Shown one piece after another: positions 1-64,000 of a stretch of 64,000 bases of DNA. Where the stretch lies: contig PKWM01000024.1 in assembly GCA_003133245.1 (NCBI GenBank), positions 49,107 through 113,106 of the forward strand, written 5' to 3'. The DNA comes from Rhodoferax sp. GTDB lineage: Bacteria > Pseudomonadota > Gammaproteobacteria > Burkholderiales > Burkholderiaceae_C. The number at the start of each line of letters is the position of its first letter. Positions within the stretch are counted from its first letter, which is position 1. Made by a program: the position numbers and the translations under genes. The notes beneath the pieces were generated by a model that was not told the DNA's origin, did not search any database, and saw nothing but the letters and a program-made list of their open reading frames with translations.

Positions 1-899
1 ACGGCATCAATATTGTGACCGTCGTGGTGGGCCTGTTTGCCTTGGCCGAGGTCATCGACATGGGGATCAAGGGGGGCGCCATCGCCCACACCAAGTCGGC
101 CAACATCGACGGATCCGGGGTCATGCAGGGCGTCAAGGACTGCTTTACCAACTGGTGGCTGGTGTTGCGCTGCAGCGTCATCGGCAACGTCATCGGCATC
201 ATCCCCGGTCTCGGCGGCGATGCGGCCGCCTTCATCTGTTACGGCCATGCGCTGCAGACGACCAAGCGCAAGGACGAGTACGGCAAGGGCTGCGTCGAAG
301 GGGTCATCGCCACCGATGCGGCGCATAATTCGAAAGAGGGCGGCGCCCTGATTCCCACGCTGGCCTTCGGCGTTCCCGGCAGTTCCGGTATGGCGATTCT
401 GCTCGGCGCCTTCATGATTCTCGGTGTTTCCCCTGGGAAGGAGATGTTCAGCGAGCATCTCGATCTCGTCTTCAGCATGGTCTGGGTGCTGGTCTTTGCC
501 AATATCATTGCCGTGGCGATCTGCCTTCCGCTAGCCGGAACCATGGCCAAGATCACCTTCCTGCGCACTTCCGTGATGATCCCCTTCATTTTGGTCTGCG
601 GCCTGCTGGGGAGCTATCTCACCACGTCCAGAATCGGCGATGTCCTGATCACCGTCCTGTTCGGCGTGATTGGCTACGGCATGAAGAAATTCGATTACGC
701 CCGCGGGCCGCTGATCCTCGGAATTGTGCTCGGAAAGATTGCTGAAAACGCCCTCCACGTTTCCCTCAATCTTTACGGGATGAAGTTCATTTTCCAGCCC
801 GTGGCCTTCGGGATTCTGCTCCTGACTCTGGCCACGGTTTTCTTTCCCATCTATCAGCAATACACCAGGAACAAAAAGTTAAAAGGAGCAGCGAAATGA
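1..899 (+). CDS. TctA-family tripartite tricarboxylate transporter large permease, 5' end outside window
   Basis: Large membrane subunit of a tripartite tricarboxylate transporter (TTT), which takes up carboxylates across the inner membrane with a periplasmic TctC/Bug protein. The frame is open from base 3 to the edge, so the GTG at 15 is not the real start and only about 298 C-terminal residues of a usual ~500 are present. Visible are TctA-like loops (NVIGIIPGLGGDAAAF; AHNSKEGGALIPTLAFGVPGS) and several long hydrophobic helices. The stop overlaps the next start as ATGA, so TctB follows with translational coupling. No TctC gene is adjacent downstream. Family assignment is firm; substrate unknown. 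Confidence 0.9.
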   Translation, partial: GINIVTVVVGLFALAEVIDMGIKGGAIAHTKSANIDGSGVMQGVKDCFTNWWLVLRCSVIGNVIGIIPGLGGDAAAFICYGHALQTTKRKDEYGKGCVEGVIATDAAHNSKEGGALIPTLAFGVPGSSGMAILLGAFMILGVSPGKEMFSEHLDLVFSMVWVLVFANIIAVAICLPLAGTMAKITFLRTSVMIPFILVCGLLGSYLTTSRIGDVLITVLFGVIGYGMKKFDYARGPLILGIVLGKIAENALHVSLNLYGMKFIFQPVAFGILLLTLATVFFPIYQQYTRNKKLKGAAK

Positions 900-1438
900 A
901 ACTTCAAGGCCGACACTACTTCAGCCTGTTATGGGTCCTGTTTTTTGCGGGATTCATATTTATCTCCATGGGCTACACCTACAAGGCCCGTCTGATTCCC
1001 CTGGTGGTCTGCATCCCATGCCTGCTTTTTGCCCTCTACCGGTTTTATGTGGAACTGATGGGTAAGGAAGAGAAAGGCGGCGTTACCACCGAGGACTTGC
1101 TCTTGCAGGGAATCAAGAATGTTGTCGGGGGAACTTCCGAAGGCTTCAGGCAAGAAGAGAAGGCAAAGCTGGGCAAGGCAGAAAAGCAGCGCCGGCTTTA
1201 CGATATCCTGCTGTGGATCGCAATTCTTCTCGCCCTGATCTTTGCGGGCGGCTTCATGATCGCCATCCCGGTGTTCACGCTGGCCTATATGCGCATCAAG
1301 AAAGAGAGCTGGCTGTTATCGATCTTGAGTTCGATCGGGCTCACGGTCGGGGTTTACGTGGCCTTTGTCATCGGTACCGAGAGTTATCTCTATGAAGGTC
1401 TTCTCCTCCCGCTGATCAGGGCTCGGCTGCAGTCGTAA
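896..1438 (+). CDS. TctB-family small permease subunit
   Basis: A 180-residue inner-membrane protein directly coupled (ATGA overlap) to the TctA-like gene. It has about four hydrophobic segments (roughly residues 9-25, 35-50, 103-125 and 137-160) separated by a charged cytoplasmic loop around residues 55-100, which matches the TctB small-subunit layout. Sequence conservation in this family is weak, so the call rests mainly on topology, size and position after tctA. An RBS (aaggagc) precedes the ATG. The gene ends 13 bp from the convergent rodA stop. Confidence 0.8.
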   Translation: MKLQGRHYFSLLWVLFFAGFIFISMGYTYKARLIPLVVCIPCLLFALYRFYVELMGKEEKGGVTTEDLLLQGIKNVVGGTSEGFRQEEKAKLGKAEKQRRLYDILLWIAILLALIFAGGFMIAIPVFTLAYMRIKKESWLLSILSSIGLTVGVYVAFVIGTESYLYEGLLLPLIRARLQS

Positions 1439-1451
1439 AACATCCCCGGTA

Positions 1452-2606
1452 TCAGGACTGCACCAACCTTTTCGATTTGGCAATCGACATCAAAATCCCC
1501 AGCCCCATGCCGAGCGTGACCATGGCGGTGCCGCCATAGCTGATGAAGGGCAGCGGCACACCCACCACCGGCACAATACCGCTGACCATGCCCATGTTGA
1601 CAAAAGCGTAGGTAAAAAAAATCAGCGTGATGCTGCCCGCCAACAGCCTTGCGAACAGGGTCGGCGCTTCTCTGGCAATGGCCAGACCGCGCAGGATCAG
1701 GAACACAAAACCGGCGATCAGCGCCAGGTTGCCAATCAGACCGAATTCTTCAGAAAACGAGGCAAAAATAAAGTCGGTGGTGTGCTCCGGGATAAATTCA
1801 AGATGCGTCTGCGTGCCTTGCATGAAACCCTTGCCCCAGAGGCCGCCCGAGCCAATCGCGATCATGCCCTGAATGATGTGAAAGCCCTTGCCGAGCGGGT
1901 CGCGCGTCGGGTCGAGCAGGGTGCAGATGCGCTGCTGCTGGTAGTCGTGCAAGACTGGCCAGCGCATGCCCTCGGCGCACAGTTGCGGCTCAAAAATAAC
2001 GATCAGCGCCACACCGACAAGACCCAGCAGCAGCGGTGGCAACAGCCACTTCCAGGACAGACCGGCGAAAAATATGATCGACAAGCCCGCCGCCAGCACC
2101 AGGATCGCGGTGCCCAGATCCGGCTCGCGCACGATCAGGGCAATCGGCAGCGCCAGCAGCACAAATGCCACCGCAAAGTCGGATGCCCGCAACTGGCCCT
2201 CGCGCTTCTGAAACCACCAGGCCAGCATCAAGGGCACGGCAATCTTGAGGATTTCGCTGGGCTGGATGATGACGCCCACATTGAGCCAGCGCTGCGCCCC
2301 TTTTTTGGTGACCCCAAAGACCGCCACGGCAATCAACAGGCTGAGGCCCAGCACATAGAGCGGCACTGCCAACGCCATCAAGCGCCGGGGTGGAATCTGC
2401 GCGATCACAAACATGATGAAACCTGCAATCAGCATGTTGCGGGCATGATCTTCAAAGCGTGTGCCCTGGTCGTAGCCCGACGAATACATGGTCAGCAGAC
2501 CGGCACAGGCCAGCAAAAACACGGCAAACGCGAGCGCACCGTCAAAGCCAAGCAACCAGGGCGCAAGACGCCGCCGCAGCGGTGGAGATTCAAAGACGAC
2601 TGACAT
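1452..2606 (-). CDS. rodA: RodA, SEDS-family peptidoglycan glycosyltransferase of the elongasome
   Basis: Polytopic SEDS protein that polymerises lipid II into glycan strands during lateral wall growth, working with PBP2. The frame is open further upstream, but family alignment places the start at the ATG at 2606 (MSVVFESPPLRRR), giving 384 residues. RodA hallmarks are visible: about ten hydrophobic helices, QPSEILKIAVPLMLAW, LDPTRDPLGKGFHIIQGMIA, the loop PEHTTDFIFASFSEEFG, and the terminal GVPLPFISYGGTAM. The partners mrdA and mreBCD are not adjacent: the flanks are tctAB (convergent) and yqiA (divergent). A second SEDS gene in the window, ftsW, carries the division version of these motifs. 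Confidence 0.95.
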   Translation of the reverse strand: MSVVFESPPLRRRLAPWLLGFDGALAFAVFLLACAGLLTMYSSGYDQGTRFEDHARNMLIAGFIMFVIAQIPPRRLMALAVPLYVLGLSLLIAVAVFGVTKKGAQRWLNVGVIIQPSEILKIAVPLMLAWWFQKREGQLRASDFAVAFVLLALPIALIVREPDLGTAILVLAAGLSIIFFAGLSWKWLLPPLLLGLVGVALIVIFEPQLCAEGMRWPVLHDYQQQRICTLLDPTRDPLGKGFHIIQGMIAIGSGGLWGKGFMQGTQTHLEFIPEHTTDFIFASFSEEFGLIGNLALIAGFVFLILRGLAIAREAPTLFARLLAGSITLIFFTYAFVNMGMVSGIVPVVGVPLPFISYGGTAMVTLGMGLGILMSIAKSKRLVQS

Positions 2607-2682
2607 GGGAGGGATTATCCGAGATTGTTCAATGGCCGAAATTTCATTCGGACTCAGGGCTATCGCCGCTATCATTGTGCTC

Positions 2683-3312
2683 ATGACCAAGCTTCGCTCC
2701 CGTCCCATCACCCACCTGCTCTATCTGCACGGCTTTCGCTCCTCGCCGCAATCCCACAAGGCGCACATCATGGCACAGTACATGAGCACGCACCACCCTG
2801 AAGTCCTCTGGTGGAGTCCACAGTTGCCACCGTCACCACGCGCGTCAGCGGCGTTGTTGATGGATGGCGTCAAGGATTGGCCACGCGACTCCATGGCGGT
2901 GATGGGTTCTTCGCTGGGCGGCTTTTACGCCACCTGGGTGGCGCAGCAGACCGGCTGCCAAGCGGTGCTGCTCAACCCGGCGGTCAATCCTGCGCGCGAT
3001 CTGGCAAAGTACATTGGCGAGCAAACCTGCTGGCAGGATCCGCAAGAAAAGTTTTTCTTTGAGCCCGATTTTATTGACGAGTTACGCGCCTTGACCTGTC
3101 CCACCATCACCCGGCCCGAGCGCACCCTGGCGCTGATCGCCAAAGGCGACGAGTTGCTCGACTGGCGCGAAGCAAACGCGCGCTACGGCGGTGCCAAAAT
3201 CCAGCTGATCGAAGGCAGCGACCACGCCATCAGTGATTTTGAGGCGCACCTGCCTATGCTGCTGGCGTTTTTGGGACTGGACGAAAAAGGCTTATGGGCA
3301 ACCATGCGATGA
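2683..3312 (+). CDS. yqiA: YqiA-type alpha/beta-fold esterase
   Basis: Predicted cytoplasmic esterase of about 209 residues. The ATG at 2683 was chosen because it begins MTKLRSRPITHLLYLHGFRSSP, where the conserved YLHGF strand/oxyanion segment starts; the longer track version runs through the divergent rodA region. The nucleophile elbow is GSSLGGFYA (Ser in GxSxG), the acidic residue is probably the Asp in AKGDELLDW, and the catalytic His is in GSDHAISDF. In E. coli yqiA sits near parE, but here it lies between rodA and an RNB ribonuclease. Family is clear; physiological substrate unknown. Confidence 0.88.
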   Translation: MTKLRSRPITHLLYLHGFRSSPQSHKAHIMAQYMSTHHPEVLWWSPQLPPSPRASAALLMDGVKDWPRDSMAVMGSSLGGFYATWVAQQTGCQAVLLNPAVNPARDLAKYIGEQTCWQDPQEKFFFEPDFIDELRALTCPTITRPERTLALIAKGDELLDWREANARYGGAKIQLIEGSDHAISDFEAHLPMLLAFLGLDEKGLWATMR

Positions 3313-3431
3313 CGCTACGTCCGAGGCGGGTGCAGGGCGGATGCCGGGCGCTCCGCGTCCTTTGGACTTTTTAATGTCGCGCCCAACATCCGCCCCGCAC
3401 CCACCTCCCATTTTGCTGGGACAATTGACCC

Positions 3432-5543
3432 ATGTTTTTACTCTTTGAAGAAGCCGGAAAGTTTATGGCCGGTCGGGTGCTGTCGGAGGCAGAGTCGTCG
3501 GCACAGGTGGAGCTTGACAGCGGCAAACGCGTCAAGGTCAAGGCCGCCAACATCTTGCTCAAATTCGAGCAGCCAGCGCCCGCGCAATTGCTCGCCGAGG
3601 CACTGGCGCTGAGCCAGACGATTGAGCTGGAGCTGGCCTGGGAGTTTGCGCCCGAAGGTGAATTTGGTTTTGCGGAATTGGCACGCGAGTATTTCAACGC
3701 CCACGCCTCGCTGGAGCAGCAAACCGCCACGCTGCTGCGTCTGTTCGAGGCACCGCACTACTTCCGCCGTGCCGGCAAGGGGCGTTTTCGCAAAGCCCCT
3801 GCCGAGGTCATTGCTCTGGCCCTGGCAGCGATTGAAAAGAAAAAACAAATTACCCTGCAAATCGAGCAGTGGGTGATTGAGCTGAGCCAGGGCCTGTGCC
3901 CGCCACTGGTGCGCGAGCAGCTTTACAAAATTCTCTTCAAGCCCGACAAGAATGCGCCCGAGTACAAAGCCGTGGTGCAAGCCTCGCGCGCCACCCATCT
4001 GGGGCCGCTGGAGCTGTTGATCAAAACCGGTGCAATCGATTCGCCCTACCAGTTTCACTGGAAGCGCTTTCTGCTGGAGAATTTCCCGAAAGGCACGGGT
4101 TTGCCCAAGCTGGACGCGCCGCTCATCAAGGATGAGCTGCCGCTGTCTGCGGCGCGTGCGTTCTCGGTTGACGACTCCGCCACGACCGAGATTGACGACG
4201 CGCTCTCGGTGCAGGGCCTGGGCACCGGCGAAGTATTGGTGGGCATTCACATTGCGGCACCGGCGCTGGCCTTCGCGCCTGGCAGCCCGATTGACCAGCT
4301 TGGCCGCAGCCGCCTCTCGACCGTCTATATGCCGGGTTTCAAGATCACCATGCTGCCCGAGGAGGTGGTGCAAAACTACACGCTGATGCAAGGGCAAGAC
4401 TGCCCGGCGGTATCGCTCTACGTCACCTTGGACGAGGCCACCCTAGCGATCAAGCGCAGTGAAACCCGGCTGGAGCGGGTGCCTATCGATGCCAATCTGC
4501 GCCATGACCAGCTCGACGCCATCGTCACCACCGAGTGGCTGGAAAACCCTGGCTTTTTACACGCCATAGAGCCGGCGCCACTGGCGCACAAGCGCGCGCA
4601 ACTGACATTTTTATACCGGTTGGCGCAAGACCTGAAAGCCAAACGCGAAGTAGTGCGTGGCAAGCCTGAGACCTTCAACCGACCCGATTACAACTTCAGG
4701 TTGCTGGGCGAGCGCGAGGGCGAACCCACCGGCAACGAGCAGATCGAGATCAGCATTCGCCAGCGCGGCGCACCGCTGGATTTGATCGTCTCCGAGACCA
4801 TGATTCTGGCCAACAGCACCTGGGGCGGCTGGATGGCCGAGCTGGGCGTGCCCGCCATTTACCGCAGCCAGGCCTCGATGCTGCCGGGTGTCAAAGTGCG
4901 CATGGGCACCAGGGCCTTGCCGCACGCGGGTCTGGGTGTCAAAAGCTACGCCTGGAGCAGTTCGCCGCTGCGCCGCTACACCGATCTGGTCAACCAGTGG
5001 CAGATCATCGCCTGCGCGCGGCACGGCAAAACGGCCGCACTGGTGGCACCGTTCAAGCCCAAAGACGCTGACTTGTTTTCCATCATCTCCAGCTTCGACG
5101 CCGCCTACTTTGCCTACAAGGGTTATCAAAACGCCATCGAGCGCTTCTGGACCCTGAAATATGTGCAACAGCAAGGCATCACCGAAATCGATGCGACGCT
5201 GTTCAAGGACAACCTGGTACGCGCCGACAACTTGCCCCTGGTGCTGGCAGTGTTGGGCGCTCAAGGTTTGCCACGCGGAGCCAGGGTGCGGGTCAAACTC
5301 GGCGACATTGACGAAGTTGCGCTCGATGTGCGCGGCACCGTCCTGGCCCGGCTCGATCTGGCGGCCGAATCTGACACCGGGCAAACGGCGAACGATGCGG
5401 TCTTCGAAGAAGAAGAAGAAGAAGAGGATGACGGCATTGCGGGTCCGATCACGATTGCTGTCGATATGAACGAGGCCGACAGCAGTAACAGCTCAAGCAT
5501 CGAAGCCGCAACCCTTGCCGCCAGTGATCGTCCAAGCCCGTGA
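3432..5543 (+). CDS. RNB-domain 3'-5' exoribonuclease (RNase II family)
   Basis: Cytoplasmic exoribonuclease-like protein of 703 residues. The N-terminal ~200 residues look like an RNA-binding/adapter section. The RNB core runs from about residue 230 to 560 and includes DDSATTEIDDALSV, the metal-binding Asp cluster. In E. coli RNase II the comparable positions read D-x5-D-x-D-D; here the second carboxylate is Glu. Near the end of the core SSPLRRYTDLVNQWQ matches the family's conserved Arg/Tyr segment. The acidic tail contains a run of Glu (EEEEEEEDD) near residue 660. The stop overlaps the start of the following tonB-like gene. It is not a standard Rnr, lacking its obvious cold-shock and basic tail layout. 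Confidence 0.9.
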   Translation: MFLLFEEAGKFMAGRVLSEAESSAQVELDSGKRVKVKAANILLKFEQPAPAQLLAEALALSQTIELELAWEFAPEGEFGFAELAREYFNAHASLEQQTATLLRLFEAPHYFRRAGKGRFRKAPAEVIALALAAIEKKKQITLQIEQWVIELSQGLCPPLVREQLYKILFKPDKNAPEYKAVVQASRATHLGPLELLIKTGAIDSPYQFHWKRFLLENFPKGTGLPKLDAPLIKDELPLSAARAFSVDDSATTEIDDALSVQGLGTGEVLVGIHIAAPALAFAPGSPIDQLGRSRLSTVYMPGFKITMLPEEVVQNYTLMQGQDCPAVSLYVTLDEATLAIKRSETRLERVPIDANLRHDQLDAIVTTEWLENPGFLHAIEPAPLAHKRAQLTFLYRLAQDLKAKREVVRGKPETFNRPDYNFRLLGEREGEPTGNEQIEISIRQRGAPLDLIVSETMILANSTWGGWMAELGVPAIYRSQASMLPGVKVRMGTRALPHAGLGVKSYAWSSSPLRRYTDLVNQWQIIACARHGKTAALVAPFKPKDADLFSIISSFDAAYFAYKGYQNAIERFWTLKYVQQQGITEIDATLFKDNLVRADNLPLVLAVLGAQGLPRGARVRVKLGDIDEVALDVRGTVLARLDLAAESDTGQTANDAVFEEEEEEEDDGIAGPITIAVDMNEADSSNSSSIEAATLAASDRPSP

Positions 5544-6397
5544 ACCCGCCCACCTTTAGTCCACTACAGATCGCGCTCGGTGCATCAATTGCCGTGCATG
5601 CTGGCCTGCTGACGGCGCGCTTTGTTGATCCAGTGGCTTTTAACCGCGTCTTTGAAGATACGCCGCTGGAGGTGATACTGGTCAATGCGCACAGCAACAA
5701 ACGCCCGGACAAAGCCAGCGCCATCGCCCAAGCCAATCTGGCCGGTGGTGGTGAAGCCACGCGCGGTCGTGCCACCAGCCCCCTGCCGCCGACCCTGGTT
5801 TCAGTCTCAGGCGAAGACGCCCAGACCATGGCGCAACGCCAACTGCAAACCATGCAGGAACAACAGAACTTGCTGCTGGCGCGGGTGAAAGTCCAACTCG
5901 CCGCACTGCCGCTGCGCCAGCCCAGCCCAGCCAACACCTCACCCGAGCAGACTGAGCGCGAACAAAAGCGCCAACAACTGACCCGACTACTGGCCGAGAT
6001 CGAACGGCGCATCTCCGAAGAAAATGCCCGCCCCAAAAAGCGTTACATCAGCCCCGCCACAAAAGAAGCGGTGTATGCCATTTATTACGACCATTTGCGC
6101 CATGCGATTGAAGACAAGGGCACCGAGAATTTTCCTGAAGTGGGTGGCAAAAAACTTTACGGCGAGCTGATGATGTCGGTCACCGTAAACAATGATGGTC
6201 GGGTTTTCGAAACCCGCATTGAGCAGGGTTCTGGTAATCGCACGCTGGACCGCCGCGCCGAAGCCATCGTCCGCAGTGCCGCTCCATTTGGCCACTTCAA
6301 CCAGGCCATGCACGCCCAGGCCGACCAGATCGTGGTGATCTCGCGCTTCAAGTTCACCCGCGATGAAACGCTGGAAACCCGGCTCACGGGACGATGA
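5540..6397 (+). CDS. TonB-like energy-transducer protein
   Basis: A 285-residue protein starting at a GTG that overlaps the upstream stop (GTGA). It has one N-terminal hydrophobic stretch (ALGASIAVHAGLLTARFV), a long polar/coiled Gln- and Glu-rich middle (about 90-170), and a C-terminal TonB-type domain (YGELMMSVTVNNDGRVFETRI ... ADQIVVISRFKF). It lacks the classical Pro-Lys-rich spacer. Such proteins span the periplasm and pass proton-motive energy to outer-membrane receptors, but neither exbBD nor a receptor is adjacent. It may serve a different periplasmic role, as do many Burkholderiales TonB-domain proteins. Confidence 0.82.
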   Translation: MNPPTFSPLQIALGASIAVHAGLLTARFVDPVAFNRVFEDTPLEVILVNAHSNKRPDKASAIAQANLAGGGEATRGRATSPLPPTLVSVSGEDAQTMAQRQLQTMQEQQNLLLARVKVQLAALPLRQPSPANTSPEQTEREQKRQQLTRLLAEIERRISEENARPKKRYISPATKEAVYAIYYDHLRHAIEDKGTENFPEVGGKKLYGELMMSVTVNNDGRVFETRIEQGSGNRTLDRRAEAIVRSAAPFGHFNQAMHAQADQIVVISRFKFTRDETLETRLTGR

Positions 6398-6496
6398 TGC
6401 TGATGAATACCTCTGACCCCAATAACCCGGGTTCTTTACACCTGGGTGTGCGAAGAATTGCGGCATCGAAATGCGTTGCAGTGGTTGAAAGGAATG

Positions 6497-6784
6497 TATT
6501 CGTTTTCATTTTGGCCCCACTCTATCCCCCCCCTCCCCTTTCCCGCCCCGCCGGGCGGGAAAGGGGAGCCAACAGCCCTATTTGGCCACGTCAATAAACA
6601 AAGGAAGTACCCGCGACACGGTACGTTGAGACAGGCAAATCATTTTTATAGTTTTTCAACGTGCTTATCGAACGAGTACTTCTTCGCTTTAAGCACATGG
6701 CCAAATATGGTATTAGCTCCCTCTTCCGCCCGGCGGGGCGGGAGAGGGCGGGGGGTATGAGTGGGGCCAAAATGAAAACGAATA
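6497..6784. repeat. ~290-bp palindromic intergenic element, copy 1
   Basis: Fills most of the 481-bp gap between the tonB-like gene and aroE. Its ends are an inverted repeat, TATTCGTTTTCATTTTGG... against ...CCAAAATGAAAACGAATA. Inside each end are short GC-rich palindromes (CCCGCCCCGCCGGGCGGG on the left, a partner on the right), then TTTGGCCA-type boxes. The similarity of the arms continues outward about 35 bp on both sides (GGCATCGAA...GTTG). A second copy, inverted, lies between murC and murG. No convincing protein is encoded; ORFs here are shadows. It could be a non-autonomous transposable element or an extragenic palindromic element. Confidence 0.8.
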
Positions 6785-6878
6785 AAAGAGCATCAAACCC
6801 TACAACCCAGTTCGATGCCACAGCCTGTAAAGACATGACCTGCAGCCATGCAATGACAAATTTAAATAAGGTGCCGCG

Positions 6879-7703
6879 ATGGATCTCTATTGCGTGATGG
6901 GCAACCCGGTGGCGCACAGCAAATCGCCCTGGATTCATGCGCGCTTTGCCGAACTGACCGGGCAGTCGCTGCACTATGAAAAACGCCTCATCGACCTGGA
7001 CGGGTTTGAGACCGCTGTGCGCAGCTTCGCCGCCGAGGGCGGCCTGGGTTGCAACGTCACCGTACCTTTCAAATTTGCAGCGGCAGCGCTGGCCAGCGGA
7101 ATCAGCGAACGCGCCACACTGGCGCAAGCCGCCAACACGCTCAGCTTCAAAGAGGGTGCCATTTGGGCTGACAACACCGACGGTGTCGGCCTGGTCGCCG
7201 ACATCGAACAGGGCGCCGGGATTGACTTGCAGGGCCGCCATCTGCTGCTGATCGGCGCTGGCGGTGCCGCCGCCGGAGTGTTGGCTGCGCTGCTGCTGAC
7301 GCAACCCGCGGGCATCACCGTGGTCAATCGCACCCTGAGCAAGGCAGTTGACCTGGTGCGGCGACACGCCAGCCTCGCTTTGCTGCAAAAAGCAGAGCTG
7401 TCGGCGCTTGACCTACAGCAATTAAACAATCAATTTGATGTCGTCATCAACGCCAGTTCAAGCAGCTTGAGCGGCTCTGGCGTACCGGTCGCGGGCAGCG
7501 TCCTCAAGCCCGGAGCCCTGGCCTACGACATGATGTACGGCCCCACTGCGCAGGGCTTCATGACCTGGGCCAGTGAGCACGGTGCCCGGGCGCGAGACGG
7601 TCTGGGCATGCTGGTGGCGCAGGCGGCCGAGTCATTTTTCATCTGGCGCGGCGTGCGCCCACCGGCGCAACAAGTGTTGGCCGAATTGCGCGCAGCCCGG
7701 TAA
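6879..7703 (+). CDS. aroE: Shikimate dehydrogenase AroE
   Basis: Cytoplasmic NADPH-dependent reduction of 3-dehydroshikimate to shikimate in the chorismate pathway. The 274-residue length is normal. Visible motifs are GNPVAHSKSPWIHARF (substrate-binding serines), NVTVPFK (with the catalytic Lys), AANTLSF, NTDGVGLVADIE (Asp partner), the dinucleotide loop GAGGAAAGV and NRTLSKA. The start ATG at 6879 has only a weak upstream purine stretch but gives the canonical MDLYCVMGNP N-terminus. It is followed after 4 bp by mtgA. Confidence 0.96.
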   Translation: MDLYCVMGNPVAHSKSPWIHARFAELTGQSLHYEKRLIDLDGFETAVRSFAAEGGLGCNVTVPFKFAAAALASGISERATLAQAANTLSFKEGAIWADNTDGVGLVADIEQGAGIDLQGRHLLLIGAGGAAAGVLAALLLTQPAGITVVNRTLSKAVDLVRRHASLALLQKAELSALDLQQLNNQFDVVINASSSSLSGSGVPVAGSVLKPGALAYDMMYGPTAQGFMTWASEHGARARDGLGMLVAQAAESFFIWRGVRPPAQQVLAELRAAR

Positions 7704-7707
7704 TGCC

Positions 7708-8457
7708 ATGAAACCATTTCTTCGTTGGCTGGGAATAGTGGCGTTGGCTCTGCTGGCGCTGCAGCTTTTTTTTATCCTGCGCATTGCCGCCATGGCTGTG
7801 ATTGACCCGCAATCCACCACGTTCGAGCGTTCCGAAGTCTGGCGCGTGCTAAGCCAAAAAAGCAGTTCAAGCTGGCATCAGCAATGGGTTGGCTACCCGC
7901 AAATCTCCGACCAGCTCAAACGCGCCGTAATTGCCAGCGAGGACGACGGCTTTCGCAGCCACGGCGGCGTCGATTGGGACGCGCTGAAGAAAGCCTGGCA
8001 AAAAAATGCCGTGGCGCAGGCGCGGGCCGCCAGACAGACGCCGGCCCGGACGTCTTCCAGTCGGCCATCCAATTCGCCGCGCGCGCCCAAAATCGTGGGC
8101 GGCTCCACCATCACCCAGCAGTTGGCCAAAAACCTGTTGCTCTCGGGAGAGCGCACACTCCTGCGCAAAGGTCAGGAGTTGGTGCTGACGCTTACATTGG
8201 AAACTTTTTTGAGCAAACAGCGCATTCTGGAGCTTTACCTCAACAGCGTCGAGTGGGGCGACGGTGTTTTTGGTGCCGAAGCTGCCGCCCGGCATTACTT
8301 CCAGAAGAGCGCTGCCCGACTGAACGCTTATGAAGCCGCACGGCTGGCCGTGATGTTGCCGCGCCCCAAGTATTTCGAGAAGCTGCCCAACTCCGGCTAC
8401 CTGACCGAGCGCGCCGCTGTGATTGAAAACCGCTTGAACAGCGCCGAGCTGCCCTGA
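7708..8457 (+). CDS. mtgA: Monofunctional peptidoglycan transglycosylase MtgA (GT51)
   Basis: Inner-membrane-anchored glycosyltransferase that polymerises lipid II. The ATG at 7708, directly after the aroE stop, gives 249 residues beginning [19 protein letters not shown], a single transmembrane anchor. GT51 motifs follow: [21 protein letters not shown] (catalytic Glu region), [20 protein letters not shown], and [18 protein letters not shown]. Between the first two lies an unusually long Ser/Arg/Pro-rich insert (about [19 protein letters not shown]). No transpeptidase domain is present. Probably cotranscribed with aroE and ruvC. Confidence 0.94.
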
Positions 8458-8462
8458 GACCT

Positions 8463-9011
8463 ATGCGAATCCTTGGCATTGACCCCGGCTTGCGCACCAC
8501 TGGTTTTGGCGTGGTCGATGTGGCAGGCTCTGACCTGACCTATGTGGCCAGCGGCACCATCAGCACCACGCATCTGGAAAAAGGCCAGTTACCGGCACGC
8601 CTCAAGGTGCTGTTTGACGGCATCCGCGAAGTGCGCGAGCGCTACCAGCCCGATTGCGCTTCAATCGAAATTGTCTTTGTCAACGTCAACCCGCAGTCCA
8701 CCCTGCTGCTGGGACAGGCGCGCGGTGCCTGCATCACGGCGCTGGTGTCCGCCGATTTGCCGGTGTCCGAGTACACCGCGTTGCAAATGAAGCAAGCCGT
8801 TGTCGGCTACGGCCGCGCCGACAAAAGCCAGGTGCAGGAAATGGTGCGCCGCCTCTTGAGCCTACCCGGCCTGCCCGGCCCGGACGCCGCCGATGCCTTG
8901 GGCCTGGCCATCACCCACGCCCACGCCAGCAAAGCCATGGCCCGGCTGGCGCAAGCCGATGGCGTGATCGGCGCGGGCAGCGGCAGCTATAAGGCCGGGC
9001 GCAGCCGCTGA
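8463..9011 (+). CDS. ruvC: Holliday-junction resolvase RuvC
   Basis: Endonuclease that resolves Holliday junctions as a dimer on the RuvAB complex. The 182-residue length is typical. RNase-H-fold motifs are complete: [16 protein letters not shown] (first Asp), [14 protein letters not shown] (Glu), and [16 protein letters not shown] (the two C-terminal Asp residues). It starts 5 bp after mtgA. The usual partners ruvA and ruvB are not next to it; downstream is an unrelated export operon after a 122-bp gap. Confidence 0.96.
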
Positions 9012-9048
9012 GCAGCCCTATTTATCGCCCTTACATTCAGCGCAACCC

Positions 9049-9062
9049 TTGATATTTATCAT
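9049..9062. promoter_or_regulatory. Possible FNR/ANR-type box upstream of export operon
   Basis: TTGATATTTATCAT matches the FNR-family palindrome TTGAT-N4-ATCAA at nine of ten conserved positions. It lies 72 bp before the HlyD start. No strong -10 element is obvious at the expected distance, so this is a weak call based on motif alone. Confidence 0.35.
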
Positions 9063-9133
9063 GTAATGTCGCGGCAAATTGAAAGAAAATCTCTTCGGAA
9101 GGTTTTCCTGACGGCCATTACCGGCAACCCAAA

Positions 9134-10357
9134 ATGATTGACCGCTCTTTGATTCTCAAGTACCGCTGGAAGATTCTGGCTGCGTTGCTCGTGGCAATGG
9201 CGTTCGGTGTGATTGCAGTGCGCTGGTGGCAAGGCCCGCAGGTGACGACCGAAAGGGTATTACAGCGCGATTTCGTGCAATCAGTGGTGGCTAGTGGCCA
9301 CGTCGAGACGCCGCACCGGGTGGACATCGGCGCGCAGATCACCGGCACGGTCGTGCGCGTGCCCGTGGCTGAGGGACAAGTCGTGAAAACTGGCGATCTG
9401 CTGGTCGAACTCACTTCAATTGAATTGCGTGCCAGCGAACGCCAGGCCAAACTGGCCGTCACGCAGGCGCAAGCCAGGCTGCGGCAATTGCGCGAGGTGC
9501 AGGGCCCGGTAGCAGAACAAACTTTGCGGCAGGCGCAGGCGAACCTGGACAACGCCAGCGCTGCCCTGCGCCGCAATCAGGATTTGTTCACCAAGGGTTT
9601 TATCGGTGAGGCCGCTCTGGATGACTTTCGCAAAGCCGTTGAGCTGGCCGACGCGCAAAGGCGCTCGACACAGAAGCAGTTCGACACTGCGGGCAACGCA
9701 GGCAGCGACTACGCGTTGGCTGCCGCCGCTGAGGCCGAAGCCCGGGCGAACTTGGAGGCGGCACGCGCGCGTTCCGGTTATGCGTTTTTGCGAGCGCCGT
9801 TGGATGGAACTTTGATCGGACGCAATGTCGAAGTGGGCGACGTGGTGCAACCGGGCAAGGCGCTCATGACGCTGTCGCCTTCCGGCCGCACGCAACTGGT
9901 GGTTGAGATCGACGAGAAAAATCTGCGTCTGCTGGCGCTTGGTCAGAAGGCGCTAGCCTCCGCAGACGCGTATCCGCAGCAGCGCTTTGCGGCCGAGCTG
10001 GTGTACATCAACCCGGGCGTGAACGCGCAAACCGGCGCGGTGGAGGTCAAGCTCGACGTGCCAGCGCCGCCGTCGGCAATCAGGCAGGACATGACCGTGT
10101 CGGTGGACATTGAGGTGGCCAGACGACCCAACGCCCTGCTGGTTTCAGCCAGTGCGGTCCATGACGCAGAGGCGGTTGCGCCGTGGGTACTGCGCTTGGA
10201 AGACGGCCGCGCGGTGCGGCGCCCGGTAGGTCTGGGTTTGCGCAGTGGTGGGTTCGCCGAGGTACTCGACGGGCTGCGCGCGGGCGACGTGGTGCTTTCC
10301 ACAACGGCGGCAATCGAGCCCGGTGCGAGGGTGCGCGCCACCTTGCCCAGCGACTGA
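9134..10357 (+). CDS. HlyD/RND-type periplasmic adaptor of an ABC exporter
   Basis: Membrane-fusion protein of 407 residues. The N-terminus (MIDRSLILKYRWKILAALLVAMAFGVIAVRWW) is a signal anchor. It is followed by a lipoyl-like half-motif (VDIGAQITGTVVRVPVAEGQ), a coiled-coil hairpin rich in Ala/Gln/Arg (about 95-200), the second half (RSGYAFLRAPLDGTLIGR) and a beta-barrel section. It bridges an inner-membrane transporter to the outer membrane. First gene of a four-gene unit with the MacB-like permease and ATPase. The substrate is not evident; no TolC homologue is in the window. Confidence 0.9.
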   Translation: MIDRSLILKYRWKILAALLVAMAFGVIAVRWWQGPQVTTERVLQRDFVQSVVASGHVETPHRVDIGAQITGTVVRVPVAEGQVVKTGDLLVELTSIELRASERQAKLAVTQAQARLRQLREVQGPVAEQTLRQAQANLDNASAALRRNQDLFTKGFIGEAALDDFRKAVELADAQRRSTQKQFDTAGNAGSDYALAAAAEAEARANLEAARARSGYAFLRAPLDGTLIGRNVEVGDVVQPGKALMTLSPSGRTQLVVEIDEKNLRLLALGQKALASADAYPQQRFAAELVYINPGVNAQTGAVEVKLDVPAPPSAIRQDMTVSVDIEVARRPNALLVSASAVHDAEAVAPWVLRLEDGRAVRRPVGLGLRSGGFAEVLDGLRAGDVVLSTTAAIEPGARVRATLPSD

Positions 10358-10368
10358 GAGCCGCTGCG

Positions 10369-11610
10369 ATGTTCCGGCCTTGGCTCCCTTTCGAGTGGAT
10401 TGTTGCCATCCGATTCCTGCGTGAGGGTCGTCTACAAACGCTGTTCATCATCGCGGGCGTGGCCATCGGCGTCGCCGTGATCGTCTTCATGTCAGCGCTG
10501 CTGGCCGGACTACAGACGAATTTCATTCAGCGCGTGTTGTCGGCGCAGGCGCACATTGAGTTGCTGCCGCCGCAGGAGATATCCCGGCCGCTACGCCTCG
10601 GCGCCAACGCCGTGTCCGGTGAAGTCGAGGGTGCGATCGTGCAGCCGCCGCTACAGCGGCTCAAGGGAATCGACCAGTGGCAGGCGGTAGCGACACAGAT
10701 CCGGACCATGTCCGATGTGCTGGTGGTGACTCCGGTGGCCGGCGGCTCAGCGCTGGTCGTGCGCGGCAGCGCCAGCCGGGCGATCACAGTCGCGGGAATC
10801 GAGCCGGAGCAGTATTTCCGCATTGTTGACATCAACGACAAGCTGGTGCGTGGCAGCACGCGCCTGAGCGCCACCGATATCCTGATCGGCACCGAGTTGG
10901 CCAGCGACCTCGGCGTTGACGTCGCCGACAAGCTGCGCGTCTCGACCGCCAACGGTGCCACCAGCACGCTCACCATTGCCGGCATTTTTGACCTGGGCAA
11001 CAAGGGCGCAAACCAGCGCAACACTTTTGTCGCGTTGCACACGGCACAAAGTCTGCTCGGCATTCCTGGGGGCGTTACCAGCCTCGAGGTGACGGTGCGC
11101 GACGTTTACGCCGCAGAGGACATCGCCCAGCGCATCACCACTGCCACCGGTGTCGAAGCCGACAGCTGGATCAAGACCAGCGCGCAGTTCTTCGCTGCCG
11201 TCAGTGCGCAAGTGACGGCCAACACTGCAATCCGGTTCTTTGTTGGCCTGTCGGTGGCCTTTGGCATTGCCAGCGTGTTGGTCGTCGTGGTGGTACAGAA
11301 ATCCCGTGAGATCGGCATCCTGCGCGCCATGGGCATCTCACAGGGTCAGATCTTGCGCGTGTTTCTATTGCAAGGTGGACTGCTCGGTTTCGGCGGGTCC
11401 GTGGTCGGCTGCGCCATCGGCGCCCTGGCGCTGTTGCTGTGGCAACGTTATGCGCGCAACGCGGATGGCACGCAGCTGTTTGCACTCAGCTTCGATCCGG
11501 AGCTATTCACCATAGCCCTGTTGCTGGCGACCTTGACCGGCCTGGCAGCTGCCGTTGCGCCGGCGTTACGCGCAGCACGTCTAGACCCCGTGGTGGCAAT
11601 CCGTGGCTGA
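10369..11610 (+). CDS. MacB/FtsX-type ABC transporter permease
   Basis: Inner-membrane permease of 413 residues. The track ORF begins earlier, but the ATG at 10369, 11 bp after the adaptor stop, gives the expected N-terminus [21 protein letters not shown] followed by a transmembrane helix. A large periplasmic MacB_PCD-like domain occupies about residues 45-280, and the last ~140 residues form the FtsX domain with three helices ([17 protein letters not shown] is a typical coupling segment). The 3' end overlaps the ATPase gene by 8 bp. It lacks the ATPase domain found in full MacB, which is supplied by the next gene. Confidence 0.9.
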
Positions 11611-12346
11611 CGTTTCATCCCTTGCAGGCACCATTGTCTCAGCACCCGTTGCCAGCGCTGTGGTGGTGCAATTGCGCGCTGTATGCAAGACTTTCAATCT
11701 TGGAAAATCGTTCGAAACCGAGGTGCTGCATGGCATCGACCTGACGCTGCACCAGGGCGAGTTCTGTGCCGTGATGGGGCCTTCGGGCTCGGGCAAGAGC
11801 ACCTTGCTCAACATCATCGGCCTGCTTGACCGGCCCACGCTCGGCACGCTGCAAGTGTGCGGTGAAGAAACCACCACGCTGGACGACCATGCGTTAACCC
11901 GGCTGCGCGGCCACAGCATCGGTTTCGTGTTTCAGTACCACTACCTGATTACGGCCTTCACGGCGCTTGAGAATGTGATGATTCCGATGCTGGGCGCCGC
12001 CGGATTTCCGAACGAAGCGATGCGGACACGCGCAGCGGAGTTGATTGACAACGTCGGCCTCAGCGCCTGGCAAAACAACCTCGCTGGCAATATGAGTGGC
12101 GGCCAGCAGCAGCGCGTCGCGGTGGCCCGCGCTCTGGCCATGAACCCGGCGCTGTTGTTAGCGGATGAACCCACCGGCAACCTCGATAGCAAGAGTGCCG
12201 ATGCGGTGTTCGAACTGCTGCGCCGTTTCAACCGCGAGCACGGTACAACGGTGCTGTTCGTGACCCACAACGCGGCGCTGGCAGAACGCTGCGATAAGAC
12301 CATTGAGGTGATTGACGGGCGTATCACCGGCCAAAGCCAGTCATGA
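11603..12346 (+). CDS. ABC transporter ATP-binding protein (LolD/MacB type)
   Basis: Cytoplasmic ATPase of 247 residues that powers the adjacent permease. All nucleotide-binding motifs are present: Walker [11 protein letters not shown]-loop VFQYHYL, signature [15 protein letters not shown], Walker [17 protein letters not shown], and H-loop VTHN. It starts with GTG overlapping the permease gene by 8 bp, and its TGA overlaps the following MFS gene (ATGA), so the four genes are translationally linked. The N-terminal ~25 residues are an extension relative to LolD. Confidence 0.93.
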
Positions 12347-13578
12347 TTCACGATGGTGCCTTTGGCAAATCGCTGGCACTTTTGCGCACTCGGCGTTTTG
12401 GCACGTTCTGGTTCGCCAGCTTGCTCTCAAACATCGGAACTTGGGCTCAACAAGTGGCCCAACCCTGGCTGCTGCTTAGCTTGGGCGCGTCACCGTTCCT
12501 GCTGGGGCTCGATGCCTTCGCCATGGGCGCTCCGATCTTCCTCCTCACCCTGATCGGTGGCGCCATGGCGGACCTGATCGACCGCCGCCGTGTGATCGTT
12601 TTTTTCCAGTCGATCCAGATGCTGTGCCCAATGCTGCTGGTCGTGTTGATCATGACCGACCACATTCAGCCATGGATGGTGATTGTGCTGTCCCTGGTGG
12701 TAGGCGTGACTGACGCGCTGTCGATGCCCTCGTTTCAGTCCATCGTCCCGTCAATCGTTCAACGTGAACAGATTCCAGCGGGGATTGCCTTGAACTCCAC
12801 CCAATTCAATCTCTCGCGCATTCTTGGCCCCTCATTGGCAGGGCTGCTGATCGTCGGCGTCGGAATGGCCGGGGCGTTTGCGCTCAACGCAGCGTCGTAT
12901 CTGCCCTTCATCCTGGTTTCCCTGTGGGTGCTGCCGCGCTCGGAGCCGACGCAGCACGACGAGGAATTCACCCGTCATCGGTTCTGGGCTGGCATCCGAG
13001 ACAGCGTGCGCGAACCAGCCCTGCGTGGCGCGTTGCTGACGGTATTTGCCACCAGCGTGTTGTGCGCCCCGTTGATCACTTTTTGCCCGGTGTTGGTAAA
13101 GGAAGTATTTGCGGGCAGCATCGAGCATTTCAGCCTGACGATGAGCGCCTTTGGCGTGGGCGGGCTGCTGGGTGCCGTGGGTTTACTGGCGGTGGGTCCA
13201 GCACGTGATCGCCGACCCATAAGTTCATGGCTGGCAGTGGCTTACGCAATCACCGTGGTGCTGGCGGCGCAGAACCATTGGCCTTGGGGGCTGCCTGTGT
13301 TGTTTGTCGTCGCTGGCGTAACGATGACGGCCAGCAATGCCTCAGCCAATACGTTGTTGCAATCTATCGCACCGGTGCGACTTCGGGGGCAAACCATCAG
13401 CTTATTCATGCTGGCCATACGAGGCGGTGTTTCGTTGGGCAGCCTGCTGACCGGCCTTACCGTGAATGTTCTGGGTGTGCGCGAGGCTCTGTTCATCAAT
13501 GGCGTTCTGGCGGTTCTGGCACATCTGGCTATCGGGTATGAATGGCGACGCTCACCCTTACCTCGATCAGTGGTGTGA
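12343..13578 (+). CDS. Major facilitator superfamily exporter (DHA3/EntS-like)
   Basis: A 411-residue polytopic protein with about 12 helices. [24 protein letters not shown] at the start and the internal loop [13 protein letters not shown] fit the EntS/DHA3 drug- and siderophore-export subfamily. It is coupled by ATGA to the ABC ATPase, so an adaptor, an ABC exporter and an MFS exporter share one operon, suggesting related small-molecule efflux. The substrate is not determinable. The operon ends 43 bp before the FNR-type box. Confidence 0.88.
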
Positions 13579-13621
13579 GTGACTCAACGCCGAAACTACC
13601 CGTTTGCGGCGATGTTCTTCA

Positions 13622-13635
13622 TTGATAAAGATCAA
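13622..13635. promoter_or_regulatory. Perfect FNR/ANR-type binding site
   Basis: TTGATAAAGATCAA is a perfect TTGAT-N4-ATCAA palindrome, the consensus for FNR/ANR/CRP-family oxygen-responsive regulators. Its centre (13628.5) is about 41 bp upstream of a possible start near 13670, with a -10-like CATATT at 13657-13662. That is the class II activator spacing. The only gene it could serve on the plus strand is the small membrane protein that follows. Confidence 0.7.
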
Positions 13636-13719
13636 TGCGCGTGGCCAGCGTAGGAACATATTTCACATTTGCGAAACATGCTCCAGGTTTTCTGCGCTGA
13701 CGGATCACAATCGAAAAAC

Positions 13720-13902
13720 ATGACTTCCATGCGTAAAAAATTCATCGCCTTCGCGGTCATAGTGGCCGTGCTGTTGCTGGCGGTAGGCGTGCTCTGGCGC
13801 ACGCCGCTGCTGGCGCTCTGGCAGCAAATGGCGGGGCTGGCAGTGCTGAGCCTGGGTTTATTTGCGCTGGCCGTGCTGCGTTCGCACAAGTCACAGGATT
13901 GA
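13720..13902 (+). CDS. Small membrane protein, unknown function
   Basis: Not recognised. The track ORF starts at 13669, but the FNR-site geometry would put transcription start there, so one of the internal ATGs (13720 or 13729, MTSMRKKF) is more likely, giving about 60 residues. The product has a basic N-terminus, two hydrophobic helices (FIAFAVIVAVLLLAVGVLW and MAGLAVLSLGLFALAVL) and a short polar tail, like a small inner-membrane protein. The upstream FNR-type box suggests oxygen-dependent expression. No clear Shine-Dalgarno sequence, so existence is moderately supported. Confidence 0.5.
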   Translation: MTSMRKKFIAFAVIVAVLLLAVGVLWRTPLLALWQQMAGLAVLSLGLFALAVLRSHKSQD

Positions 13903-13926
13903 AATGAAATAAGCCAACAAGTCGGA

Positions 13927-14103
13927 TCAAGCCACTCGCTCCAGAATCAGCACGCCAAAAAAACCAAAACCGGCGATCAGCATCCATTTGAGCGTGAGCA
14001 GGCCGTAGCGCCTAAAGCGGACCTCGCCGGTGGCGGCATAAAACGCGAATGACAAGGCCGCGCCGAGCAACAGCAAGAGAATGAGCCAGCGAAACAGCAG
14101 CAT
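13927..14103 (-). CDS. Small membrane protein downstream of lpxC
   Basis: A 58-residue product; the start is set at the ATG at 14103 because a strong ribosome-binding site (GAAGGAGGCG on the coding strand) sits just before it, rather than the longer track ORF that runs into lpxC. The sequence is MLLFRWLILLLLLGAALSFA... followed by a second hydrophobic segment (WMLIAGFGFFGVLILERVA), so two transmembrane helices. It starts 16 bp after the lpxC stop on the same strand and is the last gene of the dcw-lpxC transcription unit. Function unknown. Confidence 0.7.
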   Translation of the reverse strand: MLLFRWLILLLLLGAALSFAFYAATGEVRFRRYGLLTLKWMLIAGFGFFGVLILERVA

Positions 14104-14119
14104 GATTTTTCGCCTCCTT

Positions 14120-15043
14120 CTACCAGGCCCGCGCCACTTGGGCAAAGCCTTTGGGAGCGAGCTTATCATCTTCAAACGTCACCACTTCCCAGGCCTCAGT
14201 GCGCTGGAGTAGTTCGCGCAACAGCAGATTATTGAGGGCGTGACCGGAGCGGAAAGCGCTGTAACTGGCCAACAGCGGCTGGCCCAGCAGATAGAGGTCG
14301 CCCATGGCGTCGAGGATTTTGTGTTTGACGAACTCATCGTCGTAGCGCAGGCCCTCGGAATTCAATATTTTGTAATCGTCCATGACGATCACGTTGTCGA
14401 GCCCGCCGCCCAGCGCCAGACCATTGGCACGCATCATTTCCACGTCTTTGGTAAACCCAAAAGTGCGTGCCCGCGCAATGTCTTTGGTGTAGGAGCCGAC
14501 GCTCATATCAAACAGCACACGCTGGCCAGTCGAGTCCACCGCCGGATGGTCAAAGTCAATCTCAAAGCTGAGCTTGAAGCCATGAAAGGGTTGCAGCCGT
14601 GCCCACTTTTCAGAGGCGCCCTGCCCTTCGCGCACAGTCACCGCTTTGAGCAAGCGGATGAAGCGGCGCGGCGCGCTTTGCAACTCGATACCCGCGCTTT
14701 GCAACAAGAACACAAACGACGCGGCCGAGCCATCCAGAATCGGCACCTCTTGCGCGTTGATATCGACATAGAGGTTATCCACGCCCAGGCCAGCACAGGC
14801 CGACAGCAGATGTTCGACGGTATGCACCTTGACGTTGCCATTGGCAATAGTCGATGCCATGGTGGTATCCGATACGGCCGTTGCCGACACCTTGATGTCC
14901 ACCGGCAGCGGCAGATCAATGCGCCGGAACACGATGCCTGTATCAGGCTGCGCCGGTCGCAGCGTGATCTCGACGCGCTGACCACTGTGCAGGCCAACGC
15001 CAATGGCACGGGTCAGGGATTTGAGGGTTCTTTGTTGCAGCAC
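14120..15043 (-). CDS. lpxC: UDP-3-O-acyl-N-acetylglucosamine deacetylase LpxC
   Basis: Zinc-dependent deacetylase catalysing the committed step of lipid A synthesis. The 307-residue length is standard. It starts at GTG (15043), giving the canonical [21 protein letters not shown]. Zinc and catalytic motifs are visible: [27 protein letters not shown], and [20 protein letters not shown] with the downstream SGHALNN histidine. It follows ftsZ in the order common to beta/gammaproteobacteria, but a 448-bp repeat-containing gap separates them, so it may have its own promoter. Confidence 0.96.
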
Positions 15044-15167
15044 TTGTTGATTTTACCGGGGCTTCGTTGAGAGCGTTGCGTGGCAGGGTTGGAGTTGAAT
15101 TGGAGTTGGATCCCAATTCGGGGCACGGCCTTCGAGCGGGATCAGGCTGCATGGGTGCTCTGCTGCG

Positions 15168-15332
15168 TGTCCCCCGCCCTGCGGGCTCCTCCTTTACCTA
15201 CGCAGAACACCCAGACAACCTGATTCCCAAGTTGCATGGTTTGCTCGCCCGAAAAGAAAGCCACTCAAAGCAACGGGGTGGGAGTGCGCGCCAAAGTGAG
15301 GTAAAGAAGGAGGCCGAAGGCCGGGTGACACG
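15168..15332. repeat. Inverted pair of dispersed extragenic repeat
   Basis: The left arm (TGTCCCCCGCCCTGCGGGC then TCCTCCTTTA) and the right arm (TAAAGAAGGAGGCC then GAAGGCCGGGTGACA) are diverged inverted copies of one motif. A third copy is at 38411-38446 (AAGGAGGAGGCCGCAGGCC then GGGGGACA). The flanks differ, so it is a dispersed repeat rather than a gene duplication. Confidence 0.6.
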
Positions 15333-15391
15333 AACGGCGGCGCGTGCCCCCGCCCTGTTGCGTGCTCAGAAAAGGTTCTTGGGGTCAGAGC

Positions 15392-15477
15392 CCTGGACTT
15401 GGGGTTTTGCCAAATTCGCGCCGCCTTCGGCTTGTCCAAAATTGCGATCCGATTCCTGGACTTGGGGTTTTGCCAAA
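15392..15477. repeat. 23-bp direct repeat, two copies 63 bp apart
   Basis: CCTGGACTTGGGGTTTTGCC plus AAA occurs at 15392-15414 and exactly again at 15455-15477, just downstream of the ftsZ stop. The 40-bp spacer shows no further similarity. It could be a remnant of a longer repeat or an assembly/recombination scar. Confidence 0.7.
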
Positions 15478-15491
15478 AACCCTACAACTCC

Positions 15492-16751
15492 TCAATCCGC
15501 TTGTCGGCGCAAGAAAGCCGGGATGTCGATGTCGTCGCGGCCGCCGCTGGCCATGGCATCGACCATCGCCGCCGCTTGCGTGCGGTCGCGTGTACGCCAG
15601 ACGCTTGGCGTACTCATGCTGTGGTAATCCACCGGCGCCGCGCCCACCGAAGACAGGCCATTCGACGGCGCTGTGGCAGACGCCGCGCCATTGCCGCCGG
15701 AGGAACTGAACGTTGGCACCGGAAACGGCACGTTGTCGGTGCCGGTACGCAGAGTGGCCTGCAGCACTTCGAGCTTCGGCCGGCGCACCCCTTGCCGGCT
15801 CAACCCGGTGGCCACCACGGTGACGCGGATTTGGTCGTCCAAGCTGTCGTCATAGGCGGTGCCGTAAATAACATGCGCGTCGGCTGCGGCATAAGCCCGA
15901 ATCGTGTTCATGGCCAGCTTGGATTCGTTGAGTTTGAGCGAACCTTTGGCCGCACTGATGAGCACCAGCACACCCTTGGCACCCGAGAGGTCGATGCCTT
16001 CGAGCAGGGGGCAGGCCACCGCCTGTTCAGCCGCGATGCGGGAGCGATCCGGGCCGGCCGCCACGGCGGTACCCATCATCGCCTTGCCGGGCTCGCCCAT
16101 CACCGTGCGCACATCCTCAAAGTCAACATTGACATGGCCCGGCACATTGATGATTTCAGCGATACCGCCGACCGCATTTTTCAGCACGTCGTTGGCATGG
16201 GCGAAGGCTTCGTCCTGGGTTACCTCGTCGCCCAGCACTTCGAGCAGTTTCTCGTTGAGCACCACAATCAGCGAATCAACATTGGCTTCGAGCTCTGCCA
16301 GGCCGCTGTCGGCATTGGCCATGCGGCGACTGCCTTCGAATTCAAACGGTTTGGTCACCACCCCGACCGTCAAAATACCCATTTCACGCGCGACCCGGGC
16401 AATCACGGGTGCCGCGCCGGTGCCGGTGCCGCCGCCCATTCCGGCGGTGATAAAGAGCATGTGCGCACCGTCGATGGCAGCGCGAATTTCATCCACCGCC
16501 GCCTCCGCCGCTTCACGGCCTTTTTCGGGCTTGCTGCCCGCGCCCAGACCGCTGCTGCCAAGCTGGATGCTCTTGTGCGCATCGCAGCGGCTCAGGGCTT
16601 GCGCGTCGGTGTTGGCGCAAATGAACTCAACGCCCTGCACCGCGCAGCCAATCATGTGATCCACGGCGTTGCCGCCGCCGCCACCGACACCAATCACCTT
16701 GATCTGGGTGCCTTGGTTAAACATTTCTTCTTCAATCATTTCAATCGGCAT
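15492..16751 (-). CDS. ftsZ: Cell-division GTPase FtsZ
   Basis: Tubulin-like GTPase forming the Z ring. The ATG at 16751 is chosen for its RBS (CAGGAGAG on the coding strand) and gives 419 residues (MPIEMIEEEMFNQGTQIKVIGVGGGGGNAV). The tubulin signature GGGTGTGAAP, the early GVGGGGGNAVDHM loop and the T7 loop (NVDFEDVRTVM) are all present, followed by a variable linker. The extreme C-terminus reads GRDDIDIPAFLRRQAD, the conserved peptide that binds FtsA and ZipA. It follows ftsA after 25 bp. Confidence 0.97.
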   Translation of the reverse strand: MPIEMIEEEMFNQGTQIKVIGVGGGGGNAVDHMIGCAVQGVEFICANTDAQALSRCDAHKSIQLGSSGLGAGSKPEKGREAAEAAVDEIRAAIDGAHMLFITAGMGGGTGTGAAPVIARVAREMGILTVGVVTKPFEFEGSRRMANADSGLAELEANVDSLIVVLNEKLLEVLGDEVTQDEAFAHANDVLKNAVGGIAEIINVPGHVNVDFEDVRTVMGEPGKAMMGTAVAAGPDRSRIAAEQAVACPLLEGIDLSGAKGVLVLISAAKGSLKLNESKLAMNTIRAYAAADAHVIYGTAYDDSLDDQIRVTVVATGLSRQGVRRPKLEVLQATLRTGTDNVPFPVPTFSSSGGNGAASATAPSNGLSSVGAAPVDYHSMSTPSVWRTRDRTQAAAMVDAMASGGRDDIDIPAFLRRQAD

Positions 16752-16776
16752 TTTTTCTCTCCTGAAGTTTCGAACA

Positions 16777-18006
16777 TTAAAAATTTCCCACAAACCAGTC
16801 CTTGACCTGACCCAGCGCAGTTTTCATCGAGCCATTTTTTTGCGCCACCTTGAAACCGCGCAGGCGCTCCAGCCGGGCTTCTTCGAGCAGGCCCATGACG
16901 GTGGCCGCGCGCGGCTGCGCCACCATGTCGGCCAGCGCGTTGGAATATTTGGGCAAACCCCGGCGCACGGGTTTCAAGAAAATGTCTTCGCCCAGTTCCA
17001 CCATGCCCGGCATGACGCAACTGCCGCCGGTCAGCACGATGCCGCTGGAGAGCATTTCTTCAAAGCCCGATTCGCGTATGACCTGATGCACCAAAGTAAA
17101 AATCTCTTCAACGCGCGGCTCAATCACACCAGAGAGCGCTTGGCGACTGAGCAGGCGTGGCGCGCGGTCGCCCAAACCCGGCACTTCGACCTGGGCTTGC
17201 GGATCCGCCAGCATCTGCTTGGCGTAGCCACTTTCAACCTTGATTTCTTCGGCGTCCTTGGTCGGCGTGCGCAGGGCCATCGCAATGTCGCTGGTGATCA
17301 AGTCGCCGGCGATCGGGATGACCGCCGTGTGACGAATCGCACCGTTGGTAAAGATCGCCAGATCGGTGGTGCCGGCACCGATATCCACCAGCGCCACACC
17401 CAGTTCACGCTCATCTTCGGTCAGCACCGCCAGACTCGAAGCCAGCGGATTGAGCATCAACTGCTCTACTTCCAGGCCGCAACGACGCACGCATTTGATG
17501 ATGTTCTCGGCGGCACTCTGGGCACCGGTGACAATGTGTACTTTGGCTTCCAGGCGGATGCCGCTCATGCCAATCGGTTCCTTCACATCCTGCCCATCAA
17601 TGATGAATTCCTGCGGCTCCACCAGCAGCAGGCGCTGATCGGTCGAGATGTTGATGGCTTTGGCCGTTTCCACCACGCGGGCGACATCGGCGGCGCTCAC
17701 TTCATGATCCTTGATGGCCACCATGCCGTGCGAATTGATGCCACGAATATGGCTGCCGGTGATGCCGGTATAGACCCGCTGAATTTTGCAATCGGCCATC
17801 AGCTCGGCCTCGCGCAGCGCCTGCTCGATGCTGTGCACGGTGGCATCGATATTGACCACGACGCCGCGCTTGATGCCGTTGCTGGGTGCCACCCCCAGGC
17901 CGACCAGTTTGAGCATGCCACCCGGCAGCACCTCGGCCACCACCACCATGACCTTGGCGGTGCCAATGTCGAGCCCGACAACCATATCTTTGTATTCTTT
18001 TGCCAT
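16777..18006 (-). CDS. ftsA: Cell-division actin-like protein FtsA
   Basis: Membrane-tethering ASKHA ATPase that anchors FtsZ. The 409-residue length is typical. Visible are the phosphate-1 loop VVGLDIGTAKVMVVV, LVDIGAGTTDLAIF (phosphate 2), and the adenosine loop GIVLTGGSCVMPGM. The C-terminus (ALGQVKDWFVGNF) is the amphipathic membrane-targeting helix. Adjacent to ftsQ (26 bp) and ftsZ, as in the standard dcw order. Confidence 0.97.
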   Translation of the reverse strand: MAKEYKDMVVGLDIGTAKVMVVVAEVLPGGMLKLVGLGVAPSNGIKRGVVVNIDATVHSIEQALREAELMADCKIQRVYTGITGSHIRGINSHGMVAIKDHEVSAADVARVVETAKAINISTDQRLLLVEPQEFIIDGQDVKEPIGMSGIRLEAKVHIVTGAQSAAENIIKCVRRCGLEVEQLMLNPLASSLAVLTEDERELGVALVDIGAGTTDLAIFTNGAIRHTAVIPIAGDLITSDIAMALRTPTKDAEEIKVESGYAKQMLADPQAQVEVPGLGDRAPRLLSRQALSGVIEPRVEEIFTLVHQVIRESGFEEMLSSGIVLTGGSCVMPGMVELGEDIFLKPVRRGLPKYSNALADMVAQPRAATVMGLLEEARLERLRGFKVAQKNGSMKTALGQVKDWFVGNF

Positions 18007-18032
18007 AGATGTACCTGTGTTACTTTGGGTCG

Positions 18033-18818
18033 TTATTTTTTGACGCCATCAGCCGTCCGCGTCGTCACACCGCGCAGACGGATGGCGTAGCCGTCGGGGT
18101 AGCGTAAATCGGCGCTTTCCAGAGCGTCAATCCGGCGCCCATAACTAGCGCTCACTTGCGTTAGTGTTTTGAGAAAACGCTGCAATCGAAGCTGCACGTC
18201 AGCGACTGAGCCACCACCGAGCTCGACCAGTGCCTGGTTGTCCAGTCCGGCGCGCCAACCCCCATGAACGCTGAGTTCAAGCTGAGTGAGTGTCAGATCC
18301 ATGGCTTCAAACTGCGGTGCCAACGTCTGGTACATAGCCAGCACGGCGCCGGCCTGGCCATCCGGGCCATTCAAGCTGGGCAGCGCGTCTTGCTCGACCT
18401 CACCCGGATTGGCTTCAAACACTTCACCAAAACTATTAACCAGTTTTGAGTCACCCTCCACGCCCCAGTAGGCCAGCGCCTGATGCTCCTGCAACTGCAC
18501 TTTGAGCCGGTTGGGGAATTCACGCCGCACCACCGCCTGGCGCACCCACGGCACCGCCTCAAAAGCGCGCTTGGCAGTTTGCAGGTCGAACGTCAAAAAA
18601 GTGCCGCTGAGCCGGGGTGCTACGTTGGCACGCAACGTCACCGCGTTGTTGTGCGTTACATCACCACCGACGCTGATGCTGCGAATGGCAAACACCGATT
18701 GGCGCGCCAGCCAGAGGGCCAGTGTGCTCGCCAGCAGCAGCGCAAACGCGGCGAACAAGACGTTGGCGATCAGGTTCATCAGCTTCACATCCAGCGGTGT
18801 CGGCAGCGACGTACTCAT
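18033..18818 (-). CDS. ftsQ: Cell-division protein FtsQ
   Basis: Bitopic divisome protein of 261 residues: short cytoplasmic N-terminus, one transmembrane helix (about [22 protein letters not shown]), then a POTRA domain ([20 protein letters not shown]) and the FtsQ beta-domain ([26 protein letters not shown]). It recruits FtsB and FtsL to the septum. Its start overlaps the ddl stop by 4 bp, consistent with translational coupling. Confidence 0.94.
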
Positions 18819-19762
18819 GCCAGCACCGCGTAGTCAAGACTGGCGCTGCGCAGCACTTCCAGGCACAGCGCCGGGTAGCTGATGCCTGCCGCTTTGGCCG
18901 CCATTGGCACCAGCGAATGCGCTGTCATGCCGGGCGCGGTATTGGCCTCGAGCAAATAGGGCTGGCGCGTGGCGGCGTCAATCATCACATCCAGGCGCGC
19001 CCAGCCACGACAAGCCAGGCAGCGATAGGCGTCAAGCACGATTTGCCCAATGGCTTCTTCTTCACCCGGGGGCAGGTCGGCGGGCACCAGGTACTGCGTG
19101 GTGTTGGTGAAATACTTGTTCTCGTAATCGTAGTTGCCGTTCGGCACAACGATCCGGATCAAGGGCAGCGTCCGGGCCTGCATGCCGCTGCCGAGCACCG
19201 CAATGGTGGTCTCGTCGCCCTGGATGAACTGCTCGCACAACACTGCTGAATCATGCAGGGCCGCGAGCGCGAAAGCATCAGCACATTGATCAGCAGCAGT
19301 GACTTTCGTCAGCCCAATGGTGGAGCCTTCCCGGGCTGGCTTGACGATCATGGGGCTGCCAAGCTCGGCAAAAGCCTGCACGGTGGCGGTCGCGCTGTCA
19401 ACCTGCTGCCAGGCGGGTGTGGCCAATCCTTGCGCACGCCAAAGGCGTTTGGTCATGACCTTGTCAATCGCGATGCTTGAGGCCATCACGCCTGAGCCGG
19501 TGTAGGGGATGCCGAGCAATTCAAGCGCGCCCTGCACCGTGCCGTCTTCGCCGAAGCGGCCATGCAAGGCGATAAAGCAACGCGTAAAACCGTCGCGCTT
19601 GAGCTCTGCCAGACCGCGCTCAGCCGGATCAAAGGCATGGGCATCAATCCCCTGCGAGATCAAAGCCTGTAGTACACCCTGCCCCGACATCAAGGAGATT
19701 TCCCGCTCCGCCGAGGCGCCGCCCATGAGCACTGCTACCCGTCCAAAATCAAATTGACTCAT
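18815..19762 (-). CDS. ddl: D-alanine--D-alanine ligase
   Basis: ATP-grasp ligase that makes D-Ala-D-Ala for MurF. The ATG at 19762 ([21 protein letters not shown]), overlapping the murC stop by one base, is preferred to the longer track ORF; it gives 315 residues, the DdlB size. Motifs: [54 protein letters not shown], and the metal-binding [12 protein letters not shown]. Encoded between murC and ftsQ as in E. coli. Confidence 0.95.
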
Positions 19763-21192
19763 CACCTTGCTCCGTCCTGCATTTGCAACTCGACATCTTT
19801 CAGCAACGCCAGCACCTTGGCGCAAACTGCGCCGACTGAGCCCGCTCCCATGCACAGCACCACATCGCCAGCGCGGACATTGTCCAAAATGGTTTGCGGC
19901 AAAGCGGCAATATCGTCAATAAAGATCGGCTCAATGCGCCCGGCCACACGCAGCGCGCGTGCCAGGCTGCGACCATCGGCCGCCACAATCGGTGCCTCGC
20001 CGGCGGCATAAACCTCGGTCAGCAGCACTGCATCGGCCTGCGATATAACCTTGACGAAATCTTCAAAACAGTCGCGCGTGCGGGTAAAGCGATGCGGCTG
20101 AAACGCCAACACCAAACGCCGAGCCGGGAAAGCTCCGCGCGCAGCGGCCAGCGTGGCCGCCATCTCCACCGGATGGTGACCGTAGTCATCGATCAGGGTG
20201 AACGTGCCGCCGTCCTGCGCTGCCAACTCACCGTAATGTTGAAAGCGTCGGCCCACGCCTTTGAAGCCCGCCAGCGCCCTCTGCACCGCATCATCGGGAA
20301 TGCCCAGCTCGATCGCCACCGCCATCGCCGCCAGCGCATTGAGCACGTTATGACGGCCGGCCAAGTTGAGCACCACCGCCAAGTCGCTCAGCACGACGCC
20401 GTTGCGCCGCTGCACGGTGAAATGCATTTGCCCGCCGACGGCACGCACATCGACGGCGCGCACTTGTGCGCCTTCATTGAAACCGTAGCTGGTAACCCGG
20501 CAAGTCACCTGCGCCACGATCGCTTGCACGGCAGCATCGTCCGTACACAAAATGGCAGTACCGTAAAAAGGCATGCGGTGCAAGAAATCGACGAAGGCCT
20601 GTTGCAGACGAGCGAAATCGTGACCATAGGTTTCCATGTGGTCCACGTCGATATTGGTCACCACCGCCAGCACCGGCGACAGGTTCAAAAACGAAGCGTC
20701 CGATTCATCGGCTTCCACCACGATGTAGTCACCTTGGCCCAGACGGGCATTGGCCCCGGCGCTGTTCAAGCGCCCTCCAATGACAAAAGTCGGGTCCAGC
20801 CCAGCCTCAGCCAGCACACTGGCAACCAGACTGGTAGTGGTGGTTTTGCCGTGGGTGCCGGCAATGGCAATACCTTGCTTGAGGCGCATTAGCTCAGCCA
20901 GCATCAACGCGCGCGGCACCACCGGGATGTGCTTGGCACGAGCGGCGATCACCTCAGGGTTGTCGGCATGCACGGCAGTGGAGGTGACCACCACGTCGGC
21001 CCCTGCGACCTGGTCTTGCGCATGACCAACAAAGGTTTGAATACCCAGACTGGCCAAACGTTTCAAGGTGACACTGTCGGCCAGATCCGAGCCAGAAACT
21101 GTGTAACCCAGGTTCAACAGAATTTCAGCAATCCCGCTCATACCGGAGCCACCGATGCCGACAAAATGAATATGACGCACAGCGTGTTTCAT
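19762..21192 (-). CDS. murC: UDP-N-acetylmuramate--L-alanine ligase MurC
   Basis: Mur ligase adding L-Ala to UDP-MurNAc in the cytoplasm. 476 residues with the Rossmann start [17 protein letters not shown], the ATP loop [31 protein letters not shown], and the C-terminal [14 protein letters not shown]. Unlike the tightly overlapping genes around it, its 5' end is separated from murG by a 538-bp repeat block, so it may need its own promoter or read-through. Confidence 0.97.
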
Positions 21193-21247
21193 ACATGCGC
21201 TCCTTCAGGCACGATGTCGCGCGGCAAGTGATCGAGGTGCCTATTCA

Positions 21248-21308
21248 GGTCATTGCGAGCGAAGCCTCGGTGGCAGCCACGCGGCTGACAGCGACATGGC
21301 AATCCATG
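21248..21308. repeat. REP-like GTCATTGCGAGCG element between murC and murG
   Basis: GTCATTGCGAGCGAAGC and, about 45 bp on, GGCAATCCATG are the two halves of a motif also present at 38149-38231, where it forms an inverted repeat. This sequence type is a widespread bacterial extragenic repeat. This copy is diverged and lies in the murG-murC gap beside the palindromic element. Confidence 0.6.
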
Positions 21309-21365
21309 CGGGCACATCGTGGTTCTGCCATTTGATGGGTTAAACGTCAGGCTTCTATTCTTTCT

Positions 21366-21640
21366 TTTTTTGGCCCCACTCTCACCCCCCGCCCTCTCCC
21401 GCCCCGCCGGGCGGGAAAGGGAGCTAACAGCCATATTTGGCCGCGTGTTCAAAGGGAAGAAGTACCCGTTCGATAAGCACGTTGAAAAACTAAATATACG
21501 ATTTTTCTGCCTCAACGCACCGTGGCACGTGTACTTCCTTTGTTTATTTACGTGGCCAAATATGGCTGTTGGCTCCTCTTTCTCGCCCGGCGGGGCGAGA
21601 GAGAGGCGGGGGTGAGAGAGTGGGGCCAAAATGAAAACGG
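21366..21640. repeat. ~290-bp palindromic intergenic element, copy 2 (inverted)
   Basis: The ends TTTTGGCCCCACTCTCAC and GTGAGAGAGTGGGGCCAAAA are inverted repeats, with GC-rich inner palindromes as in copy 1. The interior matches copy 1 in reverse: GTACTTCCTTTGTTTATTTA here pairs with the complement of the left half of copy 1, and AAGTACCCGTTCGATAAGCA with its right half. It occupies the murG-murC gap inside the otherwise compact dcw cluster. No protein is encoded. It could form a very long hairpin in mRNA. Confidence 0.8.
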
Positions 21641-21730
21641 ATATATAACGGTCAACAACTGCGATGCAGTTCGATGCAACAGCCGATGCCGAAAGGGTAT
21701 GCGTACAGTTGCATGGAAAAGAAATGAAGC

Positions 21731-22807
21731 TCATGCCACCAACTCCTCGCAGGCCGCGATGATCATTGAAACTGCATCAAGTTTCTGAAGTTTCTTTGCC
21801 GCCAGCGCCCGCTCCAGCAGCGCCGGTCGATTGGCTTTTTGCAAAAAGTTGGCCAGCCATTCGGGGCTTAGATCGCGTTGTGATTGGAGCCAACCCGCAC
21901 CCCGATCCACCAGAAAACGGGCGTTGTGAGTTTGGTGATCATCGACCGCAGACGGGAACGGCACCAACAGGGCGGCGGCACCGACCGCCGCAATCTCGGT
22001 CACGGTGCTGGCACCGGCGCGACAGATCACCAGGTCAGCCTGGGCCAGGGCTTGCGCGGTGTCATCGATAAAGGGTGTGAGCTCGGCCGAAACACCGGCA
22101 GCCGCATAGTTTGCGCGCAGCGCGTCAATCTGCGCGGCACCGCTTTGATGCACGACCTGCGGCCGCTCTGTCACGGGAATCAGCTTCAGCGCTTGCGGTA
22201 CGATTTCATTCAAGGCTCTGGCACCCAGGCTGCCGCCCAGCACCAGCACTTGCAGCGGCCCGCTGCGCCCGGCAAACCGGCTGACTGGTTCGGCGACATC
22301 AATGAAAATCTGGCGCAACGGGTTGCCCACCCAGCTTCCTCTTTTCAGCACCTGCGGAAAAGCCGTGAAGACGCGCGCGGCCAAGCTGACCAAGAGTTTA
22401 TTAGCCAGGCCAGCGACTGAATTTTGTTCGTGCAAAAGCAGCGGTTTGCCGAGCAGTACGCACACCAGTCCGGCTGGCAACGTAATGTAGCCGCCCAAAC
22501 CCAGCACCACATCGGGCTTGACGCGGCGCAACACCGCAAGGCTTTGCCAACAGGCGCGCAACAAATGCCAAGGTAACTGGACAAGCGTCAGCCAGCCCTT
22601 GCCGCGCACGCCTGAAAAATCGACCGCTTCAAACGGGAACCCTTGCGCTGGCACCAGGCGGCTCTCCATGCTCGGCTGACCGGGTGTGCCCACGCCACCG
22701 AGCCAATGCACGCGCCAGTCACGCTCGCGCAAGCCCTGCGCCAACGCCAGCCCGGGGAAAATGTGACCCCCGGTGCCACCGGCCATAACGAGAGCGGTCT
22801 TGCTCAT
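21731..22807 (-). CDS. murG: Undecaprenyl-PP-MurNAc-pentapeptide GlcNAc transferase MurG
   Basis: GT-B glycosyltransferase converting lipid I to lipid II on the inner face of the membrane. 358 residues. N-terminal [40 protein letters not shown], the second domain with [14 protein letters not shown], and the donor-binding [16 protein letters not shown] are all present. The start overlaps the ftsW stop by 4 bp. Downstream lies the repeat block before murC. Confidence 0.97.
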
Positions 22808-24060
22808 ACGCGGCCTCCGTGCATCAGCGTACGGTTTTCGTGGTCAATGCGCAGCACTACCGCAATGGCCACCAGGTTCATCAGAATCGCAGAACCGCCA
22901 TAACTCATCAATGGCAAAGTCAGTCCTTTGGTCGGCAAGGCACCGAGGGTGACACCCATGTTGATGAAGGCCTGAAAGCCTACCCAGATGCCCACACCTT
23001 GGGCCACCAAACCAGCAAACACGCGCTCCAGCGCAATTGCCTGACGACCGATGTGCATCATGCGCCGGATCAACCAGAAAAACAGACCTATGACGCAGAC
23101 CACACCCACCAGGCCAAATTCTTCCCCGATCACCGCCAGCAAAAAGTCGGTATGCGCTTCGGGCAACCAGTTGAGTTTTTCCACACTGCCCCCAAGCCCA
23201 ACACCAAAAATTTCGCCACGGCCGACAGCGATGAGCGAATGGGTGAGCTGATAGCCTTTGGCCAGCGCATTTTTTTCACTCCACGGATCGAGATAGGCAA
23301 AAATGCGCTCGCGCCGCCACTCGCTTGAGGCAATCATCAAAATAAAAGCCACCAACAGCACGCTGGCAATCAGAAAAAACATTCGTGCATTGACGCCACC
23401 TAAAAACAAAATACCCATGGCAATCACGGCAATCACCATGAAGGCACCCATATCGGGCTCGGCCAGCAGCAGCGAACCCACCAGCACCACGGACGCACCC
23501 ATCGGTAGCACGGCGCGGAAAAAATGTTCTTTAACGTCCATCTTTCGCACCATGTAGTCGGCCGCGTACAGCAGCACCGTGAACTTGGCCAACTCCGACG
23601 GCTGAAAACTCAAAGGACCCAGCGGTAGCCAGCGCCGCGCGCCATAAACCACTTTTCCGACATAAGGAATCAAAACCACCATCAGCAGCAGCAGGGAGGC
23701 CAAAAACAGCAGTCGCGCCGACTTCTCCCAAGTGGCGATCGGCACCTGAAAGGCCAGCAACGCGGCGATCAAGGCGAGTACCAGCCAAAGGGTGTGGCGC
23801 ATTAAAAAATAGGTATGGGTGTAGTTAGCAAAACGCGGGTTTTCCGGCATTGCAATCGAGGCCGAATAGACCATCACCAAACCCCACAACAGCAGCGCCA
23901 AAGTGACCCAGACCAGCGGCTGATCAAAACCCATGACGCGCGTCGGCGCGCTGCCGGTGGCGCTGCGCCGGGTCGCACCCAGGCGTACTGGCAACAGGTC
24001 GAGTGCGCTCGGGTTGAAGGTGCCGAACCAGGCTGAGAAACGCTGGACCAGGCTGCTCAC
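22804..24060 (-). CDS. ftsW: Division-specific SEDS glycosyltransferase FtsW
   Basis: Polytopic septal peptidoglycan polymerase that works with FtsI. 418 residues, with an N-terminal ~45-residue cytoplasmic extension before about ten helices. SEDS motifs: [56 protein letters not shown], and [14 protein letters not shown]. The context between murD and murG, with 4-bp overlaps on both sides, distinguishes it from the rodA gene at 1.5 kb. Confidence 0.96.
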
Positions 24061-25568
24061 GACGCATGCTCCAGTTCAACCCCGGCACCAGCGGCGAGCT
24101 CAAGCACGGCCTGCCTGAAGACGCGGGCACGGTGTTCATAGTTATCGAACATGTCGAAACTGGCACAGGCCGGCGACATCAATACCGCGTCGCCGGCCTG
24201 CGCTTGGCACTTGGCCAGCGCGACGGCTTGCGCCATGGAGGCGGCTTCCAACAGGGCGACGCCGCTGCCTGCCAAAGCAGCACGCAGTAGCGGCGCGTCG
24301 CGGCCGATCAAGAGCACGACACGCGCGTAGCGCTGGATCGGTTGCGCCAGTGGTTCAAAGTCTTGACCCTTGCCTTCGCCGCCCAGGATGACCACCACTT
24401 TGCGCTCTGCACCCAGGCTGTTGAGTGCGGCCACGGTGGCTCCGACATTGGTGCCTTTGCTATCGTCAAAATATTCGACACCATCGAAAATGCCAACCGA
24501 TTCGACCCGGTGCGGCTCACCCTGGTAGTCGCGCAGGCCATACAGCAGGGGTCCGAGCGCGGCATCAGCCACACCCGCCAAGGCCAATGCCGCCAGCGCG
24601 TTGAGCAAGTTATGGCGGCCCCGGAGATGCAGGACATCAGCCGGCAGCAGGCGTTGCAGGTGCAGTTCCGGCACTGCACCTTTGCGCGGCGTTTCATCGG
24701 ACGCCAGAGCGCGCACCAGCCAGACCATGCCATTGACTGATTCGAGTCCAAAGTCGCTCGCGCGCTTTGGCAAATCACTGCCAAAAGTGACGTAATCTCG
24801 AACCGGCAGGCGTTGCTGTTTGCCGCGAACGGGCGCGGGCAACAACGCCATTACAGCGGGGTCGTCGCGGTTGAGCACCAGCAAGCCATGCTGGCCAAAG
24901 ACCGCCGCTTTGGCAGCGCTGTAGGCTAACATTGAACCATGCCAGTCCAAATGGTCTTGCGTAATGTTGAGCACCGCACCGGCGCTGGGCTCAAAGGTTT
25001 TTTCAGCGTCAAGTTGAAAGCTTGACAACTCAAGTACCCAGACTTCGGGCAAGGTGCTGGCGTTGAGTTGCGCGCTCAGTGTGTCGAGCAGCGTTGGGCC
25101 AATATTGCCCGCCACAGCGACCGTCTTGCCAGCACGCACCAGCAACTGCCCGGTGAGCGAGGTCACAGTGGTCTTGCCATTGGTGCCGGTAACGGCCAGT
25201 ACTTTGGGGCAGTAGCCGCGTTCACTTTTCAAATCAGCCAGCGCCTGGGAGAACAAGCTTAATTCGCCCCCGACCCACAGGCCGGCAGCACTGGCAGCTT
25301 GCAGCACCGCTGCCAACGCCGAGGGTGCTAAACCCGGGCTTTTGAAAACCGCACACACCGAGCCACCCAGCACCAGCGCGGCATCAAAAGGACCACTGAC
25401 AAAACGGGCGCTCGGCAGCTCGCGTTGCAGCGCTGCCAGCTGGGGCGGTGCCGCGCGGGTGTCGGCCACGGTGACTTGGGCACCACAGCGCGCGCACCAG
25501 CGTGCCATCGCCAGGCCCGATGCACCCAGGCCCAGAATCAGAACGTGTTGGTCTTTAAGATTTAGCAC
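24057..25568 (-). CDS. murD: UDP-MurNAc-L-Ala--D-Glu ligase MurD
   Basis: Adds D-Glu to UDP-MurNAc-L-Ala. 503 residues, a little longer than E. coli MurD (438), the extra length being in the central domain around the aromatic-rich segment [13 protein letters not shown]. Motifs: [83 protein letters not shown]. Overlaps ftsW by 4 bp and follows mraY after 4 bp. Confidence 0.95.
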
Positions 25569-25572
25569 GTTT

Positions 25573-26751
25573 TTACCTTAGCTTGAGGGTCGAAAGGCCC
25601 ACTAGGCACAAAAGCATGGTGATGATCCAGAAACGCACCACGACTTGCGTCTCTTTCCAGCCGCTTTTCTCGAAGTGGTGATGCAGCGGTGCCATTTTCA
25701 GAATACGTCTTCCGAGGCCAAATTTTTTCTTTGTGTATTTGAAGTAGCTCACTTGCAGCATGACCGAGAGTGCTTCCACCACAAAAATTCCGCCCATGAT
25801 GGCCAGCACGATTTCCTGGCGCACGATCACCGCGATCGTGCCCAGCGCAGCACCGAGCGCCAGCGCCCCGACGTCGCCCATGAAGACCTGCGCCGGGTAA
25901 GTGTTGAACCACAAAAATGCCAGCCCGGCACCCGACATGGCAGAACAGAAAATCAGCAGTTCGCCCGAGCCCGGAATGTGCGGGAAAAACAGGTATCTGG
26001 AATACACCGCGCTGCCCGTCACATAAGCAAAAATACCCAGGCAAGCACCCACCATCACCACCGGCATGATGGCCAGGCCATCCAAACCGTCGGTCAAATT
26101 AACGGCGTTGCTGCTGCCCACAATCACCAGATAAGTCAGGATGACAAAACCGAACACCCCGAGCGGGTAACTGACTTCCTTGAAGAACGGCAGCAGCAGT
26201 CCGGCTTTGGGCGGCAAGTTCACATCAAAACCCGACTGCACCCATTTGAAGAAGAGCTCGAGCACGCGCAAATTCGAACTCTCGGAAATGCTGAACACCA
26301 GATAGAGCGCCGCCAGCAAGCCAATCAACGATTGCCAGAGATACTTTTCACGAGAGCGCATGCCTTCAGGGTCCTGGTTGACCACCTTGCGCCAATCGTC
26401 AACCCAACCAATGGCACCAAATCCCAAAGTGACCAGCAACACGATCCAGACAAAGCGGTTGGAAAGGTCGGCCCACAACAGCGTCGAGAGGGTAATGCAG
26501 AGCAGAATCAAAACCCCGCCCATCGTGGGTGTGCCGCTCTTGCTCATGTGCGAGTCGATGGCGTAGCCTCGAATCGGCTGAGCGATCTTGAGTTCGCCCA
26601 GGCGGCGAATAACAGCAGGACCGGCCACCAGGCCCAGCAACAGCGCCGTCAATGCGGCCATGACCGCACGCAAAGTGAGGTATTGAAAGACGCGAAAAAA
26701 TCCAAACTCGGGTGAGAGCGATTGCAACCACTGCGCCAGGCTAAGCAACAT
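25573..26751 (-). CDS. mraY: Phospho-MurNAc-pentapeptide translocase MraY
   Basis: Integral membrane enzyme making lipid I from UDP-MurNAc-pentapeptide and undecaprenyl phosphate. 392 residues with about ten helices. Family motifs: [59 protein letters not shown], and the cytoplasmic [14 protein letters not shown] histidines. The 5' end overlaps murF by 11 bp. Confidence 0.97.
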
Positions 26752-28189
26752 GATTGGCTCCTTGGTCTGCTTGAGTGTGTTCGAGGATGGCTTGGACGAC
26801 GCGCTCCATCTTCATGAAGCGTGAACCCTTGACCAGCACACTGCTGACGCTTGGCAATTCGGCCAGCACAGCGCTTTGCAAGGCTTCGATCGATTCGAAA
26901 TGATGTCCATTGCCAAAGCCTTTTGCTGCCAGATCCGACAAATCGCCGAGCGTGAACAGCGTATCAATACCGAGCTCTCGCGCGAGCTGCCCAGCCTCGG
27001 CATGAAGCGCTGAGCCCTGCTCTCCCACCTCGCCCATATCGCCCAGCACCAGCAGACGCGGTGCTGACAAGCTCGCCAACACTTCAATCGCAGCACGCAC
27101 CGAGTCCGGGTTGGCGTTGTAGGTATCATCGACCAGCGTGAAGGCGCGCGCGCCCTGCTGGAGCATCTGCGCACGGCAGCGGCCTTTGACCGGTGCAAAT
27201 GCCGACAGACCCTGAGCAATAGCCGCCAGTGGGACGCCTGCCGCCAGTGTGCAAGCCAGCGCCGCCAGTGAATTCTTGAGGTTGTGCCGACCGGCAATAT
27301 GCAAGGTGTAGCTCAGTGAGCCCGCCGGGGTGATCGCCGTAACCTGCCAGGCATCGCCCGCCCATTGAGCTTGACGACAAACCACATCGACCGTGCCTGC
27401 CGCCCCGCCAGCAAGGCTGAATTGCAGCACCGGGCGTGGTCCGGCCTTGGTCCGCCACAGCGCGCTGTAGGGGTCGTCACTCGGAAACACGGCCACACCA
27501 TCGGTGGCCAGGGCATCAATGACCGAGCCATTCTCGTGGGCCACGGCTTGAACCGTCGCCATGAATTCAAGGTGCTCACGTTGGGCGTTGTTAACGAGTG
27601 CCACGGTGGGCTGCGCGATGGCCGCCAGCCTGGCAATCTCGCCCGGATGGTTCATGCCCAGTTCGACCACCGCGATGGCATGCCCGGCGCGCAGGCGCAG
27701 CAGCGTGAGCGGCACGCCAATGTCGTTGTTGAAATTGCCCTGCGTCGCCAGAAACGCTTGCGGCCGGTAAGCGCGCAGGATGGCAGCAATCATCTGTGTC
27801 ACCGTGGTCTTGCCGTTGCTGCCGGTCACCGCTATCACGGGCAGTTTGAACTGCGCGCGCCAGTGCGTGGCCAATTCGGCCAGCGCCCGCCTGCTATCCC
27901 TCACCAGCAAGCCGGGCAAGTGGGCAACCTGCAAAAGCGCCTCATTCGTACCGCTTTCAGTAGCCTGGCACAGCGCCGCCACCGCACCCTGCGCCTGGGC
28001 CTGGGCCAAAAAATGATGGGCGTCAAAATGCTCGCCCTGCAAGGCCACAAACAAGTCACCAGGTTCGACGGTGCGGCTGTCGGTATGAACCCGTTTGAAG
28101 CTGACAGAACCACCGTCTCGGCCGCATTCAACCTGATGTGCACCGCTCAACCAGGGCCGGACTTGCGCGAGCGTCATCATGTCACTCAT
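26741..28189 (-). CDS. murF: UDP-MurNAc-tripeptide--D-Ala-D-Ala ligase MurF
   Basis: Adds D-Ala-D-Ala to complete the pentapeptide precursor. 482 residues. Motifs: [65 protein letters not shown], and [18 protein letters not shown]. Overlaps murE by 4 bp and mraY by 11 bp. Confidence 0.96.
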
Positions 28190-29748
28190 GACGCCTCCTT
28201 TGCTGCGCTGGCGGGTGCTGTCCAGCCACTCAGGGCCCGGCGCACTTGCTCAATATCCGAGAAGGGCCGCCGCACTCCCGCCACTTCCTGATAGTCTTCA
28301 TGGCCCTTGCCAGCAACCAGCAGCACATCGGCCGCAGTCGCCTGGGCCAGCGCCGCTGCAATCGCCAGGGCACGATCGGGTTCAATCGTGACGGCGCTGT
28401 CACCCTCGAGGCCGAGCAAAATCTGGCTGATGATGGCGTCGGGTTTTTCGCTGCGCGGGTTGTCGCTGGTTACCACGACCCGGTCGGCGTGGCTGGCAGC
28501 AATGGCACCCATCAGCGGTCGCTTGGCGCTGTCACGGTCGCCGCCGCAGCCGAACAGACACCACAACTGGCCGCCGCGTTGTTCGGCCAGGGGGCGCAGC
28601 GCCAGCAGCGCTTTGGCCAGCGCATCAGGCGTGTGGGCGTAATCGACTGCGACCAGTGGCTGTCCGGGTTCACCCAGACACTGCATGCGCCCAGGCACCG
28701 GACTTAAATCATGGCAGGCTGCGACTGCCGCTGTGAGCGGCACACCGAGCGTTCGCATGGCCGCCAAAACACCGAGCAAATTGGCCACGTTGTAGCTGCC
28801 AATCAATGCCGTCTGCAGCATCTGGGGTTGGCCAACGGTGTCAGCGCCCTGATTTTCGGTTTCAAGCACGGTGAAACACAGTCCCTGCGCTTCATAGCGA
28901 ATGTCGCAGGCGCGCAGCCGTGCCGGGCCAACGCACGATAGCGTCCACAGATCAGGCCCTTTGCCCTCCAGCTCAGCAGCCAGTTCTGCGCCCTGTTCGT
29001 CGTCGATATTGATCACGGCCGCCTGCAAACCAGGCCACTGGAACAGCCGCCGCTTGGCTTGCCAATAGGCCTCCATCGTGCCGTGATAATCGAGATGATC
29101 CTGGGTGAAATTGGTGAAAATCGCGGTGCGAATGTGCGTGCCGACTAGTCGATGTTCCACTATGCCAACGGAGGAAGCTTCCAGCGCGCAGGCTTGCAGG
29201 CCCTGCTCAACAAAGCGACGAAAACTTTTCTGCAACAACACCGGATCAGGCGTGGTCAGGCCGTTGGCCACCAGGTCGGCGTCTGGTTCTCCCGATCCGG
29301 CTGGAAGCGGCGGTTTTCCAATGCCCAGCGTCCCGACCAAAGCACAGGCAATGGGTGCCACCTGCTTTAAATTGGAAAGCGCCTGCGCCAACCACCAGGC
29401 CGTCGATGTTTTGCCGTTGGTGCCGGTCACCGCCACGACCTTGAGCCGGGCTGAGGGCTGATCAAAATAGGCGGCGGCGATCTCGGCGCAATTCGCTTTG
29501 AGTTGAGCGTAAGTGCCAATCTTCTGGCCCGTCAGCGCGAAAGCCTCAACCCCCATGCGCTCCACCAGACAGGCGCTGGCACCGCTGACCAGGGCGATCG
29601 CTACGTACTGGCGGGCATCGGTGGCGGCACCGGGCCAGGCGATGAAACCATCGCCGGCTTGCAGCTTGCGGTTATCGGTTTGCAGCGTGCCGGTGACGCG
29701 AGCGCGCAACCAGTGGGCGGCTTCAAGCGGCGTGTGCAATTCGAGCAT
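28186..29748 (-). CDS. murE: UDP-MurNAc-L-Ala-D-Glu--meso-diaminopimelate ligase MurE
   Basis: Adds the third stem-peptide residue. 520 residues. Motifs: [82 protein letters not shown], and TSDNPRSEKPDAI. That last DNPR motif is the meso-diaminopimelate-recognition signature, so the usual Gram-negative peptidoglycan is predicted. It shares one base with ftsI and overlaps murF by 4 bp. Confidence 0.97.
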   Translation of the reverse strand: MLELHTPLEAAHWLRARVTGTLQTDNRKLQAGDGFIAWPGAATDARQYVAIALVSGASACLVERMGVEAFALTGQKIGTYAQLKANCAEIAAAYFDQPSARLKVVAVTGTNGKTSTAWWLAQALSNLKQVAPIACALVGTLGIGKPPLPAGSGEPDADLVANGLTTPDPVLLQKSFRRFVEQGLQACALEASSVGIVEHRLVGTHIRTAIFTNFTQDHLDYHGTMEAYWQAKRRLFQWPGLQAAVINIDDEQGAELAAELEGKGPDLWTLSCVGPARLRACDIRYEAQGLCFTVLETENQGADTVGQPQMLQTALIGSYNVANLLGVLAAMRTLGVPLTAAVAACHDLSPVPGRMQCLGEPGQPLVAVDYAHTPDALAKALLALRPLAEQRGGQLWCLFGCGGDRDSAKRPLMGAIAASHADRVVVTSDNPRSEKPDAIISQILLGLEGDSAVTIEPDRALAIAAALAQATAADVLLVAGKGHEDYQEVAGVRRPFSDIEQVRRALSGWTAPASAAKEAS

Positions 29749-31487
29749 CAGAAGCTCTCCTCTGGTGTCTGCGCCTTCGCCACGATCTGGGGTTTGACCG
29801 ACATGTCAGGTTGAATGCCCAATATTTTTAACGTCTGTTGCACCGTCTCACTAAACACCGGTGCCGCCACATCGCCGCCAAAATATTTGCCACTGCTGGG
29901 CTCATCAATCATCACCGCCACCACAATGCGCGGTTGATCGATAGGGGCCACCCCCACAAAAACGCCACGATATTTTTTGCTGGCGTAACCGTGGCCTTCT
30001 TGCTTGTAGGCGGTACCGGTTTTCCCGCCCACTGAATAACCCATGGTCTGCGCTTTGGGTGCGGTGCCGCCGACGCCGGTGACCATCTGCAACATGTGGC
30101 GTACCGCGCCAGCGTTTTTTTGGCTGATGACACGCACACCCGCCGCCGGCTGATCTGACTTGAGCATGGTCACCGGCACCAGGTCGCCATCGCGCGCAAA
30201 AACACTGTAGGCGTGAGCCAACTGAAACAAGCTGATCGACAAGCCGTAGCCGAAGCTCATCGTGGCCTGCTCAATCGGACGCCAGGTTTTGTAAGCACGC
30301 AAACGACCGCTGACAGCACCCGGAAAAGGCAGCAAGGGCTTCTGGCCAAATCCGACCTGACTGAACATATTCCACATCTCGCGCGGCTGCATTTGCATCG
30401 CTATCTTCACGGTGCCCACGTTGCTCGATTTCTGGACCACCTGGTTGACCGTGATCAGGCCCTCTGGATGCGAGTCGCGGATGGTGGCGTTGCCAATCAT
30501 GAAGTGCCCGGGTGCGGTTTGAATTTGGGTCTCCGGCGTGACCAGGCCTTTTTCCAGCGCCAGCGCAATCACAAAAGGCTTCATCGTAGAACCGGGCTCA
30601 AAGGAGTCGGTCAAAGCCCGGTTACGCAACTGGCCACCACTGAGGTTGTGGCGTTGCCCGGGCGAATAACTCGGGTAGTTGGCCAGTGCCAGCACTTCGC
30701 CGCTCACAATATCGAGCACCACCACGCTACCGGCCTTGGCTTTGTAAAGCAACACAGCGTCGCGCAGCTTCTGGTAAGCAAAAAATTGCACCTTGCTGTC
30801 GATACTGAGCTGCAAGTCCCGTCCATCCACCGGTGCAATTTGCTCCCCCACATCTTCCACTACCCGGCCCATGCGGTCTTTGATGACGCGGCGTGATCCG
30901 CTACGACCAGCCAGATCCTGATTGAATGCCAGCTCCATGCCCTCCTGCCCCTTGTCCTCCACATTGGTGAAGCCCACCACATGGGCGGCGGCTTCGCCTT
31001 CCGGGTACTGACGTTTGTATTCTTTGCGTTGATAGACGCCTTTAAGCCCCAAAGCGGCGATTTTCTGCGCCACCGAATCGTCAACCTGGCGTTTCAGCCA
31101 GACAAAGGTTTTATCTTCGTCCGCCAAACGCCCGTTGAGCTCAGTCAGCGGCATCTCCAGCAAGCTTGCCAGTTGTGGCAAGCCAGGGTCGTCGCGCTCA
31201 ATATCTTCCGGAATGGCCCAAATACTCGGTGCCGGGATGCTCGACGCCAGGATCAAACCATTGCGATCGAGAATGCGGCCGCGATTGGCCGGCAGTTCCA
31301 GGGTTCGGGAAAAACGCACTTGGCCCTGCTTTTGAAAAAAATCATTCGCAATCACCTGGATGTAGAAGGCCCGCCCCGCCAGAGCGACAAAGCACAGGGC
31401 GATCACCGCCACCACGAACTTGCTGCGCCAGACCGGCGTGCGGCTGGCCAGCAAGGGACTCGACGTGTAGCTAATGCTGCGGCTCAT
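29748..31487 (-). CDS. ftsI: Septal transpeptidase FtsI (PBP3)
   Basis: Class B penicillin-binding protein cross-linking septal peptidoglycan. 579 residues: an N-terminal transmembrane helix (FVVAVIALCFVALAGRAFYIQVI), a pedestal domain with RGRILDRNGLILASS, then the transpeptidase domain with SXXK in EPGSTMKPFVIAL, the SSN motif (VQKSSNVGTVKIA) and KTGT in VGGKTGTAYK. The 5' end overlaps ftsL by 4 bp. Periplasmic catalytic domain. Confidence 0.97.
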   Translation of the reverse strand: MSRSISYTSSPLLASRTPVWRSKFVVAVIALCFVALAGRAFYIQVIANDFFQKQGQVRFSRTLELPANRGRILDRNGLILASSIPAPSIWAIPEDIERDDPGLPQLASLLEMPLTELNGRLADEDKTFVWLKRQVDDSVAQKIAALGLKGVYQRKEYKRQYPEGEAAAHVVGFTNVEDKGQEGMELAFNQDLAGRSGSRRVIKDRMGRVVEDVGEQIAPVDGRDLQLSIDSKVQFFAYQKLRDAVLLYKAKAGSVVVLDIVSGEVLALANYPSYSPGQRHNLSGGQLRNRALTDSFEPGSTMKPFVIALALEKGLVTPETQIQTAPGHFMIGNATIRDSHPEGLITVNQVVQKSSNVGTVKIAMQMQPREMWNMFSQVGFGQKPLLPFPGAVSGRLRAYKTWRPIEQATMSFGYGLSISLFQLAHAYSVFARDGDLVPVTMLKSDQPAAGVRVISQKNAGAVRHMLQMVTGVGGTAPKAQTMGYSVGGKTGTAYKQEGHGYASKKYRGVFVGVAPIDQPRIVVAVMIDEPSSGKYFGGDVAAPVFSETVQQTLKILGIQPDMSVKPQIVAKAQTPEESF

Positions 31488-31777
31488 TGAGCACCTTTGT
31501 TGGGTGACGACTCGGCGTGGTAGCTGACATAGTGCGTGATGGCAGGCGTTGCCGTGTGCATCTGTAATTTTTCTTTGGCCAAAAGCTCAACCCGAAGGGG
31601 TGTGGCGAGCGAGCGTTTTTGCACTTGGAGGCGTTCCTTGTCGGTCTCCAACCGGTGCTCTTGCGTGCGGGCTTTGTCAAGCTCAGAGAACAGTCGGCGC
31701 GATTCATACTGCACGCTCACTAGGTACAAGGAACTGGCCAACAAGGCCAACAACAATACCAAGTTGAGTCGGGTCAT
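31484..31777 (-). CDS. ftsL: Cell-division protein FtsL
   Basis: A small bitopic divisome protein of 97 residues: TM helix at residues 1-20 ([30 protein letters not shown]) followed by a periplasmic coiled coil with heptad-like Leu/Glu/Arg spacing up to about residue 60 ([20 protein letters not shown]). FtsL is poorly conserved in sequence; size, topology and the rsmH-ftsL-ftsI position with 4-bp overlaps on both sides make the call firm. Confidence 0.92.
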
Positions 31778-32706
31778 GCTGCGGTCCTTTGCGCCACACG
31801 CATGATGGCGCTGCGCGCGCGCGGGTTGACGGCCAGCTCGGCAGCGCCGGGTCTAACGCGACCGAGCGCTTGCAGACGCATGACTTGCGGCTCGGCAAAA
31901 GGAGCACGTCGGTCATAGGTAGCACGTGAATGTTTGGCAATGAATTGCTTGACGATGCGATCTTCCAGCGAGTGGAAACTGATCACCACTAGGCGACCGC
32001 CAGGGGCCAGAACTTCCAGGCTGGCCGCTAGCGCCTGTTGCAGTTCCTCAAGCTCGGCGTTGATGAAAATCCGAAAAGCCTGAAACGTGCGCGTTGCGGG
32101 GTTCTGGCCCGGCTCGCGGGTTTTGACCGCGTCAGCCACGAGAGCGGCCAGCTCAGTGGTGCTTGAAATGGGGTGTTCCTGTCGGCGAGCAACAATCGCC
32201 TTTGCAATCGGGCCAGCAAACCGTTCTTCGCCGTAATCACGTATTACCTCCGCTATTTTTTCTCTCTCAGCCGTTGCCAACCACTGCGCCACGCTCTGGC
32301 CTCGGCTGGTGTCCATGCGCATGTCGAGCGGGCCTTCAAACCTGAAGCTAAAACCCCGCGTCGGGTTGTCAATCTGCGGCGAGCTGATTCCCAAATCGAG
32401 CAAAATACCGGCCACACTGGCCTTGTCCAATTCAGCCAAACGGCTAAAACTCTGATGCCGGATGGAGAAACGCGGGTCGCTGATACGCCCGGCTTCGGCC
32501 ACCGCCTGCAGGTCCTGGTCGAAAGCAATCAGCTGTGCTTCTTGTGGCAAGTTTGAGAGCAATAGACGACTGTGGCCACCGCGCCCAAAAGTGGCATCCA
32601 CATAAGTTTGCACTTGAGCAGCGCTGAACTCGGCAGCCCGATTGTCGAGAAGAGCGTCAACCGCTTCGTTCAACAAAACTGTGGTGTGTTTCCATGCGGT
32701 ATCCAC
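31774..32706 (-). CDS. rsmH: 16S rRNA (cytosine1402-N4)-methyltransferase RsmH
   Basis: S-adenosylmethionine-dependent methyltransferase of 310 residues (formerly MraW). Motifs: [30 protein letters not shown] (SAM-binding), [44 protein letters not shown] and [16 protein letters not shown]. It is the second gene of the dcw operon, after mraZ (9-bp gap), and overlaps ftsL by 4 bp. Confidence 0.97.
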
Positions 32707-32715
32707 CGGCGGCCT

Positions 32716-33144
32716 TCAGAAAGAAAAATCCTTGAAGACGTCGGGCATGTCGCCCTGCAACGCCCGAGTCTCCTGACTGTCGTAGCCGGCCTTGTCCCAC
32801 AGCTCGAAGTAGCTGCCCATGCCGAGCAGCAAAGTTTCCTTGGTAATGCCGGCGGCCTGACGCAATTCGGGCGAGACCAGCACGCGCCCGGTGCTGTCAA
32901 TCTCGACATCCATCGCGTTGCCCAGAAAAATCCGTTTCCACCATTGGGCCGACATCGGCAAGGCAGCGATGCGCTCACGGAATTTTTCCCACTCCGGGCG
33001 CGGAAAAATCATCAGGCAACCGTCCGGGTGCTTGGTGATGGTAAGCGCTCCGCCAGCCGTGGCGCTCAGGATGTCACGATGCCGTGTCGGCACCGACAAG
33101 CGACCTTTGGCATCCAGACTTAATGACGAAGCCCCTTGAAACAC
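32716..33144 (-). CDS. mraZ: Transcriptional regulator MraZ
   Basis: AbrB-like DNA-binding protein that autoregulates the dcw operon. The track ORF begins at 33207, within the operator region; the GTG at 33144 gives the canonical N-terminus [23 protein letters not shown] and 142 residues, the family length. The two tandem MraZ domains each contain the DXXGR signature (DAKGRLSVP and [13 protein letters not shown]). First gene of the dcw cluster. It probably binds the 10-bp-spaced repeats about 40-85 bp upstream. Confidence 0.95.
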
Positions 33145-33182
33145 GACAGTACGCCCTCGGTTGATTGACCTGCAAAGAAGTA

Positions 33183-33229
33183 AAAGTGCAAAGGCACTTT
33201 TCACCACTTAATTGCACTTTTTTGCACTG
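33183..33229 (-). promoter_or_regulatory. MraZ operator: four 10-bp-spaced AGTG repeats
   Basis: On the mraZ strand the sequence reads AGTGCAAAAA, AGTGCAATTA, AGTGGTGAAA, AGTGCCTTTG: four AGTG cores spaced exactly 10 bp (plus-strand CACT at 33195, 33205, 33215, 33225). MraZ proteins bind arrays of short GTG-containing repeats one helical turn apart, so this is the expected autoregulatory operator. The most mraZ-proximal repeat is also half of a palindrome (AAAAGTGC...GCACTTTT). Confidence 0.75.
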
Positions 33230-33253
33230 TAGCAGCAAAAAAGCTTTATGCAA
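33226..33253 (-). promoter_or_regulatory. Predicted dcw promoter
   Basis: TTGCAT and TACAGT on the minus strand, 16 bp apart, lie directly upstream of the MraZ repeats, so the operator would begin at the -10 and cover the transcription start. Both hexamers are imperfect, so confidence is moderate. Confidence 0.45.
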
Positions 33254-33537
33254 GCGGGCTTACAAAAAAAATCTTCAATGAAATCAAAGGTTTAGAATGA
33301 ACTCGGAAGTCTATTGCGTCATAAAATTGTTCTGAATTAAGCACTTAGCTGGTTATATGAAAGTTATGCCTGAAGACAAAGGTCATTCTGAAAATCGAAA
33401 AATAATCGTTTTGCGCTTGCCTCATGTTGCTGTCACCCCTACTGGACCCCTTTGCCGAAATTTCACTGGCTGGTGCCAAGGGATGCTCTGCTTTCGTCGT
33501 GCGGCTTATCGTTTTCAGCGCCGATCCGGTCTAATTA
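33254..33537. other. AT-richer spacer between dcw promoter and accessory region
   Basis: Contains no gene I can support. The 70-residue track ORF at 33357 has no family features and runs across the SBP1 regulatory site. The stretch marks the border between the dcw cluster and the accessory region. Confidence 0.5.
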
Positions 33538-33595
33538 TTCCTATATACGGAACCTTGTTCTCTCAATAGGACCGATGCCGGTTTAACCCTATACT
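33538..33595 (+). promoter_or_regulatory. Operator and promoter of the SBP1-ALDH-ThDP unit
   Basis: The site TTCC-TATATAC-GGAAC followed by CTT-GTTC (33538-33560) lies upstream of a -10 TATACT (33590-33595) with a poor -35 (TAGGAC, 17-bp spacer). The same arrangement, including the inter-hexamer GTTTAACC, precedes SBP2 (42463-42520). Weak -35 plus upstream site suggests activator dependence. Confidence 0.65.
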
Positions 33596-33710
33596 TTCTC
33601 GGTTAATGTCTGGGGGCAGCGCCGACCAGCTGCATTTGAATCGCGTGCTGATCAAACCAGGTTCAGAATTGGCTTGACTCGATCCCGCACTTTACAGTGA
33701 AGGAATAAAT

Positions 33711-34775
33711 ATGAACGGGATGTCCAGCATTCGTACTATTCTGCGTCTGGGGCTTGCGCTGGCACTGCTCGCTACAGCATTGCCCAATTTGGCACAAGAC
33801 GCATCGCTGTTACTTTACGATGGACCGGATCGGGCTCAGAAAATTCTGGCAGCCGCCAAGAAGGAAGGTTCTCTCACGCTCTACACCAGTCTGGCTGCCA
33901 GCAACTTGCGCGCCCTGATTACCCCGTTTGAAGAAAAATACGGCATCAAAGTCACGATCTGGCGCGCCCCCACCGAGAAAGTGATGCAACGCACGCTGAC
34001 CGAGGCGGCGGCGGGGCGCTACCAAGTCGATGCCATCCATTTCGGATCGCCCCAGCTCGAGGCCTTGCATCGGGAAAAAATTCTGCAGCCGGTCAATTCA
34101 CCGAATTTTAGCCAACTGATGAGCGGATCGGTGCCGGCCCATCACGAATGGGCGGCTACTATTCTGCAAATCTATGTTCAGGTCTACAACACCAAACTGA
34201 TCAAGAAGGAAGACTTGCCCAAGAGCTACCAGGATCTGCTCGACCCGAAGTGGAAGGGCAAGCTGGGCATCGAAAGCGAAGCTTGGCCTTGGTTCGCGAC
34301 GCTGGTGCAGGAGATGGGCGAAGACAAGGGTGTGAAGCTGTTTCACGACATCGTGGCGACCAATGGCATGGTATCGCATGGCAGCGTGACTTTGCTCAAC
34401 AACCTGGTTGCTGCAGGTGACATACCACTGGCGCTGCCGGTTTACCGACATATCACCCAAGCCAGCAAGAACAAGGGTATGTCGATCGACTGGTTTGCGC
34501 TGAAACCAACGATCGCCCGCTCCAACGGCATCGGCATTGCCCGCCATGCGCCGCACCCGAATGCAGCGCTCTTGTTTTATGACTACATGCTGTCGGAGAC
34601 CGGGGCGCAAAAAGCTTTCTCAGCGTTGGGTTATGTGCCGACCAACACCAAGTTGCCGTCAGACCTGCCCAAGGACCTGCGTATCGTGCAGGTGGATCCG
34701 GTGCTGGTACTGGACCAGGTGGACAAATGGAGCAAGGCCTTTGAAGAAATATTTATCAAGCACACCGGACGATAG
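33711..34775 (+). CDS. Fbp-type ABC transporter substrate-binding protein (SBP1)
   Basis: Periplasmic binding protein of 354 residues with an RBS (GAAGGA). The signal peptide ends at about PNLAQDAS. The mature protein begins YDGPDRAQKILAAAKKEGSLTLYTS, followed by FEEKYGIKVTIWRA, typical of the iron(III)/2-aminoethylphosphonate-like class of ABC binding proteins. Closest in the window to SBP3 (54365), sharing SVPAHHEW, YNTKLIKK and PKWKG. A hairpin terminator follows, then an aldehyde dehydrogenase and a ThDP enzyme. The ligand is unknown; iron is not implied by the family alone. Confidence 0.85.
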   Translation: MNGMSSIRTILRLGLALALLATALPNLAQDASLLLYDGPDRAQKILAAAKKEGSLTLYTSLAASNLRALITPFEEKYGIKVTIWRAPTEKVMQRTLTEAAAGRYQVDAIHFGSPQLEALHREKILQPVNSPNFSQLMSGSVPAHHEWAATILQIYVQVYNTKLIKKEDLPKSYQDLLDPKWKGKLGIESEAWPWFATLVQEMGEDKGVKLFHDIVATNGMVSHGSVTLLNNLVAAGDIPLALPVYRHITQASKNKGMSIDWFALKPTIARSNGIGIARHAPHPNAALLFYDYMLSETGAQKAFSALGYVPTNTKLPSDLPKDLRIVQVDPVLVLDQVDKWSKAFEEIFIKHTGR

Positions 34776-34790
34776 AAAGAGTTCCTGCGC

Positions 34791-34819
34791 GGGCCGCGCT
34801 CAAGCGTGGCCCTTTTTTT
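34791..34819 (+). terminator. Rho-independent terminator after SBP1
   Basis: The stem GGGCCGCGC / GCGTGGCCC with loop TCAA is followed by seven T residues. It lies in the 68-bp gap between SBP1 and the aldehyde dehydrogenase, so it probably attenuates rather than ends the unit, leaving the binding protein in excess. Confidence 0.75.
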
Positions 34820-34843
34820 GTATCAATTTAAAGGGAAAAATTC

Positions 34844-36334
34844 ATGTATCTTGATGATTCTTTCGCTGCCCAGGTATTGCAGCAGGCCAAAGATGAGACA
34901 CACGGCTGGAAGATGATGATCGGTGGTCAATGGGTAGAGAGTCGCTCCGGCAAGCGGATGCCATCAGTGAATCCGGCCTATGACGAAGTCATTGCCGAAG
35001 TCCCGGCCGGCAACGGCGAAGATATTGAACTCGCGGTGCAAGCCGGCCAGGCGGCCTTTCCCGCCTGGAGCAAGCTCCACGTCGACGAGCGCGCCAGGCA
35101 TTGCCGCCAGTTTGCCAACGCGCTGCGCGCCCAGGCGCGCGAATTTGGGATGCTGGACGCGATCGACAGCGGCAATCCATTCCTGTCAATGGTCGAAGAT
35201 GCAAAAAAAGGGGCAGCGCTACATGATTTCTTTGCCGGTCTCGGCATGGAAATGAAGGGCCAGACCATCCCGACGCCGGGCGGTGGGCTTGATTACACAC
35301 GACCCCAGCCGTTTGGCGTGATCGGACGCATCATTCCGTTCAACCATCCGATTTCATTTGCAGCAGGCAAGATTGCACCAGCATTGGTGGCCGGCAATAC
35401 CGTCATTTTGAAGTCGGCCGACCAGACGCCGCTATCGGCGTTGTGGATGGGCAAACTGGCACAGGAATATTTCCCGCCCGGCGTCGTCAACATTGTCACC
35501 GGCGACGGCCCGACTTGCGGCGGTGCCTTGGTCGCCCATAAAGAGGTTCGGCGCATTGCCTTCACCGGCAGCGTCGAAACCGGCCGGGCGATCACGCGCG
35601 CCGCAGGCATTAAATCCATCAGCCTGGAGCTCGGTGGGAAAAACCCGCTGATCATTTATCCCGACGTCGATATCGAAAAAGCGGCCTTCGCCGCCGTGGC
35701 CGGAATGAACTTTACAGTGTCGCAGGGCCAGTCCTGCGGATCGAATTCACGGGTCTTTGTGCACAGTGCGATCAAAGACCGGTTCCTTGAGGCAGTGCTG
35801 GGGCGCACCAGGAAAATCGTCATCGGCCTACCCGAGCTGGAGGCAACCCAGATGGGGCCGGTGGTCACGCGCCGACATTATGAGCGGGTGATGGGCTATA
35901 TCGAAGCCGGCCGCAATGAAGGCGCACGCCTGGTGTGTGGCGGTGGCCATGCGCCGGGAGAGGCACTGCAAAAAGGCTGCTTTGTTGACCTGACCATCTT
36001 CGACCAGGTCCGCCACGGCATGAAAATCGAACGCGAAGAAATTTTCGGGCCGGTGATGAGTGTGCTTTCCTGGGACGATGAAGCGACGATGCTGCAGGAA
36101 GTCAACGACAGCGATTACGGCTTGTGCGCCAACATCTGGACCAAAGATATCTCAACCGCTTTGCGCCTGGCCGATGCGGTGCAAGCCGGCTATGTCTGGA
36201 TCAACGGTCACGGTGGCAAGCGCTTCAGGGGCGCGCCGTTCGGCGGTTTCAAGGATAGCGGGATCGGCCGCGAACATTCGATCGAGGAATTGATGAGCTA
36301 TGCACAAATCAAGAACATCAATATTGCGTATTGA
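34844..36334 (+). CDS. NAD(P)-dependent aldehyde dehydrogenase
   Basis: Cytoplasmic aldehyde-to-acid oxidation. 496 residues, the full family length. Motifs: GVIGRIIPFNHPISFAAGKIAPALVAGNT (cofactor binding), FTGSVETGRAI, SLELGGKNPLII (general-base Glu), and the nucleophile Cys in GQSCGSNSR, with EIFGPVMSVLSW later. Resembles the betaine/4-hydroxymuconic-semialdehyde-type ALDHs, but substrate cannot be set from sequence. Lies 14 bp before the ThDP enzyme gene, which could supply its aldehyde. Confidence 0.93.
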   Translation: MYLDDSFAAQVLQQAKDETHGWKMMIGGQWVESRSGKRMPSVNPAYDEVIAEVPAGNGEDIELAVQAGQAAFPAWSKLHVDERARHCRQFANALRAQAREFGMLDAIDSGNPFLSMVEDAKKGAALHDFFAGLGMEMKGQTIPTPGGGLDYTRPQPFGVIGRIIPFNHPISFAAGKIAPALVAGNTVILKSADQTPLSALWMGKLAQEYFPPGVVNIVTGDGPTCGGALVAHKEVRRIAFTGSVETGRAITRAAGIKSISLELGGKNPLIIYPDVDIEKAAFAAVAGMNFTVSQGQSCGSNSRVFVHSAIKDRFLEAVLGRTRKIVIGLPELEATQMGPVVTRRHYERVMGYIEAGRNEGARLVCGGGHAPGEALQKGCFVDLTIFDQVRHGMKIEREEIFGPVMSVLSWDDEATMLQEVNDSDYGLCANIWTKDISTALRLADAVQAGYVWINGHGGKRFRGAPFGGFKDSGIGREHSIEELMSYAQIKNINIAY

Positions 36335-36348
36335 CGACAAGGACTGAC

Positions 36349-38118
36349 ATGACAACTGATGCAAATAAGCGTTTGACGCCGCGCCGCTACGGCTCCGATT
36401 TTATCGTGGACTTGCTCCAGCAATACGCCATTCCTTATGCGGCCTTCAACCCGGGCGCATCGTTTCGCGGCATCCACGACTCCCTGGTCAATTATCTGGG
36501 AAACAAAAAGCCCGAATTTCTGGAGTGCATGCATGAAGAAATTTCGGTCGCGATCGCACACGGTTATGCGCGCGCGACCGGCAAGCCGATGGTTGCAATC
36601 CTGCATAACGTCGTCGGGTTACAGCATGCGACGATGGCCATTTACAACGCCTGGTGCGACCGTATTCCGATTATCCTTCTGGGCGGCACCGGCCCGATGT
36701 CTTATACCAAGCGCCGCCCTAACAGCGACTGGGTGCATACCGCATTGGTACAAGGCAATCTGGTCCGCGATTTCGTCAAATGGGACGATCAGCCCGCCGA
36801 CCTTGAAAGCACGCCAGAATCGTTCGCGCGCGCCTACCAGAGCGCCATGACGCAGCCGTACGGACCAGTCTACATTTGCTACGACGCAGAGATTCAGGAG
36901 AAAGAATACACTGAGTTCCCGGCGCTGCCCGAGCCAGCTAAATTCCAGCCACCGACAGCGCCAGCCGCAGCGCCACCCACCTTGCAACGGATAGCCCAGG
37001 CTTTGCTCGATGCCCATTCTCCGGTAATCGTCGCGGACCGGCTGGGCCGGTCCGCCGTCGCGTTCGATGCACTGGTCAAGTTGGCAGAACTGCTCAACAT
37101 CCCAGTGCTCGATCAGGGCAACCGCCACAACTTTCCAACGCAACATCCGCTGGCACTGGGCGAGATCACCACTGAAGTGCTGGGCCTAGCCGATTTCATT
37201 CTCGCGCTGGATGCGACCGACCTTTACGGTGCGCTGCATACTGTCAACCGCGTGACCCGCGAAACGCAACCCATGTACCGTCCCGGCACGCGCATTGCAC
37301 ACGTCACGCTGGACGGCTATATGGTGCGCAGTTGGAGCCATGATTTTCGTCGGCTGCAGGAGACCGATGACGCGATTGCCGCAGACACGGCCGGCTTCGT
37401 GCCGGAGTTGCTGCAGTACTGCGCCGAGCTGCTAAAAACCCAGCCCGAAGCCGCCAAAAAAATCCGCCAGCGCGGCGAGAAATGGCATGGGCGTTCGGCC
37501 CGGTTACGCGCTGACTGGCGGGCGCAGGCCGAAGCCGAACGTGCGAAAACACCGATCGCGCTGTCAGCGCTGTCAGCGATCCTCTGGGAGGTCATCAAAG
37601 ACGAGGCGTGGCTGCTGACCAACGGCACTGCCAACGGTTGGGTCAAGCGCCTTTGGAATATCAGCCGAGCGGATCAATACCTGGGTAAATACAGCGGCGG
37701 TGGCCTGGGCTATGGCATGGGCGCATCGCTTGGCGCCGCGCTGGCCTATCCTGACAGACTGTGCATCAATCTACAGGGCGATGGCGATTTCCTTTTTACG
37801 CCTACCGCGCTGTGGACCGCAGCGCATCACAAAATTCCACTGTTGACGATCATGGTCAATAACCGCAGTTATTACAACTCGGAAGAGCATAACGCGAAGA
37901 TCGCCGCCCATCGCGCACGCCCGGCCGAAAATGCGCCCCAGGGCACGCGCATTGAGAATCCGGCTGTTGACTTTGCGACGATGGCGCGCTCAATGGGTGT
38001 CTTCGCCGAGGGCCCGATCACCCGTTGCGAAGATCTGGCACCGGCGCTGCGGCGGGCGCTGGAAATAGTCAAGCAGGGACAACCGGCGCTGATAGACGTG
38101 ATCACGCAGAACCGATAG
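36349..38118 (+). CDS. ThDP-dependent enzyme, set A
   Basis: A 589-residue member of the acetolactate synthase / benzoylformate decarboxylase superfamily. The start at 36349 has an AAGGA RBS. Domain order is Pyr (residues ~10-170, catalytic Glu in CMHEEISVAIAHGYARATGK), a central Rossmann-like domain (~190-340) and PP (~410-570) with GDGDFLFTPTALW...NN, which binds ThDP-Mg. Its paralogue is at 61522. Most likely a 2-oxoacid decarboxylase or carboligase; with the neighbouring aldehyde dehydrogenase, decarboxylation to an aldehyde then oxidation is a plausible sequence. Confidence 0.85.
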   Translation: MTTDANKRLTPRRYGSDFIVDLLQQYAIPYAAFNPGASFRGIHDSLVNYLGNKKPEFLECMHEEISVAIAHGYARATGKPMVAILHNVVGLQHATMAIYNAWCDRIPIILLGGTGPMSYTKRRPNSDWVHTALVQGNLVRDFVKWDDQPADLESTPESFARAYQSAMTQPYGPVYICYDAEIQEKEYTEFPALPEPAKFQPPTAPAAAPPTLQRIAQALLDAHSPVIVADRLGRSAVAFDALVKLAELLNIPVLDQGNRHNFPTQHPLALGEITTEVLGLADFILALDATDLYGALHTVNRVTRETQPMYRPGTRIAHVTLDGYMVRSWSHDFRRLQETDDAIAADTAGFVPELLQYCAELLKTQPEAAKKIRQRGEKWHGRSARLRADWRAQAEAERAKTPIALSALSAILWEVIKDEAWLLTNGTANGWVKRLWNISRADQYLGKYSGGGLGYGMGASLGAALAYPDRLCINLQGDGDFLFTPTALWTAAHHKIPLLTIMVNNRSYYNSEEHNAKIAAHRARPAENAPQGTRIENPAVDFATMARSMGVFAEGPITRCEDLAPALRRALEIVKQGQPALIDVITQNR

Positions 38119-38148
38119 CGGAGACAAAATTACAAATATACCCGTTTC

Positions 38149-38231
38149 GTCATTGCGAGCGCAGCGCGGCAATCCATGGCCCCGGACTTCGTGGACTGCC
38201 ACGTCGCTTCGCGTCCATGTACGCAGTGACG
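38149..38231. repeat. REP-like inverted repeat
   Basis: The left half CGTCATTGCGAGCGCAGCG + GGCAATCCATGG is answered by TGGACTGCCACGTCGC... ending in CGCAGTGACG, forming a large imperfect hairpin. A diverged relative is at 21248-21308. Lies 30 bp after the ThDP gene, where it could also act as a transcript end. Confidence 0.7.
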
Positions 38232-38410
38232 ATCAACGGTACTTTACTATGGACCTTTCCCGAAATGATGACTGGCCAAACCCCGTTCAGCATGCGGTGA
38301 GGAACAGGCCGCTGGGTCGCTCAGCGGCCTGATCCTTCAAGCAGGGTTGGTGTGCGATCCCCGCGCAAACCACCGACGCTGCTTGCCGAAGGCGGCGCAG
38401 TGAGTGGCGT

Positions 38411-38446
38411 AGCGAAATCAAGGAGGAGGCCGCAGGCCGGGGGACA
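38411..38446. repeat. Dispersed AGGAGGCC-type extragenic repeat
   Basis: A copy of the same motif as at 15168-15199 (inverted) and 15301-15332, with AAGGAGGAGGCCGCAGGCC followed by a G-run and ACA. Its presence 23 kb away from the ftsZ-lpxC spacer shows it is dispersed in the genome. Confidence 0.6.
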
Positions 38447-38632
38447 TTCGCGCAGCCACGCGCTGAGTCGCCTTCGGCCCACACATGCCTAGACCTCAAT
38501 TCTTGGTTTGCCACGACAAACTGCATCAGGTCGGCTTAGCTGGAACGGTGTCGTGAATTTCGGAACTCTTAACAGTTTAACGAAGCCAGTATATTCTGAG
38601 CTTCAATGCAGTTCACCTTTTGGGTCTCAGCG

Positions 38633-39646
38633 CTACGCACTCAATGGAAGACCTGGCGAGTAGATCGCCGCTGCGCCGAAATGGTCGGTTGCTGCGATCA
38701 GTTGCTCTGCCATTGCCGGGTGGCTGGAGGCGTGGCCGGCAGCCTCGATTCGCTGCAACTGCGAGTGGGGCCACACCCGCTGCAATGCGGTTGCAGCGCC
38801 CGGCGGTGTGATCCGGTCGCGTTCGCCCTGCAGCATGATGCCGGGCACCGTGCGCAGCCTTGCCGCCTGGAGCAACAATTGGCCTTCTTCCAGAAAAAAC
38901 GAGTGGCTAGCAAAATGCGCGCCGATGCGTGCCATGGCCAGCCCGGCGCCGTCATCAGTCAGGTTTCGCTGAGCCGGCCACTGCAGGTTCGGCACCTCGC
39001 TCTCCATCAGGTCCTGTTCCCACTGCAACCAGGCGCGCGCCACGGCATGCTCGACCGTCGCATCGCCGCAGTGCAACTGCGCCGCCAGCGCGCCGGGCAC
39101 ATCGGTGCACTGCGACACTGCGACGGAGCGGGTCAGCCGCTGCCAAGCCTCGGGCTGCAATGTTGCAGCGCCCTGGGCCGTGTACAGCCAGTTTAGCTCG
39201 TGCGCCGTTGCGGTGAAAACGCCGCGCAGCACCAACGCCTGCACGCGCTCGGCGTGGCGCTGTGCATAGGCTAGCGCCAGCGTGGCACCCCAGGAGCCGC
39301 CCAACAGCAACCAGCGTTCGATCTGAAGATGGCGGCGTAGTGTCTCGATGTCGCGCACCAGATGCGCGGTGTCATTCGCAACCAGTCGGCCGCTTGGAAG
39401 CGAGCGCCCGGCGCCGCGCTGATCAAACAGCACAATGCGGTAGCGGCACGGGTCGAACCAGCGGCGATCATTTGCCGTGCAGCCGGCACCGGGACCACCA
39501 TGCACGAACAGCGCCGGCGACCCGAGCGGATTGCCGCATTCCTCCCAAAATACCTGGTGGCCATCACCGACTTCGAGCCAGCCATGGGCGTGGCTTTGCA
39601 GCGGCGGGTACATCAACTGCCAGGCATGGGTAGGCAGTGTGTTCAT
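38633..39646 (-). CDS. Alpha/beta hydrolase, prolyl iminopeptidase family
   Basis: A 337-residue serine hydrolase. Motifs of the proline iminopeptidase family: FVHGGPGAGCT (oxyanion), VLFDQRGAGRSLP, nucleophile elbow LLLGGSWGATLALAYA, and HASSHPAM with the C-terminal His. In that family the enzyme cleaves N-terminal proline, but here it is coupled to a EutA-like gene (4-bp overlap, ATGA) downstream of a bicupin, so a catabolic ester or amide substrate is possible. Runs convergent to the ThDP gene. Confidence 0.85.
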   Translation of the reverse strand: MNTLPTHAWQLMYPPLQSHAHGWLEVGDGHQVFWEECGNPLGSPALFVHGGPGAGCTANDRRWFDPCRYRIVLFDQRGAGRSLPSGRLVANDTAHLVRDIETLRRHLQIERWLLLGGSWGATLALAYAQRHAERVQALVLRGVFTATAHELNWLYTAQGAATLQPEAWQRLTRSVAVSQCTDVPGALAAQLHCGDATVEHAVARAWLQWEQDLMESEVPNLQWPAQRNLTDDGAGLAMARIGAHFASHSFFLEEGQLLLQAARLRTVPGIMLQGERDRITPPGAATALQRVWPHSQLQRIEAAGHASSHPAMAEQLIAATDHFGAAAIYSPGLPLSA

Positions 39647-41172
39647 GCCGGTGTGCTGGGCCGACGCTGTACCTCTTCGCGGCCAAGCGCCGCAGTCTGT
39701 GGGAACACCAGTGATTTGATGACCACCGGCACAGCGCCCGAGGTTTCGAGCAACGCACCAATGTCGATGAAGTCGAACTCCTGCAGCACGATGCCGTCGA
39801 TCGAGACGACCGGGTTCGCCATTTGCAGTTCACTGTGGGCGTGGATGCCGACCAGGCCGCCGATGTCACCGTCGCCCACCAGAACCAGCGGCAAGCCTTG
39901 ATCGAGAATTTGGGACAGACCCGCCGCAACGCCACGGCAAAACGCGTCCAGCCGCGCATAGCTGGCCGAGCCCTGCCAGCGGTAACACAGCGCCACCGCT
40001 TGTTCGCCGACGTGCAAGTCCATGCGGCGCAGCGCCGCGCGCACACCGGCGGCGATCGCCTCAACATCGAGCAGTTCAGCGTCTAATGGCAGGGCCGGAG
40101 TGATGACGGGTAGGTTGCGCAGCGGCAGCGTGGTCTGCGGTTCGACGAAGATGGTACTGCCGCTGACCTGGATGGTGTATTGCGAGGCACCGACCACGGT
40201 GGCACGTATACCCTGGTCGGGCGACTCGATGCGCGGGCCCCAGGCGCGCACGCGCTGCAGGATAGCGTGCGCCAGCATCGGCCCCAGGTCGCCGTACGCC
40301 CGCGTCTCACGCCCGTAGATGTATTCCGAGACACCGCCCGAGAAGCACACCACGTCAGGCGCACGTGCGCCGGCCAGTGGTTCAGTCCGCAGCAGTGCCG
40401 CCGTTTCAGCGCTGAGCGCAGCACCTTGCAAGGCTTCAAACAGTCGCTCGGCCATGCGCTCGACCAGGCGTTGCAGACCGGCCGCATCGGGCACGGCACC
40501 AATGGCCAGCGCCAACCCAACTTCGGCGGCTAAGCGGGCACCCGCTTGCTCGATGCGCCGCACCCGCCCGTCAGCATCCAGCGCGACGATGCGCGCACCG
40601 ATGTCGATGGCGCAGAGTTCGACCACCGCACCGCCCTCGCACACCGCAATCTTCGAGGTGCCGCCACCGATGTCGATATTCATCACCCGCGTGCCCTCGC
40701 GGATCGAACGCGCCGCAGTCCCCGAGCCGAAGGCGGCGAGCGTGGCTTCGAGGGCGTCGCCGGCACTGACGGCAACAAAGCGGCCGGAGCGCGCCGCGAA
40801 CAGTTCGCCGATCGCGCGTGCATTACTGCGCCGCACCGCCACGCCGGTCAGGATCAACGCGCCGCTGTCAACCTGGTCAGGGCTGACCTGCGCCAGCTCA
40901 TACTGCCGGTCGATGAAGACACGCAGCGCATCGGCATCGATCGATTGATCAGCGGCATACGGCGTCAGCAGAACTTCGGACTCATGCAAGACGACCCGTT
41001 CGGACACCACATAACGGTTGTCGAGCCGTTCCAGCAGCAGGCGCGAGAACACCAGGTGCGAAGTCGACGACCCGATGTCAACACCGACGCTGACCAGGCG
41101 GATCTCGTCCTCCAACTCCAGGCTGCGCCGCACGTTGCTGAAGAAAACGCGACCGCCCCCGGTTTGAGTCAC
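39643..41172 (-). CDS. EutA-like ASKHA protein, set A
   Basis: Resembles EutA, the ATPase that reactivates ethanolamine ammonia-lyase. The GTG at 41172 (preceded by GAGAGGT, 10 bp after the bicupin stop) gives 509 residues; the longer track ORF overlaps the bicupin gene. Visible: phosphate-1 loop SVGVDIGSSTSHLVFSRL, LILTGVAVRRSNARAIGE, phosphate-2 MNIDIGGGTSKIAVCEGG, and VVCFSGGVSEYIYGRE. No eutBC is in the window, so the client enzyme is unknown. The partner at 49937 has added histidine-rich ends. Confidence 0.8.
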   Translation of the reverse strand: MTQTGGGRVFFSNVRRSLELEDEIRLVSVGVDIGSSTSHLVFSRLLLERLDNRYVVSERVVLHESEVLLTPYAADQSIDADALRVFIDRQYELAQVSPDQVDSGALILTGVAVRRSNARAIGELFAARSGRFVAVSAGDALEATLAAFGSGTAARSIREGTRVMNIDIGGGTSKIAVCEGGAVVELCAIDIGARIVALDADGRVRRIEQAGARLAAEVGLALAIGAVPDAAGLQRLVERMAERLFEALQGAALSAETAALLRTEPLAGARAPDVVCFSGGVSEYIYGRETRAYGDLGPMLAHAILQRVRAWGPRIESPDQGIRATVVGASQYTIQVSGSTIFVEPQTTLPLRNLPVITPALPLDAELLDVEAIAAGVRAALRRMDLHVGEQAVALCYRWQGSASYARLDAFCRGVAAGLSQILDQGLPLVLVGDGDIGGLVGIHAHSELQMANPVVSIDGIVLQEFDFIDIGALLETSGAVPVVIKSLVFPQTAALGREEVQRRPSTPA

Positions 41173-41182
41173 TACCGACCTC

Positions 41183-42427
41183 TCAGACGCTGCCCTGCGG
41201 CCTGGAGACAGGCCCCTCGCCCTGGGGCACAGCGGTGGGCGGCTCATACCAGGCGTCATCCATGCGGTTGATGACACCGTTGCGCTTGAGCGTGGCCGCG
41301 TATTCCTGGCGCAAATAGGGGTCTTCCATCCAGTAAGGAATGGCGGTGCCGCCCTCGTTGACGTCGATCGCGGTGTAATCGTTATGCTTGGCACCGGGCG
41401 CACCTGGGTCGCGCCCCGGGTTGTGCGGCCCGAACCAGGCGGTCAGGCGAAATGGCTCTTCGGCAACGCTGAAATGCTGGTGGTACCAGCGCGCGCCGCC
41501 GGGGGCCGCCGTGACCATGCCGACCGGTTCGTAATCAAGACGACGCACCTCGTCAGCGTGCCCGTTTTGCCACGGCCGCTCGCCCAGGTGCTCCGGCCAG
41601 GAGTAGGTATAGCCCTTGCCCTTCAGGCAGATCAGCACCGCCGCCGAAGTGTGCGCGTGCGCCTTCGAGTAGCGTCCGTTCTCGTGCTGCCCGATCCAGA
41701 AATAGAAGCAGTTGTTGGTCATGAACGGTTCGACACGCCGGTAGCCGATTGAGCGGCGATTGTCCAGCGGCAGCTCGCAATTAACGACATCGGGGATGAA
41801 GTTGGTGCGCCGCATCGCCAGGCCGCGCACCGGGTCGGTCTCGATGTCGTCGCGGGGCTTGAAGAAGTCATCGGCGCCATTGAAGCGATCGCGAAAAACG
41901 AAAGGGTTGTTGAACACCGCATCGACGTTGTTCAACTGGTTGAGCACGTTCGGCGCGGTGTTGCCGGCCAATAGCAGCGCGCCGCCCGAGGTGGCATTGA
42001 CGATCCGGAACCAGGCGTTCATCGGGATCGAGAACATCGACCCCTTCTGCCATTCGAACACGTGTTTCCTGGTGTCGCCCTCCTGCCAGACCTCGGTCGT
42101 TCCGCGCCCCTCGACGACTAGGTAGATCTCCTCGTACATATGCTTTTGCGCATGCAGCGCGCCCATCGGCGGCACCTCGATCACATAACAGCCCCACTTG
42201 GTCTCGGTGCCGTAGAGCTGGATGAAATGGCCCTTGCCACCGGTGCGCTTCCACGGCATCAGCGCGAGGTTTTGCACCTTGCTGATGCCAATGTCGCGGA
42301 ACACCGGGATGCCCTCTGACTCCATGAAGGCGTCATAGGGCGTCGGTTGCTTGCGGAACGCGCCGAAGCCGGCTTTTTTGTTGCCGGCTGGCTCGTGCCA
42401 ATGGATCTCGTCTTTATCGTGTGGCAT
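41183..42427 (-). CDS. Bicupin protein, set A
   Basis: A cytoplasmic two-cupin protein of 414 residues. The first barrel (about 75-170) keeps MGALHAQKHMYEEIYLVVEGRG, but its second motif has lost the histidine (AWFRIVN). The second barrel (about 230-345) keeps SKAHAHTSAAVLICLKGKG and WYHQHFS, so probably only one metal site is complete or fully conserved. The paralogue at 58283 shows the reverse pattern. Size resembles gentisate 1,2-dioxygenase-like bicupins, but the metal motifs differ, so a dioxygenase assignment is not justified. Divergent from SBP2, coupled to the EutA-like gene. Confidence 0.78.
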   Translation of the reverse strand: MPHDKDEIHWHEPAGNKKAGFGAFRKQPTPYDAFMESEGIPVFRDIGISKVQNLALMPWKRTGGKGHFIQLYGTETKWGCYVIEVPPMGALHAQKHMYEEIYLVVEGRGTTEVWQEGDTRKHVFEWQKGSMFSIPMNAWFRIVNATSGGALLLAGNTAPNVLNQLNNVDAVFNNPFVFRDRFNGADDFFKPRDDIETDPVRGLAMRRTNFIPDVVNCELPLDNRRSIGYRRVEPFMTNNCFYFWIGQHENGRYSKAHAHTSAAVLICLKGKGYTYSWPEHLGERPWQNGHADEVRRLDYEPVGMVTAAPGGARWYHQHFSVAEEPFRLTAWFGPHNPGRDPGAPGAKHNDYTAIDVNEGGTAIPYWMEDPYLRQEYAATLKRNGVINRMDDAWYEPPTAVPQGEGPVSRPQGSV

Positions 42428-42462
42428 AGCGTTTTTGGTTAGAACGGAGTGGTATTATTTGG

Positions 42463-42520
42463 TTCTTTTATGTGGAACATTGTTCTTCTGTTTGGACCAG
42501 TGACAGTTTAACCTTATACT
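42463..42520 (+). promoter_or_regulatory. Operator and promoter in the bicupin/SBP2 divergent region
   Basis: TTCT-TTTATGT-GGAAC followed by ATT-GTTC (42463-42485) precedes TTGGAC (42492-42497) and TATACT (42515-42520) with a 17-bp spacer. This is very similar to the SBP1 promoter. The 185-bp gap also serves the minus-strand bicupin-EutA-hydrolase unit, so one regulator site could control both directions. Confidence 0.65.
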
Positions 42521-42612
42521 TTCAACGAAGTCAATTAAATAACTTCTTGTGTGTCGAACCACTCCACGTGACGGGCGGTTCGTCCGCAAGACCCTACAGC
42601 AGGAGACATCGC

Positions 42613-43665
42613 ATGTATAAAAATTGGATTTCATTCGTTCGCTTCGTACTGCTGGCAGCGCTGGGCAGCACGGCGCTATTGGCGTTGGCGCAGGCGCCAG
42701 CACCAAGCCAGGCCGTGTTCCAGTACCAGGGCAGCGACCGCGAAGCGCGCCTGCTCGAGAAGGCCAAGCAGGAAGGCCTCGTGACGGTGTACACCTCGCT
42801 CGCGCCAACGGAGGCAAAACCACTGGTTGCGGCGTTCGAAAAGAAGACCGGAATCAAAGTGAATATGTGGCGCGGTCTGAGCGACGGCGTACTGCAGCGG
42901 GCGTTGGCCGAAGCGCGCGGCAACCTGAACGCGGTCGATGTGGTTGAGACCAACGGTCCAGAAATGGAAGCCCTCGCGCGTGAACAGTTACTGGGGGCTT
43001 TCTACTCTCCTTACTTGGCTGACGTGCCCTCTGTGCTGCTGCCCAAACACGGGCTGTGGATTCCCGACCGGTTGAACTTTTTCGTCGTGGCCTACAACAC
43101 CAACAAGGTCCGCCGCGAGGACCTTCCCAAGACCTATGAGGGCTTCCTCGAACCCAAGTGGAAGGGGCGCATCGCCCTGGAGGCGACCGACTCCGAATGG
43201 ATGGCCGGTGTCGTCAAGGCCTGGGGCACGGCACGCGGCACGAGCTTTTTCAACAAACTCTCGGACCTGAAACCCGCCTTGCGCAAGGGCCATATCCTGC
43301 TGGTGAGCTTGGTCGCGTCGGGTGAGATCGATGCCGGGCTGACCGCTTATAAATCAGAAGTTTCCTCAGCCAAAAACCGTGGTGCACCGGTTGATTGGGC
43401 AGCGGTAGAGCCGGTGATCGCGCGGCCGCAGGGGATTGGCGTGGCGCGTCATGCGCCACACCCGAACGCCGCACTGTTGTTCGCCGACTTCATGCTGTCC
43501 CCGCAAGCGCAGGAACTGCTGGCGGGCATGGGCCGCGGGCCCGTCAGCCGCAAGGTCAAGTCCGACACCAGTTCGATAAACTACTTGATGTCCGACCCTT
43601 CTGTGATTCTGGACGAGAACGACAAGTGGACGCAACTGTGGGACAAGACGTTCCTGAAAAATTGA
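42613..43665 (+). CDS. Fbp-type ABC transporter substrate-binding protein (SBP2)
   Basis: A periplasmic binding protein of 350 residues starting at the ATG at 42613 (RBS CAGGAGA). The signal peptide is RFVLLAALGSTALLALAQAP. The mature part begins FQYQGSDREARLLEKAKQEG and has GIKVNMWRGLSDGVLQRALAEA, VETNGPEMEAL, YNTNKVRREDLPKTY and the terminal VILDENDKWTQLWDKTF. Shares the VETNGPE signature with SBP4 (55424) rather than SBP1. Followed after 23 bp by two cupin genes. Confidence 0.85.
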   Translation: MYKNWISFVRFVLLAALGSTALLALAQAPAPSQAVFQYQGSDREARLLEKAKQEGLVTVYTSLAPTEAKPLVAAFEKKTGIKVNMWRGLSDGVLQRALAEARGNLNAVDVVETNGPEMEALAREQLLGAFYSPYLADVPSVLLPKHGLWIPDRLNFFVVAYNTNKVRREDLPKTYEGFLEPKWKGRIALEATDSEWMAGVVKAWGTARGTSFFNKLSDLKPALRKGHILLVSLVASGEIDAGLTAYKSEVSSAKNRGAPVDWAAVEPVIARPQGIGVARHAPHPNAALLFADFMLSPQAQELLAGMGRGPVSRKVKSDTSSINYLMSDPSVILDENDKWTQLWDKTFLKN

Positions 43666-43688
43666 ACCTTTAACAATGGAGAGAAACT

Positions 43689-44258
43689 ATGACTCACGAA
43701 ACCCATCACACCCATGCAGCGCCCCCCGCCGACGAGGCGGCCTGGGAGCGCTGGTCGAAGAAGCGCACTTTCGTGCGCGCCCTTGAGGGCACCTACGGCG
43801 AGTTGGTCCACGAATTATTCAGTCAACCCCGGGTCTATCACTCGAAGGACTGGAAGTGGAAGGGCGGTCCGCAGAACTTCGGCAAGAAAATCATCAACCC
43901 GCAGGCGGTCAAGGTGGCGCAGTCGATCGAAACCCACCTCGATGTGTACGCACCCGGCGGCTATGGCCAGAAGCACGGCCACATGAACAGCGCTGTGTTC
44001 TTCGTGCTCAAGGGCAAGGGCCACGATGTGCATGACGGCAAGCGCCATGACTGGGAGGCTGGCGACGCGCTGATCGTCGAGAACGGCTGCGTGCATCAGC
44101 ACTTCAATGACGATCCCAACGACGAGTCGATTGTGCTGATCATGAAAGCCAAGCCCTTGTTTTTGTTCATGCACATGTTGTTTCAGAAGGTGGTGAGCTA
44201 CCCGCCAAAAGACGCGACACCGGGCCATGAACACTACACACCACCAAGCCATTATTAA
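43689..44258 (+). CDS. Single-domain cupin (type I), set A
   Basis: A 189-residue cytoplasmic protein with a His-rich start (MTHETHHTHAAP) and one cupin barrel. Motif 1: YAPGGYGQKHGHMNSAVFFVLKGKG (HxH plus aligned acidic/aliphatic positions); motif 2: VENGCVHQHFN, i.e. H(x)3N. A C-terminal hydrophobic segment KPLFLFMHMLFQKV follows. Its paralogue is 60100-60705 (shared KHGH, CVHQHFN and LFMxMLFQ). Likely a metal-binding enzyme (dioxygenase, isomerase or decarboxylase-like), but the reaction cannot be assigned. Followed by the type II cupin, 12 bp on. Confidence 0.8.
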   Translation: MTHETHHTHAAPPADEAAWERWSKKRTFVRALEGTYGELVHELFSQPRVYHSKDWKWKGGPQNFGKKIINPQAVKVAQSIETHLDVYAPGGYGQKHGHMNSAVFFVLKGKGHDVHDGKRHDWEAGDALIVENGCVHQHFNDDPNDESIVLIMKAKPLFLFMHMLFQKVVSYPPKDATPGHEHYTPPSHY

Positions 44259-44270
44259 GGAGCACGCAAC

Positions 44271-44828
44271 ATGAGCAACATCGTCGACCAACTCGAAAAG
44301 GCACGCGCGCATGCCCAAACCCAAGAGGCTGACTTCTACGCCAAGGCACTAGAAATCTCGCAACAATTTCGCACCGACTACGCGGGTCGGATGAATGTCG
44401 TCAAGGCCAGCCAGATGCCGTTTGAGCGCTCGCCCGACGGACTGATCAAACACATCATCCATGAGGGCATGAACACCAAGGAGTGTTGCCTCGACATCTA
44501 CATGCAGTTCCTGCCAGGCGGCAAGGCCAGCGGCAAGCACCGGCATTTGACGGAGGAGATTTTCTTTGTCGTCGAAGGCAGTGGCTACGACCTTCACTGG
44601 GACGTGCGCTTCGACTGCAAGGATGAAATGGAATTTTCCTGGGACCAGGAGCCCAAGCGCTTCGAATGGAGCCAGGGCGACTTCGTCTATGTCCCACCCT
44701 ACTGTGCACACCAGCACTTCAATGCCGACTCGGCCAACGAGGCGCGCATCGTGGTGGTCAACAGCCGCATCGTCAAACCGATGGGCTTTGATTGGTTCGA
44801 GCAGATCGAACGCGCCGAAGGCTTCTGA
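44271..44828 (+). CDS. Single-domain cupin (type II), set A
   Basis: A 185-residue cupin with RBS AAGGAG. Signature segments shared with 59446-60066: IIHEGMNTKECCLDIYMQF, GGKASGKHRHLTEEIFFVVEG, GYDLH, and VPPYCAHQHFNADS. Metal ligands are predicted as the two histidines of HRH, the Glu of TEE, and the His of HQHFN. The last 112 bp are duplicated, with two substitutions, at 48725-48836, marking the edge of an inserted segment. Last gene of the SBP2-cupin-cupin unit. Confidence 0.82.
   Translation: MSNIVDQLEKARAHAQTQEADFYAKALEISQQFRTDYAGRMNVVKASQMPFERSPDGLIKHIIHEGMNTKECCLDIYMQFLPGGKASGKHRHLTEEIFFVVEGSGYDLHWDVRFDCKDEMEFSWDQEPKRFEWSQGDFVYVPPYCAHQHFNADSANEARIVVVNSRIVKPMGFDWFEQIERAEGF
44717..44828 (+). 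repeat. Cupin-gene 3' end, donor copy of a 112-bp duplication
   Basis: The last 112 bp of the type II cupin gene, from CTTCAATGCCGACTCGG to its TGA, recur at 48725-48836 with two substitutions. Here they are part of an intact gene. Confidence 0.9.
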
Positions 44829-44903
44829 GCGGTCTGTAGTGCTCACGTTGTGTCCTTTCCCAAGGTTAAAAAGGAAAGAACATAAAACTATGCCGCGCGC
44901 AAG

Positions 44904-45713
44904 GGTTCTGTTGCAATAAGCGTAAACGACAATCGAGCCCTTGCTTGATTTCCGTATAAGTTCGCTCAATAGCGCCTTGCGCAAGGTTCTCGTCAGGTTC
45001 CACTATCCGCTGAAAGTGATGCCCACGTGCGTGCGCTGGTATGAGGCCTACCCGCTGAGTCTGCGCCAGGTCGAGGAAATGATGCAGGAGCGAGGCGTAT
45101 TTGTCGCCCACACAAGGGTGCATCGCTGGGCAATAAAAATGTTGCCGGTGTTGGCAGCAATTTTCCGGAGACGCAAACGACCCATTGGACGGAGTTGGAG
45201 GATGGACGAGACCTACATCAAAGTATCCGGTCAGTGAAAGTACCTTTGCCGGGCTGTTGATCGGACGGGCGATACAGTTGATTTTCTTCTCACTGTCAAG
45301 CGAGACATGGCTGCCCCCGCCGATTTCTGGAGCGCGCCATCAACCTGCATGACTTGCCAGAAAAGGATCACCATCGACAAGAGTGGCGCCAACACGGCCG
45401 CTATTGAAAGCGTTAGGGCCGACGCCTGTGTCGATACCTTGATGCGTCAAAACAAATACCTCAACAACATCGTTGAACAGGACCACCGGGCCGTCAAACG
45501 AATCACCCAACCGATGCTCGGTTTCAACTCGTTTTGGAGCACAAGAATTATCATCGCCGGGATCGAAACCATGCACATGATTCGCAAGGGGCAGTTGGAC
45601 TGCCCCAAAGGATCAACAATGTCCGCAGCAGTCCAGTTCTATGGACTGGCCTTCTGATCAGATGAGCGCCAACGAGCTTCTTCGCCCGCGCCAGTCCTTA
45701 TTGCAACAGAACC
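44904..45713 (+). mobile_element. IS6-family insertion sequence, inactivated
   Basis: An 810-bp element bounded by perfect 17-bp inverted repeats GGTTCTGTTGCAATAAG (44904-44920) and CTTATTGCAACAGAACC (45697-45713), typical IS6 ends. It encodes one DDE transposase that is interrupted. The 8-bp flanks (CGCGCAAG and ACTTTTTT) are not a target duplication, so the element has been involved in a rearrangement or one flank was replaced. Confidence 0.9.
44941..45657 (+). pseudogene. Broken IS6-family transposase
   Basis: Two same-frame ORFs (98 and 116 residues) together make an IS6 transposase. The first carries the N-terminal HTH region (PLSLRQVEEMMQERGV) and the first catalytic Asp in RMDETYIKVSGQ. 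It then stops at a TGA where relatives have Trp (GQWKYLYRAVD); the frame continues KYLCRAVDRTGDTVDFLLTVKRD. A short segment is then shifted (in another frame ERAINLHDLPEK) before ITIDKSGANTAAI and NIVEQDHRAVKR, which carry the second Asp and the Glu. So one nonsense change and a compensating pair of frameshifts. Inactive. Confidence 0.9.
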
Positions 45714-45830
45714 ACTTTTTTGGCAACGGACGCGCCAAACAGGGCCTTGCTGCGGGCTTTGCAGCGATTCAAGGGCTGTTCCAAGATGCGATACTTGGCC
45801 TCACACGGTTGAACTTCCTATCCGTATCGA

Positions 45831-47291
45831 TTACAGCTTGACCAAAATGTCGGCGAACTTGGCCGCGACCTTTTGCCTCTGCTCGGGAGTCGCTCTGGCC
45901 ACGGGAGGAAAGTCCTTGATCCTTTCGAACGGACGGCAGGCATCGATCACCGCACGCGAGTTGGTACTCGTGCCCCGCGGAATGCGCGGGTCGAGGGGGC
46001 CGCTCCAGGCCTTGCGGATGACGTCGATGTCTTCGACCGGATCGCAGCGCGTGCTCATTGCCCAGACCACCTGGAAGAGATCGGTGGGATCGATGTCATC
46101 GTCCACCACCACCACGAAACGTCCGAGATAAGCGCCCGACTGGCAGTTGGCCGCCAGCATGCCGGCCTGTTTGGAATGGCCGGGGTAAGCCTGTTTGATG
46201 GAGATGATGTTGAACATGCGCGCGGCGCCCGCTTCGTGACACCAGACACCCTTGACGCCCCCCAGGCCGGCGCGTTCGACTTCATCCCAGATCATGCCGG
46301 CCTTCATCACGCACTTGGAGAAAGAGAAATCGGATGGCGGCGCCAGCGGCGTTGCCATTGTGAGAATGGGATTGTTACGGTAGTACACGCGCTGGATGCG
46401 GACCACCGGCTGGTCGCTCTTGCCTCCTGCGTAGTAGCCAGTAAATTCTCCGAACGGACCTTCCGGCATCGTTTCATCGGGATACATCTCGCCTTCGAGC
46501 ACGATTTCGCTATGCGCCGGCATCGGCAGACCGTGCACTTCGCTTTTCACCACATCGAACGGCAGGCCGCGATGCCCGCCCGAGTAGTCGTACTCGGACA
46601 GGCCGAAGCGCAGTTCATTGCACCCTGCCAGAAATAGCATGGGGTCGTGGCCGCAGGAGATCAGCACCGGGCAAGGCCTGCCTTGCTCGAAATACTTTTC
46701 GCGAATCTGCCGACCGTGCTTGCCGGGAGACATCCACAAGCCCACGCGATTCCTGGTGTGCGCCATCGCGCGGTAGGTTCCGATGTTGATCCAGTCCTGT
46801 TCCGGGTCGCGCATGATGACCAGATCGTCGGTACCGATATAGCGGCCGCCGTCCAGTTCATGCAGGAGCGGAATCGGGAATTTGAAAATATCGACGTCGT
46901 CGTCACGATCGATGTTTTCAAGAATGGGACCCGTCTCGACGACGCGAGGCGGAATCGGCATGTGCTTCTCCATGCGGTCGCGATAGGCCTTGACGACATC
47001 CATCGGCCCTTCGGGTACCGGAAAGCCGAGCGTCAGGGCCAACCGTTTCGACGAGTTGGTGCCGCCGGACAGCAGGCAGTAGCCGGGAGGATAGCCGGGA
47101 ATGTTTTCGAATAACAGGGCGGGGGCGTCACTCTGCTTCGCGCCATTCACGATTTCTGCCAGTGTGCCGACTTCGAGATTCCAGTCGGCGCCGGAAATGC
47201 GCAGCAGTTCGCCGGCACGCTCGGCGCGATCGAGAAGCTCGCGCAGATCCAGGTGGGGCAGGTCGTAGTCGTTCCAGTTCTTGGTCGTCAT
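45831..47291 (-). CDS. UbiD-family prenylated-FMN decarboxylase
   Basis: A 486-residue member of the UbiD (de)carboxylase family, which uses prenylated FMN to (de)carboxylate aromatic or alpha,beta-unsaturated acids. Visible: INIGTYRAMAHTRNRVGLWM, ISCGHDPMLFLAGC, and the catalytic acidic region EGPFGEFTGYYAGG, then VDDDIDPTDLFQVVWAMSTR. The cofactor synthase UbiX is not in the window. It is 8 bp downstream of a Bug-type binding protein on the same strand, and both lie within the segment inserted after the IS6 element. Substrate unknown. Confidence 0.9.
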   Translation of the reverse strand: MTTKNWNDYDLPHLDLRELLDRAERAGELLRISGADWNLEVGTLAEIVNGAKQSDAPALLFENIPGYPPGYCLLSGGTNSSKRLALTLGFPVPEGPMDVVKAYRDRMEKHMPIPPRVVETGPILENIDRDDDVDIFKFPIPLLHELDGGRYIGTDDLVIMRDPEQDWINIGTYRAMAHTRNRVGLWMSPGKHGRQIREKYFEQGRPCPVLISCGHDPMLFLAGCNELRFGLSEYDYSGGHRGLPFDVVKSEVHGLPMPAHSEIVLEGEMYPDETMPEGPFGEFTGYYAGGKSDQPVVRIQRVYYRNNPILTMATPLAPPSDFSFSKCVMKAGMIWDEVERAGLGGVKGVWCHEAGAARMFNIISIKQAYPGHSKQAGMLAANCQSGAYLGRFVVVVDDDIDPTDLFQVVWAMSTRCDPVEDIDVIRKAWSGPLDPRIPRGTSTNSRAVIDACRPFERIKDFPPVARATPEQRQKVAAKFADILVKL

Positions 47292-47298
47292 AGTTCAC

Positions 47299-48300
47299 TC
47301 AGTCAGCGGTTATGTGGGCAGCCTTGATGATCGGCGGCCATCGCTCCAGTTCAAGCTGCAATTTCGTGGCGAGTAGTTGCGGCTCACCTCCTGCCGACAC
47401 GATGCCTTGCTTGGCGAGGCTCTGGGCCACGCCATTGCCGTTCAGCGCAAGATTGACATCCTTATTGAGTTGGACGATCGTCGCGGGCGCCGTGCCCACC
47501 GGTGCGAAGAGACCGTACCATATGTCGACCTGCACCTTGGGCAAGCCCAGTTCCTTGAACGTGGGCACGTTGGACATGCTGGAAAAACGTTCCGGACTCA
47601 TGACTGCGAGCACCTTGAGTTTTCCGCCGGAAACGAGCGGCGCCACCGTATGAATGGGCGCGATCATGGCCGACACGTGGCCGCCGGCCAAGTCACTGAG
47701 CGCGCCGCCTGTGCCCTTGTAAGGCACGTGGAACAGGTCGATGCCCGCTTCAAGCTTGACCAGTTCCATGGCCAGATGCTGCGGCGTGCCGTTGCCTGGC
47801 GAAGCGTAGTTGATGCTGCCCGGCTTGGCACGGGCGGCGGCGATAAATTCCTGAAGGGTGTTGGCCGGGAACGAGACCGGCACGACCAGGCAGAGAGCGC
47901 CGGTGCCAAGCAGCGCGATGGGCGTGAAATCCTTGACCGGGTTGTAAGGCAACTTCGAAGCGTTGAGAACGGCATTGGTGGCGAACGTCGTTGCCGCCAC
48001 CAGCAGTATCGTACCGTCGGGCTTGGCCCGTGCGACGTGCTCGGCCCCGATATTGCCGCTGGCACCCGGCCGGTTATCGACCACGACGGCGGTTCCCCGA
48101 TTGGCGAGGATCTGCTTGCCGATCACCCGCGCCAGGATGTCCACGCCCGTGCCGGGGGTCGCGGCCACGACGAAGGTGATGGCCTTTTGCGCCAGCGCCG
48201 GAGATGCTGAAATCAGGCCGGCAACGATGAATAGGGTTGTAACCCAGGCGCGACGTACCCAGCCGTCGCGGGTCGGTGAAAGGAAAGCCCGATGATTCAT
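47299..48300 (-). CDS. Bug-family (TctC) periplasmic binding protein
   Basis: A 333-residue tripartite tricarboxylate transporter binding protein. A strong RBS (GGGAGGAGACAG) precedes the ATG. The signal peptide ends ISASPALAQKA. The mature protein shows VVAATPGTGVDILARVIGKQI, VVDNRPGASGNIGAEHVARAKPDG and the familiar PGSINYASPGNGTPQHLAMEL ligand loop. Bug proteins bind carboxylic acids; paired with UbiD, an aromatic or unsaturated acid is a reasonable guess. No TctAB genes are next to it, though a tctAB pair lies at the left end of the window. Confidence 0.9.
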   Translation of the reverse strand: MNHRAFLSPTRDGWVRRAWVTTLFIVAGLISASPALAQKAITFVVAATPGTGVDILARVIGKQILANRGTAVVVDNRPGASGNIGAEHVARAKPDGTILLVAATTFATNAVLNASKLPYNPVKDFTPIALLGTGALCLVVPVSFPANTLQEFIAAARAKPGSINYASPGNGTPQHLAMELVKLEAGIDLFHVPYKGTGGALSDLAGGHVSAMIAPIHTVAPLVSGGKLKVLAVMSPERFSSMSNVPTFKELGLPKVQVDIWYGLFAPVGTAPATIVQLNKDVNLALNGNGVAQSLAKQGIVSAGGEPQLLATKLQLELERWPPIIKAAHITAD

Positions 48301-48724
48301 CTGTCTCCTCCCTGGATTAAAGTCTGGATTGCAAAAATGCCGCGTCGGTAATTCATTGTCGCCTTCTCCTTATCTTATTTATATTTTCTGCTGCATCTCG
48401 GCCGCCGAGTATGGCTTGCTGTCCAAGCCGATGCGAGCGAGATCTTCGAACCCATCGAGCAGGTTGAATTTCAGGCCGACTTTAACAACCTATGGCGAAA
48501 TGTACAAGAGAGAAGAAGAAAACATTATTAATTCCAACTTATGTGAACCTTAGCGCCTGACTTGCGCCGGCGCCTGCCACTATCGTCAGCTTCGGTGCGA
48601 AGGTGGCGGCCAGCCGCGCTAGTCACAGCTAGCAGCCTGTCGGACACAGGGTCCTCAAGCGATATATTGAGCGGCTGGAAGGACGCGTTTTAGAGTATCC
48701 ACACATTTTCGATCGATAGAAGGC
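48301..48724. other. Intergenic segment inside the insert
   Basis: No complete gene. On the minus strand, about 34 codons ending at 48379 (reading LKFNLLDGFEDLARIGLDSK) look protein-like and could be the tail of a lost gene, but there is no start and I do not recognise the family. The rest shows nothing I can name; the segment ends at the duplicated cupin tail. Confidence 0.4.
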
Positions 48725-48836
48725 CTTCAATTCCGACCCGGCCAACGAGGCGCGCATCGTGGTGGTCAACAGCCGCATCGTCAAACCGATGGGCTTTGAT
48801 TGGTTCGAGCAGATCGAACGCGCCGAAGGCTTCTGA
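48725..48836 (+). pseudogene. Orphan 112-bp copy of a cupin gene tail
   Basis: An in-frame copy of the C-terminal ~36 codons and stop of the cupin gene at 44271, differing at two bases (CTTCAATTCCGACCCGG at its start). It has no start or upstream coding sequence. The two copies flank a 3.9-kb segment containing the IS6 element, ubiD and the Bug gene, so the insertion duplicated or reconstituted this junction. Confidence 0.9.
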
Positions 48837-48850
48837 TTCTTTGAACCGGC

Positions 48851-49378
48851 TCACCAGGGAATAAAGGCACCGAGCGCGCCGGCGGCGAAAATCAGCAGCA
48901 CCGCAGGAATCCGCGTCAGCGTCAACAATGCGACCGTGGCAACGATGATCGCTACGCCCTTCCAGACCCCGGGCGCTTCGCGCACGAGCAGAAAGCAGGT
49001 GGAGGTCATCAGCCCGATCGCGATCGGGCCGAGGCCTTGCTGCATCACCCGCAACGCCCGTTCGAACTGCGCCCGTCGGCCCAGCCTGGACACCACGAAC
49101 GGAAAGATCAGCGCCGGCAAGGACAAGCCCAAGGTGGTCGCCAACGCACCCTGTACCCCGGCGATCTGCCAGCCCATGACGGTGACAAACATGATGTTGG
49201 GGCCGGGTGCCGATTGGGCCAGGGCGATGGAGTTGACAAAATCCGTATGAGTGAGGTAGCCATGCTGGTCAACCACGTAGCGGTGCATGTCCGAGGCCAG
49301 CGCCATCGCCCCGCCGGTGGCGAACACCGAGAGCGACAGGAAGTGCAGGAAAAGCGCGAGCAGGTCCGTCCTGCTCAT
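48851..49378 (-). CDS. CHR (chromate-type) transporter, second half
   Basis: A 175-residue membrane protein, one of two half-size CHR-family proteins that together make a transporter. The start at 49378 overlaps the upstream half gene by 4 bp (ATGA). About six hydrophobic segments, with the domain signature FATGGAMALASDMHRYVVDQHG and ALAQSAPGPNIMFVTVMGWQIAG. Full-length ChrA has two such halves fused. Chromate efflux is known for some members, but many CHR pairs have other anion substrates; here the genes follow a EutA-like gene, so chromate should not be assumed. Confidence 0.85.
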   Translation of the reverse strand: MSRTDLLALFLHFLSLSVFATGGAMALASDMHRYVVDQHGYLTHTDFVNSIALAQSAPGPNIMFVTVMGWQIAGVQGALATTLGLSLPALIFPFVVSRLGRRAQFERALRVMQQGLGPIAIGLMTSTCFLLVREAPGVWKGVAIIVATVALLTLTRIPAVLLIFAAGALGAFIPW

Positions 49379-49944
49379 TGGGGCTGCCTCCGCCAAGCCA
49401 GCCAGACCGACAACACACCCAGCGTTAACATCACCGTGCTGACCGGCAAGTGGCCCAGACCGACAGCCATAAAGCTGAGCACCGCCACGCCGATACCGAT
49501 GCGTTGGCCGCGCAGCGTGCGGGCCATGCGCGCCGCGGTTGTCACAATCAGGCCGATGCTGGCTGCCCCCATGCCGTGCAGCGCGCCCTGAACCTGCGGC
49601 ACATGCTGGAACTGCTGAAACAGCGCGGCGACGCCGATAATCAGCAGACTGGGCAGCAGCAAAAAGCCGGCCAGGGCGGCCGCTGCCCCTCGCACCCCGA
49701 GGAAGCGGTCGCCCAGCAGCACGCAAAACGAGATTCCAGTCGGGCCAGGCAACACCTGGCTCACCGCGTATAGCCCGAGAAACTCCTTCGGACTGAGCCA
49801 GCGCTTATCGCGCACCACGGTACGCTCGACGAAGGCCAGCGCACCGCCGAAACTCTGCATCGAGATCCAGGTGAAGGCCAGAAACAGCTCGCCAGCCGAG
49901 CGCGGCGGCGGGCCCGTTTGGACCTCCGGCGCCTCATCAGCCAT
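49375..49944 (-). CDS. CHR (chromate-type) transporter, first half
   Basis: A 189-residue half-size CHR protein. Starting at MADEAPEVQ (ATG at 49944, with GGAGTGG upstream) fits the family; the track ORF begins further inside the EutA-like gene. Signature FTWISMQSFGGALAFVERTVV and AVSQVLPGPTGISFCVLLG, then several transmembrane helices. It overlaps the 3' end of the histidine-rich EutA-like gene by 8 bp and the second CHR half by 4 bp, so the three proteins are translationally coupled. Confidence 0.85.
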   Translation of the reverse strand: MADEAPEVQTGPPPRSAGELFLAFTWISMQSFGGALAFVERTVVRDKRWLSPKEFLGLYAVSQVLPGPTGISFCVLLGDRFLGVRGAAAALAGFLLLPSLLIIGVAALFQQFQHVPQVQGALHGMGAASIGLIVTTAARMARTLRGQRIGIGVAVLSFMAVGLGHLPVSTVMLTLGVLSVWLAWRRQPQ

Positions 49945-51694
49945 GTAAGGCGCCACTCCCATGACTATGGCCGTGTTCGTGTTCGTGTTCGTGGCCGTGC
50001 TCGTGCAGCGGCTCGTCGCCATGGCGATGCCATTCGCTCATATCGGACTTGCCGTGCGAACGCGGGTCTTCGCTGAACACCAGTGATTTAATGGTCACCG
50101 GCACCGTCAGCGAAGGCATGCGGATGCGTCCCATGTCAATGAAATCAAAACCCCACAGCGTGATACCATCGATTACCAGTACCTCGCTACTCACGCGCGG
50201 GTCGTCCTTGATCAGGTGGCCCAGCGTCAGCGCAATGTCGCCGTCAACCACCACATAGATCGGCCGGCCCGACTGCAATGTGCGCGGGATTGCGCCCAGC
50301 AAGCCAGTAGCCAGCGCAGTCAACCGATCAAAGGTTGGCGGCCCGCTCCAGCGCAACGACAGCGCGTTGTCCTGCTCACCCTCGATCAAATCATGGCGCA
50401 GGAAGGAACGCTGTAGCGCCTGCGTCACCTCGGCCGGATCAATGGTATTGTCCAAAGCCAGCGCCAGCGGCACCACCTGCAGGTTCTTGCACGGCAGCAG
50501 TACACCCGGCCTGGAGACGAAGGTGGTGTTGCCGCTGAGTTGCACGCTGTACTCAGAAGCACCGAGCACAGTGGCGCGCAAACACTCGCCGGGCGGCAGC
50601 AGCGTCCAGGTCAGCGCGCCCCGGTCGAGTCGGGCCCGGATCGCTTCACCGAACAGCTTTCCGAGATCGCCGAAATCGCGCGGCTCGCGGCCATAGACGT
50701 ATTCGCCGACGCCACCCGAGAACATGATGCCGCCGAGCTCTCCCAGCGGCGGCAACGGGTCGGTCAGCAACAGGTTGTTCAAGTCATCCTCTGTGTATTG
50801 CTGCTTGAGCACGCGAATCAGCGCGTCGGCCATGGTCTGCGCCACATGCGCCAACTCGTGCCGGCTCACAGCGCTCCCGAGCTGCCAGTCGAAGCCAGCG
50901 CGCAAGGCATGGCCGCGCCCGGCCGGGTCAAGACGGCTGATGTGGCCACTGTCATCCACCACCAGCAGACGCCCGCCCAGGTGAACCGCTGCCGTCGCCC
51001 GCAGCTCGCCATTTTCAACCAGACCGAGCTTGGTCGTCCCGCCGCCGATGTCAATATTGAGGATGCGGTTCGATGCGTCGAACGAACGCCGCGCGGCACC
51101 TGAGCCGAAGACGGCCAGCATGCACTCCATGTGGTGCCCGGCCGTGGCGCAGACAAACTCGCCACCCTGCTCGGCCAGCACCGCCGCAATCGCCTGACCG
51201 TTTTCACGGCGCAGCGCCTCGCCGGTCAGGATCACCGCGCCAGCATCAACGCTGTCGGCCTGCACGCCAGCGGCGGTGTAGGCGCGTTCGATGATTTCGC
51301 CCAGCGCACGGGCATCGATCAGAGTGTCGCTCTGGTACGGTGTCAGCGTGTTCGGCGACTGGTAGATCGGCTCGCGCGAGACCACCACGTAACGGGTTGA
51401 GAGCTGGTCGGCGATGCGCTGCAGGTGAATCTTTGAGAACACCACCTGCGTACCGGCTGAGCCGATATCGATGCCCACGCTGTGCAAGATGACGTTGTCC
51501 TGCACCCACAGCGCATGGTCAACCCCGTTCGGATCGCCGCCGAAGTCGTCGTGATCGTGGTCGCCGCCCTGGCCATGGGCGTGCTCGTGCCCAAAATTCG
51601 CGCCAAACTGATGATCCTCCAGCGTGTGCGACGAACGATCCGGCGTCACAGTCAGTGGCTCCGGCAGGCTTGGATCAGATAGGGTGGAACTCAT
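49937..51694 (-). CDS. EutA-like ASKHA protein with histidine-rich ends, set B
   Basis: 585 residues from the ATG at 51694 (a TTG at 51718 is an alternative start). The core matches the EutA family: SVGIDIGSAGTQVVFSKIHL (phosphate 1), LILTGEALRRENGQAI-like segment, LNIDIGGGTTKLGLVENG (phosphate 2), and IMFSGGVGEYVYGREP. Unlike its paralogue at 39643 it has a His/Asp-rich N-terminus (GHEHAHGQGGDHDHDD) and a His-rich tail (HEHGHEHEHEHGHSHG), resembling metal-storage stretches of HypB or UreE. It may deliver or sense a metal for a partner enzyme. It is followed, with overlap, by the CHR pair. Confidence 0.8.
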   Translation of the reverse strand: MSSTLSDPSLPEPLTVTPDRSSHTLEDHQFGANFGHEHAHGQGGDHDHDDFGGDPNGVDHALWVQDNVILHSVGIDIGSAGTQVVFSKIHLQRIADQLSTRYVVVSREPIYQSPNTLTPYQSDTLIDARALGEIIERAYTAAGVQADSVDAGAVILTGEALRRENGQAIAAVLAEQGGEFVCATAGHHMECMLAVFGSGAARRSFDASNRILNIDIGGGTTKLGLVENGELRATAAVHLGGRLLVVDDSGHISRLDPAGRGHALRAGFDWQLGSAVSRHELAHVAQTMADALIRVLKQQYTEDDLNNLLLTDPLPPLGELGGIMFSGGVGEYVYGREPRDFGDLGKLFGEAIRARLDRGALTWTLLPPGECLRATVLGASEYSVQLSGNTTFVSRPGVLLPCKNLQVVPLALALDNTIDPAEVTQALQRSFLRHDLIEGEQDNALSLRWSGPPTFDRLTALATGLLGAIPRTLQSGRPIYVVVDGDIALTLGHLIKDDPRVSSEVLVIDGITLWGFDFIDMGRIRMPSLTVPVTIKSLVFSEDPRSHGKSDMSEWHRHGDEPLHEHGHEHEHEHGHSHGSGALHG

Positions 51695-51714
51695 AGCTTG
51701 AAAATGGAAGTGAA

Positions 51715-52479
51715 TCAATGGTGCTTGTAGCCCATGCGGGCCGAGACCGCGTCGGCGGTGGCTATGACCTGCAAAGACAGATGATGCAATTTTCTCTTGG
51801 TAAGTCGCTGTACCGGACCGGCCAGACCCACGGCGGCAACAACCGTTCCGCTTATATTGCGGATCGGCGCTGCCACACCGCGCATGCCACCCTCGCTTTC
51901 TTCATCGTCGATCGCATAGCCCAGGCGGCGCACCTCATCGAATAACTCCAGCAGCGCCTTTGGATCGGTAACCGTTTTAGGCGTGCGCGCCTCCAGCGGT
52001 TCGGCCAAGACCGCCTGCACTTGTTGTGCCGAGCCGAAGGCCAACAGCACACGGCCTTCGCTGGTGCAAAAAGCCGGCTTGCGTGCGCCCAGGTAAGAAC
52101 GGGCACCGATGGTTTGTGCCCCTTCCACGTTATACATATAGACGATGGAGCCTTCAGACAATATTGCCAGGTGCACCGATTCTTGTGTCAGATCCCGCAA
52201 GGCTCTGAGCAACAGCATGCCCAGATTGGAGACGTCCATGCGCCGGCGCACCAATACGCCGAGTTTGAACAGGGAAAGTCCCAGCCGGTAGCGCCCGTTC
52301 TCCTGATTTTGTTCGAGAAAGCCTTCGGATGCCAGCGTCACCGCAAGACGATGCACGGTGCTTTTGGCCAGACCGAGCCGCTTGGCCATGCCGCTGATGC
52401 CGAGTTCAGCCTCGTCTTCGGAGAAGGTTTTGAGCAGCAACAACGCCGAAGCAACCGAAGACAAGCGGGCAGATGACAT
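51715..52479 (-). CDS. IclR-family transcriptional regulator
   Basis: A 254-residue regulator: N-terminal winged helix (LSSVASALLLLKTFSEDEAELGISGMAKRLGLAKSTVHRLAVTL) and a C-terminal effector domain (about 85-250; CTSEGRVLLAFG, GVAAPIRNISGTVVAAVGLAG). The only DNA-binding regulator in the accessory region. Its own upstream region carries the same TTCC-N7-GGAAC motif as the SBP1, SBP2 and porin promoters, so it is the best candidate regulator, probably autoregulated. The stop lies 21 bp before the EutA-like start. Confidence 0.92.
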   Translation of the reverse strand: MSSARLSSVASALLLLKTFSEDEAELGISGMAKRLGLAKSTVHRLAVTLASEGFLEQNQENGRYRLGLSLFKLGVLVRRRMDVSNLGMLLLRALRDLTQESVHLAILSEGSIVYMYNVEGAQTIGARSYLGARKPAFCTSEGRVLLAFGSAQQVQAVLAEPLEARTPKTVTDPKALLELFDEVRRLGYAIDDEESEGGMRGVAAPIRNISGTVVAAVGLAGPVQRLTKRKLHHLSLQVIATADAVSARMGYKHH

Positions 52480-52543
52480 TTATTTTCGATTCTCGTCACG
52501 GTTGTTTTGGGGGTCAATAGGGCTTGAGAATTGTAGCAACTAT

Positions 52544-52579
52544 TTCCATTAGGCGGAACCATGTTCTTCTTAGAAGAAC
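52544..52579 (-). promoter_or_regulatory. Operator upstream of iclR
   Basis: TTCC-ATTAGGC-GGAAC, then CAT-GTTC, then the perfect palindrome GTTCTTCTTAGAAGAAC (52563-52579). A -10-like TACAAT lies closer to iclR, with the operator over the -35 position, so autoregulation is likely. Confidence 0.65.
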
Positions 52580-52589
52580 GCCTCCCACC

Positions 52590-53063
52590 TCAATAAATGC
52601 CAGGAACCCAGCGTTTGACTCGACCGAGGTAATCCCTATAGGGCTGACCGAAAAGTTGCTGTAGCTCCGCCTCGTCGCCGCGCGCGCGCCGATCGAACCA
52701 CAGCAAATGCACGGCGAAAACGACCCACGCGACGCCGGAAAACATCAGTGCCAGACCGGCGAAAAAAATCAGATGCCCAAGGTACATCGGGTTGCGCGTC
52801 AGCCGGTACGGCCCGTCGGTCACCAGGCTCACTGGCGGATTGGACAGTCCGGGCCCGCCGCCGCCGCGCTCAGTGCGCAGCAGACCGACCCAACGGTACT
52901 GTGCATAGCCCCAAATCAACAAAGGCAACGCCCAGAGATTGAGCTGCGGCCAGCCGCCGTCAATGAGAGCCTGCAGCGCCAGCAGGACGAGCGGCCAGAG
53001 GATAAACGTCCGCTTCGACGTGCTCTTGACCCAGCGACGCAATGTTCGCGGTGAATTGCTCAT
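52590..53063 (-). CDS. Isoprenylcysteine-carboxyl/phospholipid methyltransferase-like membrane protein
   Basis: A 157-residue protein with about four transmembrane segments. The C-terminal motif DGPYRLTRNPMYLGHLIFFAGLAL and the acidic end GDEAELQQLFGQPYRDYLGRVKRW match the ICMT/PEMT-like family of membrane methyltransferases. Overlaps the MFS gene by 4 bp (ATGA). A substrate cannot be given; bacterial members of this family are largely uncharacterised. Confidence 0.8.
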   Translation of the reverse strand: MSNSPRTLRRWVKSTSKRTFILWPLVLLALQALIDGGWPQLNLWALPLLIWGYAQYRWVGLLRTERGGGGPGLSNPPVSLVTDGPYRLTRNPMYLGHLIFFAGLALMFSGVAWVVFAVHLLWFDRRARGDEAELQQLFGQPYRDYLGRVKRWVPGIY

Positions 53064-54328
53064 GAAACTCGCTCCTGTACCAGATCGCCTCCTGGCATCA
53101 ACAAAATTAAGAGATTGGCGCAGACGATGGTAGCCGCCAAAAAGTAAAAGGTGGCACCCAGGCCGTAGCGATCAGCGATCAAACCGCCGATCAACGGCGC
53201 CACCGACGAACCCAGCGATTGCGCGCCGAACAGGATGCCGATGCTGCTGCCCCCCATGTTCTTCGGCGTTGCCTCCAGCAGCCAGGCCTGCAGCACCGGA
53301 CGCAGCGCATACAGGAAAAATCCAAGCACCGCTATGAAGAAGACGAACGCAGGTGAGCGGCCCGCCAGCGCCATGAACAAAAGCACGACAGCCGTCATCG
53401 CCATGCTGGTCATGATCACGCTGCGCCGCCCGAGCCGGTCAGACAGATGGCCAGCGATAGGTGCAGCAACAAACCCGGCGGCCTGCAAGGCAAACATCGC
53501 AACCCCCATCAGGAAAGGCGAATAACCCAGCTCGCGTGCCAGAAACAGCGGCAAAAAGGTAAGTAGCGCATTCTGGGTCATCGAGCGAAAAGCGCCGCTG
53601 GTCGAGAGCAAAACCAGGCTGCGGTTGCGAAACAGTTGGCGCAGCCCTTTGGCATAGTCGGCCAGTGACTGCACTGGTGGATCCTCGCTGCTGCTCGCAA
53701 GCATTGCCCCGGCAGACGGTTTACGGCCCAGGTGCAGGGTGCCCAGAAATACCAGTAACAACAGGGACATCAACAAGCCGGGCAGCACGTTGAGCACCAC
53801 CACCTCGCGCCATGACAATATTGCCAGCAGCGAACCCACCACCAGGGGTGCGATGGCATCGCCGACATTGCCGCCCATGCCATGCATTGACAACACCAGG
53901 CCCTTGCGCGCCGGAAAGCGGCCGGCCAGCGTCGGGATCGCGGTCGGGTGCCAGAGACTGTTGCCGACGCCAACCAGCACCACGCACAGCAACAGCATCA
54001 TGTAGCTGTGCGTGAAACTCATCAACAAATAGGGAAAGCCGACCCAAAACAGCGAAACCGCCATCAGCAAACCCTTGCGCCCCACGGTATCGACCACTAT
54101 GCCAGCGGGCACGTTGGCCACCGCGCCGGCGATGTACTGGCAGGTCATGATGAACCCGATCTGGCTGAACGACAGCCCCAGTTCGTTGCCGATGATGGGC
54201 AGCAGCAGGTAAAAGGTGGCCGGGTACCAATGCGTCAAGGCGTGGCCCAACGAGATCAGCCAGACCTCCCGCAGCGAGCGACCGGTCGGACTCGCAGACC
54301 TACCTGCAGCGATGAGGCTGTAACTCAT
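53060..54328 (-). CDS. MFS transporter, Fsr-like
   Basis: A 422-residue 12-helix transporter. The N-terminal LISLGHALTHWYPATFYLLLPII and the loop GIVVDTVGRKGLLMA are MFS features, the first helix resembling fosmidomycin-resistance (Fsr)-type permeases; the C-terminal half has HLSDRLGRRSVIM. RBS GAAGGA. Positioned 36 bp after SBP3 and coupled to the methyltransferase-like gene, it could import or export the pathway substrate or product. Confidence 0.88.
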   Translation of the reverse strand: MSYSLIAAGRSASPTGRSLREVWLISLGHALTHWYPATFYLLLPIIGNELGLSFSQIGFIMTCQYIAGAVANVPAGIVVDTVGRKGLLMAVSLFWVGFPYLLMSFTHSYMMLLLCVVLVGVGNSLWHPTAIPTLAGRFPARKGLVLSMHGMGGNVGDAIAPLVVGSLLAILSWREVVVLNVLPGLLMSLLLLVFLGTLHLGRKPSAGAMLASSSEDPPVQSLADYAKGLRQLFRNRSLVLLSTSGAFRSMTQNALLTFLPLFLARELGYSPFLMGVAMFALQAAGFVAAPIAGHLSDRLGRRSVIMTSMAMTAVVLLFMALAGRSPAFVFFIAVLGFFLYALRPVLQAWLLEATPKNMGGSSIGILFGAQSLGSSVAPLIGGLIADRYGLGATFYFLAATIVCANLLILLMPGGDLVQERVS

Positions 54329-54364
54329 GGAGCGATTCCTTCGTGGCTTAACTGGCGTACCGGC

Positions 54365-55402
54365 TCAACGGCCGCCGCGCTTGACAATCATGTCGTCGAA
54401 CAACTTGGACCATTTCTTGTCTTCGTCGAGCGTGCGGATCGGGTCGGTGATCATGATCTTCACACCCTTCAGGGGCGACCCCACCTTGGTGTTGGTGGGG
54501 ACATAGTCCAGTGAAGTAAAAATCGGTTGCGCGTCGGTCAGCATGTACTCGTGGAACAGCAGTGCAGCGGCCGGATGCGGCGCCTTGCGCGCCACCCCCA
54601 CGGCATTGGAGCGGGCCACCGCCGGCTCCAGCGCAAACCAGTCAATCGGCGCGCCCTTGGCTTTGGCTTGCGCCGGCATGTAGTTGTAAACCGTCAGTGC
54701 CATCGGCACTTCGCCCGACACCACCATATTGGTCAGCAGCGAATGACCTTTGCGTGTCGAGACACCGTTGATGGCGACCAGGTCCCGAAAGTACTTCAAG
54801 CCCTTTTCGCCACCGCCGTTGATATCGACCACCGCAGCAAACCAGTCCTGGTTCTTGGCCTCAATGCCAAGCATGCCCTTCCATTTTGGATCGAGCAGGT
54901 CTTTGTAGGTCTTGGGTAAGTCCTGCTTCTTGATCAGCTTGGTGTTGTAGGCTTGTACCCAGACCGACAAAATTGTGGCCACCCACTCGTGATGCGCCGG
55001 GACCGAACCTGGCAGCAGGTCACGATAGACCGGAGAATCCACGCGCTGCAGTATTTTTTCGCGCGACAGCGCTTCCATCTCAGGGGTGCCGATATGCACG
55101 ACATCGACATCATTGCGGTTCGCTGCGGCTTCAGCCAGTGTGCGCTGCAACACCTTGTCGGTACCGGCGCGCCAGACGACCACCTTGATGCCGTATTTGG
55201 CCTCAAAAGGTTTCACCAGCGGTGGCACGTCTGGCTCGGCAATCGTCGTGTAGAGCGTCAGCGTACCTTCTTTTTTGGCCGTTGCAATGATTTTGTCCAG
55301 GCGGTCAGCCCCTGTATAAGTGGCCAGGGAAGTCTGTGCGAGCGCTGCGCCCGCGACTGCCAGTGCGACCGCAGCGACGGCAATTTGCAGGGATTTCTTC
55401 AT
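54365..55402 (-). CDS. Fbp-type ABC transporter substrate-binding protein (SBP3)
   Basis: A periplasmic binding protein of 345 residues. Signal peptide IAVAAVALAVAGAALAQTS. Mature part: YTGADRLDKIIATAKKEGTLTLYTT, FEAKYGIKVVVWRAGTDKVLQRTLAEA, SVPAHHEW, YNTKLIKKQDLPKTYKDLLDPKWKG. Counterpart of SBP1 (33711) in the other gene set. Preceded by SBP4 (21-bp gap), so two different binding proteins are made from one transcript. Confidence 0.86.
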   Translation of the reverse strand: MKKSLQIAVAAVALAVAGAALAQTSLATYTGADRLDKIIATAKKEGTLTLYTTIAEPDVPPLVKPFEAKYGIKVVVWRAGTDKVLQRTLAEAAANRNDVDVVHIGTPEMEALSREKILQRVDSPVYRDLLPGSVPAHHEWVATILSVWVQAYNTKLIKKQDLPKTYKDLLDPKWKGMLGIEAKNQDWFAAVVDINGGGEKGLKYFRDLVAINGVSTRKGHSLLTNMVVSGEVPMALTVYNYMPAQAKAKGAPIDWFALEPAVARSNAVGVARKAPHPAAALLFHEYMLTDAQPIFTSLDYVPTNTKVGSPLKGVKIMITDPIRTLDEDKKWSKLFDDMIVKRGGR

Positions 55403-55423
55403 GACGTTCTCCAGGGCTTGACT

Positions 55424-56482
55424 TCACTTGCTTTTGGAAATGAATATTTCTTGGTACAGCTTGTCCCATTTGGCGTAATCGTCCAGAATTACCCCGGCGT
55501 CAATAAACTTGATCGGCAGATTGCCCAGGGGCGACTTCACCTTGGTGTTGGTCGGGACAAAATCTCGCTTCAGGAGAATGTTTTGCCCTTCTTCGCTGAG
55601 CTCATATTCGAAGAACAGAATGGCCGCGTTCGGATTGGGTGCGGCCCGCGCCACGCCAATGCCGTTGGGCCGGGCGATTGCCGTGCCAATGGAGAACCAT
55701 TTCAGCGGCGCGCCCTTGTGCCCTAACTGCTCAGCCTTGTAGTTGTAAATGGTCAATGCCAGCGGCACTTCGCCCGAGGCCACCAGTTGGGTCAGCAGCG
55801 TGTGCCCACTGCGCACCGAGATGCCATTGGCAGCCACTATATCTTTGAACAGCTTGACGACACGCGCCTCACCCATCATGCCAGCCATCCCGGCCAGCCA
55901 GTCAAAGTCTCCGGCCTCGATGCCAAGGTGGCCTTTCCAGCGCGGGTTGGTAAGGTCTTCCCAGGTCTTGGGCAAGTCTTCTTTCTTCACCAGATTGGTG
56001 TTGTAGCCCTGCACGAAGACGTTGAGCCGGGTGCCGATCCACTCGCCGTGCGGGCGTATCGCTTCGGGCATCACATCCTTCAAAACGGGGGACTTGATCT
56101 GCTGCAGAATCTTCTCACGGTGCATCGCCTCGAGCTCAGGCCCGTTGGTTTCCATCACGTCAACCGTGAAGCGCTTGGCCTGGGCTTCAGTGATGGAGCG
56201 CTGTAGCACCTTATCGGCGCTGGCGCGCCAGATGTTGACCTTGATGCCATACTTCTTTTCAAAGCCAGCCACCAGCAGCGCCATGTCGTCGGTTGGGGCC
56301 GAAGTGTAGAGATTGAGTTTGCCCTCTTTTTTGGCACCGTCAATCAGGCGCTGCATGCGATCAGGGCCGGCGTACTGGGCCAGTTCAGCCATGCTGCCCG
56401 GGGCCTGTGCCAGCACCGCCCCTGGCAGCACCGAGCTCGCCAGTACCAGCGCTGAAAGCTGGGTAAATAAACGCTTCTTCAT
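55424..56482 (-). CDS. Fbp-type ABC transporter substrate-binding protein (SBP4)
   Basis: A periplasmic binding protein of 352 residues with RBS AAGGAG. Signal peptide QLSALVLASSVLPGAVLAQAP. Mature: YAGPDRMQRLIDGAKKEGKLNLYTS, FEKKYGIKVNIWRASADKVLQRSI, VMETNGPELEAMHREKIL, YNTNLVKKEDLPKTWEDL. The VMETNGPE segment groups it with SBP2 of set A. Lies between the porin/SBP remnant and SBP3. Confidence 0.86.
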   Translation of the reverse strand: MKKRLFTQLSALVLASSVLPGAVLAQAPGSMAELAQYAGPDRMQRLIDGAKKEGKLNLYTSAPTDDMALLVAGFEKKYGIKVNIWRASADKVLQRSITEAQAKRFTVDVMETNGPELEAMHREKILQQIKSPVLKDVMPEAIRPHGEWIGTRLNVFVQGYNTNLVKKEDLPKTWEDLTNPRWKGHLGIEAGDFDWLAGMAGMMGEARVVKLFKDIVAANGISVRSGHTLLTQLVASGEVPLALTIYNYKAEQLGHKGAPLKWFSIGTAIARPNGIGVARAAPNPNAAILFFEYELSEEGQNILLKRDFVPTNTKVKSPLGNLPIKFIDAGVILDDYAKWDKLYQEIFISKSK

Positions 56483-56545
56483 GGTGAATCTCCTTAGTTA
56501 TTATTGAAGCGCAGTAAACCACGCTTACTCACCGCAAACCAGGCG

Positions 56546-56871
56546 TCAATCTCCTTCCTTCTTGACCTTCTGCCCATTGAGGAAAAGCTCGGACCAGAGG
56601 TTTTCCCATTTATCGTTTTCATCGAGGATGATGACCGGCTCGATCATCTCGAACGGGAACTTGTTGAGCTTGGTGTCCACCTGCAGGCTTGAAGGCACCC
56701 GGTTGCGATCCTTCAGCAGGGTCTGTCTTTGCAGCGACAGTATGAATAAAGGTAGATTGCCTGATTGCGTGCACTCGGGTCCTGGGACCAGGCGCCGCCG
56801 GTTGCAAGGGCGCCGAGCGACGCCACCAGTAACTGGCGGCGTCGCAGATCGGGAAGCGAATTGATTTTCAA
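56546..56871 (-). pseudogene. Internally deleted Fbp-type binding-protein gene (SBP5 remnant)
   Basis: The start of a binding-protein gene (TTG at 56871) encodes about 40 residues with a signal-like stretch (RRRQLLVASLGALATGGAWS, then DPSARNQAIYLY). It then passes, out of frame, into about 68 codons matching the C-terminus of the same family (LSLQRQTLLKDRNRVPSSLQ and VIILDENDKWENLWSELFLN, compare VILDENDKWTQLWDKTF in SBP2), ending at 56546. About 240 codons are missing and the frame is lost. Eleven bases after the porin stop, so once part of the porin-SBP operon. Confidence 0.8.
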
Positions 56872-56881
56872 CCCGCCGCGC

Positions 56882-58102
56882 CTAGAAGCTGTGGGAAATG
56901 CCCAAGGCAAAGTCAGAGATAGCTTCGCCCGCGTTTGGCTTGTTGCTGAAATCGGCATTGCTATATTGCGCTGACGTACCGTTGGTCAGTCTGCCAACAC
57001 TGCCGAACAACGCAGTTCGTTTGCTCAGGTTATACCGGGCGGCCAGCGTCACCTTGGAGCCATTAAGACCCATTGTCGAACAGACGGCAGTGTTAACGAG
57101 GGTGCAAGACCCGGCATTCGCAGAATCGTACTGAACGGCAGTGGTCCATTGTTTAGTCCAATGGCTTTCCATTGACAGAAGGTAGGCCATGTTGTTGTAG
57201 CTACTGAAGCGGCCCGTGACGGTCGCGTTCTCGTTATAGTTCTTGCGGATCACGTCGAACTCGATCTGGTGCCCCTTGGCCACTTTGTACACCGTAGAGA
57301 ACTGGGTCGCCGTGTCGTTGGAATTGACGGCTAGATCCGTGAGGTTGGTGAGTCCTGTTGCCATGCTTCCCGAGCCACCGAAATAGTCATTATGAATTTC
57401 GTGGGCAAGCGCAAAGTACCAAGGGCCTTGGTCGTAGTGCACGCCCATCGAAACCAGATAGGGGTTGCGCGTGGCCGTCTTGGCTTCAAGCAGGGTGCCT
57501 GGGTCGCCCGGTGCGTACTGTACCCCAACAGTGAAGCCCCCCATCTCGGGCGACTCATATTGGGCAGAGTTCGCTGCACGTATGTGAAAAGTGGAGTTCT
57601 TGTTGCCGAAAGCGGCCACGCGCAGTACCGAACTCGACGACATCCAGGAGCCGCTGGAAAAACCCAGGATACCCAGGACGTCACCGTAGCTCTTGAAGAT
57701 CGTGTCCATGTTGCCCAGATGTATGGTGCCAAAGTTCCCCGTCAGTCCAACGAACGTATTGCGGCTGAACAAAGGGCTGCCATCACCTCCGGTATCCACC
57801 GGGGCCGTGCCCTCCAGCTGGAATTGCGCCTTCATGCCACCGCCCAGATCCTCTGAGCCAAGCAGGCCCCAGTTGGAATTCTTTCCCCCCATCATGCCGT
57901 TTTGGCTGGTAACCCCGTTGACCCCTGCGGCTTTCTTCGCCATCGTGGCGACCGGCGTTCCGGTAGCGGTGGCACCCGAGCCGCTTTCATCGAGCAAATA
58001 AGGGTAGAGCTTGCCGTAAATCTCCACGTTCTGAGCCAGAGCGGCAGGCGCTGCCACCGTGGCGCTGACCGCGAGGGCCAATAAGGTCAATTTTGTCTTC
58101 AT
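56882..58102 (-). CDS. Outer-membrane general porin
   Basis: A 406-residue trimeric-porin-type protein: signal peptide MKTKLTLLALAVSATVAAPAALAQ, mature start NVEIYGKLYPYLLDESG, Gly/aromatic-rich alternating beta strands, the LGNMDTIFKSYGD loop-3-like region, and the C-terminal FALGISHSF ending in Phe, needed for BAM recognition. RBS GGAG. First gene downstream of the regulated promoter at 58182-58254; the following genes encode substrate-binding proteins, so it likely admits the substrate across the outer membrane. Confidence 0.92.
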   Translation of the reverse strand: MKTKLTLLALAVSATVAAPAALAQNVEIYGKLYPYLLDESGSGATATGTPVATMAKKAAGVNGVTSQNGMMGGKNSNWGLLGSEDLGGGMKAQFQLEGTAPVDTGGDGSPLFSRNTFVGLTGNFGTIHLGNMDTIFKSYGDVLGILGFSSGSWMSSSSVLRVAAFGNKNSTFHIRAANSAQYESPEMGGFTVGVQYAPGDPGTLLEAKTATRNPYLVSMGVHYDQGPWYFALAHEIHNDYFGGSGSMATGLTNLTDLAVNSNDTATQFSTVYKVAKGHQIEFDVIRKNYNENATVTGRFSSYNNMAYLLSMESHWTKQWTTAVQYDSANAGSCTLVNTAVCSTMGLNGSKVTLAARYNLSKRTALFGSVGRLTNGTSAQYSNADFSNKPNAGEAISDFALGISHSF

Positions 58103-58181
58103 AAAGTCTCCAGTTTGTGTTGTGAAAAAAACTACTTAAAAATGGGTTGGCGTGGCCTGGGTTCCTGGTTCACGTCGGTAG

Positions 58182-58254
58182 TTCCTGCATACGGAACGAG
58201 GTGCCATATGCAGGAATCTGTTTACACTTTAATTAGGCTTTCTAGGCCTGTCAA
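58182..58254 (-). promoter_or_regulatory. Porin promoter with downstream operator
   Basis: On the minus strand TTGACA (58249-58254) and TAAAGT (58226-58231) are 17 bp apart. Just downstream (58182-58216) is the inverted repeat TTCCTGCATA...TATGCAGGAA, containing GTTCC-TGCATAC-GGAAC, the motif also seen before SBP1, SBP2 and iclR. A site just after the start suggests repression in the ground state. Confidence 0.7.
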
Positions 58255-58282
58255 TACAGAATTTTCCGAATATTTCTCGGAT

Positions 58283-59422
58283 TTATGCTCCGCGCAACAC
58301 TTTTACGGGCGGCAGTTCGGCAAGCTCGGCCTGGTAGGCCTCGTCCATGTGGGGCTTGAGGCCAAGCTTGGCCAGCGCCTCGGCGAAGGTTTGGCGCACC
58401 TGAGGTGATTCGTCGGCGTAATCGACCTGATGCCCGCCGACGCGCCGACTGACCCACGCCTTGGGCACACCCTGGGCGTTGCGGATCGCCACACCCTCGG
58501 CCTTGAACGCCAGGTAGCGCGCCGGTGTGGTGCCGGTGTTGAAGTGTTGGTGAAACCACATATTGGGCGGCACGATCATGGTGCCCTCTTTCCAGTCAAA
58601 GCGACGCGGCTCCTCACCCTCCGGCCCCATCAGGCTGTAACCCACGCCGCTCAAGACGATCACGTGGGCGCCCGGGCCGTGCGCATGCGCCCTTTTGTAG
58701 GTGCCCACCGGGAACTGGGAGATGTGGCTGTTCATGCTGCCCTTGGCCATGCTGAAGCGGATATGCCCGCCGCCGGCACCGCGCTCCTTGGCGGGGATGA
58801 GCGGCAGGTTGATCGCGTCGGCCACGAAATTGGTGTCGAGCAACAGGCCTTTTTGCTCGCCTTTGTTGACAAAGTAGTCGCTTTCGCCGGCGAATCGGCC
58901 TTTGAAGTCGTAGGCGGTGTTGAAAATGAAATCCGTGTCGCCGAAAGCATTGATGATGTCCGGCCCGTTGGTCACTGAAACAAAGCGGACGGCGTCTTTG
59001 CCTGAGCCGTTGAAATGCTGGTGCCAGGTGTTGAGCGGGATGGCGAAGATCGCGCCCGCCTTCCATTCAAAACTGACCTTGACGCCCGCGTCGTTCCAGA
59101 CGCTGGTGGAGCCGCGCCCGTCGAGGATATAAACCATCTCCTCGAACAATTGGCGCTGCGGCGCAAGCTGCTTGCCCGGCGGGATCTCGCAAACGTAGCA
59201 GTCGTTCGAAGTGCGCGAAGCGTCGTGATTGAGGTAAACACCGCTGCCACCGCGACGCGCCCAGGGCTTGAGCGCGATGTCGTGCAGGTTGGGCACGTAC
59301 ATGGCATCGACGATGTCCAGCCCCTCTGTGGCAATCCAGCGTGCGTAGGACGTATCTTTTTCGGTTTCGAATTTTTTAGCCGTGGTATCTGAGACCTGAG
59401 CATTCTGACTACTGTTGTTCAT
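58283..59422 (-). CDS. Bicupin protein, set B
   Basis: A 379-residue two-cupin protein, paralogue of 41183-42427. Here the first barrel has lost the HxH pair (GKQLAPQRQLFEEMVYILDGRG) but keeps TWHQHFNGS. The second barrel is complete: YKRAHAHGPGAHVIVLSGVG and MWFHQHFNTG. So, as in set A, the barrels are unequal, but by different losses. RBS AAGGA; 23 bp after the type II cupin gene. Enzymatic reaction unknown. Confidence 0.78.
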   Translation of the reverse strand: MNNSSQNAQVSDTTAKKFETEKDTSYARWIATEGLDIVDAMYVPNLHDIALKPWARRGGSGVYLNHDASRTSNDCYVCEIPPGKQLAPQRQLFEEMVYILDGRGSTSVWNDAGVKVSFEWKAGAIFAIPLNTWHQHFNGSGKDAVRFVSVTNGPDIINAFGDTDFIFNTAYDFKGRFAGESDYFVNKGEQKGLLLDTNFVADAINLPLIPAKERGAGGGHIRFSMAKGSMNSHISQFPVGTYKRAHAHGPGAHVIVLSGVGYSLMGPEGEEPRRFDWKEGTMIVPPNMWFHQHFNTGTTPARYLAFKAEGVAIRNAQGVPKAWVSRRVGGHQVDYADESPQVRQTFAEALAKLGLKPHMDEAYQAELAELPPVKVLRGA

Positions 59423-59445
59423 TAAATTAATTTCCTTGGTTAGGT

Positions 59446-60066
59446 TTAGGCGAGTTGGGTTATCTTGTTGGGGGAGCGCAGGTAATTGGCCACGGCTGCG
59501 GCGCTCAGCACTTGGCCGGGTTGAAATTCGGGTGCATTTTCAAGTTGTTCCAGATCGTTAAGGCCACTGGCCTTGAAAATACGGTTGATCGCCGAAATCA
59601 GCCGCACCGGCTGGTCTGCTTTGGCGTTAAAGTGCTGGTGGATCGTATTGGGCGGAATGTAGATCACGTCGCCCGCCTCCCACTCGTAACGTTTTATTTC
59701 CGCCTGCGCCGTCCAGTGGTAGGTGTCGGTAATTTCAACATCGCAGTCCTGGTGCAGGTCGTAACCCTGGCCTTCAAGAACATACAGGCATTCCTCCGCC
59801 AGGTGCCGGTGCTTGCCCGAGCGGCTGCCCGGCGGAATGATTTGCATGTAAGCGTCCACTGTCTCCATGCGAGTATTCATGCCTTCGTTGAGCAGGTGCT
59901 TGAGCAGGCCCTGGCGGGCCATCTCCCAGGGCATATCCTGCGGCAACACCAACTTCTTGCGCTTGGCGTTGCGCGCCGGCGCGCTGCTTGCATCGTCGAG
60001 CAGCGCCTGATACAGATCCTGATGCGCGTCGCCCTGCAACCACGCTTTCGATTCACTCCATGCCAT
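59446..60066 (-). CDS. Single-domain cupin (type II), set B
   Basis: A 206-residue cupin paralogous to 44271-44828: LLKHLLNEGMNTRMETVDAY, SGKHRHLAEECLYVLEGQGYDLH, YIPPNTIHQHFNAKAD. Predicted metal ligands: two His of HRH, Glu of AEE, His of HQHFN. It has a C-terminal extension of about 35 residues (LEQLENAPEFQPGQVLSAAA). RBS GGGAGA. Confidence 0.8.
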   Translation of the reverse strand: MAWSESKAWLQGDAHQDLYQALLDDASSAPARNAKRKKLVLPQDMPWEMARQGLLKHLLNEGMNTRMETVDAYMQIIPPGSRSGKHRHLAEECLYVLEGQGYDLHQDCDVEITDTYHWTAQAEIKRYEWEAGDVIYIPPNTIHQHFNAKADQPVRLISAINRIFKASGLNDLEQLENAPEFQPGQVLSAAAVANYLRSPNKITQLA

Positions 60067-60099
60067 TTCGTTCTCCCAATGTTGGTTTGCTGGCCGTGC

Positions 60100-60705
60100 T
60101 CAGTCGGCGTGGTTGTAGTTGCTTTCGCCTTCACGGACCTGAAAGCCTTCGCCACCGGACGCGGCAACACTGGGCCGTGGCTCGACCTGTTGCTGGAACA
60201 GCATGTTCATGAACAGATACATCGGCTTGGACTTGATAACCAGAGCGCGCGCCGGTTTGCTGTTGCTGGCATTGAAATGCTGGTGCACGCAGTTGTTGTG
60301 AACAATCGCAATGTCGCCGGCCTTCCAGTCGTAACGCACGCCGTCGTGGATCTCATAGCCTTCGCCGTCAAGGATGTAGAACGCAGCCTCATTGACGTGT
60401 CCGTGCTTCTGCGAGCGCCCGCCCGGGCCGTACTCTTCGAGGTGCAGGTGGAAGGTTTGGGTAATCCCATCCTTGGGCTCGACATAGTGCCGACTGAAGG
60501 CCTGCGGGCCATCGATAAACTTGATCTGCGAGCCCTTGCGCACCCTCGGCATCGCGCGTAACCGGTCGAGTTCTTCCTTCAGGCTGTACTGGCCCTGGAT
60601 GGCGCGCACAAAGATGCGGTCTTTCTTGCTGTGATAGTGCGACGCGTTGCCGATAGCAGCGCTCGGCGCAGGATTGGCGCCGCCCTTGTTGTTTTCAGTT
60701 TCCAT
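60100..60705 (-). CDS. Single-domain cupin (type I), set B
   Basis: A 201-residue cupin paralogous to 43689-44258: EYGPGGRSQKHGHVNEAAFYILDGEGYEIHDG and HNNCVHQHFNASN, then SKPMYLFMNMLFQQQ. RBS GGAGCAG. Its start overlaps the 3' end of the dehydrogenase gene by 11 bp. As in set A, type I precedes type II in transcription order. Confidence 0.8.
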   Translation of the reverse strand: METENNKGGANPAPSAAIGNASHYHSKKDRIFVRAIQGQYSLKEELDRLRAMPRVRKGSQIKFIDGPQAFSRHYVEPKDGITQTFHLHLEEYGPGGRSQKHGHVNEAAFYILDGEGYEIHDGVRYDWKAGDIAIVHNNCVHQHFNASNSKPARALVIKSKPMYLFMNMLFQQQVEPRPSVAASGGEGFQVREGESNYNHAD

Positions 60706-61507
60706 ACTGCTCCAGTTTGTAGCGATTGGGTTTGAGGGCGCGACAGAGCTCGCGGTTGAGGCCGGCTTGCGGCAAGGCGATGCCGGACTCGGCGGCCATT
60801 TTAGCGACGATAGCCATGTCGTCTTCGGCCCAGGCCATGGTTTGCGTGCCCCATTTCTCCAGCGGCCCGTTGGCGCAACTCGAAGTCAGCAGCGCCTTGC
60901 GCAGCGCCTCGATGTCGGCGCCATAGTGCTGCGCCAGCGCCAGACCTTCATGGTCAGCCACCAGACAGGCCCACAGGATCAGGTTGTTGACGGCCTTGGC
61001 GACCTGCGCCGTACCGATACCCCCGGTGTGCACCACATCGGCCGAGTAGGCGCGCAACACCGGCGTCAGCTGCGCGACCACGTCGGCGCTGCCGCCGACG
61101 AAGGACAGCAAAGTGCCGTTGTCGGCCGCTTCGCCGCCACGGCAAACTGTCGAGTCAACCACGTACACGCCGCGCGGTTCGCAACGCGCCGCCAGTTCCC
61201 GGGCGGTGTCAGGGTGGATGGTGCTGAGAATTGCGATGATGCTGCCCGGACGCGCCTGACTGAGCGGCCCCTCGGTGTCGAACAGCGCGCGCACCTCGGC
61301 GTCGAAGCCAACGCAGACCAGGATCACCTCACAGACCGCAGCCAGCGCTTGCGGGCCAGCCGCCCAGTACGCGCCTTGCCCGGTGACAAACGCCTGCTTG
61401 GCCGGATTCAAATCGCAGGCCTGCGTGGTAAAGTCTTGACGCACCAGATGGCCAATGATGGGTGCGCCCATGCGCCCCACACCAATGATGCCGACGGTTG
61501 GTTTCAT
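60695..61507 (-). CDS. Beta-hydroxyacid dehydrogenase-family oxidoreductase
   Basis: About 270 residues from the ATG at 61507 (MKPTVGIIGVGRMGAPIIGHLV), which places the NAD(P)-binding GxGxMG loop correctly; the track ORF extends into the upstream gene. Substrate-binding DSTVCRGGEAADNGTLLSFVGG and the catalytic Lys region GTAQVAKAVNNLILW are family hallmarks (3-hydroxyisobutyrate, tartronate-semialdehyde and related reductases). Positioned between the ThDP enzyme and the cupins, where set A has an aldehyde dehydrogenase instead. Substrate unknown. Confidence 0.88.
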   Translation of the reverse strand: MKPTVGIIGVGRMGAPIIGHLVRQDFTTQACDLNPAKQAFVTGQGAYWAAGPQALAAVCEVILVCVGFDAEVRALFDTEGPLSQARPGSIIAILSTIHPDTARELAARCEPRGVYVVDSTVCRGGEAADNGTLLSFVGGSADVVAQLTPVLRAYSADVVHTGGIGTAQVAKAVNNLILWACLVADHEGLALAQHYGADIEALRKALLTSSCANGPLEKWGTQTMAWAEDDMAIVAKMAAESGIALPQAGLNRELCRALKPNRYKLEQYGN

Positions 61508-61521
61508 GGATGGAACGTCTT

Positions 61522-63354
61522 TCAGCGCTTTTGGGTAATCGTGTCGAGCAGCGCCGGACGACCGGCCTTGACCTCGGCGATGGCGCGCTTCAATGCCGCC
61601 GCCACGTCGCCCGGCTGATCGATCGGACCTTCGGCGTACCAGCCCATCGAGCGTGCCAGGGTGGCAAAGTCGGGTGGCGGGCCGTCCAGGTCCATGCCGA
61701 TGTAAGCACGCTCCACCGGCGTTCCGCGCAGCTTGGCCATTCGAATCTGGTGTTCCCAGTCGTTGAAATAGGCGCGGTTGTTGTACATCACGACCAGCAT
61801 CGGGATGCGGTGTTTGGCCGCCACCCACAAGGCCCCGGCATCGAACATCAGATCGCCGTCGGGCTGGATGTCAACCACCAGCCGACCTTGACCGCGGTGC
61901 GCCAGCGCCACCCCCAGCGAAATGCCAAACTGGGTGGCGGTACCCAGCGATTTGCCAGCGTGACGGTAGGGCTTGTCGAAGTTCCATAGCTTGCGCGTCC
62001 ATTCCTCCAGCGTGCCCGCAGTCAGCACCCAGTCTTCGTCTTTGATGGCAGCCCACACTTCACTGGCCAGACGTGGCAGTGTGATCGGGCTGGCATCCCA
62101 GTCAACCTTCGCCTCGAGCGCCCACTGCGCGCGCAAGTCTGTGTGTTTGCGGGCGGTGGCGGCGCTGCGCTTGGCGGCCCGGCCAACAAAGGTTTCATCC
62201 TTGCGGGCGCGCTGCTTGAGCAAAGCCGTCAGCGCCGGAATGGCAACCGTGCTGTCGGCGACGATGCGCTGGTCAGCATAAAGCAGACGCTGGTAGTCCA
62301 TCGCCCAGGCCGAGATGTTCAGATCGCCAAAGCCGATGTCAATCCATTGGCAGCCCTTGGGCACCAGGCTCACCAGTTCTCGCGTCGTGCTGGTCAGCGC
62401 CGTGGTGGGCCGCTCCCAGTCGCGCACATCCAGGCAAAGCACCACGTCGGCGTCGCGGAAGAGGTCTTTCGACATGCTCAGGTTCAGCGGGTGCTGGCCC
62501 GGGAAGCTCAAACGCATGTTCAGGTCGTAAACCGGCGCACCCAGGGTTTCAGCCAGCTTCACCAGCGCCTCGAAACCCTTCGGGTCGCGGCCCACATACT
62601 CGGTCAGGATGACCGGCCGCTTGGCCGCCACCAGCGTGTCGGCCGCCTTGGCCAGCGCTGCCGGATCAGGTGCGATGGGGGCTGGCACCGTCTGGAAGGT
62701 CACCGGCGGCAGCGGCACCGGATGCTCAAGCTTTTTCTCTTGCAGCCAGGCGTCGTAACAAATATAAACCGGGCCGCGCGGCTCGGTCATCATCACCGAA
62801 TAGGCGCGCGCAAAGGCCTCTGGCACACCCTCCACGGTGGTGGGCTGGTAGTCCCACTTGGTGTATTCGCGCACCGCCGCACCCTGCGACTGCGCCGAGT
62901 GGATCCAGTCGATCCGGGGGCGACGCTTGGTTTCGTCCATCGGGCCGGTGGCACCCACGATGAAGATCGGCGCACGATCGATATAGGCGTAATAGACCGC
63001 CATGTTGGCGTGCAGCAAGCCGACCAGGTTGTGCAGGATCGCCACCATCGGCTTGCCACTGGCCTTGCCGTAGCCGTGCGCGATCTGGACTGCCGTTTCT
63101 TCATGCTGGCACAGCATCATGGTCGGCGTATTGCCGCCGTAATTGACAATCGAGTCGTGCAGCCCGCGGTAGCTGGCGCCGGGGTTCAGCGCCGCGTACG
63201 GAAGGTGGTAACGGTGCAGCAGGTCAACAATGACGTCGGCACCCCAACGCTCCTTGGGCTTGACTGCGGCGGGTGTCTTCTTGGGCTTGGTTGCGTGAGC
63301 GCTGTCTTCAGCGTCGGCGCTGACCAGCGCCGTTTTGACCGGGCGGCGCATCAT
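61522..63354 (-). CDS. ThDP-dependent enzyme, set B
   Basis: 610 residues from the ATG at 63354, overlapping the ABC ATPase stop by 4 bp (a second Met follows at once). Paralogue of 36349-38118: the same GADVIVDLLHRYHLPYAALNPGASYRGLHDS opening and CQHEETAVQIAHGYGKASGKP catalytic-Glu region. Its PP-domain motif reads QPDGDLMFDAGALW...NN, with Pro in place of the first Gly of GDG while the metal-binding Asp is kept. A charged N-terminal extension of ~45 residues is absent in set A. Decarboxylase or carboligase is likely. Confidence 0.83.
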   Translation of the reverse strand: MMRRPVKTALVSADAEDSAHATKPKKTPAAVKPKERWGADVIVDLLHRYHLPYAALNPGASYRGLHDSIVNYGGNTPTMMLCQHEETAVQIAHGYGKASGKPMVAILHNLVGLLHANMAVYYAYIDRAPIFIVGATGPMDETKRRPRIDWIHSAQSQGAAVREYTKWDYQPTTVEGVPEAFARAYSVMMTEPRGPVYICYDAWLQEKKLEHPVPLPPVTFQTVPAPIAPDPAALAKAADTLVAAKRPVILTEYVGRDPKGFEALVKLAETLGAPVYDLNMRLSFPGQHPLNLSMSKDLFRDADVVLCLDVRDWERPTTALTSTTRELVSLVPKGCQWIDIGFGDLNISAWAMDYQRLLYADQRIVADSTVAIPALTALLKQRARKDETFVGRAAKRSAATARKHTDLRAQWALEAKVDWDASPITLPRLASEVWAAIKDEDWVLTAGTLEEWTRKLWNFDKPYRHAGKSLGTATQFGISLGVALAHRGQGRLVVDIQPDGDLMFDAGALWVAAKHRIPMLVVMYNNRAYFNDWEHQIRMAKLRGTPVERAYIGMDLDGPPPDFATLARSMGWYAEGPIDQPGDVAAALKRAIAEVKAGRPALLDTITQKR

Positions 63355-64000
63355 GCTGCGCTCCGCAATTCTTCGGCGGCTGGCATCGCCACGCTCTTGT
63401 CGGGATGGATATAGACCCATAACTGTTGACCGACCGGCGTGAGCACCGACGGATGAGCGCGCGCCAGCAGCGTTCGGTTGCCCAACTTGATGCGGAAGTC
63501 CAGCGCTTCGCCCAGAAAGACCTTTAGCTCGACCTTCGCGGGCCAGACGTTGACGCTCGTATCGGCAGGCTCGACTTGCGTGAGCTCAACATCCTCGGGT
63601 CGGATCGACAGCACCACTTTGTCGCCCACGCGTACCGCTTCCACCGAGTAGGAATGCAGCGCTCCGATCTCGGTGTCGATAACGTAGAAGCCGTCCTCGG
63701 CGCTCTTGGCGATCACCGTGCCTTCAACAAAATTGGTGGTTCCGACGAAGTCGGCGACGAACTTGTTCTGCGGCCGCTCGTAGATTTCGCGAGGCGACCC
63801 GATTTGCTGGATCCGGCCCTGGTTCATGACGGCAACCTGGTGCGACAGTGCCAGCGCCTCGCTCTGATCGTGCGTGACATAGACCGTGGTGATCTTCAGC
63901 TCGCGTTGCAGCCGCTTCAACTCAAAACGCATCAACTCGCGCAGCTTGGCGTCCAGGTTGGACAGCGGCTCGTCGAGTAGCAGCAACTTGGGCTCCATCA
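63351..64000 (-). CDS. ABC transporter ATP-binding protein (FbpC/PotA-like), 5' end outside window
   Basis: The C-terminal ~216 residues of an importer ATPase; the Walker A part lies beyond the edge. Walker B and D-loop (LLLLDEPLSNLDAKLRELMRFEL), H-loop VYVTHDQSEALALS, then the regulatory TOBE domain (about 80-205; VVLSIRPEDVELTQ). This class pairs with the Fbp-type binding proteins found here, so it is the probable energiser for some or all of SBP1-SBP4; permease genes are not in the window. Coupled to the ThDP gene (ATGA). Confidence 0.9.
   Translation of the reverse strand, partial: MEPKLLLLDEPLSNLDAKLRELMRFELKRLQRELKITTVYVTHDQSEALALSHQVAVMNQGRIQQIGSPREIYERPQNKFVADFVGTTNFVEGTVIAKSAEDGFYVIDTEIGALHSYSVEAVRVGDKVVLSIRPEDVELTQVEPADTSVNVWPAKVELKVFLGEALDFRIKLGNRTLLARAHPSVLTPVGQQLWVYIHPDKSVAMPAAEELRSAA

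Follow-up and report, generated by a model that had tools for sequence, protein, structure and literature searches.

EutA-like ATPases encoded in genomes without EutB are strongly paired with bicupins, proteins of two cupin domains: members of three clades of these ATPases, referred to here as A, B and C, share a gene cluster with, or directly adjoin, a bicupin of their own clade, except where the contig ends first. The window, a 64,000-nucleotide stretch of contig PKWM01000024.1 of a Rhodoferax sp. genome, holds a clade A and a clade B ATPase, each with its bicupin, and the clade B protein has ends rich in histidine. The two ATPases of the window, together with the terminal segments of the clade B protein, are these:

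49937..51694, minus strand: EutA-family ATPase of clade B, with His-rich ends, 585 aa (Pfam EutA 364 bits; tree support 100/100)
51545..51592, minus strand: its His/Asp-rich front segment GHEHAHGQGGDHDHDD, residues 35-50, kept in 11/11 clade B proteins
49958..50005, minus strand: its His-rich tail HEHGHEHEHEHGHSHG, residues 564-579; the composition is kept, the exact sequence and length vary
39643..~41172, minus strand: EutA-family ATPase of clade A, with no His tails (Pfam EutA 390 bits)

The reading frame at 49937-51694 runs from an ATG at 51694 to a stop at 49937, bearing out the strand and coordinates of the preliminary description and its claim of a EutA-like ATPase with His-rich ends. 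The Pfam EutA model (PF06277) matches the protein over model positions 3-474 of 475 at 364 bits against a cut-off of 27, and DIGGGTTKLG, FSGGVGEYVYG and both terminal segments are present exactly as first quoted. The likeness to EutA takes in the whole ASKHA core and all three ATP-binding motifs, whose residues (D76, D215, G217-T220 and S326-G328) are invariant in an alignment of 27 relatives. AlphaFold2 models this core with confidence, and the structural matches of the model are other ASKHA proteins, with Ppx/GppA top-ranked and PilM, HgdC (1hux), EutJ and DnaK also present. By sequence no solved EutA structure was matched, the sole PDB match (7ahw) covering residues 529-577 only, a span that takes in the last part of the core together with the His tail. 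A Pfam search at E 0.001 returned EutA and one ASKHA family below its cut-off, and no G3E P-loop GTPase domain.

Three full EutA-like genes are present in the genome from which the window comes (2.94 Mb, 98.56% complete): the pair in the window itself and one at C22:1395-2804, and they represent clades A, B and C, one each. In a maximum-likelihood tree each clade is supported at 99-100%, and their split from the EutA proteins of eutB-bearing genomes at 94/91; identity of the ATPase to the eutB-linked EutA proteins sampled is ~30%. The phosphate-2 motif in the alignment reads GGGT[TS]K in clades A, B and C and GGGTSN or GGGTTN in eutB-linked EutA. The ATPases described here differ from EutA in this motif, in their bicupin partner, in the absence of EutB from the genome and, in clade B, in their His-rich ends. 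The original statement that no eutBC lies nearby can be extended, for EutB (PF06751), to the whole genome, in which it was not found; an EutBC partner elsewhere in the genome, which would have counted against the reading offered with it, is rejected on this search for EutB. EutB was likewise not found in the 11 other genomes with clade A, B or C members (G143, G180, G293, G620, G423, G513, G584 and G1060-G1063), and it was found in 9/9 of the checked genomes with an EutA not belonging to these clades. Proteins of the clade A/B/C type, including both copies in Phyllobacterium zundukense, bear the public label 'ethanolamine ammonia-lyase reactivating factor', which by this evidence misleads for the clades without eutB.

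The cupin genes of the window fall into two groups:

41183..42427, minus strand: bicupin A, paired with the clade A ATPase, which it adjoins in the clade A loci examined
43689..44258, plus strand: single-domain cupin A1 (Cupin_2), absent from some clade A loci
44271..44828, plus strand: single-domain cupin A2 (Cupin_2), absent from some clade A loci
58283..59422, minus strand: bicupin B, a two-domain cupin and presumed client of the His-rich ATPase, occurring where clade B EutA occurs
59446..60066, minus strand: single-domain cupin B1 (Cupin_2), HRHLAEE ... HQHFN, a candidate 3His/1Glu site
60100..60705, minus strand: single-domain cupin B2 (Cupin_2), HGH ... HQHFN, a candidate 3His site

Bicupin A and the clade A ATPase are separated by 10 bp, the junction sequence placing a probable GTG start of the ATPase 10 bp past the bicupin stop, and the clade B ATPase shares a cluster with bicupin B; the third ATPase, on contig C22, adjoins a third bicupin (L047:225-1310). 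Elsewhere clade A occurs with bicupin A in, for example, L006, L050, L052, L053, L055, L056, L058, L102 and rhizobial plasmids, and clade C with bicupin C in L007, L103, L046, L152 and L153. In L049, L054, L057 and L059 clade B is accompanied by bicupin B together with two single-domain cupins, and in the first of these loci (genome G143) the ATPase and all three cupins are consecutive genes. Bicupin A is 78% identical to the bicupin adjoining EutA1 of Phyllobacterium. When the bicupin and EutA clade content of twelve genomes was compared, it matched as A+B+C in the window genome (G000), as A+B in G293, G620, G423, G513, G1061 and G1063, as B+C in G1060 and G1062, and as A in G180; G143 matches for A+B and has one extra, distant bicupin with no adjoining ATPase, and the content of G584 is unreadable, the contig ending inside the cupin cluster. 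The extra bicupin of G143 (L104:8275-9354), 41% identical to bicupin B, has Rieske and ThDP genes close by, and the stretch read around it contains no EutA-like gene; it offers a natural test of whether some bicupins need no ATPase.

The 300 genomes of the order and 401 of the family in which EutA had been sought were also scanned with a profile built from nine bicupins. Bicupins were found in 4/4 genomes of the order set with eutB-less EutA (G000, G143, G180 and G293, the two lists being identical) against 0/296 others (p=3e-9), and in the family set both genes are shared by G000, G423, G513 and G620, with the ATPase only in G584 and the bicupin only in G636 (p=2e-8), p-values that assume independent genomes, which these are not entirely, because the loci come from few lineages. 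Both G584 and G636 are ~60%-complete MAGs in which the locus lies at a contig edge. No bicupin was found in the genomes of these two sets whose EutA is EutB-linked. Among 72,556 plasmid records four contain bicupins, two each, and the same four contain eutB-less EutA-like genes, again two each; as these records are from Alphaproteobacteria, the pairing crosses classes. Co-occurrence and adjacency together make it probable that the bicupin is the client of the clade A/B/C ATPase. Single-domain cupins were considered as the universal partner and rejected, being absent from several clade A loci.

One complete HxH...HQH set is present in the bicupins, in the second domain, the first having lost its HxH. 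Residues H246, H248, H291 and H293 of the window's bicupin B are invariant in 13-15 bicupins, as is Q292, and the second domain is accordingly regarded, on its sequence, as an intact candidate 3-His metal site. Two cupin domains and this putative 3-His site are features shared with the gentisate/salicylate 1,2-dioxygenases, from which bicupin B differs in its lost first-domain HxH and in giving only a weak, local match (23.8 bits) to gentisate 1,2-dioxygenase 3bu7; in a fold search the predicted structure of the bicupin matches two-domain cupins in general. Of the single-domain cupins, B1 is kept beside bicupin B across loci and B2 matches 3bu7 at E=3e-9. No ATPase helper is known for bicupins of the gentisate/salicylate 1,2-dioxygenase type, and no cupin is known to need an ATP-driven activator. 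Nickel cupins do exist, the quercetinase of Streptomyces taking Ni in preference to Co, Fe and Mn (PMC4416304).

Ends rich in His characterise clade B and are not a product of chance. Residues 9-55 and 547-585 of the window ATPase have pLDDT < 50 in the AlphaFold2 model, from which these ends are predicted to be disordered arms, and 12 His lie within the last 45 residues. In a set of one clade B protein from each of 11 genomes (the window, L005-L008, L049, L051, L054, L057, L059 and L060), the front segment has 7-9 His and the tail 6-24 His over 27-72 residues in 11/11 proteins; clade A tails have 0-1 His, in agreement with the earlier remark that the paralogue at 39643-~41172 lacks them. A D-H-D-H-D motif in the front segment is kept as sequence across the two deepest branches of clade B, whereas the tail keeps its composition and not its sequence. 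The front of clade C proteins is shorter and acidic/His (DLDHEHED in Phyllobacterium, DLEFDHEHEL in L007). All 11 clade B proteins thus have a putative metal-binding His-rich stretch as in HypB, UreG and COG0523, and the UreE tail HGHHHAHHDHHAHSH closely resembles that of the window ATPase. Nickel binds to the tails of both UreE and SlyD, and urease can mature without the tail of UreE (PMC7055735); His stretches have been gained by COG0523 proteins and by UreG, in the latter mostly where UreE is missing (PMC2770081). With UreG, HypB and COG0523, and with UreE and SlyD, the clade B protein would share the character of a nucleotide-driven accessory with an optional His-rich end, encoded beside genes for metal uptake or its regulation; it differs from UreG, HypB and COG0523 in being an ASKHA ATPase of unrelated fold, with no P-loop GTPase and with a cupin as presumed client. 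Clades A and C, which are without such tails, pair with bicupins equally tightly, and the tails are therefore not needed for any action that the ATPase may have on the cupin.

Genes for metal handling recur beside clade B. In six genomes the clade B ATPase has a NicO-family (Ni/Co) transporter no more than ~2 kb away, in three arrangements: inside a shared cluster in G1060-G1063, on the upstream side in G293, and immediately downstream in G620, there with NikR (183.8 bits; cut-off 83) and a COG0523 GTPase after it. The G620 transporter (L054:8020-8886) has a His-rich loop of its own, NDHHHHDA. NicO, NikR and COG0523 also neighbour each other in G423 and G513, but on another contig, where they adjoin genes for Rieske oxygenases and dehydrogenases whose G620 counterparts lie next to the clade B cluster; a COG0523 GTPase lies ~4 kb from the ATPase in G293 and on the same contig in G1061 and G1062. 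NikR answers to nickel, and NicO proteins can carry cobalt as well. The neighbouring transporter and NikR lead us to favour nickel as the metal, with cobalt, zinc, manganese and iron also possible. Several findings temper this preference. No NicO was found anywhere in the window genome, in which the metal would need another way in. The P-loop identified UreG in G620, G423, G513, G1061 and G1063, and size alone makes it probable in G180; it was not recognised in G000, G143, G293, G1060 or G1062 (weak unclassified matches in G000 and G1060), so that in 6/11 genomes searched part of the nickel handling may serve urease. In Phyllobacterium, NikR and a NixA-type transporter adjoin the clade A ATPase EutA1; three Sinorhizobium relatives do not have these two genes at that place, and neither NicO nor NikR adjoins the Sinorhizobium loci with clades A and C. 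This leaves the nickel case resting on clade B, and the Phyllobacterium arrangement may be a coincidence. A TerC/YjbE-type metal transporter (L046:41687-42328) follows EutA2 of Phyllobacterium and its LysR gene. Because the clusters hold several metal enzymes, Rieske oxygenases and other cupins among them, the neighbourhood alone cannot name the metal's client.

The remaining genes around the His-rich ATPase in the window include the following:

51715..52479, minus strand: IclR-family regulator, upstream of the His-rich ATPase (Pfam)
48851..50022, minus strand: two chromate-transporter (ChrA) halves, immediately downstream of the ATPase (PF02417 for both)
61522..63420, minus strand: ThDP-dependent enzyme of the same catabolic cluster (TPP_enzyme N/M/C)
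60695..61828, minus strand: 3-hydroxyisobutyrate-dehydrogenase-like oxidoreductase (NAD_binding_2)
33711-34775, 42472-43665, 54365-55402 and 55424-56482: ABC solute-binding proteins

The IclR gene is syntenic in L005-L008, L054, L057, L059 and L060. In L005-L008 NicO lies between the clade B ATPase and ChrA, joined in L005-L007 by a class II aldolase, and both are absent from this place in the window: relative to L005 and L006 the window is missing ~2.1 kb just upstream of the ATPase (a 2Fe-2S reductase and a solute-binding protein gene) and, immediately on its other side, the ~1.65 kb that hold the class II aldolase and NicO, with the ATPase left whole between IclR and the ChrA halves. That the ATPase was kept though its NicO neighbour is gone weakens a strict nickel-only reading. 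The window's ThDP enzyme is 60% identical to that of the Phyllobacterium cluster; ThDP enzymes, named at first as possible partners, are not constant neighbours across the loci and were rejected in that role. The four ABC solute-binding proteins are mutually 38-57% identical and spread across both cupin clusters. A UbiD-family decarboxylase at 45831-47291 passes only the general UbiD subfamily cut-off, its nearest NCBIfam models being phenylphosphate carboxylase beta and hydroxyarylic acid decarboxylase subunit C, and two short ORFs at 44941-45657, between the cupins and UbiD, resemble transposase pieces by eye. Genes for cell division and peptidoglycan synthesis (FtsZ, Mur ligases and a PBP transpeptidase) stand in a row at 15492-31487, which places the catabolic region on the chromosome, adjoining the dcw cluster.

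On balance we lean towards the view that the clade A/B/C ATPase is an ATP-driven accessory factor dedicated to its cognate bicupin, whose metal it most likely loads or resets, and we hold with much the same modest preference that a metal is its cargo or target, as the His arms and the neighbouring genes suggest. We infer the contact between ATPase and bicupin, the metal as the thing handled, the direction of its transfer and its identity, and on this footing the ATPase would bind an apo-bicupin or one that is mis-metallated or oxidised; its ATP cycle would open the bicupin, by analogy with cobalamin exchange by EutA, and allow a divalent metal to be loaded or replaced; and in clade B the disordered His-rich ends may hold or hand over metal as a local store, a role also put forward for the tails of UreE, SlyD and HypB. 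Diol and glycerol dehydratase reactivases, DdrA and GdrA, serve B12 enzymes, and their ATP-driven release of a spent metal cofactor may provide a working model, with no B12 enzyme in view in the present case. In EutA, the use of ATP lets damaged cobalamin leave its enzyme (PMC5821096). The proposal made at the outset, of an ATP-driven metal-loading or reactivating chaperone for a metal enzyme, perhaps the cupins, is supported in part: the bicupin pairing, the missing EutB, the NicO, NikR and COG0523 neighbours (NicO beside clade B in six genomes) and the UreE-like tails favour it, and the lack of NicO here and the equally paired tail-less clades A and C weaken it.

An ATPase that transfers no metal, but acts on the conformation of the bicupin or on a site that is oxidised or inhibited by product, the His ends serving only to store or buffer metal, seems to us unlikely: the pairing fits it equally well, clades A and C manage without long His tails and the UreE tail can be dispensed with in urease maturation (PMC7055735), but the Ni/Co transporter, NikR and COG0523 beside clade B suggest that metal is handled. 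Still less likely is that the ATPase is a metabolic enzyme, such as an ASKHA small-molecule kinase or phosphatase, acting in an aromatic-acid pathway to make or consume the substrate of the bicupin. ASKHA folds include kinases as well as the Ppx/GppA phosphatases that give the best structural matches, and the clusters contain genes for Rieske oxygenases, an aldolase, ThDP enzymes and dehydrogenases; however, the closest sequence family over the whole length is EutA, and a kinase would need neither His-rich ends nor a one-to-one pairing of its three clades with bicupin clades. A true reactivase of an unrecognised B12-dependent enzyme, with the Ni/Co transporter bringing cobalt, would accord with PF06277 membership and with cobalt transport by NicO, and is nonetheless improbable, given that the genomes lack EutB, that neither a cobalamin or NiCo riboswitch nor any other Rfam match was found in the window and six related loci scanned, that the ATPase reaches none of the NCBIfam EutA equivalog cut-offs (best 296 against 598 bits), that a cupin is the constant partner, and that NikR is nickel-responsive. 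A HgdC/BcrA-type activase, driving electron transfer with ATP, is hinted at by the structural match to HgdC and by a weak BadF/BcrA Pfam signal (19.8 bits, below the cut-off). It is very improbable and was rejected, since the aligned family has no invariant Cys that could act as a conserved ligand of a bridging Fe-S cluster.

Literature searches, which covered few subscription papers so that absence proves little, returned no paper joining EutA with a cupin and a ThDP enzyme, nothing on EutA with histidine-rich ends, and no ASKHA protein as a metallochaperone, the one ASKHA match concerning polyphosphate and copper. Judged by their titles, the papers matching EutA and cupin deal with the canonical eut operon, with ectoine or compatible solutes, or with a genome annotation.

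An EutA-like gene accompanied by a bicupin in a genome without eutB should accordingly be re-annotated as something other than a eut gene. It may also be, although we advance this tentatively, that these proteins represent the first ASKHA metal insertase or reactivase, a relative of the B12 reactivases re-purposed for a (nickel) centre of cupins, with His stores in one branch. Should the preferred reading hold, in which an accessory factor loads or resets the metal of its bicupin, the range of a chaperone family known from B12 enzymes would extend to non-haem metal enzymes, it would follow that an ATP-driven activator can be dedicated to cupins, and the metal used by these uncharacterised cupins would be open to test.
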